In this document: piece after piece, positions 1 through 41,957 of the stretch
How the letters are laid out: every line of letters begins with the position of its first letter
Numbering within the stretch: the stretch's first letter is position 1
NCBI GenBank assembly: GCA_003165595.1
Contig: PLWQ01000003.1
Coordinates: forward strand, 1-41,957
Source of the DNA: Fibrobacterota bacterium
GTDB lineage: Bacteria; Fibrobacterota; Chitinivibrionia; Chitinivibrionales; FEN-1185
Length of the DNA stretch: 41,957 nt
Reading direction: 5' to 3'
Notes under the pieces: model-generated
Seen by the model: only the letters and a program-made list of their open reading frames with translations
What the model was told of the DNA's origin: nothing
Database searches by the model: none
Program-made: the position numbers and the translations under genes

Positions 1-81
1 TACTCCTGTAGTGTTGCATGCAGTCGTAGTCGTGGTGCTGCGGGGTCCTTCAATAGGGCCCGGCCCGGGAAAGATACCGGT

Positions 82-894
82 TTAGGCCTGTTTAACGGCG
101 CTCAGCACCTGCAGAACGTCAAGGGTTTCCCGTACATCGTGCACCCGGAACACCCTGGCCCCGCCGTGCCAGGCCGCCGCGACCGCGGCAAGGCTCCCGG
201 CAAGGCGGTCTTCCTTGTCGCGGCCGGTAACCGCGCCCACAAACGATTTCCGCGACACGCCGATGCACACCGGAAACCCGAGCGCCGACAGCTCGCTCAG
301 GCGGCGCAACAGGCGCAGGTTGTCTTCGAGCCGTTTTGCAAACCCGATGCCCGGGTCGAGAATCATGGCGTCCCGGCGCACGCCGGCAGACGCAAAAATC
401 TCGACGCTCGCCAAAAGCTCCTGCTTTACTTCCGCAAAGACATCGGCATAGGACGGCTGCGACTGCATGGTTGCCGGGGTCTGCCTGCTGTGCATGAGAA
501 TAACCGGGCACGCCGCATCCGCCGCCACCCGCGGCATGCCGGCGTCGAACCTGCCCGCAGAGACGTCGTTGATCCACGTTGCCCCTGCGTCCAGCGCGCG
601 CCGCGCTACGGCGGCCTTGGTTGTGTCGACGCTTATCGGGAGCGCCGTGTCGCGGGCAAGGTCCCGGATAACGGGCAGGATGCGGCTGCATTCCTCCTCC
701 GCCGTCACCTGCCGCGCGCCCGGCCTCGTGGACTCTCCCCCGATGTCAAGTATATGGGCCCCCTGCGCGGCCAGGGCGTGCGCATGTTCGATTGCTGCGC
801 CGGCCGCGGCATATTTCCCTCCGTCAAAGAAGGAATCGGGCGTCACGTTGACAATTCCCATTATAACAAACGGCTGGGCGAGCACTGCGTGCAT
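82..894 (-). CDS. folP: Dihydropteroate synthase
   Basis: FolP condenses 6-hydroxymethyl-dihydropterin pyrophosphate with p-aminobenzoate to give dihydropteroate in cytoplasmic folate synthesis. The 270-residue protein has the full set of family motifs: GIVNVTPDSFFDGG near residue 13, DIGGESTRPG near 50, SVDTTK near 88, INDVSAG near 108, DPGIGFAK near 178 and GVSRKSF near 213. The length is normal for a bacterial FolP. The ATG at 894 has an AAGGAA ribosome site about six bases upstream. It lies 238 bp downstream of ftsH on the same strand, in a tilS-ftsH-folP order seen in many bacteria. In many genomes a diadenylate cyclase gene follows folP; here only 81 bp remain before the window edge and no gene can be recognised in them. 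Confidence 0.97.
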   Translation of the reverse strand: MHAVLAQPFVIMGIVNVTPDSFFDGGKYAAAGAAIEHAHALAAQGAHILDIGGESTRPGARQVTAEEECSRILPVIRDLARDTALPISVDTTKAAVARRALDAGATWINDVSAGRFDAGMPRVAADAACPVILMHSRQTPATMQSQPSYADVFAEVKQELLASVEIFASAGVRRDAMILDPGIGFAKRLEDNLRLLRRLSELSALGFPVCIGVSRKSFVGAVTGRDKEDRLAGSLAAVAAAWHGGARVFRVHDVRETLDVLQVLSAVKQA

Positions 895-1000
895 CGTATT
901 CCTTGTCGCGCTTGGTAAGCCGGCGACCGGATTTTACCGGTTAACAATCAAGACAGATCAATAGCACTATCTGTAAAGCTGCTCCGCTTGTGTTCTCGTG

Positions 1001-1046
1001 GGAAAAAGGCGCCCGGAACACGTGGCGCGCTTTGCGCGCATGTTCC
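1001..1046 (-). terminator. Possible ftsH terminator hairpin
   Basis: Read on the minus strand, GGAACA and TGTTCC arms enclose an inner GCGC stem, and a run of five T follows a few bases later (complement of 1003-1007). It lies about 90 bp after the ftsH stop codon. The stem is interrupted and the T run is not immediately adjacent, so this is only a plausible intrinsic terminator. The remainder of 895-1132 shows no gene. Confidence 0.35.
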
Positions 1047-1132
1047 GTTTCGACGCGGGAAGCGGCGGGTTCGATGGAGCACCGGACCGCGTCCCCGTGC
1101 GGCAGCGTCACCAGGCATTCGGTGCGGGAGCG

Positions 1133-3217
1133 CTAGGGCGCAACCGCGCCGGTTGTGCCGACGCCGTCGACCGCGGGACCGGAAACAACGGTGCCCTCCG
1201 CCTTCTTTTCTTCCTTCGGCTCCTCCCGCACGTCCGACTTCTTGACAATCGACCGTGTCTTTTTCGGCGTTTCCATGGGAAGGCCTTTGATGATCTTGAG
1301 AATTTCCTCCCGGTCGAGAAGTTCGTATTCGAGAAGCGCGGTGGCAAGCCTGTCGAGTTCGTCACGGTGCTGGGTAATGATGTTTCTCGCGCGCGCATAC
1401 TGCTCTTCCACGATATTGCGCATGAGGCTGTCGATGACCTCCGCCGTTCTCTCGGAATAGTCGCGGCGCCTGTTGAAATCCCTGCCCAGAAAAATCTGCT
1501 CGTCCTTTTCACCGTACGAGAGCGGGCCCAGCTCGTTGGTCATCCCGTAGTCGCAGATAAGCTTGCGCACCATTTCGGTAGCCTGCTTGATGTCGTTGGC
1601 TGCGCCCGTGGTCATAGTGGAGAACACCAGCTCCTCGGCCACCCGGCCGCCCATAAAGATGCAGATCCGGTCGATGATGTAATCCCTGGTGTAGCTGTGC
1701 TTGTCTTCTCCCGGCAGCGAGAAGGTGACTCCCAGCGCCCGTCCCCTCGGAATGATTGTTACCTTGTGCAGCGGATCGGCTTCTTTACAATAGATATTAC
1801 AGATCGCATGCCCCGCTTCGTGATATGCCGTTTTCCGTTTTTCGTCGTCCGACAGCACCATGCTCTTGCGCTCCACGCCCATGAGCACCTTGTCCTTTGC
1901 TTCCTCAAAGTCAAGCATGGACACCTTCTCCTGACCGAACCGCGCAGCCATGAGCGCGGCTTCGTTTACCAGGTTTGCAAGGTCTGCGCCCACGAACCCC
2001 GGGGTTCCTTTTGCAATAACAAGCAGGTCCACGTCCGGGGCGAGCGGAATGTTCTTTGCGTGAACCTTGAGGATGCCATCCCGGCCCTTGATGTCGGGCA
2101 CATCAACCACGATCTGCCTGTCGAACCGGCCCGGCCGCAACAGAGCGGGGTCGAGCACGTCCGGACGGTTGGTTGCGGCGATAAGGATGACGCCCGAGTT
2201 TACCTCGAACCCGTCCATTTCGACGAGGATCTGGTTGAGGGTCTGCTCACGCTCGTCGTGGCCGCCGCCGAGGCCTGCGCCGCGCTGGCGGCCCACAGCG
2301 TCGATCTCATCGATAAAGATGATGCTGGGAGAATTGCGCTTGGCAGTGTCGAAAAGGTCACGCACGCGGGAAGCGCCCACGCCCACGAACATTTCGACAA
2401 AGTCGGATCCGCTCATGGAGAGAAAGGGCACGCCCGCCTCGCCCGCAACGCAGCGTGCAAGCAGTGTTTTGCCGGTTCCGGGCGGTCCCAGAAGCAGAAC
2501 TCCTTTGGGAATCTTTCCGCCCAGCCGCTTGAACTTCTGGGGATTCTTGAGAAACTCTATTATCTCTTCGAGCTCGGCCTTGGCTTCGTCGAGGCCTGCG
2601 GCGTCGGCAAACGTGTTCTGCGGCCTGTCCATTGTGTGCAGTTTCGCCTTGCTCTTTCCAAAAGAGAATATTCCCTTCTGCCCAGCCTGCATCTGCCGGA
2701 GCATGAACATCCAGATGAGCACCATGGGAAGAAGCCAGAACAGGTTGCTCCATATCATGTCGCCCCAATTGAATTTTTCGGGCAAAAAGGAGTACTGAAT
2801 ATTGTGGCTGTCCCACTCCTTGAGCATGGAGGAATCCAGAAAGGGAAGAATGACGGTAAAGGTCCGTGCGCCGGTAAGCTGCTTTTGCGGCACAATCTTG
2901 GGAAGGGCGCTCGCGTCCGCGACTTCGCCATGGGCGACGGCCCTGTTTATTCCCTTAAGATCAACTTCCAATTTCGATATCTTGGCATCGGGCATGGCGA
3001 CAAGCGACTGGAACTGGGAATAGGTGAGAGTTTGTTCCTTCATGTCGCCGGCTTTTTGAAAAAATCGCAACCCGAAAAATACCACGGCAATGATAAGCAA
3101 CCACATGCCGAACGTGCGCGTCGGCTCTTTGAAATTAGGCTTCTTGCCCTTATCGCTTGCGGTGCCGCGCCTCTTGACCGGCTTGTTGGCGCCCGCGCCC
3201 TGTTTTTTCTTGGCCAT
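1133..3217 (-). CDS. ftsH: ATP-dependent zinc metalloprotease FtsH
   Basis: FtsH is a membrane-anchored hexameric AAA+ protease that degrades short-lived and misfolded membrane and cytoplasmic proteins. Visible features in order are a basic N-terminus, a first membrane segment (around residues 36-53), a periplasmic domain, a second membrane segment (about 155-172), the AAA+ module with Walker A GPPGTGKT (about 244-251) and Walker B IIFIDEID, the second region of homology, and the zinc site HEAGH with a distal glutamate/aspartate region. The length of about 694 residues is normal. I chose the ATG at 3217 (MAKKK). A GGGAGG lies 15 bases upstream of it and fits a TTG at 3226 better, so the protein may start three codons earlier. 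It follows tilS, with a MITE in the gap. Confidence 0.97.
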
Positions 3218-3285
3218 ATTAAACAAAAACAACCTCCCGCTTCGTAAATCTATAGTACAATCCAGGATACGAAAAAGATACTAAA

Positions 3286-3425
3286 GGGCACCTCTAAAAA
3301 TTGCCGAAATGTCATTGCGAGGAGCGAAGCGACGTGGCAATCTCCCTTGATTCCTTTCAAAAACGCGAGATTGCTTCACTTCGTTCGCAATGACAGACCG
3401 CGTTTTTGAATTTTTAGAGGTGCCC
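3286..3425. mobile_element. MITE with 17-bp terminal inverted repeats
   Basis: A 140-bp non-coding unit is bounded by perfect inverted repeats, GGGCACCTCTAAAAATT at 3286-3302 and its exact complement at 3409-3425. TAAA is present on both outer sides, consistent with a 4-bp target duplication. Inside is a second, looser inverted repeat that starts with GTCATTGCGAGGAGCG and ends with CGTTCGCAATGAC, a motif common as an intergenic repeat in several bacterial phyla. There is no transposase, so movement would need an enzyme supplied in trans. It sits between tilS and ftsH and may fold into a long hairpin in a tilS-ftsH transcript. Confidence 0.85.
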
Positions 3426-3439
3426 TAAAAATATATCCT

Positions 3440-4819
3440 TCAGCCTATGGGCTTGCAGGAAATCTGGATCACGGTCTTTGTCCCGGAAGTGATGCGAAAA
3501 CCGTGACTGATTCGCAGGCCAACCACCCAGACGATCTCTCCTCGCTTCCGGGCAACTACTCCCCACCCGCTTCGCTGGTCTGCCGGTATGCCCTGCTTCT
3601 TGAGAAACTCGGCGCAGTTTACCGGCCCCTTGGCGCCATAAGGCCAAAACCGCTCGCCGCGTCCGATAGACCTGAATTCGAGAGGTCCGCGGCAGGTTGC
3701 GGCATCGAGCAGTGCGGTCATTGGATCGGCAAATGAGATTGGCTCGTTTTTCCTCCTGGCAAAAACCCTAACGCTCAAGGAGCAGTTCTTCGCCTTGCAC
3801 ACTAGAATTTTGCCCGGCACGATGTTGCACCGGAAATTCCTCCGCGCCGGTTCATCGCGGCCCGAGCTGAACTCCAGACCCTCCTTTTTGCACGTATACC
3901 TCCACCCGCCCGGTAAAAGGAAAACTCCGCCGGACCGCCCGGCGTTTTGGAAAATGCCGACCACATGGTCCTGGTCGAAACCCACGCGTTTTTCGGCCAG
4001 CAACCGAACAATGGCCTCGGTTCCGGCCGCATCGCTGATGAGCCCCGTCCTTTTTACCAGGAACCGGCGAGGACCCAAGAGCACTACGTTGTCATCGATC
4101 CATTTATTTATTATTGGACCAACGATGCGGGATATGCTCCGGGCATTCTGCGCTGCCGCCGCGATGTGCCGCACCGCCGACGGCTCCCTTTGTTCCAGAA
4201 GCGGAATCACCTTGTGACGCAACCAGTTGCGGGTGTAGGAGGTGTCGGCATTCGTTGAGTCTTCCCTGAAAGCAATCCTGCGCGCCGAAAGAAATTCCCG
4301 GATGTCGCCCTTGTCCGCTTCGAGCAGGGGGCGGATTACACCGTCCTGCCGCACCGGCGCGATGCCGCACAACCCGTGCACGCCGCTGCCGCGCAGCAGG
4401 CGCGCGAGGACCGTCTCGGCCTGGTCGTTACGGGTATGGGCGGTTGCCACACAGGTGTACCCGAATTTCCCCGCAACCTTCGCAAAGAAATCGTACCGGA
4501 TGTTTCGCGCCCATTCTTCCACGCCCGTGGAGGGCACCCGCCTGCGGTCAACCCGGCGCAGGTGGAATGCCGCCCCGGCCTCACGCGCCAGGCGCTTGAC
4601 GAATGCCGCATCTTCGTCCGACGCCGCGCCGCGAATCCTGTGATTTACGTGCGCGACCCCCAGCCGTGTGATGCCCAGCGTTTCCTTCATCTCGCTCACA
4701 AGACGCACAAGCGCCACCGAGTCGGCGCCGCCGCTCACCGCGACGCACACCGAGCAGGGCGCCGTGCAATGCTCGCGGAAGAATCGCTCGACTATTTCGT
4801 GCAGGCCGTGTTGAAACAT
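3440..4819 (-). CDS. tilS: tRNA(Ile)-lysidine synthase
   Basis: TilS converts C34 of tRNA-Ile2 (CAU anticodon) to lysidine so that it reads AUA and is charged with isoleucine. The N-terminal PP-loop ATPase motif SGGADS lies near residue 30, followed by VAHVNHRIRG, ATAHTRNDQAET and DSTNADTSYTRNWLR. The C-terminal TilS domain includes RSIGRGERFWPYG. At about 459 residues it is full length. The frame is open further upstream to a TTG at 4885, but that part lies in the tRNA-derived repeat and does not resemble TilS, so the ATG at 4819 is chosen. No strong ribosome site is visible. The displaced tRNA 3' fragment ends 33 bp upstream, so the native upstream region has been separated from this normally essential gene by the integrated element. 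Transcription must now start in or near the integrase gene. Confidence 0.95.
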   Translation of the reverse strand: MFQHGLHEIVERFFREHCTAPCSVCVAVSGGADSVALVRLVSEMKETLGITRLGVAHVNHRIRGAASDEDAAFVKRLAREAGAAFHLRRVDRRRVPSTGVEEWARNIRYDFFAKVAGKFGYTCVATAHTRNDQAETVLARLLRGSGVHGLCGIAPVRQDGVIRPLLEADKGDIREFLSARRIAFREDSTNADTSYTRNWLRHKVIPLLEQREPSAVRHIAAAAQNARSISRIVGPIINKWIDDNVVLLGPRRFLVKRTGLISDAAGTEAIVRLLAEKRVGFDQDHVVGIFQNAGRSGGVFLLPGGWRYTCKKEGLEFSSGRDEPARRNFRCNIVPGKILVCKAKNCSLSVRVFARRKNEPISFADPMTALLDAATCRGPLEFRSIGRGERFWPYGAKGPVNCAEFLKKQGIPADQRSGWGVVARKRGEIVWVVGLRISHGFRITSGTKTVIQISCKPIG

Positions 4820-4855
4820 AGGGGCGTTCGGGAAGGAAACTGGAGGGAAAAATGG

Positions 4856-4906
4856 TGCCAGCGCAGAGATTCGAACTCCGGACAAGTGGATTATGATTCC
4901 ACTGCT
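4856..4906 (-). repeat. Left att repeat: displaced tRNA 3' fragment
   Basis: These 51 bp are identical to 25457-25507 and correspond to the tRNA from just 5' of the anticodon stem to the discriminator base. On the chromosome side, 4853-4855 add the terminal CCA on the minus strand, showing that the original tRNA gene encoded CCA. The integrase reading frame ends inside this repeat: its TAA stop at 4891-4893 comes from the anticodon loop. Confidence 0.95.
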
Positions 4907-6000
4907 GACAATTGTTTATCGCTATGATTGATAGCGTTTTGCATTGACTCACTACCTTCAAGTGTACCAATAAATGTACCATTTTCCTTGAAATCTATCG
5001 ACTTTGCCGCGTTCATTTCATTCCTGCCGAAGTAGACCTTCGACATATCCGTCGCATGGCCGGACACCTGCATGACTATATGCGGTGCATTGCCCTTTAA
5101 GAGAAGATCGGTATAGGCACCGCGTCTCTGGTCATGGAAGCGATAGTTCTCAATGCCTGCGGTCTTAAGGCATTTCATCCATGACTTGCGAAAGTTTCCT
5201 ATCGGAAGATACCGCGCTCCCTTTTGCCGATAAAACAACCATTCACTCTCTTTGGGTACGTTTCGCATGTAGTTGACAAGGCACTCAGGTACGGGCTTAA
5301 TGCAGGGCCGCTTCATCTTTGTTCTCTCTGCCGGTATGATTACCACGTTGTTGACCATATCGTAATCGGTCCTTTTCAACGTGGACAGTTCACCTCGACG
5401 GGAAGGAATAAGGAGACTGAAAAGCATTATCGGAAAAATATACGGTGCCTCTTTTCTTACCGCGTCGATCAACCGTAACTTTTCCGCATCATTCAGCATC
5501 CGATCACGCGGATGTGTAGAAAGTTTCTGGAAGTGCTGCAAAGGGTTCTTTTCGATCAGTCCGGCCCTTACCGCGCAATTAACCGCCACTTTTGCCCATG
5601 CCATGTATCGGTTTATTGTGGCGTTCGACAAGAAACGAGTAGTATGCTTCACTTTCGTTTTTCTTAGAAGCAAAAGGTATCTGTCGAACTTGTCCCGCAA
5701 TTCCGATAATTGCACGTTCCCCAGGTCACTCTTTAATTTTTCCAGATAGGTTTCGGAATGAGAATCAATGGTATTTCTGGCGAGGTAATAGTCGATGATG
5801 TGCTTGAAAGTAGTGTTGTATGAGAAAGAGCGTTGACCGTTTTTCGCCGCGGTCTGCATTTCTTCCTTTAATGCGTGGTATCGACGATCTGCATTTTTCC
5901 GGCACCCGGTGAAATTTTCCCGCTGCCGGTATTGCCTGCCGTCCTTAAATACCCTGGCATCAAGATAGAACTGGTCCGCGCCGATCTGCTTAATACTCAT
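4891..6000 (-). CDS. Tyrosine-type site-specific integrase
   Basis: This is the recombinase expected to insert and excise the element at the tRNA gene. The 369-residue protein has an N-terminal arm-binding-like region (about 1-55), a SAM-like core-binding region (about 60-160) and a catalytic domain. The catalytic set is visible: R201/R202 in PSRRGEL, K228 or K230, H289-x-x-R292 in HDQRR, H315 in SGHATD and the nucleophile Y323 in KVYFG. The gene is transcribed toward tilS. Its final codons and stop lie in the tRNA-derived att core, and the segment encoding GTFIGTL overlaps the left arm-type repeats. The ATG at 6000 encodes MSIKQIGADQFYL, a plausible start. Confidence 0.95.
   Translation of the reverse strand: MSIKQIGADQFYLDARVFKDGRQYRQRENFTGCRKNADRRYHALKEEMQTAAKNGQRSFSYNTTFKHIIDYYLARNTIDSHSETYLEKLKSDLGNVQLSELRDKFDRYLLLLRKTKVKHTTRFLSNATINRYMAWAKVAVNCAVRAGLIEKNPLQHFQKLSTHPRDRMLNDAEKLRLIDAVRKEAPYIFPIMLFSLLIPSRRGELSTLKRTDYDMVNNVVIIPAERTKMKRPCIKPVPECLVNYMRNVPKESEWLFYRQKGARYLPIGNFRKSWMKCLKTAGIENYRFHDQRRGAYTDLLLKGNAPHIVMQVSGHATDMSKVYFGRNEMNAAKSIDFKENGTFIGTLEGSESMQNAINHSDKQLSAVES
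4960..4981 (+). repeat. Left arm-type integrase repeats
   Basis: Two tandem units read AAGTGTACCAAT and AAATGTACCA, 54 bp inside the left att core. The same motif occurs in direct orientation at 25303-25352 inside the right end. In the circular form they would flank the core as lambda-like P and P' arm sites. They overlap the 3' end of the integrase gene. The binding role is an inference. Confidence 0.6.
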
Positions 6001-6075
6001 GGAAGAAATTCCTTTCTTCCACGAATATCATCACACACATATAATATACTACAAAAGCACATAAAACAGTTCGAT

Positions 6076-6366
6076 CTACCTTTTCGCCATAGGGGAAAGC
6101 AATTGCCCGGACAGAAGCCGTTTATTGATCTCTAGCGACGGATAACGCCAATGGTAGCCGCATTTAGTCGCCGGGATTCTGCGCTGCATTGTCCATTTTT
6201 GGACGGCTCCCAGGCTCACCGATAGCTTGCGGGCAACCTGGCCCGCTGTCAGATATTCCGGCTCCCCCGCTTCCCTTTCTTCCCGCCCTGCCGGTTCATC
6301 CGGGCAAGAGAAGGCTTCATTTGTCCCGTCGCCCTCATGCCGGGCCGTTGTGGTCGTTTCATTCAT
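6076..6366 (-). CDS. AlpA/Xis-like HTH DNA-binding protein
   Basis: The 96-residue protein has an acidic, probably disordered N-terminus (about 1-35) and then a MerR-like helix-turn-helix of the HTH_17 excisionase type: YLTAGQVARKLSVS, GAVQKW, RRIPATK and HWRYPS. Such proteins act as excision directionality factors or as AlpA-like activators of the integrase operon. It lies 75 bp upstream of the integrase on the same strand, as expected for an xis-int pair. An AAGGGG ribosome site precedes the ATG at 6366 by eight bases. Whether it bends att DNA, activates int, or both cannot be told from sequence. Confidence 0.85.
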   Translation of the reverse strand: MNETTTTARHEGDGTNEAFSCPDEPAGREEREAGEPEYLTAGQVARKLSVSLGAVQKWTMQRRIPATKCGYHWRYPSLEINKRLLSGQLLSPMAKR

Positions 6367-6684
6367 AGATTTACCCCTTTTTAGGAAATTCTAAAAACTG
6401 CCTTTTCTGATTGATTTTCGACAATATTTCTTGTTAAGTTTACATAATACGAAATTATGCGTCATGTTAAGTGACTTTTGCGCAGGCTCCCGCCATCTCA
6501 GTAACTTCCGGACGTTACTTTACAGATGCTTCAAATCCTTCCGTTGTTGGCCTTCTGTTTTCTGGTCTAAGGCTTCACCTCCTCCTCTTGGCTTTTGACC
6601 TTCTTATGATCTATTCTTGTTTTGTCTTAATTTATTATCTATTTTGACGGCATAATCAATTGTCATTGTTGCATAGGAACAGAC
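6367..6684. other. Divergent promoter region between xis-like gene and protease
   Basis: This A+T-rich stretch of 318 bp separates two divergent genes, so it must hold both promoters, but no clear -35/-10 pair stands out. An inverted repeat AGTAAC/GTTACT with an 8-bp spacer lies at 6500-6519 and could be an operator. I see no gene here. Confidence 0.4.
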
Positions 6685-7410
6685 ATGCATTGGAACCAGA
6701 TTGTTGACAAGGTAGCGCCTTACATAGTAAAAATTGATACCCCTGTAGGAAGTGGCACAGGCTTCATAACTCTCTGCAATGAGAACAAGAACATTTATGG
6801 CATTGCGACGGCTGCTCATGTTGTGAATTATGCTGAGCAATGGCAACAACCAATTAGAATACATTTTCAGACTCTTGCTGAAACAATTTTGCTTAAAGAG
6901 AATGATCGTATTATCTTCATTGATTTAGCAAAGGACTCAGCTGTAATTATTTTTCAAAAGAATGACCTTAAGCTTCCAGAGGTGTTTGTACCACTTCTCC
7001 CAGTCAGTACCCGCCTCAGCATTGGAATTGAGGTTGGGTGGCTGGGTTTCCCTGCAATAGCCCCTTATACTCTTTGTTTCTTCTCCGGTAGTATTAGCGC
7101 TCCCCAAGAGATCAGAAATGCCTACCTGATCGATGGAGTAGCAATTAACGGCGTCAGCGGCGGTCCCGTTCTTTATTCGACAGAATCGGAGGGAGTTCAA
7201 ATTGTCGGTTCCATTACCGCGTATCAAGCAAATAGACAGTCTGGCGATACTCTTCCAGGACTCTCCATAGCTCAAGACGTTTCTCATTTTCACAAGATAG
7301 CCGCCCATTTCAAGTCGTTGGATGATGCGGAAAGGAAAAGGCAAGAGCTTGAACAAGAGAAGATTCAAAATGCTTCTCCATCGCCTTCACCTTCACCCGA
7401 AATACGCTAA
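6685..7410 (+). CDS. Trypsin-like serine protease, cytoplasmic
   Basis: The 241-residue protein has a chymotrypsin/HtrA-like protease fold. The catalytic residues are visible: H45 in TAAHVV, an aspartate at D84 (or D80) in the IDLAKDSAVI block, and S158 in NGVSGGPV. There is no signal peptide, transmembrane segment or PDZ domain, so it probably acts in the cytoplasm. The C-terminal end is charged and finishes with an SPSPSP tail. It is the only gene on the plus strand in the left half of the element, standing alone between xis and the SLOG operon. Small trypsin-like proteases recur in phage-defence loci as effectors, but this function is inferred from context. The ATG at 6685 follows AGGAA by about six bases. 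Confidence 0.85.
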   Translation: MHWNQIVDKVAPYIVKIDTPVGSGTGFITLCNENKNIYGIATAAHVVNYAEQWQQPIRIHFQTLAETILLKENDRIIFIDLAKDSAVIIFQKNDLKLPEVFVPLLPVSTRLSIGIEVGWLGFPAIAPYTLCFFSGSISAPQEIRNAYLIDGVAINGVSGGPVLYSTESEGVQIVGSITAYQANRQSGDTLPGLSIAQDVSHFHKIAAHFKSLDDAERKRQELEQEKIQNASPSPSPSPEIR

Positions 7411-7554
7411 TCCTTGTTCTTTACTGAATGACACTTCCCTCTTGGGGCTGCAATTCTCCATTCCCATATACACTTGCATACTTGTCTTACATCATTAACC
7501 CCTTTCAAGGCTCAAGACTTCCACTGCTCGTCAATGTCCAATGAATGCCTTCTT

Positions 7555-8493
7555 TTAATGCGCCATAACGTAACACACGCCATGCGCGTGAATTTCTAGG
7601 GCCGTCAATGCCCGGACCGACGCTTGAAGTGTGTAGTTTGTTGTTGTCACGTCGTCAAGTACAAATACAACCTTTCCTATCCATTTCTCCACGCCCGGCA
7701 ATACGGCAATGTCTGGATGTGCGGCGAAACGTCCCCGGCTCTTCTTGTCCCAGGCCGCAAACATCGGCGCGTATTCAATGTTGAAATGTCCTGCGACCAA
7801 TTGACAAACAAAATCCATGACATGCGGTTTGTCCTGGTTCCGAATTGAGCGGGGAGCCATTGTTACGGCGTGAATAGTGCCAAAGCGGTTATTTGATTCA
7901 AAGAATTTGATGAAATATGGGGCCATGCGGTCGGCCAACGCTTCGGGATTGTTTTCCTTGTCTACGATCAGCGAAGCCCATTCGGTCGGTTCCATATACC
8001 TTTTCAAGCGCAAAGCATAGCTTCCAAGGGAAACGCGACGGATCGAAAACGGGCCTTTGCCGATCTGCTTTTCTTCCTGCTCGCCTTCTTCGTCTCCCGG
8101 TTCTTTGTCCGGCTTTTCCGCTTCTCCGGGGAAAAACAAAGACGGTCGGATAATCTTGACCGGCTTATTTGCTTTTACGGCACGCTTGATTGTGTCCCAA
8201 GTTCCGCCATGATCCTTTTCCGTGAAGGCGACAACCAAATCCGCATCATCAACGATCTTCTGATTTCGGTCATAATAGCGTTGCGTGTACTCGTGACGTT
8301 CCTTGCACCCTTCAAGGTTAGGAAGACACTCCACGACGTTCAGGCCGTTCTTACGGGCTGTTTCCGCCGCCGCAGTATCAACGCCCTTGGCACCGCCGCT
8401 GATGACTGTAATGCCTTGTGGAAGGTCTCGGACAAAGTATTCGACAAGTTTTAGCTGCAAAAACTCCCGACTTCCTACAACCGCCACTTTCAT
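7555..8493 (-). CDS. SLOG domain fused to phosphoribosyltransferase-like domain
   Basis: The N-terminal 115 residues match a YspA/DprA-type SLOG Rossmann domain: MKVAVVGSREF, ISGGAKGVDTAAAETAR, RNQKIVDDADLVVAF and the HGGTWDTIK segment. After a charged linker (about 120-145), the C-terminal part resembles a ComF-like type I phosphoribosyltransferase, with a PRPP-binding loop VLDDVTTTNYTL near residue 280. SLOG domains bind or process nucleotide derivatives, and PRTases transfer or hydrolyse phosphoribosyl groups, so a nucleotide-metabolising or signalling role is likely. It is the last gene of a minus-strand group with 8511-9467 and 9464-9889. A GGCGG precedes the ATG at 8493. The precise substrate is unknown. 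Confidence 0.75.
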   Translation of the reverse strand: MKVAVVGSREFLQLKLVEYFVRDLPQGITVISGGAKGVDTAAAETARKNGLNVVECLPNLEGCKERHEYTQRYYDRNQKIVDDADLVVAFTEKDHGGTWDTIKRAVKANKPVKIIRPSLFFPGEAEKPDKEPGDEEGEQEEKQIGKGPFSIRRVSLGSYALRLKRYMEPTEWASLIVDKENNPEALADRMAPYFIKFFESNNRFGTIHAVTMAPRSIRNQDKPHVMDFVCQLVAGHFNIEYAPMFAAWDKKSRGRFAAHPDIAVLPGVEKWIGKVVFVLDDVTTTNYTLQASVRALTALEIHAHGVCYVMAH

Positions 8494-8510
8494 AAGAACC
8501 GCCTTGTTGT

Positions 8511-9467
8511 TTATTCAACCACTATATGAATAGAGCCAGGTTCCTCTTGGTTAGCCTGGTTAGCCTTGATTTCTTCCCTTGCAAGTTTCCAAAGAAAGTC
8601 GCTTGCTTCCTCATGTTTACCCATTCCATCAAGAATTTCCACGATTGCCTTGTCCTTGGCATCCTTCGCCCACTTATCCGCAATAGCAATAATTGATTTC
8701 TGGTCGAAACGATTTTTAGTTCCTTCAATATCAAGGGCAAATCGATTTAGAAATCCTGCCGTATCTTTGGTTCCGTTCTTATCCTCAACGGTCTTGATTT
8801 TGGCTTGCAATTTTTTCAGGTATTCATTGAATGTCACGTCCGCATCTTCGATCATAATTCTAGTTTCCGAAAGCCTGTTTTCCACGTCACGAAAAATGAA
8901 AGGATGTCCGTCTAAGTATTTATCCTGAACTATTCTTACCACAGCGTCGAATAGATAAAAGTCGATAATCAATTCAAACGTCTTAGGCATCCAGTCTTCA
9001 AGCATTGACGGAAACCCAAGATCGTAGGTCTGTTCGGCAAGGTCATTGCCCTTTATCGTGTTTGCCATTGCCACTATATCCTGCAAAATTAGGGCGTTCA
9101 TAATTGACAATTGAAGAGAAGCCTTCAGCTTCAAGATTTCGGACTTGTGTTTCATTTTTTCATTGCTTTGATTTATTAATAACCTAAAAGCTTGATATTC
9201 TCCACGCAGTTTCCAGGCAATTCGATATTGCGCTCGTATGTCGTCCGGTTTGTGTCCCGGATGCTGTTCTTCCGCCTGCTTGTTCAGCATAAAAAACGGT
9301 TTTCCGAATGGCGTTTCTTCAGGACTCGAATAATTCAAGAAGGAATAATGGAACTCGTCTTCGGACGGATATTTTCGAAGCTCATCTGCAAGCCTTATGG
9401 CCCATTCCTTTGGGGTGAGCCTTATTTCCAAATTGTCGATGCGCTTCAATATTTGATTGGTGGTCAT
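8511..9467 (-). CDS. Unrecognised 318-residue protein in the SLOG operon
   Basis: I do not recognise this family. The protein is soluble, highly charged and predicted mostly helical, with no signal peptide or membrane segment. Helical, possibly coiled-coil stretches are apparent around residues 100-145 and 195-235. It overlaps the upstream 141-residue gene by four bases (ATGA) and ends 17 bp before the SLOG-PRTase gene, so the three genes are probably co-transcribed and translationally coupled. An AGGAA lies about seven bases before the ATG at 9467. It could be a partner of the SLOG protein or part of the element's replication or packaging machinery. Confidence 0.7.
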   Translation of the reverse strand: MTTNQILKRIDNLEIRLTPKEWAIRLADELRKYPSEDEFHYSFLNYSSPEETPFGKPFFMLNKQAEEQHPGHKPDDIRAQYRIAWKLRGEYQAFRLLINQSNEKMKHKSEILKLKASLQLSIMNALILQDIVAMANTIKGNDLAEQTYDLGFPSMLEDWMPKTFELIIDFYLFDAVVRIVQDKYLDGHPFIFRDVENRLSETRIMIEDADVTFNEYLKKLQAKIKTVEDKNGTKDTAGFLNRFALDIEGTKNRFDQKSIIAIADKWAKDAKDKAIVEILDGMGKHEEASDFLWKLAREEIKANQANQEEPGSIHIVVE

Positions 9468-9889
9468 ACGTCAATTCCTGTCATGTCCAGTGATGTTGAA
9501 GGTCTGTTTGTTTTTACGGCGGCTTCGATTGCTTCAATGCGTTTCTCAATGTCGCTTTGTTCAACGGCTTTGATAAGCACGCTTGCAAGGTATCCGAGGG
9601 TATTGGCGACACGTGGGTCGATTTGGCCCTTCCTGACTTGGTTAATGGTATCCGATAACAGGGGAACGGTGTCATGACAGTTTTCGATCTTCACGTCCGG
9701 CGTGTCCGCGTCAAGCGTCTTCATGTGGTTGTGTCTCCCGCCCAGGGATTGCGCTTCCCGCCTTCGTTCCGCTTTCTCCGGGTCATGGAAAAAACAGTAT
9801 TCCGATCCCGGAAGCGCGACTGCCTGACAATCCGATCCATCTGGCTTTTGGGCCTTACATGGGGTTTTATCGGTTCGCTGTTTTTCCAT
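9464..9889 (-). CDS. Small Cys/His-rich protein of mobile elements
   Basis: The 141-residue protein starts with a probable zinc-binding segment: CKAQKPDGSDC, then an alanine/leucine stretch, then YCFFHDP. A basic region and helical C-terminal part follow. This C-x8-9-C, C-x2-H pattern is common in short proteins of phages, plasmids and islands, some encoded near terminase or replication genes. The function is not established. It overlaps the 318-residue gene by four bases and is the first gene of the group ending in SLOG-PRTase. The iteron cluster at 9995-10073 lies directly upstream. No strong ribosome site precedes the ATG at 9889. Confidence 0.7.
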   Translation of the reverse strand: MEKQRTDKTPCKAQKPDGSDCQAVALPGSEYCFFHDPEKAERRREAQSLGGRHNHMKTLDADTPDVKIENCHDTVPLLSDTINQVRKGQIDPRVANTLGYLASVLIKAVEQSDIEKRIEAIEAAVKTNRPSTSLDMTGIDV

Positions 9890-9994
9890 GTTTTTGGCTA
9901 CTCTGGTTACTTAACAAGGCCGGGGGTACGCCCGGTGTTTCGGTTCTTGTACGCGATCATGCTCCGATGTTTGCAGGAAAGCCCCCCTGCTTGC

Positions 9995-10073
9995 TGCAAA
10001 CAGCATACAGCATTTTCTGCAAACAGAAAATGTGCAAACAGGCAAAACAGGTATTTCCTGTTTGCTGTTTGCA
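9995..10073. repeat. Iteron cluster, possible replication origin
   Basis: The motif TGCAAACAG occurs at 9995-10003, 10018-10026 and 10033-10041, with a variant at 10042-10050. Its complement CTGTTTGC occurs at 10058-10065, and CTGTTTGCA at 10065-10073. The second copy lies in a 9-bp-stem palindrome, CATTTTCTG/CAGAAAATG, at 10011-10032. The cluster is in the 218-bp gap immediately 3' of the primase/helicase gene and 5' of the Cys/His-rich gene. In phage satellites of the PICI type the origin lies just 3' of the rep gene and has iterons, so an origin is a good guess. An operator for the downstream operon is the alternative. Confidence 0.6.
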
Positions 10074-10107
10074 ATTGTACTTAAGGGCTGCAAGCACACA
10101 GGAACAA

Positions 10108-11955
10108 CTAAGCGACGTGATAAACAGTGGCATTCTTGTTCCCTTTCGAGGTGGTCAGTTTGCGGGCAATTACCAACCGTTCAAGAGCATCAACAGTCCT
10201 GTTTCGGCCAAGTTGCCCAGCCACCGCAGCCCGTACTGCGCTTTGTGTTGCGCTTCCGTTCAATCCTTGCACGGTTGTAAAAACAAGATCATCATCACTG
10301 CCGGTGTTGGCTCCTGGCCTACCTGGCTTCTTTAGCGGCACACTGTCAAGCATCGGGTCAGCCGTATGTATGGGGTATCCCCATTGCAGAGATAAGGGGT
10401 CAGGTGTCTTAAATTCCCGAAGTGAAAATTCCATCCGGTAAGCATCATCGGATTCAAGGGCCGAAAGGGTGCATACCGCATCTACGTCACGCATGGGCGC
10501 GCCCGAACCGGCAATCCTATCTATTGCTTCCTTTGACGCTGCTAAACCTTTGGCAAAGTGGGAAATTATTATCGTGGAAAAGCCGTTTCGTGAAAAATAC
10601 CGGTCCAATTCACCGTACAAATAGCCCATCGCCACAGTGTCATTTTCTGAAAAGTTCCTGATTTCTGAGGACCGCAAGAGCTTATACTGTGGGTCAAGAA
10701 TCACGGTTGAAATGGCATGCCCATCAATCGCAGCAACAATGGAGGGAAATAGCTCTTCAATGTTTTGACCATAGCCCCGCAAATGATGATAGGCGATATT
10801 GTCGGGCATCGGCCAGCGTAAAGCATCCGCGACTGCCTGGACACGATGCAAGTATGATCCTTCGTCAATCTCGAAATTTGCAACGTATACGTTCCCTTTT
10901 TTACAAGGGAAACCAAGCCAATCATGCCCGGACGCGATAGCCAAGGCAAGCCGTATTGCAAGGAATGATTTACAGGCCTTCGAGGGAGCGCCAATAAGCA
11001 TTTTGTGGGATTGCCGGAGAATGCCGCAGATGAGTTCGGGCTTCCGTTCGGGTATGCCATTTTTGATATAGTGCGCGCCCCATACTATTTCCGGTAGGCT
11101 GCATGCTTCTTCCTGTTCTTGAAAAGCAGTGGGCCTTTGATTGTCCGTCAAACCCCTTGCATAGCCGTCCCTTGCTGCTTCACTGGCTTCTCGTGGATCA
11201 AGGCCGCACAATTGCGCGCCGCATTCGAGTAATTTCCGGGAAACCTTTTCTTGAATTCGTTTTTGTCCCATTTCCCGCGCTGCCGCGTAAAGGGCATTAT
11301 GCCTGCTGCCCGGTTCAACGAATCCGAGAAGACAATCAAGCGTTGCATTCGTTAAACTCGCGGGGACTTTTTGAGGAAGGATTGCAACCGCGTTTTCCCA
11401 CATCCCGCTTATGAAGGTGTCTCCTCCCGTCTCCGGGTTTGGATCGTTAGGAAGCCAAAACTGTGTGAGCTTTTCAGTCTTTGGAAAAAGCTCGATACGG
11501 TCTCTTCTGTTGAAGCCCCATGAGCGGATTATTCCCAAGAATTCTAAAACGTCCATCGGGCCGGGTAAGAGGAAAATTGCCCGTATTCCTCGACCGCTCT
11601 TGCTCTTGAATAAAACCGGTTCCGTTTGAAAAAAGCGCGCCGTTTTCGGCTGCAAATCAACGTTTGGTTTTTGTCCTTCATGGGCGTCAAAATCCAAGGC
11701 AAAATATGATACCTTTCCGGCTTGATGCGGCACAATACCAGGGCGAACTGGATGCGCAATTGTAAACTGTTTATCGTATTTGTTTCGGGTCACAAAGGAA
11801 ACGCTCGGCAATGTGCCGTGTTTCCAGCATTCAATGGCCTTTTGGCATTCCCCTTTTTTGTAGAGCCAACCGAAAACCAAATCGGCGTTTTGAAGGCAGA
11901 CTTTATCATCTTCCGACCAAGGAAGAAGTTTTTCGGCAAGCTGTAAACGGTCCAT
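10108..11955 (-). CDS. Primase/RepA-like helicase replication protein
   Basis: The roughly 615-residue protein appears to combine an N-terminal primase-polymerase-like region (FALDFDAHEG near residue 85, KSGRGIRAIF near 120) with an AAA_25/RepA-like hexameric helicase domain and a C-terminal winged-helix-like end. The Walker A segment near residues 322-330 reads GAPSKACKS, with cysteine where glycine is canonical; RepA-like relatives tolerate variation here. A Walker B-like TVILDPQYK follows. The ATG at 11955 lies just after the stop of the small HTH gene (TAGATATG) with AGGA six bases upstream; the ATG at 11970 is the alternative. It probably initiates autonomous replication of the excised element. 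Confidence 0.8.
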   Translation of the reverse strand: MDRLQLAEKLLPWSEDDKVCLQNADLVFGWLYKKGECQKAIECWKHGTLPSVSFVTRNKYDKQFTIAHPVRPGIVPHQAGKVSYFALDFDAHEGQKPNVDLQPKTARFFQTEPVLFKSKSGRGIRAIFLLPGPMDVLEFLGIIRSWGFNRRDRIELFPKTEKLTQFWLPNDPNPETGGDTFISGMWENAVAILPQKVPASLTNATLDCLLGFVEPGSRHNALYAAAREMGQKRIQEKVSRKLLECGAQLCGLDPREASEAARDGYARGLTDNQRPTAFQEQEEACSLPEIVWGAHYIKNGIPERKPELICGILRQSHKMLIGAPSKACKSFLAIRLALAIASGHDWLGFPCKKGNVYVANFEIDEGSYLHRVQAVADALRWPMPDNIAYHHLRGYGQNIEELFPSIVAAIDGHAISTVILDPQYKLLRSSEIRNFSENDTVAMGYLYGELDRYFSRNGFSTIIISHFAKGLAASKEAIDRIAGSGAPMRDVDAVCTLSALESDDAYRMEFSLREFKTPDPLSLQWGYPIHTADPMLDSVPLKKPGRPGANTGSDDDLVFTTVQGLNGSATQSAVRAAVAGQLGRNRTVDALERLVIARKLTTSKGNKNATVYHVA

Positions 11956-11957
11956 AT

Positions 11958-12176
11958 CTAGTCCTGGCATCCTACAATAGCCGTTAATTTTGAGGCTTCC
12001 GCATTGCTCATTGCTTTTTCAAGCTGGCGTCTTTCCTCACTTGTTAATACAATAAAACCATTCAGCTTTGAAGACGCCACGCCCGGCGCAACGCCTATGG
12101 CGTTTCCAATCTCTCGGTTAGTCCAATTCAAGCGGCGTTTACGTTCCAGAAGGTCCAGTTGACGTTGGTAAACCAT
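11958..12176 (-). CDS. Small HTH DNA-binding protein
   Basis: The roughly 72-residue protein has a Cro/C1-like helix-turn-helix appearance: LNWTNREIGNAIGVAPGVASSKLNG, followed by a helical tail. The ATG at 12176 (MVYQRQ) is preceded by GGAGG at five bases, much better than upstream ATGs at 12188 and 12194. Its stop nearly abuts the primase start, so the two form an operon. The 10-bp periodic repeats at 12266-12300 lie about 90 bp upstream of its start, in the probable promoter. An autoregulator or a replication accessory factor are the likely roles. Confidence 0.7.
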   Translation of the reverse strand: MVYQRQLDLLERKRRLNWTNREIGNAIGVAPGVASSKLNGFIVLTSEERRQLEKAMSNAEASKLTAIVGCQD

Positions 12177-12265
12177 CTTCACCTCCATTACCATTTACGA
12201 AACAATAAAAGGAAACGGCCTGTCGCATTCGTCTATAGAATACAACAAGCCGTAAGATAAAGCTT

Positions 12266-12300
12266 TGGTACCAAGTGGTATCAAATGGTATGAAATGGTA
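12266..12300. repeat. Four TGGTA repeats with exact 10-bp period
   Basis: TGGTA occurs at 12266-12270, 12276-12280, 12286-12290 and 12296-12300, with related intervening bases (AAG/AAA before each later copy). A 10-bp spacing puts every copy on the same DNA face, which suggests cooperative protein binding. The array is in the 136-bp gap upstream of the HTH-primase operon. It could be an operator for that operon or a second iteron set. Confidence 0.65.
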
Positions 12301-12312
12301 TGTTACATGAAT

Positions 12313-14574
12313 CTATTTCCTTTTCAGTTTATCCCATACTTTTTTCAGGTTGCTTTGATTACCATTGGAAAAGCTTGCGGCATCCTTTTGGCTCCAACCG
12401 CCCAAGCTTGCTACCTCATAGAAAAGTATTCGATATATCTCCGTTTTTTCAACTTGGTTTGACGAACACCAACCAAAGAATGTCTCCCATGAATCTGATG
12501 TTCTTTTTGATGCCGTTTGGCTGTTTGTTATTTCCGAATAAGTAATTTGTATCTTGTAAGGTAGCTTCGAACAGGATGGGTACTTCTTCTTGAAATTGTT
12601 GCGCCAAATGCTTTCTTCGGCTGCCTTCAGTCCCGGCGAATTATCCACAGCGGATTCTGTTGCTGCTTTCTGATTGGCTATTTGTTGCGCTTGTATTTCC
12701 ATGCGAACGCTTTCCATTTTTAAACGATCTATCCAAATTCCCGCTCTGTCTTTGTCGTCTCTGTTCATTGTCGAATAACATGACAGTATTGTTTCTCCGG
12801 CCATTTCGGAAAGAGATTTTCTATCAGATAAAACCTTGGCTTCTTGGGGTAGCACTTTCCTATTGTAAATAATATTCTTTCTCCCTGCCAGATATGTGAA
12901 CACCTCAAAGCCATCCTTCCCAGGTTCTCCAAGATAATAAACGCATCCTGTAGGAAATCCTCTCAAAAGGATTTCGTAATCTTCCTTTTTAGGAAGGAGA
13001 ACATCCGCCAGATTTTCAAGACCAGCAAATAGGGCAAGGTGGCTGCCGGTCAGAATTCCCTCAACAAGCCCCCTCAATCCGATATGAAAACATTGCTTTG
13101 TTTCCTCTGTATCATCAAGTTTTTCAAGAAACCTGTCAAGGTAGTGGCAAAGTGAATATTTCTTGCGTTCGTAATCTTGAAGTTCAATGCCATCCGTGTA
13201 TTGTCCAGGTTGATAGACTGAGCCGTTTATCACACGGTTTCTTCGGAAGGCATCAAGGTCTTTGGCAAGCTCCATTAGCGCCCTACCGTCATTGGTGTTC
13301 AATTCAGTTGTGTTGAGAACGTCAAGCAGTTTGTTCCAACTTCTTTCTTGCTCTTTACAGGCTTCTTGATAACCTTGCGCATAAGTTACGTGCTTGTCTT
13401 TGATTTCTATAAGCGATCTTCTATTGTTCCACGCTTCGTGCCACGCTTCATAGGGCTTTTTCAATCTCTGAAAGTCTGCTTTGACAAAGGCCGCCGCCAT
13501 GCCGTTGCCGCCCTCCGCTCTCGGCTCCGGCATGCCGTCCTGTTTCTGTGCATTCATGGCACCTAGCATTTCGGTTAATTGCATCCGCGCCTCGATGTCC
13601 AGCCTTCTCAGTCTTTCGTCCGCCACTTCCGCCGCGTTGGGAATACCCTGTTTCTCATATAATTCAATCAACATTTTTCTTTCAATCCGTTCCCGCTCTT
13701 TGAAGAAATCGTCTGTCTTTATCTTATCGGTATAGAATTGTATAAATGCTTCTTCGTCCTGCCACTCTGTGGCAACGCCATACCTTGACTCACGGACTAC
13801 CCTTTTCGCGTTTTCTTCTACTAATCGTTGCGTTTCAGCATGGTACTTCAGCAGGTCTTTTCTCAGGTCGTCTTCTGAGATTTCATGCCCAAAATCCGGA
13901 GGTTCTGTTTTCACAGAATTGTTGTCCGTTGTCGTCTTAGCCGTTGGAAACAATTCCGCGTTCCTTAGGTATTCATGAGCATTCTTGAATGTTTGCGGCT
14001 CAATTTTATTTTGCAATATCTGTGCAAATGGATTCTCGAAACCCAAAGCCCCGATTGTCTGCGTTTCCCTGTCTTGAATCCCGCCGAACGCGCCAGCAAG
14101 AATATCCTTGGGGCGCCGAACATCGAATAGTCTCCAATTGGATGGCGCTAGTATTCTGCCCTTATCGTCAAGTTCAGGATAGAAGATTACGTCTTGAATA
14201 GATTGTTCACCGTTGCGATAGAACCAGTGGCATTGCGCAAAAATGCCTTCAAATCCAAGGAAGTGATTGAATGGAATACTGAGCCTTTGAAAGGCCTTGA
14301 ATATTCGTTCAAGACCCCTTACTGTCAATTGCAAATTAGGCTGCACAATTCCGCCGCGAATTAATTTGAGGCTATTGAACCATTCCAAGTTCAAACCTCG
14401 AACCTCTACTACGTCGCAATCTTCTTGAGTGCATGCCAAGAGAGGGTTGAAACAGTTTTCTTTGCGCAATTGGCGGGTGTAAATACTGCGGTTTCTTTTA
14501 AGGAAATCACGGTCGATATCGGTAGGAATTACCAGCTCAACAGGACTCTTCTTTTGTTCCACTTCATTACTCAT
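12313..14574 (-). CDS. Unrecognised 753-residue protein
   Basis: I do not recognise a family. The protein has no signal peptide or transmembrane segment. The N-terminal 200 residues look globular and rich in aromatics. The middle (about 230-420) is strongly charged and helical, with a probable coiled coil. A more globular part follows (about 450-600), and the C-terminal end is basic. The gene ends 136 bp upstream of the small HTH gene and starts 108 bp after the FRG gene, on the same strand. It may belong either to the replication half or the defence half of the element. The ATG at 14574 has no clear ribosome site. Confidence 0.7.
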   Translation of the reverse strand: MSNEVEQKKSPVELVIPTDIDRDFLKRNRSIYTRQLRKENCFNPLLACTQEDCDVVEVRGLNLEWFNSLKLIRGGIVQPNLQLTVRGLERIFKAFQRLSIPFNHFLGFEGIFAQCHWFYRNGEQSIQDVIFYPELDDKGRILAPSNWRLFDVRRPKDILAGAFGGIQDRETQTIGALGFENPFAQILQNKIEPQTFKNAHEYLRNAELFPTAKTTTDNNSVKTEPPDFGHEISEDDLRKDLLKYHAETQRLVEENAKRVVRESRYGVATEWQDEEAFIQFYTDKIKTDDFFKERERIERKMLIELYEKQGIPNAAEVADERLRRLDIEARMQLTEMLGAMNAQKQDGMPEPRAEGGNGMAAAFVKADFQRLKKPYEAWHEAWNNRRSLIEIKDKHVTYAQGYQEACKEQERSWNKLLDVLNTTELNTNDGRALMELAKDLDAFRRNRVINGSVYQPGQYTDGIELQDYERKKYSLCHYLDRFLEKLDDTEETKQCFHIGLRGLVEGILTGSHLALFAGLENLADVLLPKKEDYEILLRGFPTGCVYYLGEPGKDGFEVFTYLAGRKNIIYNRKVLPQEAKVLSDRKSLSEMAGETILSCYSTMNRDDKDRAGIWIDRLKMESVRMEIQAQQIANQKAATESAVDNSPGLKAAEESIWRNNFKKKYPSCSKLPYKIQITYSEITNSQTASKRTSDSWETFFGWCSSNQVEKTEIYRILFYEVASLGGWSQKDAASFSNGNQSNLKKVWDKLKRK

Positions 14575-14682
14575 GATTCATAGTGCACAACCAAAGTGCC
14601 CATTTTCAAAATATTGCACGGAAAAATTGGGAGGCAGCTCGCAGCCTCTCTTGTTTCTTCGAGGGTAGTACCTTTCCGACAA

Positions 14683-15489
14683 CTAAACCCCTCTAGAGAC
14701 ATTGCCAAACCTGTAGGCATGAAAGAAGTCCATGGCAGCCTTTTCTTTGGTCCCGAATAACTTGTACCCAGAGATATTCATTAACATTAAATCAGTATAC
14801 ACTTCGGAAGTCCAATCAGGATGAATTGCATATGTAACGACGGACATATGAGATTTTCCAAAAGAATCCAACAAATGGCTCTGTTGCCTCAAGACTCTTT
14901 CGTGAATGTAAGGTGACACCTTTCTATTCCCAACTATTCTTTTCACCAGACGTGCCATAGCTAGGTTTTTGTGGTTGACGGCAGCTATCCCAGGAAATTT
15001 ACGTGGGTCATCGGTTTGAAGAGGTTTGTTATCGTAGAAAAGCGCAAAATATGCGGCAATATAGGGTGAAAGAGTAAAATCGATGAAATGAGTATTGATT
15101 TCATGATGTTGCATTTGCCAAATCAAGTGTATTGCCCGTTGATAAGCCTCATGTGGAGTTTTTGTCCCTTCAGGCAGTTCCTGATCTGCACTCTCGTCTT
15201 TGAGATGCCGACAATAGGTTCCTAGACATTCTTCGTTTAATGAGTGATTGCCATTGTCAAAAAGACCAGTCTCAACCATTTGCCTGTAGGCATTTACGTA
15301 GTACGTAGCCAAATCACCCATTTTTATTTGAACGAAATTTCTTTCCAAGGAGGAATTAAGTTCCCAGGAGATATTCTTGTGACCGCGGAACAGAAACCCG
15401 TTCAGATGATCTTGCAGCAGACGAGCCTTTAGTTCGGTCCACGAACCAAGATGCAGCAGTTCAATACTTGAACTTGAGGAAATGATCAT
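14683..15489 (-). CDS. FRG-domain protein
   Basis: The 268-residue protein carries an FRG domain: FLFRGHKN with the name-giving F34-R35-G36, then a characteristic QHHEINTHFIDFTLSPYIAAYFA segment around residues 125-150, and a C-terminal ISGYKLFGTKEKAAMDF part. FRG domains often occur in defence islands and toxin-like proteins; their biochemical activity is not firmly defined. The gene starts 41 bp after the Mod methyltransferase stop on the same strand, so it is likely part of the res-mod transcript. It may be an accessory effector or an independent defence gene that hitchhikes. The ATG at 15489 was used; no strong ribosome site is seen. Confidence 0.82.
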   Translation of the reverse strand: MIISSSSSIELLHLGSWTELKARLLQDHLNGFLFRGHKNISWELNSSLERNFVQIKMGDLATYYVNAYRQMVETGLFDNGNHSLNEECLGTYCRHLKDESADQELPEGTKTPHEAYQRAIHLIWQMQHHEINTHFIDFTLSPYIAAYFALFYDNKPLQTDDPRKFPGIAAVNHKNLAMARLVKRIVGNRKVSPYIHERVLRQQSHLLDSFGKSHMSVVTYAIHPDWTSEVYTDLMLMNISGYKLFGTKEKAAMDFFHAYRFGNVSRGV

Positions 15490-15530
15490 GGAATTATTTC
15501 AGGCCCTTTCTCAGCTTTGCATCATGAAAT

Positions 15531-18146
15531 TCACATCGCAAACACCTTCAAAACTTCATCCCCGTAATGGTTAATCACCTTCACAGCAATCTTCCCCGTC
15601 TCGGGCTTGTCAAAAGGACGGCTTTCTGTGCTGTATAGGCTTGACCAAGCCGCCTCGTCGATCTCGGCCCGAAGGGCGCGCTTGAGCTTATCATAGGGCT
15701 CTTCGGCACCGGTAAAATAGGCATGCCGGACAAAAAAGCTTTCGCCGTTATAATTGGTGTCAATGAACCAACAGGCAATGTCATCCGTAGAAGAAGACCG
15801 GACTTCGCCGGTTGTCGGGTCGTAAACGTCAAGCCCTTTTATGGTTGCGACGATCTGTCCGCCTTTTTGTTTCTTTATCTCGACATCGGGCTCACCAAAG
15901 ACCATAAACAGATTGCCCGCGCCGGTCTTCTTGAGAAGTTCGTCACCCATTGCCAGGTCGGGATTCATGCGAGCAGCCAGGACAGTAAGTTTCCCGTAAC
16001 GTTTGGCCTCTTCGGATACGTGCGGATCAAAGGCAAAGCCGCACATGAGGAGAAGATCGTACCCGACACCCTGCACGGCTTCCTTTGCCGCTTCCTTGAC
16101 CTGCATCGGGCCGACTGTCCCCTGCTCTGGGCCTATGGATACCGCAACCCGCTTTGATTTCCCGGCTGCATCCGTGTATTCTCCGGTTGCGTGAATCCAG
16201 GTTCCGGCAAAAGGATTCAGGCTATCGAATTTCAACCGTTCGCTCTTCTTGGTGTTTTGGACGCCTGCCTTGCGAAGGTTTTCAAGGATCATGGAAGTAA
16301 AATCTTGGTGCTTTTGGGCTTCCTTTTCCGATACTGTGCCGTCCATGTTTTCGTCGGCAGTGGAAAGGACACGGTGAGGCGAAAGGCTTTCCACAGTGAG
16401 CGGGCCGGAAACGCGAACGGTCTTATTGTCTTCATACGGTTGGTCGAAAAGAGTTTCCGTGTCAGCGTGCCGGGAAATGGCCTCGTCAATCTGTTTTCGG
16501 GTTATGCCTGCCTTGATGTCCGGGTTATTGGCGATTGATTTCAAGGTGACGTGCGGCACTCTCTTGTAAACAAAGCCTTTTCGAATATCGTTGTCAGTCG
16601 GGTATGACGGCGGTATCTTCCCGGTGATTTCTGCTTCCTTCTTTATACCTTCGGGAGAATCGGCAAGGTAGTAAAACGGGAAGCGCGCCGCCATGAGGCG
16701 CGTTCGCGCGAGCGCCAGGGCAACGCGCGACGTGTCGCAGGTGATCCAGCGGCGGCCCCACTGCTCGGCGACATAGGCGGTTGAACCGCTTCCGCAAGTT
16801 GGATCAAGAACTAAATCGCCTGGATCGGTAGTCATTAAAAGACAGCGCTCGATAACTTGCGGAGAAGTTTGAACAACATACGTCTTTTCGTATGAGACGC
16901 CCACATCAGGCCATAGGTTAGTGATTTTTCTATAGGGGAAATCTTCGTGATATAGGCGATAACTAAGACTTTTTCCTTCTACCTGCACCCTACCCACGAA
17001 TGCAAGCTTGTCGAGCTTTTCCTTATTGACAACCCAAGAGCCACCGCTTGGTGGTGGATAATTTTTACCCTGAAATTTATAATCGAATGCTGTTTGTGGT
17101 GAAAAAGAAGGTGCAATTAAGGAGAAAAGACGAAAAAGTCGCGTACCTGACAATGATTGGATTCCATTGAACTCCGCAGGATCGAATTTTTTGATCGTTC
17201 CATCTGAATATTCGGCATACCTCCAATGCGCCGTAAGATCATCCATGTATTGATATAGTGGCCTGTACTTGACATGCTCAATGTCCTTTGCATAGAAAAG
17301 AATGTGGTCATGCATTGTTTCAAGCAATGCGGCACCAAGGGGAAGGCTTTTCTTGCGAAAGACAATATTGGCAACGAAGTTTTCGCTTCCAAACACTTCA
17401 TCAAGAAGGGATGCAACCAGATGGCTGTTTTCTGAATTTATTTGCACAAAAACGCTTCCTGTCTCCGTCAGCAATTCCCTAGCTGCAACCAGTCTGTCAC
17501 GTAGATATGCCAAATACGAATGTATCCCCAATTTCCATGTATCCCTGAACGCCCGTACCTGCTCCGGCTGCCTTGTCGCATCCTCAGCCTTCCCGTCCTT
17601 CACGTCCCTCTTTCTCGTGCTCACTTGCCAATTCGAGCCGAACTTTATTCCATACGGCGGGTCAAAATAAATCGTCTGCACCGACCCCTTGAGCCCTTCC
17701 TTTTCGGCCAAACTTGTCATCACAAGAAGCGAATCCCCAAGAATCATACGGTTTGACCAATGGCCCTCGTGCTTGTAAAAGTCTACGCGCTGGTCAAAAT
17801 CTGCCGGTAAGCCGTTGAAGTCTCCGAAAAGGTCTATTTGGTTGTCTGCCGGTTTCTCCATGCGTGGTAGAGAATCTATGATGGCTTGCGGATGAATTTT
17901 TTCCTGAATGTAGATGGGTACCACGGGAACGGCAAGGTCAGCCGCGTCCTGTTCGTCCTTACCTTTCCACACAAGCTGCGGATCAAGAGAAGGGTCGCGC
18001 GGGTAAAGCATGGCCTTGGGGGTGGCTTCGTCTTCGGCAACAAAGTCGCGTAGTTCCTCGGTGGGTATGTTCACTCGTCCATCTTTGTGCCGGATGGATT
18101 CAATCGCTACGCCTTCGGCAATTTTCTTTTCTTTGCTCTTGGGCAT
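15531..18146 (-). CDS. Type III-like DNA methyltransferase (Mod)
   Basis: This is the modification and sequence-recognition subunit expected to protect host DNA by adenine or cytosine amino-methylation. The order of motifs is that of a beta-class methyltransferase: DPPYGIKFGSNW (motif IV) first and DPTCGSGSTAYVAEQWGRRW (motif I) later. At about 871 residues it is longer than many type III Mod proteins, because of a C-terminal region of roughly 350 residues after the catalytic domain. The ATG at 18146 (MPKSKEK) has AAAGGTG upstream and overlaps no coding motif; the frame opens earlier, to 18254, inside res. It begins one base after the res stop, indicating tight coupling. Confidence 0.9.
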   Translation of the reverse strand: MPKSKEKKIAEGVAIESIRHKDGRVNIPTEELRDFVAEDEATPKAMLYPRDPSLDPQLVWKGKDEQDAADLAVPVVPIYIQEKIHPQAIIDSLPRMEKPADNQIDLFGDFNGLPADFDQRVDFYKHEGHWSNRMILGDSLLVMTSLAEKEGLKGSVQTIYFDPPYGIKFGSNWQVSTRKRDVKDGKAEDATRQPEQVRAFRDTWKLGIHSYLAYLRDRLVAARELLTETGSVFVQINSENSHLVASLLDEVFGSENFVANIVFRKKSLPLGAALLETMHDHILFYAKDIEHVKYRPLYQYMDDLTAHWRYAEYSDGTIKKFDPAEFNGIQSLSGTRLFRLFSLIAPSFSPQTAFDYKFQGKNYPPPSGGSWVVNKEKLDKLAFVGRVQVEGKSLSYRLYHEDFPYRKITNLWPDVGVSYEKTYVVQTSPQVIERCLLMTTDPGDLVLDPTCGSGSTAYVAEQWGRRWITCDTSRVALALARTRLMAARFPFYYLADSPEGIKKEAEITGKIPPSYPTDNDIRKGFVYKRVPHVTLKSIANNPDIKAGITRKQIDEAISRHADTETLFDQPYEDNKTVRVSGPLTVESLSPHRVLSTADENMDGTVSEKEAQKHQDFTSMILENLRKAGVQNTKKSERLKFDSLNPFAGTWIHATGEYTDAAGKSKRVAVSIGPEQGTVGPMQVKEAAKEAVQGVGYDLLLMCGFAFDPHVSEEAKRYGKLTVLAARMNPDLAMGDELLKKTGAGNLFMVFGEPDVEIKKQKGGQIVATIKGLDVYDPTTGEVRSSSTDDIACWFIDTNYNGESFFVRHAYFTGAEEPYDKLKRALRAEIDEAAWSSLYSTESRPFDKPETGKIAVKVINHYGDEVLKVFAM

Positions 18147-18147
18147 C

Positions 18148-21147
18148 TCACGCACCTTTTGTTTGTTTCGATTTCTCACGCACCCACCCTCGAATCTGGT
18201 TCGCCGCGTTCCACGGATCAAGAACCTCGATAATATCCCACCTGCCAAAGCCACCGTGATTATTGACCGCAGGAACCCATAGCGTTTGGGCCGTTGTAAC
18301 CTTGGCTGCTTTGTCTTTTCTCTTTTCCCCTGTCACTTCGATAATAAGTTGCAAAGGGTCGGCAGGGCCTTTTCCATCGTCTATACAGGCGATAAAATCA
18401 GGCTCATAGTTGCTTTCTTCACCATTCAGCGTATAGGGGATATTGAACCCAAGGCTTTTGTTGTTCTTGGCATATCGGATGACTTCGGGCATGTCTTCGA
18501 GCGTTTGGGAAAGTTTCTGCTCCCAGGAATCGGTGTCCGCGACAACATGCGAAACGTGGCATTTGTCTGCGCGCGTGGAAAAGGTCGGGCGTGTGGTGTC
18601 AAAATCAACGTAGCTGGTGGAGCCAAGCGTATCGTATGGCCGGAGAATCGGCTTCAAGGCGGGCGTATCCCCTGCGGATTGCACGATAGCCTTGTAGATT
18701 CGGTCTGCGGCATCATGAGCGAATTCGACAAGAAGAAGGAGTTGTGGGAATGTGTTGTCTTTGAGCGTGACGCACTCGTCAAGCCATCGTTTGGAAATAA
18801 CAAGTAGCTGTGGGAACAGCCAAGGCTTGTCGTTACCCTCATCATCACGGAAATATTTTTCAAGTGTCAATTTTGCGAGTAGAAACGCTACTTCGTTTGG
18901 TCGCCGCCTCTTGAGGTCTTCGAGTGTGTGAATGCTTGTTTCCCCCACTATCGGGGCATTTTCCGTTTTCGTCGGGATATCAGCCGTGGAAAGGGTAAGC
19001 TTTGAATCTTTTGTGAACGTCGCGGAAAGCCGTTCGCTCAACAAGTCGTAACGGTAGCCCATAAGGCGCGGAAACACTATTTCGGCGCTCTTACGGTTGT
19101 CCAATGCCCTAACCCGTGTCGGCTGCGGGCCTGGTTTTGGGTCTTTCGTGGAACCGCTACAGGGAATAAACGAGAATGGAACGCCATAGACTTCGGCATA
19201 TTCCGGCGAGAAAAAACCGTTTTCATCAGCCGCGTAGCTCATGCGACGAAGGGCGCGCCCGACAACCTGTTCACAAAGCAATTGCGTACCAAAGGCGCGC
19301 ACTCCCAGAACATGCGTGACCGTATTTGCATCCCACCCTTCGGTGAGCATAGACACGCTTACAACGCATTTTACGTGTTCTCCCAGCTTGCCCGCTTTTC
19401 CCACGGTATTCATCACCTCACGAAGCAAATCTTCGTCGGTGAGGCTGTCGGCATCACGTCCGGGAAATCGTATCCGGTATTCGGCCTTGAATTCCTCGAC
19501 TTCGTGGACGGCGATTTTCTTGAATTCGTCGCTCATGGCCTCGCCGGATTCCAATTGTGTGCTGTCAACCAGGATTGTATTGGGCCTTTGGAGCCAGCCG
19601 CCTTTCCCGTCGTCGTTTCGGAAAATTGGAAGTTGTCCGGCTTGGACAATGATTTTCTCTTTGATAGGTTTTTCCCAGCCAGCTACATAATCGTAAACCA
19701 GCTTCGAAACGTTGGTGTTATTGCAAACGACAATGAACACGGGCGGTGTAATTCCCTTGGCGCGGGCTTTGGTGTTTTTCTCCCAGAGCTTGTAATACTT
19801 TTCGTAGTTGCTGTAAAGGCTGTGTAGCGCTCCCTGAAGCTCGGCAGGAAGCTTCGGCTCTCCGCTGATCGAATCTGTCCTTCGGCCTTTCTTCGGCAAA
19901 TCCTCGCGTATCCGCAGCCATAAATCACGGTAGGTAGGCTGGTCGCCGGTCATCGAATCGTCACTCACCGGCACTCTTGGCACCTTGACTATGCCGGATT
20001 CGATGGCCTCGATCAATGAGAAATCGCTGATAACCCATGGGAAGAGTGTACCTTCAGGATTCCCGGAGCCTCGAAGGAAAAACGGCGTTGCCGACAAGTC
20101 GTAAACATTTTTCACCCCGATTTTGGCCTTCACAGACTCTATACCGTTTATCCAAACGCGGGCTTCCTCTTCCCGTTTCTGTGCTTCCTTGCGGTCATCA
20201 CCCTTCAATTCTTCGTCTACCGCATCAGGCTTTCGACGGTAGCAATGGTGGGCCTCGTCGTTGATAACGATAATGTTCTTTTTGTTCCCAAGTTCGCGGC
20301 ACACGCGCCGCACCATTTGATCCGGCGTTTCTGTAAATGCTCCTGCCGGGCCGCCGTCGGCCAAAATCTGCTTTGTAATCTTTCCCGCCGCGACCTTCTC
20401 CCGGAGCTGGAGCGCGTGAAAGTTCGTGATAATGATTTTGGCCTGACAGAGTTGTTCAATGGACTGAGCCGGAATAATATCGCGCTGCCGGTAATAATTC
20501 TGCGGATCGTTTGGAAGGAGAACGCGCAATCGGTCCCGAATGGTGATTCCTGGGGTGATGATAAGAAAAGTGTCCGAAAATCGGGCATCCTGCGGGTTTG
20601 CCAGCTTGTTTAAGGTGTTCCAGGCGATAGCCATTGCCATGACAACCGTTTTACCGGAGCCCGTGGCCATCTTGAACGCCATGCGCGGCAAGCCGGAATT
20701 CCAAACGTCATTTTCTTTTCTGATTGTGTTTTCAATCCAAGAATCGCCGAATTTCCGGGCCACTTCCGTTATGTAAATTACTGTTTCAAGGGCTTCTATT
20801 TGGCAAAAGAAAAGTTTCTTTTCTCTCTGCGGATCGTTCCAATAAGCAAGGAGGCGCGCCGTTGTTGGCGTAACCCCGCTATACCCACCCTTCCGCCAGG
20901 GCGAAATGCGGGACCGGATTTGATTTACAAGCTTGTTCTCCTCTATGCGGTCTTGCGTCCATTCCGTGTCGAATGACAACTGCTGCGGGTTTCTATTCCT
21001 TGGGCGCGCTATGGGGACGAAATACGAGCTTGGCCTGCGGCCATCCAGGGTTTCGTCGGTAATGCCGTCATTGGAGAACTTGAAATAGCGGTCAGGCTCC
21101 CGGAATGCGGAGCATATTACGGGGTTTTCAATGACTGTTTGGCTCAT
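18148..21147 (-). CDS. Type III-like restriction subunit (Res), DEAD/DEAH helicase-nuclease
   Basis: This is the helicase-nuclease partner of Mod. The roughly 999-residue protein has Walker A MATGSGKT near residues 160-167, a DEAH-type box in VINDEAHHCY, the DLSATPF motif and a C-terminal helicase part with GRALRR. The end contains a PD-(D/E)XK-like nuclease signature, NYEPDFIACI followed by LIIEVTGEKRKDK. The ATG at 21147 (MSQTVIENP) is preferred over a TTG at 21177. A C-terminal overlap with the start of mod indicates one transcript. Between this gene and the C39-like peptidase lies a short truncated R-M-like fragment in the same reading frame. Confidence 0.9.
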   Translation of the reverse strand: MSQTVIENPVICSAFREPDRYFKFSNDGITDETLDGRRPSSYFVPIARPRNRNPQQLSFDTEWTQDRIEENKLVNQIRSRISPWRKGGYSGVTPTTARLLAYWNDPQREKKLFFCQIEALETVIYITEVARKFGDSWIENTIRKENDVWNSGLPRMAFKMATGSGKTVVMAMAIAWNTLNKLANPQDARFSDTFLIITPGITIRDRLRVLLPNDPQNYYRQRDIIPAQSIEQLCQAKIIITNFHALQLREKVAAGKITKQILADGGPAGAFTETPDQMVRRVCRELGNKKNIIVINDEAHHCYRRKPDAVDEELKGDDRKEAQKREEEARVWINGIESVKAKIGVKNVYDLSATPFFLRGSGNPEGTLFPWVISDFSLIEAIESGIVKVPRVPVSDDSMTGDQPTYRDLWLRIREDLPKKGRRTDSISGEPKLPAELQGALHSLYSNYEKYYKLWEKNTKARAKGITPPVFIVVCNNTNVSKLVYDYVAGWEKPIKEKIIVQAGQLPIFRNDDGKGGWLQRPNTILVDSTQLESGEAMSDEFKKIAVHEVEEFKAEYRIRFPGRDADSLTDEDLLREVMNTVGKAGKLGEHVKCVVSVSMLTEGWDANTVTHVLGVRAFGTQLLCEQVVGRALRRMSYAADENGFFSPEYAEVYGVPFSFIPCSGSTKDPKPGPQPTRVRALDNRKSAEIVFPRLMGYRYDLLSERLSATFTKDSKLTLSTADIPTKTENAPIVGETSIHTLEDLKRRRPNEVAFLLAKLTLEKYFRDDEGNDKPWLFPQLLVISKRWLDECVTLKDNTFPQLLLLVEFAHDAADRIYKAIVQSAGDTPALKPILRPYDTLGSTSYVDFDTTRPTFSTRADKCHVSHVVADTDSWEQKLSQTLEDMPEVIRYAKNNKSLGFNIPYTLNGEESNYEPDFIACIDDGKGPADPLQLIIEVTGEKRKDKAAKVTTAQTLWVPAVNNHGGFGRWDIIEVLDPWNAANQIRGWVREKSKQTKGA

Positions 21148-21210
21148 AGGTAAAAAAATACGAAAGTGTTGGAGCAAAACAAAGAAACGTGCTTGGAAAA
21201 TTGGAACGGC

Positions 21211-21369
21211 TCAAATCGCACCGAATGCAATAAGAAAGTTGTCTATGAAGTCGTGCCGGGCGGATTGTTCGGAATAGGCAGGGGTGAGGTGGTAATCTTT
21301 GTTGCCGTCAAAATCTTCGACAAGCTTCTTGACGATGTTGAAGGCCGATTCAAGAGAGGTTTGGAGCAT
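21211..21369 (-). pseudogene. Truncated N-terminus of an Eco57I-like R-M protein
   Basis: A 52-residue frame begins five bases after the C39-like gene stop. It includes KLVEDFDGNKDYHL and YSEQSARHDFIDNFL, closely resembling the extreme N-terminus of Eco57I/type IIG-like restriction-methylases, where a FID-x-F segment normally leads into a GW-D motif. Here the match stops at AFGAI and a TGA follows. The frame then stays open into res without a match to the res family. I infer a deletion scar of an earlier R-M gene. A real small ORF is the alternative, as there is no strong ribosome site. Confidence 0.55.
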
Positions 21370-21374
21370 TTGAC

Positions 21375-22946
21375 TTATTTTAGATGTCGATAAAGGTGCT
21401 TTGAAGGAGGATCTTCCGTACTGATTTCCTTGTAAATTAGTCCCTTGGACTTATTCCTTTCAAATATGATACCCGGAACATGAATTGACAAAAAACAAGT
21501 ATCAAACCTCGGGTCGCTGGTAGGATCAATTAAGACTTCGCCAAGTTTCAACCTTGCGTAACAAAAAATAGGAGGGGTACTCAATTCCACAACCCATAGG
21601 GAATCGGGAAGTTCCATCGCCTTGTAGCAGGCCATGACTTCTTTGTTAGTGTCTGGCGACAGTGAATCCAAGAAGTCATCCTTCTTTGACAAATACGTTC
21701 TTAGAACAAGCTGCTGATTCTCCATGGCGACAATCATCGCACCTAGCCAGTACACGTTCAACGGAAAATCTTTTGCCTTCACCTTGCAATGAGTCTTCAT
21801 CATCTCACGCATGACATCCTGCGATATTGCATCAAAAGCAATCTTTTCCGCCTCATCCCCAGCGTTAAACACCAACTTTGACAGCGGTGCTATTATGCAA
21901 TTTGTAGTATTGCCTCTCAATATGGAAGAAGGAACAAACAAGTATGGGCCGAGATTGTCATCTTGAACGATAAAGTTTTGTATCCAGTTTGTGCTCAGGT
22001 GGTAGGGGCCGCTCTTGGGGATGCCATAGTAAAGAGTTTCTACCTGGGACCACCAGTAATCTGGATTAAATGTATGTCCCACTACAACGAGTGCATGGCC
22101 TTGTGAGGCGGTATTTATTCCTATTATTACAGGAATACCTGATTCAATAAACCGGTAGATTATTTGCTCAGGATGGACAGTAAGCATTAGTTCTTCTTGT
22201 CTTGTCAGTGAAAAGTCATATGCCATTGGATTAAAACCCATCTCTTCCATCGCCAACCTGATTTGGATGATGTTTAATCCATTGCTGGGCAGATGCCTTT
22301 GCCCCTGGGCATTCGGGCTTCTGGACACTGTCTGGGTAACTGCTGGTGCAGAATAGGCCTTTTCAATTTTCTTGTTGAGGAAGAAATATTGCGAAATAAT
22401 GCTCAGTGCCGCTTGTGCGCAAACCGCAATCCTTCCGTCTTGCTGCAAATACGGGAATCCGCAAACTTCCAATTCCACATTGCACAATTTGAATTTCTTG
22501 TGGGCAAGGCACGTGAAGAATACAAATCTTGTTGCAGAATCAATTGCAAGCTTCTGTGAGACAAGAGCATCTGATATGGTTTTGTAGGGCTCTGGCCTTA
22601 TCGTGCAGTAGCCGAGATAGGACTTTGCACTTTCCTGCAAAGTCTTATCCTGGGCTTTCTCGAATTCATCTTTTGTAAACATGGAGGAAAAGAAATGCAA
22701 CTTCTTACATTTGGCTTTGGGGTCGCAAAAGAATACTTGCTTGTAAAACATGTCATATTCTGCCACGTACTCATCGTCCTCATAGTCATTTTCAACTAGA
22801 ATTGTCTTGCACTTGTGCTCAGAGGCTTCGATCATGCTCAATATTCTTGTTAGTGGGAATCGTCTTTTCTCGATTTGGCTGCCATATTGGGTGCCGATAT
22901 CCAGAAAATCGCGGATAGTTTTGGGGTTGATTACTTCAAAACTCAT
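21375..22946 (-). CDS. C39-like cysteine peptidase
   Basis: The 523-residue protein appears to be a papain-fold C39-like peptidase. The catalytic triad candidates are C176 in AVCAQAALS, H284 in QGHALVVVGH and D329/D330 in QDDNLGPY, in the right order and spacing. An N-terminal region of about 170 residues precedes the peptidase part, and a C-terminal region of about 190 residues follows; neither is recognised. No signal peptide or membrane segment is seen, so it is unlike C39 bacteriocin transporters and is probably cytoplasmic. An AGGAG lies nine bases before the ATG at 22946. Upstream on the same strand are two small genes, with a hairpin at 22971-22998 between. A role as a defence effector is inferred. 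Confidence 0.72.
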   Translation of the reverse strand: MSFEVINPKTIRDFLDIGTQYGSQIEKRRFPLTRILSMIEASEHKCKTILVENDYEDDEYVAEYDMFYKQVFFCDPKAKCKKLHFFSSMFTKDEFEKAQDKTLQESAKSYLGYCTIRPEPYKTISDALVSQKLAIDSATRFVFFTCLAHKKFKLCNVELEVCGFPYLQQDGRIAVCAQAALSIISQYFFLNKKIEKAYSAPAVTQTVSRSPNAQGQRHLPSNGLNIIQIRLAMEEMGFNPMAYDFSLTRQEELMLTVHPEQIIYRFIESGIPVIIGINTASQGHALVVVGHTFNPDYWWSQVETLYYGIPKSGPYHLSTNWIQNFIVQDDNLGPYLFVPSSILRGNTTNCIIAPLSKLVFNAGDEAEKIAFDAISQDVMREMMKTHCKVKAKDFPLNVYWLGAMIVAMENQQLVLRTYLSKKDDFLDSLSPDTNKEVMACYKAMELPDSLWVVELSTPPIFCYARLKLGEVLIDPTSDPRFDTCFLSIHVPGIIFERNKSKGLIYKEISTEDPPSKHLYRHLK

Positions 22947-22970
22947 GTCGTTTGTCTCCTAAAATACAAA

Positions 22971-22998
22971 GGGGAGAACATCAAAAGAAGTTCTCCCC
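22971..22998 (-). terminator. Hairpin between the small genes and the peptidase gene
   Basis: A perfect 9-bp stem, GGGGAGAAC/GTTCTCCCC, encloses a 10-base loop and is followed on the minus strand by TTTGTATTTT. It lies in the 75-bp gap between the 64-residue gene and the peptidase gene. It could be an intrinsic terminator or attenuator that limits read-through into the peptidase gene; the T tract is imperfect. Confidence 0.6.
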
Positions 22999-23021
22999 TA
23001 ATATACAAATTGCTGTTTCGA

Positions 23022-23216
23022 TCAAAAAGCGAAATTCGTTGACGACAAAGATTTCTCTCTCCAATTAGACATGTCGATAGCAAACTTGTTTATTTTCCTC
23101 TGGCAATCCATTTCGACAGAGTTCCTTACTTCTCTGTCAATTTCAATGACTTTTTCCTTTTTTTCGAGCCTCTCGGAAAAATCTTTCAAAAAGACATCCT
23201 CTTTGCCCTCACTCAT
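23022..23216 (-). CDS. Small charged protein, 64 residues
   Basis: The protein is highly charged and predicted helical (lysine- and glutamate-rich first half), with no recognisable domain. The start at 23216 is supported by GGAGG five bases upstream, and it overlaps the stop of the 98-residue gene by four bases (ATGA). It lies 75 bp upstream of the C39-like peptidase. It could be a regulator, inhibitor or substrate of the peptidase, but this rests only on position. Confidence 0.6.
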   Translation of the reverse strand: MSEGKEDVFLKDFSERLEKKEKVIEIDREVRNSVEMDCQRKINKFAIDMSNWREKSLSSTNFAF

Positions 23217-23509
23217 GACAGCCTCCGTTTTATGAATACGATAATGTAGGTCGTTTTATTACCCATGGATGGTGGAAACAAAATGTGTAGAGACTCCTGG
23301 CAAATCAATAATAAATTAATACCCTTGCCGCTGTCAAGTTTTTTGAACCTCCACACATTTCTTGGCACTTTTTTTCTTGCAAATGCCGTTCCAGTGATGT
23401 AAAATAGTTCAAGCCTGCGTGGTTTGCACCTCGGGTATTTGACCTTCACCGGAAATGACTCTTCAACCACATGATTTTTATCGGTACCCATAGGCCTTTG
23501 CTTTAGCAT
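23213..23509 (-). CDS. Small basic protein, 98 residues
   Basis: I do not recognise the family. The protein is basic and looks beta-rich in the middle (LELFYITGTAF, NVWRFKKL), with a hydrophobic C-terminal segment NLLLICQESLHILF. The start could be the ATG at 23509 or the one at 23491, which has AAAGG just upstream. It is the first gene of a minus-strand group: 98-residue protein, 64-residue protein, hairpin, C39-like peptidase. Confidence 0.5.
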   Translation of the reverse strand: MLKQRPMGTDKNHVVEESFPVKVKYPRCKPRRLELFYITGTAFARKKVPRNVWRFKKLDSGKGINLLLICQESLHILFPPSMGNKTTYIIVFIKRRLS

Positions 23510-23870
23510 GCCATCAAGCCGATTTCCTTCATTCGCTTGCTCGCATGATCAGGATTCTCAATTTTGTTCCCACATGCGAGAATTCTAGCATATGATCAGA
23601 TTAGAGATACCAACGAACCCTGTACGTGTCCGGTCGAGAAATCCCCAAGACCCTAAACACAATCTTGGCATGGTAGGCCTTTGGGGGGTCCGTTTCAAAG
23701 CGTGGCGACGCCTTCTAAGAAAGCCGGACCGTTGTTGACCCAGCGCGCGTCCCCGCAATATCACAGTGGAATCAATTCCCAACTCAGCAAAGAACAGAAG
23801 GCGGGCTAGGACAGATGGAGCCTTCTAATGTTACGGTTTAAGGGCAGGAATCCTCTTCAATTTTAGGTTT
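23510..23870. other. Divergent non-coding region with repeats
   Basis: About 360 bp separate the minus-strand peptidase group from the plus-strand PIN-like gene. An 8-bp inverted repeat, CTCGCATG at 23540-23547 and CATGCGAG at 23573-23580, with repeated TGATCA nearby, lies upstream of the 98-residue gene and may be an operator. The rest (23600-23830) has no codon structure or homology I can recognise. Confidence 0.4.
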
Positions 23871-23876
23871 TTGATT

Positions 23877-24920
23877 ATGGTACATTTGGATACAAACGCC
23901 ATCTCCATTCTGGCCAGTAATGAAGACCTACAAAGTGCTTTTTTTGACTACTTGTCAAGAACAAACGAGGCGCTAATACTTAACTATTTTCAGATGATGG
24001 AATTAATAAAATCTTCGGATTCAGCTCGCGTAAACGAAAGAATTTCATTTTTGCGGAAAGCTCCACGGAAGAGGCTATTAGTGCCGACTCTCATTGAAGT
24101 CGTTTTTCATGAGATAGCGGATTTTTATTTGCTGGACAGAACATTGTCCAAGGAAGAATTTAGGGAAAAGTATACCATCATCATCGAGTCAAACGATGAA
24201 ATGGCCTATCTGGCAAATACTGCATCGGCGGTGTGGGATAATGTTCGGGATTCTTTCCACGCCAGCATAGGAGGAGATATCTTCAGCAAAGTAGTATCCC
24301 AGTACAAGACCGGAATAAGCAAATTAAGGGTAAGGGATTTCGTAAAACCCAAACCCAATCCAAGACATCCGCTCTTTGACAAACGTGACGCAGAACGCCA
24401 TTTTGACAGGTTCGCTCCCGACAAATCAGATACCACTGTGTTTTGTCAATACATGAATCAAGTACGAAGGATGGAGGATGCTGGGTATGATGAACTAATT
24501 CGATTTATTGAAAACTCTATGCAGGAATTCTATTTTCCCAACGAGGTATGGGATTGGAAGATAAAGAAGTTTATGGAACAGGCGTATTTTATGCGCCGGG
24601 CGCGACATGCACTCCGTTTTTTTCCGGATTCAGAGGGAATTTCAGAGACGTTTTTCAAGAAGATTAACACATGCGATTTATCTTGTTGTCCAAGTTTCTT
24701 TATTTCAAGAAAGCTGATGCAGTACCTGAATGATAGACCTACAGTAACCAAACCATCAGATTCTTTCGACATATTTTACGCAGGGCTTTTGCCGTATGTC
24801 GATGTTTATACTTGCGACAATGAAATTGCTTCAGCCTTAACACAAATAATAAGATCCAACAGGCTGGAAAAGGACCGATTCAATTATTATACCCTCACCG
24901 ACTTTCGGAATTTCTTCTAA
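23877..24920 (+). CDS. Large PIN-like nuclease domain protein
   Basis: The protein of about 348 residues starts with VHLDTNAIS, the acidic strand typical of PIN nucleases, and near its C-terminus has DSFDIFYAGLLPYVDVYTCDNEIASAL, which fits the distal PIN strand with conserved acidic residues. The central 200 residues are a helical insertion unlike short VapC toxins. It probably acts as an RNase, perhaps as a defence toxin, but no antitoxin gene is seen beside it. The ATG at 23877 is preferred over a TTG at 23871. It is convergent with nothing and is the last gene of the element before the right end. Confidence 0.65.
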   Translation: MVHLDTNAISILASNEDLQSAFFDYLSRTNEALILNYFQMMELIKSSDSARVNERISFLRKAPRKRLLVPTLIEVVFHEIADFYLLDRTLSKEEFREKYTIIIESNDEMAYLANTASAVWDNVRDSFHASIGGDIFSKVVSQYKTGISKLRVRDFVKPKPNPRHPLFDKRDAERHFDRFAPDKSDTTVFCQYMNQVRRMEDAGYDELIRFIENSMQEFYFPNEVWDWKIKKFMEQAYFMRRARHALRFFPDSEGISETFFKKINTCDLSCCPSFFISRKLMQYLNDRPTVTKPSDSFDIFYAGLLPYVDVYTCDNEIASALTQIIRSNRLEKDRFNYYTLTDFRNFF

Positions 24921-25302
24921 GAAGGTTCTTCTATTCCCGGCGTGTCAGGTACGCGTGCTAAGTTTTACTAGGTTTTCTGTTTCACCCGCCTGCGGATGCG
25001 TAACCAATACGCGCGCGTACCTTGCCCGATCCGTCACACGGTCGGTTCTTTCTTCCCTCGCGCGCGTGTATCGTAGCTGAATATTCCCGCATCAACAACC
25101 CGTGTCCAGCCTAAGAGTACGCTAGAACATACGCCCTATGGTGACAGAAGCCCGGATCGCCGCCGGGGTGTAACAAGATGCCGCGGGGCCCATCTTCGCT
25201 GCCTGGCGCGCGCGTGCGCGGCAATTGATCTTTGGAAACCGCAAATTGAACTATGCTTTGTGTGATGATACTCATGGATTGTTTTTGAAGTGGTTTTTCG
25301 GG
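24921..25302. other. Non-coding stretch with CG-rich patch
   Basis: No gene can be supported here. The stretch from about 24940 to 25220 is rich in C+G, with repeated GCGCGC-type tracts, in contrast to the A+T-rich genes around it. An open minus-strand frame (25111-25347) has no protein-like features. Confidence 0.4.
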
Positions 25303-25352
25303 CAAGTGTACCAATAAGTGTACCAATTCACTGGTACAGTGTACCAATTTTC
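25303..25352 (+). repeat. Right arm-type integrase repeats
   Basis: Three direct copies of AGTGTACCAAT occur, at about 25305-25315, 25317-25327 and 25338-25348, and the last is preceded by an inverted half site. They lie about 104-152 bp inside the right att core, in the same orientation as the pair at 4960-4981. I infer arm-type binding sites for the integrase. Confidence 0.6.
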
Positions 25353-25456
25353 AGGGTATTTGATACTATTTTGTAGAGAAGTGAGGCAATGCGGAGAGAA
25401 TAGAAAAGACCTTTTAAAACGCTGTTTTCATAGGGAGAAGTTGGAAGGGAGAAAAA

Positions 25457-25507
25457 TGCCAGCGCAGAGATTCGAACTCCGGACAAGTGGATTATGATTC
25501 CACTGCT
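25457..25507 (-). repeat. Right att repeat, within the intact tRNA
   Basis: These 51 bp are identical to 4856-4906 and form the anticodon arm through the discriminator base of the intact tRNA gene. The sequence beyond the 3' end is element DNA (T-rich), without CCA. Confidence 0.95.
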
Positions 25508-25530
25508 CTAACCGACTGAGCTACGCTGGC
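25457..25530 (-). tRNA. tRNA with CAU anticodon (Met or Ile2), integration site
   Basis: The 74-nt gene folds into a full cloverleaf: acceptor GCCAGCG/CGCTGGC, D arm GCTC/GAGC, anticodon stem GTGGA/TCCAC with loop ATCATAA giving anticodon CAU, T arm CGGAG/CTCTG with TTCGAAT, and discriminator A. C1 is not unpaired, so it is not an initiator. It is either elongator tRNA-Met or tRNA-Ile2, whose C34 is converted by TilS. The proximity of tilS before integration favours Ile2 slightly, but sequence alone does not settle it. The 3' end is not followed by CCA, whereas the displaced fragment at 4856 is. Confidence 0.95.
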
Positions 25531-25571
25531 ATTTTTTAAATCAGGATAATCCTGGTCGAAAAGCACACACA

Positions 25572-25601
25572 AAATTAAGTGACGGGGCAACGTGTTGTCA
25601 A
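25572..25601 (-). promoter_or_regulatory. Promoter of the tRNA gene
   Basis: On the minus strand a perfect TTGACA (25596-25601) and a TAATTT (25572-25577) are 18 bp apart, placing a start about 35 bases upstream of the tRNA. The -10 match is weak. It is chromosomal DNA and could once have driven tilS as well. Confidence 0.5.
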
Positions 25602-25613
25602 CGAACACGTCGG

Positions 25614-25796
25614 GCCGACCTCGCCGACATCCTTATCGGACTCACCTCCCGCGACTTCGGCTGCGAAACAACCTTGACCTTCAACAAGCAGGCGGCCCGA
25701 TCCGACCTCTTTTCGTTGTTGGCCTCGCGATGTGATTGTTACTTCAACGTTTGCCGACCGAACTTGTCATTAATCCATCCGCCATTGTATCTTTGA
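25614..25796 (+). pseudogene. C-terminal remnant of a VapC-type PIN toxin
   Basis: The frame from 25614 reads ADLADILIGLTSRDFGC, then ETTLTFNKQAAR and SDLFSLLA, which matches the C-terminal third of VapC toxins (ADFADALI, GC-x-x-T-x-TFDK-x-A). The upstream part of the gene is missing, with the tRNA promoter immediately before it. The frame runs to a TGA at 25794-25796, and hicB starts three bases later. It is a truncated fragment, not a working toxin. Confidence 0.75.
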
Positions 25797-25799
25797 TGC

Positions 25800-26015
25800 A
25801 TGGAAGCCAACGAACTTATTTTTGAAGTAACACAGGAAAGCGACGGCGGCTACGTGGCCGAATGCCTTACTGAGAATATTTTCACTCAGGCCGATTCATG
25901 GGAAGAATTACGCAAGAATGTTCGCGAGGCCGTATCCGCTTTCTTTTTCGACCGCCAATTACCAACCACGGTCCGTTTGCACCTCGTCCGTGACGAGACT
26001 CTTTCTGCAGCATGA
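25800..26015 (+). CDS. hicB: HicB-family antitoxin
   Basis: The 71-residue protein has the small alpha-beta fold of HicB-like antitoxins: LIFEVTQESDGGYVAECL, then a helical SWEELRKNVREAV segment. It lacks an evident C-terminal DNA-binding domain, as in the short HicB forms. It overlaps hicA by four bases (ATGA), antitoxin first. It is expected to bind and inhibit HicA. No clear ribosome site is seen before the ATG at 25800. Confidence 0.85.
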   Translation: MEANELIFEVTQESDGGYVAECLTENIFTQADSWEELRKNVREAVSAFFFDRQLPTTVRLHLVRDETLSAA

Positions 26016-26251
26016 AAATTCCACGTGAACTCAGCGGTGCCTCTTTTGTGAAAGTTCTGTGCAAGACCTGGGGTTACAAGCAGGTGCACCAAGTGGGCAG
26101 CCATATCATGGTGGAAACCGACCAACCTTCTCATCAGCGCATAGTAGTTCCAAACCATAGTTTTCTGCGAATCGGTACGCTCAATGCAATCTTGCGCGCG
26201 GTGGCAGATCATAAAGGCGTACCAAAAGAGAAAATCCTGGAATCGCTGTAA
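26012..26251 (+). CDS. hicA: HicA-family mRNA interferase toxin
   Basis: The 79-residue protein has the double-stranded-RNA-binding-like fold of HicA/YcfA toxins: IPRELSGASFVKVL, then QVGSHIMVE with the catalytic-type histidine, then a PNHSFLRIGTLNAIL segment. Such toxins cleave mRNA and block translation until bound by HicB. It is coupled to hicB by a four-base overlap and ends ten bases before the hydrolase gene. Confidence 0.88.
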   Translation: MKIPRELSGASFVKVLCKTWGYKQVHQVGSHIMVETDQPSHQRIVVPNHSFLRIGTLNAILRAVADHKGVPKEKILESL

Positions 26252-26260
26252 CCACCTTCG

Positions 26261-27259
26261 ATGCGCACAAGACGTACCTTTGCATTGTCAACCTTACTCT
26301 GTTTTGGTTTCTTGAATCTCGCCGTCTCCGCCGACACTCTCGACCTCGCGCCGCTCAAAGCCTCGCTTCCGCCGCTATCGTTCTCGTCCCCGCCACCAAC
26401 GTACGCCAAACCGGTTATCGACTATTTCACCTACTACGGCCTCGGCCATGCAGCATGCGCACATTACTTCGGCACCTTCAGGTCCGGCGGCAACCTCCTC
26501 GCAGGCCATGTTTACAAACAGGATTCATGCCTCGGCACGGTATTTCTGATTCACGGATTTTACGATCATACGGGCATTCTGAAGAACCTTATATCCCTGT
26601 GCCTGGACGAAAAGTTCTGTGTCGCGGTGTTCGACCTCCCGGGCCACGGCCTTTCCACCGGAGAGCCGGCGGCCATCGACTCATTCGCCGAATACAGCAA
26701 CGCATTTGCGGATTTTGTGGCGTTGTGCGATGTGCACGTTCCGCGCCCCTACGCAGCCATAGGCCACAGCACTGGATGCGCCGTGCTGCTCTCACGGCTT
26801 TTCTTTGCAAATGAAACAAGGTTTTCCCGGGTGATCATGCTTGCGCCGCTTGTCCGGAGCGAATATTGGGTGCTTTCGAAGGCCGGCTATGCCCTTGCGC
26901 CCTTTGCCACAACCATGCCGCGATGGATGCGGGACGAATCGCATGACGCCTCTTTTCTCGCATGGTTTGACCGCGACCCGCTGCAGGTGAAGCATTTTCC
27001 GGTGCGGTGGGCAAAGGCGCTGTTTGCGTGGGAGGCGCGGATGGACACGGTGACGCCGCGACGTTTTCCCGTGTCAATAATTCAGGGGACAGCCGACAAC
27101 ACGGTGGGCTGGCGGTACAACATTCCGTTTTTGCAAAGGAAAATTCCGGGGTGTGACGTGACAACCATCCCCGGCGCACGGCATCACCTGATCAACGAAA
27201 CCGCGCCGTACCGGGAGAAGTGCCTGGAAAAAATCCGGGAGATTCTGCGGACCTTGTAG
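26261..27259 (+). CDS. Secreted alpha/beta hydrolase, lysophospholipase-like
   Basis: The 332-residue protein has an N-terminal signal peptide (basic MRTRRT, then a hydrophobic stretch ending near VSA, residue 24), so it is probably exported. The fold is an alpha/beta hydrolase of the serine aminopeptidase/monoacylglycerol lipase type: FLIHGFYDHTG for the oxyanion region, the nucleophile elbow GHSTG near residue 170, an aspartate in GTADNTV near 277 and a histidine in ARHHL near 308. The substrate cannot be inferred. It follows hicA closely but is not an obvious part of the toxin-antitoxin unit. Confidence 0.85.
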   Translation: MRTRRTFALSTLLCFGFLNLAVSADTLDLAPLKASLPPLSFSSPPPTYAKPVIDYFTYYGLGHAACAHYFGTFRSGGNLLAGHVYKQDSCLGTVFLIHGFYDHTGILKNLISLCLDEKFCVAVFDLPGHGLSTGEPAAIDSFAEYSNAFADFVALCDVHVPRPYAAIGHSTGCAVLLSRLFFANETRFSRVIMLAPLVRSEYWVLSKAGYALAPFATTMPRWMRDESHDASFLAWFDRDPLQVKHFPVRWAKALFAWEARMDTVTPRRFPVSIIQGTADNTVGWRYNIPFLQRKIPGCDVTTIPGARHHLINETAPYREKCLEKIREILRTL

Positions 27260-27266
27260 CGCAGAC

Positions 27267-27758
27267 CTACTTTCCGCGCAGCGCATCCAGCGCCAGGCCC
27301 ACGGCGCCATGCGCGTCGAACGCCTCTTTGTACAACGAAGCGTCGATGGGCCCTATTTTCTGTAGGTTCCAGGCGCCGGGAAGATAGATCACCGGCTTGC
27401 CCGCGTTGAGCGCGAACCCTATCTCGCTGAGGGTCCCGAATTTCCCGGGAAACGCGATGAGCACGTCGGATGCATTAACGACGAGCGTGTTTCTCCCAAA
27501 GCCCATGCCGCTGGGGATCACGATCCGCACAAAGGGATTCGCCGCGCTCCTGTCGGTCCCCGGAAGAATGCCCACCACGATGCCGCCGTTTTCGTGCGCA
27601 CCACGGCTCGCGGCCTCCATCACGCCGCCGAGCCCGCCGCATACCAGCACCGCGTTGTTGTTCGCGATGAACTTGCCCGCTTCGTAGGCCATGGCGAGCG
27701 TTTCGTCCGAAGCCTCCGCGCCGCCGATAACGCCGATGGCAGGATTCGCATTTGTCAT
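27267..27758 (-). CDS. LOG-like Rossmann protein (TIGR00725 type)
   Basis: The 163-residue protein has the signature of a single-domain LOG/SLOG family: IGVIGGAEAS, VCGGLGGVMEAASRGA, VGILPGTDRSAANP and PGKFGTLSEIGFAL. The last motif is the PGG-x-GT-x-x-E site of LOG lysine-decarboxylase-like nucleosidases. The exact substrate of this branch is not established. It ends eight bases after the hydrolase on the opposite strand and starts four bases from the yjbQ stop, so it is co-transcribed with yjbQ. Confidence 0.85.
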   Translation of the reverse strand: MTNANPAIGVIGGAEASDETLAMAYEAGKFIANNNAVLVCGGLGGVMEAASRGAHENGGIVVGILPGTDRSAANPFVRIVIPSGMGFGRNTLVVNASDVLIAFPGKFGTLSEIGFALNAGKPVIYLPGAWNLQKIGPIDASLYKEAFDAHGAVGLALDALRGK

Positions 27759-27761
27759 ATG

Positions 27762-28178
27762 TTATTCCCCTATGATTTTAATGAGCACGCGTTTTCTGCG
27801 CCGTCCGTCGAACTCACCGTAGAAGATCCGTTCCCACGGGCCGAAATCGAGTTTCCCGCCGGTGACCGCCACGACAACCTCGCGGCCCATCACCTGGCGC
27901 TTGAGATGCGCGTCGCCGTTGTCTTCGCCGCCGTTGTGGCGGTAGCGGCTCACGGGCTCATGCGGCGCCAGTTTTTCGAGCCAGTCGTCGAAGTCCCGGT
28001 GCAGGCCCGGTTCGTCGTCGTTGATAAACACGCTTGCCGTGATGTGCATCGCGTTGACCAGGCACAGCCCCTCGCGGATGCCGCTTTCGGCAAGCGCCGC
28101 CTCAACCTGCGGTGTGATGTTGATGAACTCGCGCCGGGTTGCGGTGCAGAACTCGAGGGTTCGGCGATGGGATTTCAT
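27762..28178 (-). CDS. yjbQ: YjbQ family (UPF0047) protein
   Basis: The roughly 138-residue protein matches the YjbQ family: [31 protein letters not shown] and a C-terminal [25 protein letters not shown]. YjbQ-like proteins show a weak thiamine phosphate synthase activity, and their true role is uncertain. The ATG at 28178 has a GGGAG five to six bases upstream and is preferred over a TTG at 28190. It precedes the LOG-like gene by four bases. Confidence 0.93.
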
Positions 28179-28199
28179 GGATTCTCCCAAAAGAAGGAT

Positions 28200-28330
28200 T
28201 CACCACGGAGGCACAGAGGGCACAGAGATGAAGAAATTAAAAATTAAAAATTCAAGATTAAAGATTTGTAATCTCTAATTTTCAATCTTTAATCCATTTT
28301 TTCTCTGTGTCCTCGGTGTCTCTGCGGTGA
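28200..28330. repeat. Intergenic inverted repeat unit
   Basis: Imperfect 29-base arms, TCACCACGGAGGCACAGAGG... at 28200-28228 and ...CCTCGGTGTCTCTGCGGTGA at 28302-28330, flank an A+T-rich middle with oligo-A and oligo-T tracts. This is a widely seen dispersed intergenic repeat type. It could form a large hairpin between yjbQ and pgi. Confidence 0.75.
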
Positions 28331-28338
28331 GTGTTTTC

Positions 28339-29682
28339 TTATCCCAATTTCGCGAGCCGCGCCTTGAGCGCTTCGCCCTGTTTTTCGTTGCCGGGCTTGG
28401 CAAGCAGCGCAAACATGTTCTTCTTGTACGCTTCGACGCCGGGCTGGTCGAACGGGTTGACGCGCAGGAGATAGCCGGACAAGGCTATCGACTTTTCTAA
28501 GAAGTAGAACGCCTGGCCCAGGGTTTCTTCGGTGCGGTCGGCCAGGGTGATGGTTGCGCACGGCACGCTTCCGTCGAGGTGCGCCAGCAGGGTCCCGCGG
28601 TACGCCTCGGCATTGACATCCTCGAAACTCCTGCCTGCAAGGTAGTTGAGTTCGTCGCTGTCGTCGGCGAGCCCGGGAAGCTTGATGGACGTGTTGGTCT
28701 TCCCGAAAACCACGAACGTTTCGAACACGGTACGCAGCCCTTCCTGCATCCACTGGCCCAGCGAGTGCAAGTCGGTGGTGTAATCGACCGACGCCGGGAA
28801 GATGCCGGTGAGGTTCTTTCCCTCGCTCTCGCCGGCGAGCTGCTTGAACCAGTCGCCGAGATAGTGAAGCTGCGGCGCGAACATGGCCATCACCTCCGTG
28901 GTCTTTCCGCGGCGAAACAGGATGTTCCTCGCCACCGCATACCTGCCCGCTATGTTTTTGTCAAGCGACGGCGCGCTGCACAAGTCCATGGCTTCACGCG
29001 CGCCCGCAAGCAATTTGCGGATATCCAGCCCGGCCATGGCGCAGGGAAACAGCCCCACGGGCGTGAGCACGGAGAACCGGCCGCCCACGTCGGACGGTAT
29101 GTCGAACGTGACGTACTTTTCCTCACCGGCAAGTTTGCGCAATGCGCCATTCTTCGGATCCGTCGTCGCCACGATACGGCGTGCCGCATCGGACTTGCCG
29201 TAGCGCTTTTCCATCCATTGCTTTATTATACGGAACGCGATGCCGGGCTCGGTGGTTGTTCCGCTCTTGGAGATAACATTGACCGCGACGCTCTTGTCCT
29301 TCACGAGTTCGAGCAGATCGTTCACATAATCGGAATTTATCTGATGTCCCGTGAATATCACGCGGGGCTTGCGCAGGTCTTCGAACGACGGCGACATGAA
29401 CTCGACGGCCGCCTTGGCGCCCAGGTACGATCCGCCGATGCCGATGCAGATAAGGACGTCGGTTGCGGGCCGCAGCGCAGCCGCCGTGTCGCACACCTTC
29501 TGTACCACTGCCGGGTCGATGGTTTTGGGCAGGTCGAGCCAGCCGAGAAAGTCGTGTCCGGGGCCGTTGCGTTTTTCGAGCATTGCCTGGGCAGCGGCGA
29601 ATGACGGTTCGTAGGCTGCGCGTTCGGAGGTACTGATCCAGTCGTTGAGACATTTGTCGTCGTAGAAAATTTTCTGAGCCAT
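28339..29682 (-). CDS. pgi: Glucose-6-phosphate isomerase
   Basis: Pgi interconverts glucose 6-phosphate and fructose 6-phosphate in glycolysis and gluconeogenesis. The 447-residue protein is of the short bacterial type. Visible signatures include GIGGSYLGAKAAVEF near residue 80, SKSGTTTEPG near 150, GGRFSVLTPVGLFP near 205, HSLGQWMQEG near 305 and NPFDQPGVEAYK near 415. The ATG at 29682 has GAGG nine bases upstream; the frame extends to 29850 through a repeat but that part is not protein-like. Confidence 0.97.
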   Translation of the reverse strand: MAQKIFYDDKCLNDWISTSERAAYEPSFAAAQAMLEKRNGPGHDFLGWLDLPKTIDPAVVQKVCDTAAALRPATDVLICIGIGGSYLGAKAAVEFMSPSFEDLRKPRVIFTGHQINSDYVNDLLELVKDKSVAVNVISKSGTTTEPGIAFRIIKQWMEKRYGKSDAARRIVATTDPKNGALRKLAGEEKYVTFDIPSDVGGRFSVLTPVGLFPCAMAGLDIRKLLAGAREAMDLCSAPSLDKNIAGRYAVARNILFRRGKTTEVMAMFAPQLHYLGDWFKQLAGESEGKNLTGIFPASVDYTTDLHSLGQWMQEGLRTVFETFVVFGKTNTSIKLPGLADDSDELNYLAGRSFEDVNAEAYRGTLLAHLDGSVPCATITLADRTEETLGQAFYFLEKSIALSGYLLRVNPFDQPGVEAYKKNMFALLAKPGNEKQGEALKARLAKLG

Positions 29683-29720
29683 TGAGTGAATCCTCGCTTT
29701 CTTTATCAAAATTTTGAAAT

Positions 29721-29867
29721 GGGCGTTTCCCTCGCAGTGCTCGGGCCGGTCTCCCTGCGGGCTCGGCTGGTCAGCCTCGTTGCCGGACCGCCCTATTCGC
29801 CTTCGGCGAGGGTCGGCCGGCAATGTGCTCCGGCACACCCTCCGGTCCACCTAACGCGCGGCAGAAG
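29721..29867 (-). repeat. Dispersed repeat R1, copy A
   Basis: About 147 bp similar to 38737-38883 (opposite orientation) and 41088-41232 (same orientation). It is rich in G+C and reads as an apparent peptide on one strand only by chance. It lies upstream of pgi, between pgi and the diadenylate cyclase gene. Confidence 0.8.
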
Positions 29868-29942
29868 AGCAGTTTCGCCCTTATAAAAACTGCATCACGA
29901 GAACCAGGTTCTATCATTTCAGCGCAATTTTATTATCTGTCA

Positions 29943-30179
29943 ACTGTCAACTTGAAACTTTCAACTTCTTAACTCTCTTGGTGCCCCCCAGCCGCCGTTT
30001 CTTTTCGCGACTACTCTCCCGTGGGGGCCACCTGCGGAGGGGGTGTGGGTGCAGACAACCGGCGCGCAAATCCACCATGGGCACAGAATTCTGTGCCCCT
30101 ACAAAAACGTGCCGGTTGGCTGCACCCCAGGGATTGCGCCCGCCCAACAGGAAGGGCGGATAGCGCACTTCCCCCACCA
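29943..30179 (-). repeat. Dispersed repeat R2, copy A
   Basis: About 237 bp inverted relative to 38419-38631. It contains a perfect 20-bp palindrome centred on GAATTC at 30079-30098 (GGGCACAG.../...CTGTGCCC). It has about 24 more bases than copy B, near its right end. With R1 copy A it fills the whole pgi-cyclase gap. Confidence 0.85.
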
Positions 30180-30194
30180 AAACAAAATCTCGCC

Positions 30195-31577
30195 TTACAA
30201 ATACTTCTGAATCGTACTCTTCTCCCTATCCACCGGTTTCGATATTGTCAACACAATCGCCCCGCTCTTGAACAGCGTCACCATGCCCGTGGATTCCGAC
30301 ACGGTAATGGCCAGGGCCTTGGTGCATGCCGTGATGCCCGCCGCGGCCGCGTGGCGCGAGCCGAACCCGCTGGGCAAGAGCTCCACTTCGGCCTGCGGCC
30401 GGAGATAACTGCCGGCCGACAACACGATGCCGTCGCCCGTGATCACGAACGCGCCGTCGATGCTCGCGAACTCCTTGACGGTTTCGGCGAGCGCGGGGTC
30501 TATGATGTTCCGTTCGGCCTCGCTGTACCCCCGGAACGGATTGATAATGAGCTGCGTGACGTATTTGTTAACCGTGTTGGTGTCGCCGAGGACGAAGATG
30601 GTGCCGAGCGGCTTTCCCTCGCGTCCCTCCACGGCGATCTCCCCGGCCAGCCCCAGTACCCTTTCGAGGACTTCGGGCATGATATCGGCCGGCAGCAGGG
30701 CCGGTGAGTTTGCAAAAAAGAACTCGTATTCGCTCGAAACGTCGAGCGCTACGATGGTGTCGAACGTGCCCGCCTTGGAATTCCCCGAAATGCAGACCAC
30801 CTTGTCGTTGTTGTCGATGAGATTGCGCGACAGCGCCAGAAGCACGCCGATTTTTACCTGGCCGATGCGGGAGGCGGGAAACGACGGCGCCTGGATGCAG
30901 GCGGCGATCCGTTTGTCGTCGGGATCGAACCGCGATTTGTTGCTCGTTACCACGATCACCTTGCCGCGGTTCTTGAGCGTTTCGAGGAAATCGTTGTCGC
31001 GGACCGTGTCGGCAAATACCATGAGCGCGGTCGCCTTGATGTCCTTTGCGAGGTCGATGGCCGCGTTGAGCACCGGCGGGGGGCCTTTCTTTGCGCCCTT
31101 GGCGGGCGGTTCCCCGGCCGCGCCACCCTGCGGCGAGGAGAGCTCCCCGAAATCGATGGTTGTCGGATCGGAAAGCATCTTTTCCCGTACCTGGTCGCTC
31201 TTGAAAAACGAGGCGATCTCCGACAGGACCTGGAGGTGCCCGGCATTGTCGGTCTTCTCGTTTGTAATTACCAGCACCAGGATGTGGGCCAGCGCGCCGC
31301 GTGCGGCGTCGTATTTGATTCCCGCGGTGCTTCGGCCCACCGCGATCGCGAAATCGCCCTTGATGTCGGCCCGCAAATGCGGTATGGCGATTCCCTGGCC
31401 GATGAACGTAGAGGACGATTCTTCCCGTTTGAGGATCTCGTCGACAAACACCTTCTGCTTGCGGCTGATCTCCAGCGCCTTGCACAGTTTCTTGACAAGC
31501 TCCCGTATCGCCTCGACTTTTTCCGTCGATTTGAGATCGACCACCGTGGGAATCCTCAGATAGTCCTGGAAAGACAT
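30195..31577 (-). CDS. Diadenylate cyclase with EIIA and PK-C-like domains
   Basis: This protein of about 460 residues probably makes the second messenger c-di-AMP from ATP. Domains in order: a PTS EIIA type-2 domain (about 1-150) with the phospho-acceptor site GIAIPHLRAD; a glycine/proline-rich linker; a pyruvate-kinase-C-terminal-like domain (about 170-320); and a C-terminal DisA_N/DAC domain with IDGAF near D374 and GSRHAAA near R408, the DGA and RHxAA catalytic motifs. The EIIA part suggests control by PTS phosphorylation state. The ATG at 31577 follows GGAGGG at seven bases, an excellent ribosome site. It lies 91 bp after the acyltransferase gene, on the same strand. Confidence 0.88.
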   Translation of the reverse strand: MSFQDYLRIPTVVDLKSTEKVEAIRELVKKLCKALEISRKQKVFVDEILKREESSSTFIGQGIAIPHLRADIKGDFAIAVGRSTAGIKYDAARGALAHILVLVITNEKTDNAGHLQVLSEIASFFKSDQVREKMLSDPTTIDFGELSSPQGGAAGEPPAKGAKKGPPPVLNAAIDLAKDIKATALMVFADTVRDNDFLETLKNRGKVIVVTSNKSRFDPDDKRIAACIQAPSFPASRIGQVKIGVLLALSRNLIDNNDKVVCISGNSKAGTFDTIVALDVSSEYEFFFANSPALLPADIMPEVLERVLGLAGEIAVEGREGKPLGTIFVLGDTNTVNKYVTQLIINPFRGYSEAERNIIDPALAETVKEFASIDGAFVITGDGIVLSAGSYLRPQAEVELLPSGFGSRHAAAAGITACTKALAITVSESTGMVTLFKSGAIVLTISKPVDREKSTIQKYL

Positions 31578-31668
31578 GCGCAACCCTCCACTTTTTTGCC
31601 TGTGTACATGATGCGCGGAAAACCCACAGGGGTTTCCGGCCGGCACCGCCGCGAGCGGCCGTGGTTAT

Positions 31669-32781
31669 TTACTCGGCAAGCGCCGCGGCGTAATAGTCGA
31701 CAATCGATTGTTTCCGTATGGTCACCGCGTTGCCTCGAACAGTTACGGCCTTTACATGCCGCAACTGTTCGAGGCCCTTTGCCAGGATCTGCTCGGGCGA
31801 CAAAGTCGACAGCGTCTTGAGGTTCTTCTTTTGACCGCCGAGGCGCGCGAGCATCGAGCGCACCGCCTCGACCGCGGCCTCCCTGGTAATTCCCGGATTT
31901 TCCTTGAGCACGCACGCCACCACGTGCTGGGGGAGCAGCCGGTAAACCGATTGCAACGTCCGGTACAGGTGCGCGCACACGGCGCGCATGGACGCCTGAT
32001 GACCCGACATTTCGTCGCGGGCAGCGGCATTGAAATTTGCTTTGATATCAACCAGTTCCTTGATGCAGACGGGAATGCCGAAATCAATAAAGACCTCACC
32101 GTGCTTGAACCCGAGGCGCGTACCCAGAATGAATTTTGCGAAGGCGATGATGTCCGCGCCGAAATAGTACAGGTTGCCGACCGCCTTTGTAAAAATGTTG
32201 TTCGACTTCTTGCGCATCTCCTTGCCTTTTCGAAGCATGTCGAAATACGGGAGCTCGGGCAGGAATTCGTAGGAAACCGCGCCCGGCAACAGGAAGACTT
32301 TCTTGTCCGGATTCCGCGCCTGTGCAAGGATGGCGGACATGAGAATGCCGCCCTTCATCTCCATCATGTTGCCGCAGTAGCTGCGCCCGCCCTCGGGAAA
32401 CACCAGGATAGGCTCATTGTCTTCCATCATCTCCACAACGTCGAGGCAGAGCTGGCGTACGTACGTTCTGCGGAATGCCATGTCCCTTCGCACGGGAAAC
32501 GCGCCGTAGGCGCTGAACTTTTTGCCGATAACCGGAAAACCGGTAAGGTTGTCCCCGGCTGCGATGCGCGGATACGGAACGCCGTGATCGAACAGGGTCC
32601 AGCCGAAAAGGAAATAGTCGGCCTGGCTCCGGTGCGTGCAAACGACCATTACCATCGAATCCCTGAGCGTTTCGGGATCGTATCCGTTCCGTTCGACAGT
32701 CACCTTTGTGAATGCCCGGCTGAAAAACCAGTTGAGGCCGTCCGATATGCCGTCTACTGCAAGCTGATGGGGTTTTTTCAT
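31669..32781 (-). CDS. PlsB-like glycerolphosphate acyltransferase
   Basis: The roughly 370-residue protein belongs to the PlsB/PlsC acyltransferase fold. The catalytic HX4D motif is H-R-S-Q-A-D near residue 50, followed by FPVRR near 96 and the PEGGRS glycerol-phosphate binding motif near 128. It is likely to acylate glycerol 3-phosphate or a related lipid precursor at the membrane. It is shorter than E. coli PlsB. The ATG at 32781 (MKKPHQL) is preferred over a TTG at 32820, without a strong ribosome site. It is followed 91 bp on by the c-di-AMP cyclase gene. Confidence 0.85.
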   Translation of the reverse strand: MKKPHQLAVDGISDGLNWFFSRAFTKVTVERNGYDPETLRDSMVMVVCTHRSQADYFLFGWTLFDHGVPYPRIAAGDNLTGFPVIGKKFSAYGAFPVRRDMAFRRTYVRQLCLDVVEMMEDNEPILVFPEGGRSYCGNMMEMKGGILMSAILAQARNPDKKVFLLPGAVSYEFLPELPYFDMLRKGKEMRKKSNNIFTKAVGNLYYFGADIIAFAKFILGTRLGFKHGEVFIDFGIPVCIKELVDIKANFNAAARDEMSGHQASMRAVCAHLYRTLQSVYRLLPQHVVACVLKENPGITREAAVEAVRSMLARLGGQKKNLKTLSTLSPEQILAKGLEQLRHVKAVTVRGNAVTIRKQSIVDYYAAALAE

Positions 32782-32877
32782 GGCGATGTGAAAAATAGCT
32801 TGTGAGGGAAAACCTTGCAAAGTGATTCCGCTACAACATTTTCGGGCAAACGGCTGCGCCTGGTGGGCATCCCGGTT

Positions 32878-34563
32878 TTACCCGGGGAAATCGTACCGTT
32901 TCGAATTAACGGACGGCGCGAACTCCCCGTCGTCGAAGCCGAACGAAATCGTGGTTCGCCCGGCCGCGGGTTTCGGCAGGGGAAGCGCGACCTGGAGCAT
33001 CGCCTTCGAATGAGGGCCTATGCTGTCCCGCGGCGACAATTCCCGCACAAGGATCGTGCTGTCGCGCGCGCCCGGCTCACGATGGAGAACACAGACGAGC
33101 CGCACCGGTTCCCAATAACTGTCGCGCGCAAAGGCGAGAGGCGTGTCGCGATGGTTGACAATTTCCAGCAGGACCCGCGCCGAATCGCGCTGCGGCATTT
33201 CTTGCACGGCTTTTAGACCGATCTGAATATTCAGGTAGGATGCCAGATGCCGCAGCGATACGTAGTTGATCTCCTTGCCCATCCCGGTGACCAGGCGCGT
33301 GCAATGCGCGTTCCTGCCGTACTTGACAATGGTGACGTCCCGTCCTTGCAGCCCGTCTTCGGCGTTCCATATTTCGTATTGGGATTTCTTGTTCTCGCCC
33401 GGGTACAGCGCGACGCCCTGCATGCCGGAATAGAACGAATACAGCGGCGCCTCCCGGAGCTGACTTTCGAAAACCACCGGATTTCCTCCGGCAACAGCCC
33501 GAATATCCCGGGCCCACAGGTCCCGATTGTGAAAATAGTCGACACGATTGAAAGTAGTGACGGGAAGGATCGGGAATGCCAGATAGAGCCGCAGAAAAAC
33601 CGTGAACGCGAGGAGCGGGACCGACGTCCAGTAGAGAAACGTCTTCTTCCTGGTTTCATAATAGGATGCGCCGAGGATGATCAGCGGAAACAGCACTATC
33701 GATGTCCAATGAAATTGAACATACCCCTTGAGGGTGGCGGCGCAGAAAAACAGCAGCGTGCCGACGGCGATGAATTTGAGCGCCCGTTCGAAGGCGTCCT
33801 TCGTTTTGCAGACGAACGGAACAAAGATGAGCGCCGGCCCGAGCACCAGCGGCTGAACGCCGAGAAACTCGGTGAGGGAATCGATCTTGAAACCGCCCCA
33901 ACGGCCCGCCAGATGATAGGTGAACGACACGAAATGGTGCATGTATTGCCAGGAGAGGTGCGGGACATACAGAAGCGCCGCAATGCCGAGGGTGAGCAGA
34001 AACTTCCTGTTGCGCAGCAGGGGGAGGTTCGACAACAGGATGAACCCTATAAAAAGAAGGGCGTGGTACTTTGCGTAGAACATCAGGGCAAGCGCAAGGC
34101 CCATCATGACGCTCGACTGAAAGTCGTTGCGTTCCAGGAATCGCTTGTAGAAATAGAGAAACACCATCGAGAGCGCCACGAGCGGCGTGTCCGGGAAGAC
34201 AATGAAGGTGATGTAGTTGAGGAGCGGGAGCGACAGGAGTACCAGGTAGAGAGAGAGCCTGCGGCATTTTGTTTCGCCGAGAAGCTTGAGCAGGAAAAAA
34301 ATCCCCGCACACATCAAGAGCACATTCGCGCATCGCACGCCGAGTTCCCCGGAGAACACATGCCGTCCCATGCCGATAAGGAAGGGAAGCAGGGGCGGGT
34401 GGTCGTAATAGCCCCACTGAAGGCGAGTCGACAAATACCAGTAATACCCCTCATCGCTGGTGAGGGTGGTGAGCGCGGCCTGAGCCAGATTGAGCGCGCA
34501 ATAGAAGAGGACGAAAATCCAGGGGATCGATTTCGGTGGAATTGCCTTTAAGGAAAACTTCAT
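32878..34563 (-). CDS. GT39-type membrane glycosyltransferase
   Basis: The roughly 561-residue protein has many membrane segments in its first two-thirds and a soluble C-terminal part. The signature of ArnT/PMT-type glycosyltransferases is SDEGYYWYLS followed by GYYDHPPLLPFL, near residues 35-60; the acidic SDE pair is the catalytic site that acts on polyprenyl-phosphate sugars. It probably transfers a sugar to an envelope lipid or glycan. The ATG at 34563 (MKFSLKAIP) is chosen; the preceding frame from 34644 is not conserved. It lies between tex and the acyltransferase, on the same strand. Confidence 0.88.
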   Translation of the reverse strand: MKFSLKAIPPKSIPWIFVLFYCALNLAQAALTTLTSDEGYYWYLSTRLQWGYYDHPPLLPFLIGMGRHVFSGELGVRCANVLLMCAGIFFLLKLLGETKCRRLSLYLVLLSLPLLNYITFIVFPDTPLVALSMVFLYFYKRFLERNDFQSSVMMGLALALMFYAKYHALLFIGFILLSNLPLLRNRKFLLTLGIAALLYVPHLSWQYMHHFVSFTYHLAGRWGGFKIDSLTEFLGVQPLVLGPALIFVPFVCKTKDAFERALKFIAVGTLLFFCAATLKGYVQFHWTSIVLFPLIILGASYYETRKKTFLYWTSVPLLAFTVFLRLYLAFPILPVTTFNRVDYFHNRDLWARDIRAVAGGNPVVFESQLREAPLYSFYSGMQGVALYPGENKKSQYEIWNAEDGLQGRDVTIVKYGRNAHCTRLVTGMGKEINYVSLRHLASYLNIQIGLKAVQEMPQRDSARVLLEIVNHRDTPLAFARDSYWEPVRLVCVLHREPGARDSTILVRELSPRDSIGPHSKAMLQVALPLPKPAAGRTTISFGFDDGEFAPSVNSKRYDFPG

Positions 34564-34664
34564 CCGGTTACCAGCGTTCCTTTGCGGCGCACGGCACGCT
34601 GTGCGCGATGATGCAATATAGTTGTTCCTGAAATCAATGCGCAAGTCGCAGCCGGAACATGTCT

Positions 34665-36947
34665 TTACTTCATGAACTGCCGGACATTGAATTTCGGCTT
34701 GACGGTTACGAGTTTCCGGGGTGCGTCTTTCCCGGCCGCCGGCCGCGGATCCCGGGGCCGGGAGCCTGCCGCGGCGGCCGGACTTTCGCTCCGCGGGCCG
34801 GGTGAAGATTTCATGCTGAGCGCTATCCGCTTGAGCGCCGCGTCTACTTTGAGCACGCGCACGTGAACGATTTGCCCGACGCGCACCACTTTCTTCGGGT
34901 CCGTCACAAAGGAATCGGACAGTTCCGATATGTGCACGAGCCCGTCCTGGTGCACGCCGATGTCCACGAAAGCGCCGAAATTGGTGACGTTGGTCACCGC
35001 GCCTTCGAGCTGCATCCCTTCCTTGACATCAGACAATTCGCGGACGTCTTTGGAAAAAGCTGCATAGGCAAACGTGGCGCGCGGATCGCGGCCGGGTTTT
35101 TCCAGCTCCGCGAGGATGTCTTTGATTGTAGGGAGGCCGATATTGCCGGAAACGAATTGCTTCGCGTCGATGCCCCGGAGCATTGCGGATTTGCCGGCCA
35201 TGTCGCGCACCGTGGTTCCCAGTGCCGCGGCCATTGACTCGACAAACGCGTACCGTTCCGGATGGACCGCCGAATTATCGAGCGGGTTGGCCGCGCCCGG
35301 GATGCGGAGAAACCCGGCCGACAGCACGAACGTTTTGTCGCCCATGCCCGCCACCTGCAATAGCGCCGCGCGCGAATCGAACGCCCCGTTTTCGTTGCGA
35401 AAGGCGACGATTTTCCCGGCGATCGAACGGTTGAGCCCGGAAACGTACTTGAGCAGCTCCTCGGAAGCGAGGTTGATGTCCACGCCGACCCGGTTGACGC
35501 AGCTCTCCACCACTTCCTCCAGCGCTTTTTTGAGCGTTACCTGGTTGACATCGTGCTGGTACTGCCCGACGCCTATGGACTTGGGATCTATTTTGACAAG
35601 CTCGGCCAGCGGGTCTTGCAGCCGCCGGGCAATGGAAATGGCGCCCCGAACGGTGACGTCGAAATCCGGGAATTCGCGCGCCGCCGTTTCGCTGGCGCTG
35701 TACACGCTTGCGCCCGATTCGTTGACAACAACGGAAACCGGCCGCGACTCGGGCGGCAACGCGGCGGCGGCCTCGCGGATAAAGTCGTCGGTCTCGCGGC
35801 CGGCGGTGCCGTTGCCGATGGCCACAAGCGCAATGCCGTGACGGCCGATCATGTCCAGGATGGTGCGGGCGGCCTCCGAGGACCGCCTCTGCGGCTCGTG
35901 CGGAAAAATAGTCTGGTATTCCAGGAACTTTCCCGTGTTGTCGAGCGCAACCACCTTGCACCCGGTGCGGAACCCCGGATCCACGCCGAGCACGGCCTTG
36001 CGTCCCGCGGGCGGCGAAAGCAGCAGCGCTTCCAGATTCTCTCCGAACACCGCAAACGCCTCGGCCTCGGCCTTCTGCCGCAGCTCGATACGGATTTCGG
36101 TTTCGGTGGCGGGCAGCAGCAGGCGCTCGTAGGAATCCTTTACCGTGTCGCGCAGCGGCGCCGCCGTTGCCGATTCCCGATGGCGGATGAGCGTGCGCTC
36201 AAGATAGGCCGCCGCTTTTTCCAGCGGCAGTTCCAGCGACACCCGGAGCACTTTCTCGTGCTCGCCGCGGAACATGGCCAGGATACGATGTGAGACCAGC
36301 GTACTCGCCTTTTCCCTGAAATCGTAGTACATTTCGAACTTGGTCTTCCGGTCCTTGAACTCTTTCTTGACGGCTGAGACAATGATCCCGTCGGCGGCGG
36401 CAAGCTCCCGCAGGTGCTTGCGCACCTCCGCGTTGTCGGAGAGCTGCTCCGCGAGGATGTCCAGAGCGCCCTGCAGGGCCCCGGCGGCGGAGTCGAAGCC
36501 TTTTTCGGCGTTGACAAACAACGACGCCTTCTCCAGGATCTGCGCCGCGGGGTCGTCGCATTCCACAAGCCACGCCGCCAGCGGCTCCAGCCCCGCCTCT
36601 TTCGCCTTTGTCGCACGCGTCACGCGCCTGGGCTTGTAGGGCAGGTACAGGTCTTCGAGTTCGGTCTTCGACAACGTGTCGAGAATCTTCTTTTCGAGCC
36701 CGGGCGTGAGCTTGCCCTGCTCCCTGATACTGTCGAGAATCGTGGCGCGGCGCTCGTTGAGATCCTTGTAGTATTCGAAGCGGTGCTGCAAATCGCGGAT
36801 CTGCACTTCGTCGAGGCTGCCGGTCTGTTCTTTCCGGTAGCGGGATATGAAGGGAACCGTCGCGCCTTCGTCGAAAAGCGAGAGGGTGTTGGTTACCTGG
36901 AACGGCTGCAGATTGAATTCGATGATGAGCTGTTGGGGGATGTTCAT
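34665..36947 (-). CDS. tex: Tex-type RNA-binding transcription accessory protein
   Basis: The roughly 760-residue protein has the full Tex architecture: an N-terminal helical domain starting NIPQQLIIEF, a YqgF/RNase H-like domain (LGVDPGFRTGCKV near residue 320), a helix-hairpin-helix region (NLASEELLKYVSGL near 490) and a C-terminal S1 domain (GAVTNVTNFGAFVDIG near 645) followed by a basic tail. Tex binds nucleic acids and affects transcription and stress responses. The ATG at 36947 has GGAG nine bases upstream and is preferred over the frame start at 36986. It is transcribed divergently from the MntA/HepT pair. Confidence 0.95.
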   Translation of the reverse strand: MNIPQQLIIEFNLQPFQVTNTLSLFDEGATVPFISRYRKEQTGSLDEVQIRDLQHRFEYYKDLNERRATILDSIREQGKLTPGLEKKILDTLSKTELEDLYLPYKPRRVTRATKAKEAGLEPLAAWLVECDDPAAQILEKASLFVNAEKGFDSAAGALQGALDILAEQLSDNAEVRKHLRELAAADGIIVSAVKKEFKDRKTKFEMYYDFREKASTLVSHRILAMFRGEHEKVLRVSLELPLEKAAAYLERTLIRHRESATAAPLRDTVKDSYERLLLPATETEIRIELRQKAEAEAFAVFGENLEALLLSPPAGRKAVLGVDPGFRTGCKVVALDNTGKFLEYQTIFPHEPQRRSSEAARTILDMIGRHGIALVAIGNGTAGRETDDFIREAAAALPPESRPVSVVVNESGASVYSASETAAREFPDFDVTVRGAISIARRLQDPLAELVKIDPKSIGVGQYQHDVNQVTLKKALEEVVESCVNRVGVDINLASEELLKYVSGLNRSIAGKIVAFRNENGAFDSRAALLQVAGMGDKTFVLSAGFLRIPGAANPLDNSAVHPERYAFVESMAAALGTTVRDMAGKSAMLRGIDAKQFVSGNIGLPTIKDILAELEKPGRDPRATFAYAAFSKDVRELSDVKEGMQLEGAVTNVTNFGAFVDIGVHQDGLVHISELSDSFVTDPKKVVRVGQIVHVRVLKVDAALKRIALSMKSSPGPRSESPAAAAGSRPRDPRPAAGKDAPRKLVTVKPKFNVRQFMK

Positions 36948-37153
36948 GGGTGATTGCTCCAGTCGGTTGTTGCCGATCAAGCGCAAGTATCAGAGGCGCT
37001 TGTGAGCATCCAAAGATACAATAGCCCAGCGGATTAAGGAAACTCCCTGGACTTGATGAGCCGCTCTCCCGGTGCAGCAGCCGCTGCACACGTTGCTGTT
37101 GAGCCCGGAAGGGCCGCAAGCTATATTCTGTGGTAACACAACCCGGAGAGCCT

Positions 37154-37462
37154 ATGGTTGCTTTACTCCAACCGCATATTTCCCAGACCGAGCTTGTTGA
37201 AATCTGCAAAAAGTATCATATCCGGAAGTTGAGCATATTCGGCTCTGCGGCACGCGGCGCGATGACTCCAAAAAGCGATATCGACATCCTGGTTGAGTTT
37301 GCCGACGAACACACTCCCGGGCTTCTTACCGTGAGCCATATCGAAAATGAATTGTCCGGTCTGCTTGGAAGAAAGGTCGATTTGCGGACGCCCGAAGACC
37401 TGAGCAGGCATTTCAGGGACGACGTTGTCCGGGATGCCGTGGTTCAATATGAAGAAAGATGA
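37154..37462 (+). CDS. mntA: MntA-type minimal nucleotidyltransferase antitoxin
   Basis: The roughly 102-residue protein has the nucleotidyltransferase signature SIFGSAARG followed by SDIDILVEF, with the two metal-binding aspartates. MntA-type enzymes AMPylate the HepT toxin to neutralise it. The ATG at 37154 follows GGAG at five bases and is preferred over a GTG at 37130. It overlaps hepT, which begins at 37449. The pair is upstream of and divergent from tex. Confidence 0.92.
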
Positions 37463-37787
37463 CGAGATTCGTTTGCGGCACATGTTCGAGGCGGCACAAG
37501 AAATCTGCCTGTATTCCGGATCTGCACGTCGCGAAGATCTTGATACGGACGGAAAGCTGCTCCACGCGCTTGTCCATTTGCTGGAAATAATCGGCGAAGC
37601 TGCAAATCAGGTATCAAAGGAAACGCAGGGCGAATTTCCTCAATTGCCCTGGGCAGACATGATCAGCATGCGAAACAGATTGATCCATGCATACTTCGAC
37701 ATTAACAAGAACATCGTTTGGAGTACCTCCAGTGCCCAGATTCCAGAACTTCTTGGTCTTTTGAAATCAATACTGGAACCCGCTTAG
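37449..37787 (+). CDS. hepT: HepT-type HEPN ribonuclease toxin
   Basis: The roughly 112-residue helical protein has the HEPN catalytic motif R-x4-H-x-Y, seen as RNRLIHAYF near residue 78. This is the active centre of the HepT RNase and includes the tyrosine modified by MntA. The start at 37449 (MKKDDEIR) overlaps the end of mntA, so the two are coupled as toxin-antitoxin partners. Confidence 0.92.
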
Positions 37788-37869
37788 TCATTATCCGTCC
37801 TTCCAGAAAAGGAACAGCACTTACAATACTGCAACAATTTTATTTCACCCAATCCAAAGGACTCTTTCA

Positions 37870-38382
37870 ATGCCAAAATCCTCAACCATCACCGCATCGA
37901 TAGTTACCGAAAAAGGCACGATCCGTCTCAACCTCCATGCCGACAAGGCGCCGCTCACGGTTGCCAACTTCGTGAACCTTGCCACCCGCGGATTTTACAA
38001 CAACCTCAGGTTTCACCGCGTGATCGCCGACTTCATGGTCCAGGGCGGGTGCCCCAAGGGTAACGGCACGGGCGGACCGGGATACAAATTCCGCGACGAG
38101 TTCGTTGCCGAGCTGCGCCACGACAAGCCCGGCGTTCTGTCCATGGCGAATTCCGGGCCCAACACCAACGGCAGCCAGTTCTTTATTACCCACCTGCCCA
38201 CGCCCTGGCTCGACGATCATCATACCATTTTCGGCGCGGTTGTCGGCGACGAGGACATGGCGATTGTCAACAGCATCGAGGCCGACGACCGTATCGACAG
38301 CATCGAGATAGCGGGCGACACAAAAGAGCTTTTGAAGAAACACCGGAAAGATGTAGAGGCGTGGAATAAGAAGCTGGATTAG
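37870..38382 (+). CDS. Cyclophilin-type peptidyl-prolyl isomerase
   Basis: The 170-residue protein is a single-domain cyclophilin: [15 protein letters not shown] near residue 45, [10 protein letters not shown] near 72, [17 protein letters not shown] near 92 and a [12 protein letters not shown] segment near 112. It catalyses cis-trans isomerisation of proline bonds. No signal peptide is seen, so it is cytoplasmic (PpiB-like). AAAGGA lies eight bases before the ATG at 37870. Confidence 0.95.
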
Positions 38383-38418
38383 AGCAGTTTACAAATAACG
38401 GGATACAATTCTGTTTTC

Positions 38419-38631
38419 TGGTGGGGGAAGTTTCCCCCTGGGGTTCAGCCAACCGACGCGTTTCGTAGGGGCACAGCATTCTGTGCCCATTGTGGATTTG
38501 CGCGCCGGTTGTCTGAACCCACACCCCCTCCGCAGGTGGCCCCCAAGTGAGCGCAGTGACAAAACCGAAACTCCCGTTCGGGGGCACCAAGAGATAGAGT
38601 TGATAGAAGTTGAAAGTTTTAAGTTGACAGT
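38419..38631 (+). repeat. Dispersed repeat R2, copy B
   Basis: About 213 bp inverted relative to copy A at 29943-30179. It carries the same GGGCACAG/CTGTGCCC palindrome with one central mismatch. It is the left half of a composite R2-R1 unit. Confidence 0.85.
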
Positions 38632-38736
38632 GGAGAAGCCCGGAGAGCCGGCGGTCCGGACGCTTGGCCAAAAGCCGGAAGCTAAACTCTTTCTTGGACA
38701 TTTCGCAAGCAGACCTTGACAATTGTGGCAGCAACC

Positions 38737-38883
38737 TTCTGCCCAGCGTTAGCTGGACCGGAGTGCGCGCCGGACCGCGTTGCCGGCCGACCCGGCCGCG
38801 AAGCGGCATAGGGCGGAGCGGCAACGAGGCCGAATGGCCGAGCGCGCAGGGGGAGCGACCCGAGCGCAGCGAGGGGAACGCCC
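38737..38883 (+). repeat. Dispersed repeat R1, copy B
   Basis: About 147 bp, clearly similar to the complement of 29721-29867. It lies 105 bp after R2 copy B. The two fill most of the 548-bp gap between the cyclophilin and the helicase genes, where I see no gene. Confidence 0.8.
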
Positions 38884-38930
38884 AAATCTTCTTGATTATG
38901 AAAGCAGCGGGTTTCTAATAATTGATGATC

Positions 38931-40964
38931 TTAGATTGCTGATTGCGCCGCGAACTTCTTTCGCATGTCATCAAAAAAATTGTCGATAAATTCCCGCTTC
39001 TTCGCCTCATGCTGTTCCGCGAATTCCGCGTCCACGAATTCCTCCGGAATTTCCCGGATGAACCTGCAGGGCGTCACCGTGATAAGCTTCTTCCGGAATT
39101 CCTTTGTGTGCGGATAGGTAAGATACAGCATTTTCTTCGCGCGCGTCATGCCCACGTAAAACAGCCTTCTCTCCTCTTCACTATGCCCTTCGGCAACCGT
39201 TTTGGGCGACGGCATCACGGCGTCGTCGAGGTTGCAGAGGAACACGGCCGGAAACTCGAGACCTTTGGCCTTGTGGAGCGTCATGAGCCGCACCCCGCGT
39301 TCTTTGCCCGCGTCTTCGTCCGACTCGTCGGTCTTGACAAGAGCAAGCTCCTGGAGATATCCCGAAAGTTGCGGCGCCGCTCCCCCGGCGCGGTTCTCGT
39401 ACCGGGAGAGGCCGGACAGTATCTCTTCGACATTTTCGGTTCTCATCCCGGCGCCGACCTCGGTCTTGCTCGCCGACGCCAACAGCTTCATGTAGTCGCA
39501 CTCGGCAAGAATGGCGCGCATGGTGGCGCTGAGTTCGCCGCGGGCGAAACCGGGAGCGTGCCGCTGCACAAATTCGAGAAACGCCGAGCAATTGGCATGC
39601 TGGGCAACAGCGAGGTCCGCGTCGTCGTGCCGCTGCATTGCCTCGAACAGGCCTATCCTGCGCAGGCCCGCGAGTTCTTCCAGCTTTTCCATGGACGTTG
39701 CCGAGATTCCGCGGTTGGGCACCTTGAGTACGCGGGCAAGGCTTATTTCGTCGCGGGGGTTGGCAAAAAACCGCAGATACGCGAGAATGTCCTTTATTTC
39801 CTTGCTGTCAAAGAAACTGAGCGCGCCGAAAACATGGTAAGGAACCTTGTGCCTGCGCAGCCCCTCTTCGAACCGCCGCATCATGGCGTTGGCGCGCAGA
39901 AGCAGCGCGTGGTCGGCGAAACCGAAGCGGTTCCGCGCCGCGTTGTCCCTGATGGCCTGCGCTATCCAGTCGGCCTCGTCGGTCTCGTCGTCCGCTTTGT
40001 AAACCGTTATCTTCTCGCCCGCCCCTGCCGCCGCAGCGATGTTCTTGACCGTGCGCTTGCGGTTCTTCCCGACCACCGCCATTGCGGCGTCGAGGATGGT
40101 GCTTGTCGAGCGGTAATTCGTATCGAGCACGACGGTGGTGCAGTTCGGAAAATGCGCGGGAAACGAGAGGATGTTGTCGATGTCGGCGCCCCGCCAGGAA
40201 TAGATTCCCTGGTCGTCGTCACCCACGGCCATGATGTTGTTTCCCGGCGCTGCCAGAAGCCTCGCCAGCCGAAGCTGGACAAGGTTTGTATCCTGGAATT
40301 CGTCGATGGAAATAAATTCAAAACGGTCGCGGTATGTTTGCAGTACGTTTGGATGCTGTTCGAACAGCTTGAGCGGCAGCAGCAGCAGGTCGTCGAAATC
40401 TATGGACTGCCGCCTGATGGCAAAGCTCGCATACGCCTCGTAAATCCGCTTGAACCGCGGCGTGGCCCGGGGATTGTCCTTTTCAACCTGCTCCGGATCG
40501 GCCGAGGTGTTTTTGGCAAGACTGATGGCCCATCCGATTTCCTCGTGCTTGCCGGCGAGGTTGGCGCCACCCGCGCTCCGCACCACTTCCTTGACAGCCG
40601 CCAGCCGCTGGTGATCGTCGAGGATGGTAAAGCTCTTCTGGATGCCGATGGCCTGACCGCTTTCGCGCAGGATGCGCGCGCCAAGACTATGGAATGTGGA
40701 CACGGTGAGGGCCCTGGCGGCCTGACCCGACACCATTTTTGCAAGGCGCTCCCGCATTTCGAGCGCGGCCTTGTTGGTAAACGTGACCGCCAGAACCTGC
40801 GACGGTTTGCAGACCTTTTCGTGCACAAGGCGCGCGATTCTGTTGGTGAGCACGCGGGTTTTGCCCGAGCCCGCTCCCGCGAGCACCAGAAGAGGACCGT
40901 GATTGTGAAGGACCGCTTTTTGCTGGCTTTTATTGAGACCGCGGAGAAATGGGGATAAAGACAT
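38931..40964 (-). CDS. UvrD/Rep-family DNA helicase
   Basis: The roughly 677-residue protein is a superfamily 1A 3'-5' helicase. Visible motifs are Walker A AGAGSGKTRVLT near residue 30, TFTNKAA, DEFQDTN, GDDDQGIYSWRGAD, DTNYRST, LMTLHKAKGLEFPAVF and ERRLFYVGMTRAKK. It acts in repair or replication restart. The motif set fits Rep/PcrA/UvrD without deciding between them. The ATG at 40964 (MSLSPFLRGLNKSQ) is chosen; no strong ribosome site is visible. Confidence 0.95.
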   Translation of the reverse strand: MSLSPFLRGLNKSQQKAVLHNHGPLLVLAGAGSGKTRVLTNRIARLVHEKVCKPSQVLAVTFTNKAALEMRERLAKMVSGQAARALTVSTFHSLGARILRESGQAIGIQKSFTILDDHQRLAAVKEVVRSAGGANLAGKHEEIGWAISLAKNTSADPEQVEKDNPRATPRFKRIYEAYASFAIRRQSIDFDDLLLLPLKLFEQHPNVLQTYRDRFEFISIDEFQDTNLVQLRLARLLAAPGNNIMAVGDDDQGIYSWRGADIDNILSFPAHFPNCTTVVLDTNYRSTSTILDAAMAVVGKNRKRTVKNIAAAAGAGEKITVYKADDETDEADWIAQAIRDNAARNRFGFADHALLLRANAMMRRFEEGLRRHKVPYHVFGALSFFDSKEIKDILAYLRFFANPRDEISLARVLKVPNRGISATSMEKLEELAGLRRIGLFEAMQRHDDADLAVAQHANCSAFLEFVQRHAPGFARGELSATMRAILAECDYMKLLASASKTEVGAGMRTENVEEILSGLSRYENRAGGAAPQLSGYLQELALVKTDESDEDAGKERGVRLMTLHKAKGLEFPAVFLCNLDDAVMPSPKTVAEGHSEEERRLFYVGMTRAKKMLYLTYPHTKEFRKKLITVTPCRFIREIPEEFVDAEFAEQHEAKKREFIDNFFDDMRKKFAAQSAI

Positions 40965-41087
40965 GGTGATGACAAAGCTTCCCGAGTCAAGGGTGCGAAA
41001 ATGTGGAGAAAAGAGCATCTAAAATAATTGCGGTTGCATGCGGGTGAAAGATGAAGTCTTCGATTCATTCGATATTAAACAGGATGT

Positions 41088-41232
41088 GGGCGCCCCGCCG
41101 CTGCGCGGCGGCGGTTCTCCTTCTGGGCTCGGCCGACGGCCTCGGTGCCGCCAGCCCTATGGCCTGCGGCCCGGGTCAGGCGGCACTGCGCTTCGGCGCA
41201 CCACTCCGGTCCGCCCTGGCGCGTGGCAGAAG
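41088..41232 (-). repeat. Dispersed repeat R1, copy C
   Basis: About 145 bp similar to R1 copy A, in the same orientation. It is not paired with an R2 copy here. It lies upstream of the helicase gene. Confidence 0.75.
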
Positions 41233-41533
41233 AAAGATGCACAATTGTCAATATGGCCACCGCTTTTCCGAAAGGAAGCGGAGACAATCGCCAGAAAGCT
41301 CCCAGCGTGAATCACGAGGCTTCGATATCATCCAGAGTCCTTTGACAGACTCAGCACGGGCTTGCCGAAGTGTCTACGGAGTGCGAAACGGTTTGGTGAT
41401 TGACACATCGTACAACGGATATCGTTCCATAGTCCTGGCCTGCCTGTCACCAGCAACCAGGGAGCGAAGGGCGCGTTTTGCTTCTTCCCTGGTGCGGCCA
41501 AAATGTACATTATCAAAATCAAAGGAACATCCC
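41233..41533. other. Non-coding stretch before the rhodanese gene
   Basis: No gene is supported. At about 41336-41375 a short motif (TTTGACAGACTCAGCACGGG, then CTTGCCGAAGTG) resembles the common intergenic repeat whose usual form reads TTCGACAAGCTCAGGACGGG. The promoter of the rhodanese gene should be in this stretch. Confidence 0.4.
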
Positions 41534-41893
41534 GTGAAATACACGATCATCGCCCTGGCCCTTGCAATCTTCGTTGTGCTCGTCGTCACCTTCTTCAAGA
41601 GGCAATCCATGGAATCCTATTTTCGTCTCCCGGCCGACCAGGTCCTGGTCCTCGACGTGCGATCCAAGGCCGAATTCGACGCGGGTCACTTTAGCACGGC
41701 CGTGAATATTCCGCACAACCAGATTGCCGGCCGCCTGCAGGAGCTTGAGCCGTTTCGCAACAAGCAGATCGTTGTGTATTGCCATAGCGGGAACCGAAGC
41801 GCCATCGCTCTTGGCGTCCTCAAAAAAAACGGATTCGCGAACGTGGTGAACGCGGGTGGTTACGACGCGATCAAGAAGTTCGACTCCAAGTGA
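41534..41893 (+). CDS. Membrane-anchored rhodanese-domain protein
   Basis: The 119-residue protein has an N-terminal membrane segment (about residues 4-21, TIIALALAIFVVLVVTFF) and a rhodanese domain: VLDVRSKAEFDAGHF near 43, AVNIPHNQI near 60 and the active-site loop CHSGNRS with the catalytic cysteine near 87. Such proteins transfer or sense sulfane sulfur. The start is GTG at 41534, with AAAGGAA seven bases upstream; the frame opens further upstream in the repeat but is not conserved there. Confidence 0.88.
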   Translation: MKYTIIALALAIFVVLVVTFFKRQSMESYFRLPADQVLVLDVRSKAEFDAGHFSTAVNIPHNQIAGRLQELEPFRNKQIVVYCHSGNRSAIALGVLKKNGFANVVNAGGYDAIKKFDSK

Positions 41894-41957
41894 ACCTGAG
41901 GTTTTGCATGCCGGGCAGCGCTCGTTTACCCTTGAAGATGCTTGCCGGGGCCGGTCT

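What the first reader, a model, noticed from the sequence alone, without database searches (positions are those of the whole stretch)
21375..23509. C39-like cytoplasmic peptidase with two tiny upstream genes and an attenuator-like hairpin
The 98- and 64-residue genes overlap by ATGA, then a perfect 9-bp hairpin lies just before the peptidase gene. Cysteine triad residues C176, H284 and D329/330 are in place, but there is no transporter or secretion context. This layout would fit a peptidase held in check by, or acting on, a small partner, as in protease-based toxin or abortive-infection systems.
Basis: partly seen in the sequence, partly recalled or inferred. Interest (0 to 1): 0.6.

Follow-up and report, generated by a model that had tools for sequence, protein, structure and literature searches.

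The report
Guarded protease gene pair in defence islands
A cytoplasmic papain-like protease is always found beside one tiny gene in phage-defence islands of many bacterial phyla, often with a transcription stop signal between the two, which suggests a protease weapon kept in check by a small partner made in excess.

Summary
The peptidase (21375-22946, -) and the 64-aa gene (23022-23216, -) form a conserved two-gene module. I found relatives in about 70 loci from many bacterial phyla, plasmids and prophages. Every locus with an intact peptidase and enough flank carries a 43-67 aa gene next to it. That gene is under purifying selection and ends in a family-wide hydrophobic-x-hydrophobic tail. 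The catalytic residues are invariant in the 46 peptidases I aligned. The hairpin is a 10-bp intrinsic-terminator-like structure; 30 of 51 non-redundant loci with the small gene upstream have a strong terminator just before the peptidase start, against 15 of 337 control genes. The 98-aa ORF is probably not a gene: no clear homologues, and the window's only near-consensus sigma-70 promoter lies inside it. Neighbours are defence genes, and one copy is the only large cargo of the known P2-prophage defence hotspot. Best reading: a papain-like protease effector restrained by a small partner whose tail docks on the protease, with the terminator keeping partner in excess. I found no published description. 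No toxicity or phage test exists. An E. coli version has lost its catalytic Cys and His.

The parts
21375..22946 (-). Papain-like cysteine peptidase (523 aa): N-terminal domain about 1-130, papain-fold catalytic core about 138-360, C-terminal domain about 410-475
   Evidence: PF13529 Peptidase_C39_2, E 0.0023, below the gathering score; catalytic residues invariant in 46 homologues; AF2 model pLDDT 75.6, pTM 0.82; fold matches staphopain Z 14.4, phytochelatin synthase Z 14.0, ComA C39 domain Z 13.6
22970..22999 (-). Perfect 10-bp hairpin with U-rich tail (UUUGUAUUUU just after it on the coding strand), an intrinsic-terminator-like element between small gene and peptidase
   Evidence: Only such hairpin in the window; z = -4.2; same element in the same place in 30 of 51 relatives with the small gene upstream versus 15 of 337 control genes
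23022..23216 (-). 64-aa small partner gene with strong Shine-Dalgarno (GGAGG) and C-terminal tail ...NFAF
   Evidence: Homologue beside the peptidase in G017 (L013, BLASTP E 9e-5); a 43-67 aa counterpart in every evaluable relative; dN/dS about 0.04-0.43 in close pairs
23308..23337 (-). Near-consensus sigma-70 promoter TTGACA-18-TATTAT, probably drives the small gene
   Evidence: 11 of 12 match, the only one in the window; 0.08 expected per 2.8 kb
23213..23509 (-). 98-aa ORF, probably not a gene
   Evidence: No Pfam or PADLOC match, no plasmid match and only weak matches in the phylum; contains the promoter above; absent from the other loci
4856..25507 (.). About 20.6-kb integrative island that carries the module, with a tyrosine integrase at 4891-6000 (-)
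   Evidence: 51-bp exact direct repeat at 4856 and 25457, the latter inside tRNA-Met 25456-25531; island GC 0.467 versus 0.58-0.59 outside; Phage_integrase E 1.4e-13

Best explanation
The 64-aa gene and the peptidase form a mobile two-gene defence module that works like a toxin-antitoxin pair. A promoter drives the small gene. Most transcripts stop at the hairpin, so the small protein is made in excess, and occasional read-through makes a little protease. The small protein is helical, and its conserved hydrophobic C-terminal tail docks on the papain-like protease, probably in its substrate cleft, and keeps it inactive. Phage infection upsets the balance, for example by loss of the small protein, by a phage component that displaces it, or by changed termination. 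The freed protease then cleaves host or phage proteins and stops the infection. Shown here by sequence: the conserved pair, coding selection on the small gene, invariant catalytic residues, terminator, promoter-like site, defence-island and prophage-hotspot location. Indirect only: docking of the tail (one fused AF2 model). Inferred: inhibition, the trigger, the targets, and abortive infection.
For: Small gene beside the peptidase in every evaluable locus over many phyla. dN/dS about 0.04-0.43. Tail hydrophobic-x-hydrophobic in 48 of 54 versus 28 of 337 control genes. Terminator abutting the peptidase start in 30 of 51 versus 15 of 337, with different hairpin sequences that keep pairing. The terminator label needs at least two changes on the tree. 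Q169, C176, H284, D329 and D330 invariant in 46. In a fused small-protein-plus-peptidase model of a relative (L036), the small protein is predicted with pLDDT about 80-86 and the tail residues T56-C57 are assigned strand, although the small protein has no other strand. Alignments of that model to zymogens and to Xylellain begin at residues 49-52, near the tail. Neighbours are RM (RmrA), Gabija, PARIS AriA, BREX PglX, E1-E2 and DRT genes. In L079 the pair lies between gpA and the portal gene of a P2-like prophage, the defence hotspot of Rousset 2022 (PMC9122126). Precedents: staphostatin and Spi inhibitors co-transcribed with papain-like proteases (PMC3462683); antitoxin-terminator-toxin order in type III TA and AbiF (PMC5086642, PMC12373285).
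Against: No experiment. No coordinates or PAE were available for the fused model, so the docking site is not seen, and the fusion itself restrains the tail. The small ORFs were partly chosen by eye, which inflates the tail count. A terminator is missing in many relatives where the genes are close or overlap. In L010, L012, L013 and L059 the small gene is downstream, so excess of the partner cannot always come from termination. Defence location is guilt by association. The E. coli copy lacks catalytic Cys and His, so protease activity is not kept in every copy.
Confidence: 0.47

Rival explanations
1. The small protein is the substrate, not the inhibitor. Phage infection activates the protease (its N- and C-terminal domains would be the sensor) and it cuts the small protein, whose product is the toxic or signalling effector, in the manner of protease-activated gasdermins or Craspase-Csx30. 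The tail is the recognition site, and the small gene is expressed in excess because it is the substrate of an enzyme.
For: Same data: invariant catalytic residues, conserved tail that seems to meet the protease, partner expressed in excess through the terminator. Precedent of protease-activated bacterial effectors (recalled, and mentioned in PMC12805718).
Against: The small protein has no predicted pore-forming or catalytic feature and no shared family. Conservation sits at the very C-terminus, so a cut there would release only a few residues.
Confidence: 0.25
2. The hairpin is a regulated attenuator: infection or stress promotes read-through of the terminator and so switches on the peptidase, while the small protein is mainly a regulator or chaperone.
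For: The terminator is placed 0-30 nt before the start codon, in several clades without a Shine-Dalgarno sequence, and appeared or was lost at least twice.
Against: Many relatives have no terminator and overlapping or coupled genes. No Rfam element was found.
Confidence: 0.12
3. A C39-type leader-peptide processing pair: the small protein is a bacteriocin-like precursor and the peptidase trims it.
For: C39-like fold and small ORF next to it.
Against: No Gly-Gly processing motif in the small proteins, no ABC transporter or exporter in the window neighbourhood, defence-gene surroundings.
Confidence: 0.04
4. A cytoplasmic housekeeping or island-maintenance protease with a chaperone-like partner, carried as passenger or addiction module on mobile elements and not antiviral.
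For: No phage test exists. Patchy distribution, 5 of 167 genomes in the phylum and 20 of 5,426 E. coli genomes, would also fit an addiction module.
Against: Recurrent placement beside many unrelated defence systems and in the P2-prophage defence hotspot.
Confidence: 0.12

Closest known systems
Staphopain-staphostatin and SpeB-Spi (papain-like proteases with co-transcribed dedicated inhibitors)
   Same: Best structural match of the catalytic core is staphopain (Z 14.4, 158 residues, rmsd 3.1); small partner encoded next to the protease, up- or downstream, as in Bacteroides C10 proteases (PMC3462683)
   Different: Those proteases are secreted virulence enzymes. Staphostatins are about 110-aa beta proteins, whereas here the partner is a 43-67 aa helical protein with a conserved C-terminal tail and the pair lies in defence islands
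Type III toxin-antitoxin systems (ToxIN, TenpIN, CptIN) and AbiF
   Same: Antitoxin, then intrinsic terminator, then toxin on one transcript (PMC5086642, PMC12373285); carried on mobile elements
   Different: The first gene is a protein under purifying selection, not an RNA; there is no repeat array and no Rfam match; the effector is a protease, not an RNase
Peptidase family C39 / Pfam Peptidase_C39_2
   Same: Papain-like fold, Gln-Cys-His-Asp catalytic set; 14 of 46 members match PF13529, best E 7.2e-7
   Different: The window protein is below the Pfam gathering score (19 versus 24 bits); large extra N- and C-terminal domains; no transporter, no double-glycine leader
Protease-based bacterial immunity (Craspase, bacterial gasdermin proteases, Lit)
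   Same: A protease as the presumed effector or activator in a defence setting
   Different: Different protease clan or sensor. The PADLOC and PHROGs scans of this protein gave no match

Membership tests
Papain-like cysteine peptidase (clan CA) | Gln-Cys-His-Asp/Asn catalytic set in papain order | tested here: met
   Q169, C176, H284, D329/D330 invariant in 46 homologues
Papain-like cysteine peptidase (clan CA) | Papain-like fold of the core | tested here: met
   Model residues 138-355, Z 14.4 to staphopain C, rmsd 3.1 over 158 residues
Pfam Peptidase_C39_2 (PF13529) | Score at or above the curated gathering cut-off | tested here: not met
   19.0 versus 24 bits for the window protein; other members reach E 7.2e-7
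C39 bacteriocin-processing peptidases | Fused or adjacent ABC exporter and double-glycine leader substrate | tested here: not met
   No exporter in the window neighbourhood; no Gly-Gly motif near the end of the small proteins
Type II toxin-antitoxin system | Small antitoxin gene next to a toxin gene in one unit | tested here: met
   Small gene directly beside the peptidase in all evaluable loci
Type II toxin-antitoxin system | Toxicity neutralised by direct binding of the partner | not testable with these tools
   Needs expression and pull-down; a fused model only hints at docking
Type II toxin-antitoxin system | DNA-binding domain of the antitoxin for autoregulation | tested here: inconclusive
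   No Pfam family shared by the 52 small proteins; many type II antitoxins also lack one
Type III toxin-antitoxin system | Intrinsic terminator between antitoxin and toxin | tested here: met
   Window hairpin and 30 of 51 relatives
Type III toxin-antitoxin system | RNA antitoxin made of tandem repeats | tested here: not met
   No repeat array in 22960-23510, no Rfam match, small gene is protein-coding
Staphostatin-type inhibitor | About 110-aa beta-barrel inhibitor of a secreted protease | tested here: not met
   Partner is 43-67 aa and helical in the model (helices 3-14, 18-45, 50-54); PMC3462683 for the staphostatin type
Known anti-phage systems in PADLOC-DB 2.0.0 | Match of the peptidase or small protein to a PADLOC model | tested here: not met
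   0 families at E up to 1 for both

The most novel reading that the evidence does not exclude
A previously undescribed class of immunity in which a papain-like protease is the effector and a small C-terminal-tail protein, overproduced through a terminator placed before the protease gene, is both its inhibitor and the sensor of infection: phage action on the tail or on transcription termination frees the protease. It would be a protein-antitoxin counterpart of type III TA with a protease as toxin.
Probability: 0.3. Interest if true: 0.85.

Novelty: new variant of a known kind. Interest (0 to 1): 0.7.

Why it matters
If right, this is a widespread but unannotated defence module (many bacterial phyla, plasmids, prophages) whose effector is a papain-like protease. 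Its tiny partner is annotated 'hypothetical protein' or nothing at all. It would give a bacterial case of protease-inhibitor control in immunity. It also comes with ready tests: a conserved short tail to mutate, a catalytic Cys, a terminator to delete, and a natural catalytic-dead E. coli copy with an altered tail as a comparison.

Tried and rejected
(1) The 98-aa ORF as a second partner: no plasmid match, only weak scattered matches in the phylum, and none beside any other peptidase; the promoter lies inside it. (2) Bacteriocin or leader-peptide processing: no Gly-Gly, no exporter. (3) An RNA antitoxin: no repeats, no Rfam match, coding selection on the small gene. (4) A single-protein scan of genome contigs and viral contigs with the window peptidase found nothing; an 8-row profile had no stretch conserved enough; a 3-row profile from plasmid relatives worked. 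(5) Isolated phage genomes: no match. (6) Sequence search of solved structures gave only weak phytochelatin-synthase matches, E about 0.2. (7) A weak XopV-like NCBIfam hint (3 of 46 members, best E 0.012) was not pursued. (9) Literature searches found no description of the pair; the library holds open-licence papers only, so this is weak evidence of novelty.

Full report
What is there. On the - strand the window holds a 523-aa peptidase ORF (21375-22946), a 64-aa ORF (23022-23216) and a 98-aa ORF (23213-23509) that overlaps the 64-aa ORF by ATGA. Between the 64-aa gene and the peptidase is a 75-nt gap with a perfect 10-bp hairpin (22970-22999), followed on the coding strand by UUUGUAUUUU and then AGGAG and the peptidase start. 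It is the only perfect hairpin of 10 bp or more with a loop of 3-12 in the 42-kb window, and the gap folds at -22.8 kcal/mol (z = -4.2). The module lies in a 20.6-kb island bounded by a 51-bp direct repeat (4856 and 25457), one copy of which is the end of tRNA-Met 25456-25531. The island has a tyrosine integrase and other defence genes: a type III restriction-modification pair and an FRG-domain gene.

The peptidase. Pfam gives only a sub-threshold match to Peptidase_C39_2. An alignment of 46 relatives keeps Q169, C176, H284, D329 and D330 invariant. The AF2 model (pLDDT 75.6, pTM 0.82) has a papain-like core at about 138-360. The closest solved folds are staphopains (Z 14.4), phytochelatin synthase (Z 14.0) and C39 domains such as ComA (Z 13.6). 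The papain-like nature is therefore firm; 'C39' is one of several equally near relatives.

The relatives. Profile searches gave relatives in the same phylum (5 of 167 genomes), on plasmids, in 63 loci of genome contigs over many phyla and in three viral contigs. In every locus with an intact peptidase and enough flank there is a 43-67 aa ORF next to it. It is upstream in most, and downstream in L010, L013 and L059 and in L012, where it is cut by the contig end. Loci that could not be judged (L073, L075, L080) are truncated or broken. The small ORF of L013 matches the window's 64-aa protein (BLASTP E 9e-5), although gene order is reversed there, so the link is not an accident of overlap. Close pairs show dN/dS of about 0.04-0.43, so the small gene codes for a protein. 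The small proteins share little sequence but end in a tail, typically L-[AS]-[RK]-[TS]-[CYF]-[ST]-L; hydrophobic-x-hydrophobic in 48 of 54 versus 28 of 337 control genes. The window's ends NFAF. Caveat: the small ORFs were picked partly by eye, which inflates the tail count; the dN/dS test does not depend on the tail.

The hairpin. A strong terminator whose 3' end lies just before the peptidase start is present in 30 of 51 non-redundant relatives with the small gene upstream, against 15 of 337 control genes from the same loci. The stems differ in sequence but keep pairing (GCAGCC/GGCTGC, AGCGACC/GGTCGCT, AGCAACC/GGTTGCT, GGGCGAC/GTCGCCC, GGGGAGAAC/GTTCTCCCC), and on the tree the feature needs at least two gains or losses. 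In many Proteobacteria the start codon follows the U-tract with no Shine-Dalgarno sequence. The arrangement small gene, terminator, effector is the one that sets antitoxin over toxin in type III TA systems and AbiF (PMC5086642, PMC12373285). Here the first gene is a protein: no repeats, no Rfam family.

The 98-aa ORF. It has no family match, no plasmid match and only weak scattered matches in the phylum, and no counterpart was seen in the other loci. The only 11-of-12 sigma-70 promoter match in the whole window (TTGACA-18-TATTAT, 23337-23308) lies inside it, about 90 nt before the 64-aa start. I take it as the promoter of the pair and the 98-aa ORF as spurious.

Contact between the two proteins. 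The natural in-frame read-through of small gene, gap and peptidase of a relative (L036) was folded as one chain with paired rows. The small part is predicted at pLDDT about 80-86 as two long helices and a short one, and the tail residues T56-C57 are assigned strand although the small protein has no other strand, so the strand must pair with the peptidase or the linker. Several zymogen and Xylellain alignments of this model start at residues 49-52, near the tail. No coordinates or PAE are available, so a tail in the active-site cleft is a reasonable but unproven reading.

Setting. Flanking genes match RmrA, GajA/GajB, E1-E2, RTasHel, capP, AriA, PglX and other PADLOC families. In L079 the pair is the only large cargo between gpA and the portal gene of a P2-like prophage, the place that Rousset et al. 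2022 describe as the P2 defence hotspot (PMC9122126). In 20 of 5,426 E. coli genomes a copy exists, and the two I read sit in a tRNA-Pro island beside an ABC-three-component system. The copy read in full has lost the catalytic Cys and His (both Tyr), and the small protein's tail ends SYEA where relatives have SYSL. This single case suggests a link between tail and active site. Six relatives with intact catalytic residues also lack the usual tail, so it is only suggestive.

Conclusion. The conserved pair is close to certain (about 0.95), a role in defence is likely (about 0.75), and inhibition by the small protein is the best but undecided mechanism (about 0.5 against about 0.25 for the substrate model). 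I found no published description in the library available here. Inhibitor-guarded papain-like proteases and terminator-separated TA pairs are both known kinds, so I file it as a new variant of a known kind.

Noticed in passing
L094:8763-11052 (E. coli W2-5; 20 of 5,426 E. coli genomes have a match): Family member with both catalytic Cys and His replaced by Tyr but an intact ORF, terminator kept, and the small protein's tail changed from SYSL to SYEA.
   Followed up: partly
L079:5790-8088: The pair is the only large cargo between gpA and the portal gene of a P2-like prophage, the known P2 defence hotspot.
   Followed up: yes
window 7555-8493 (-): One ORF with an N-terminal SLOG/DprA-like domain (ShosA-like, E 1.8e-11) and a weak C-terminal phosphoribosyltransferase match (ShosT-like, E 0.02): possibly a natural fusion of a ShosTA/PsyrTA-type pair.
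   Followed up: no
window 4856-4906 and 25457-25507: 51-bp exact direct repeat at the tRNA-Met gene: att sites of a 20.6-kb integrative island with a tyrosine integrase.
   Followed up: partly
window 6685-7410 (+): Trypsin-like protease gene in the same island, weakly like LmuA and RT-associated proteases in PADLOC.
   Followed up: no
window 23871-24920 (+): 349-aa protein with a PIN-like N-terminus (VHLDTNAISIL) and no Pfam or PADLOC match, divergent from the peptidase pair.
   Followed up: no
window 25800-26251 (+): HicB-like and HicA-like pair just outside the island, beside the tRNA (HicA E 1.3e-7).
   Followed up: no
L007 and L014: Both plasmid relatives lie beside a multiubiquitin / ThiF (E1-like) operon, in Mesorhizobium and Pseudomonas aeruginosa.
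   Followed up: no
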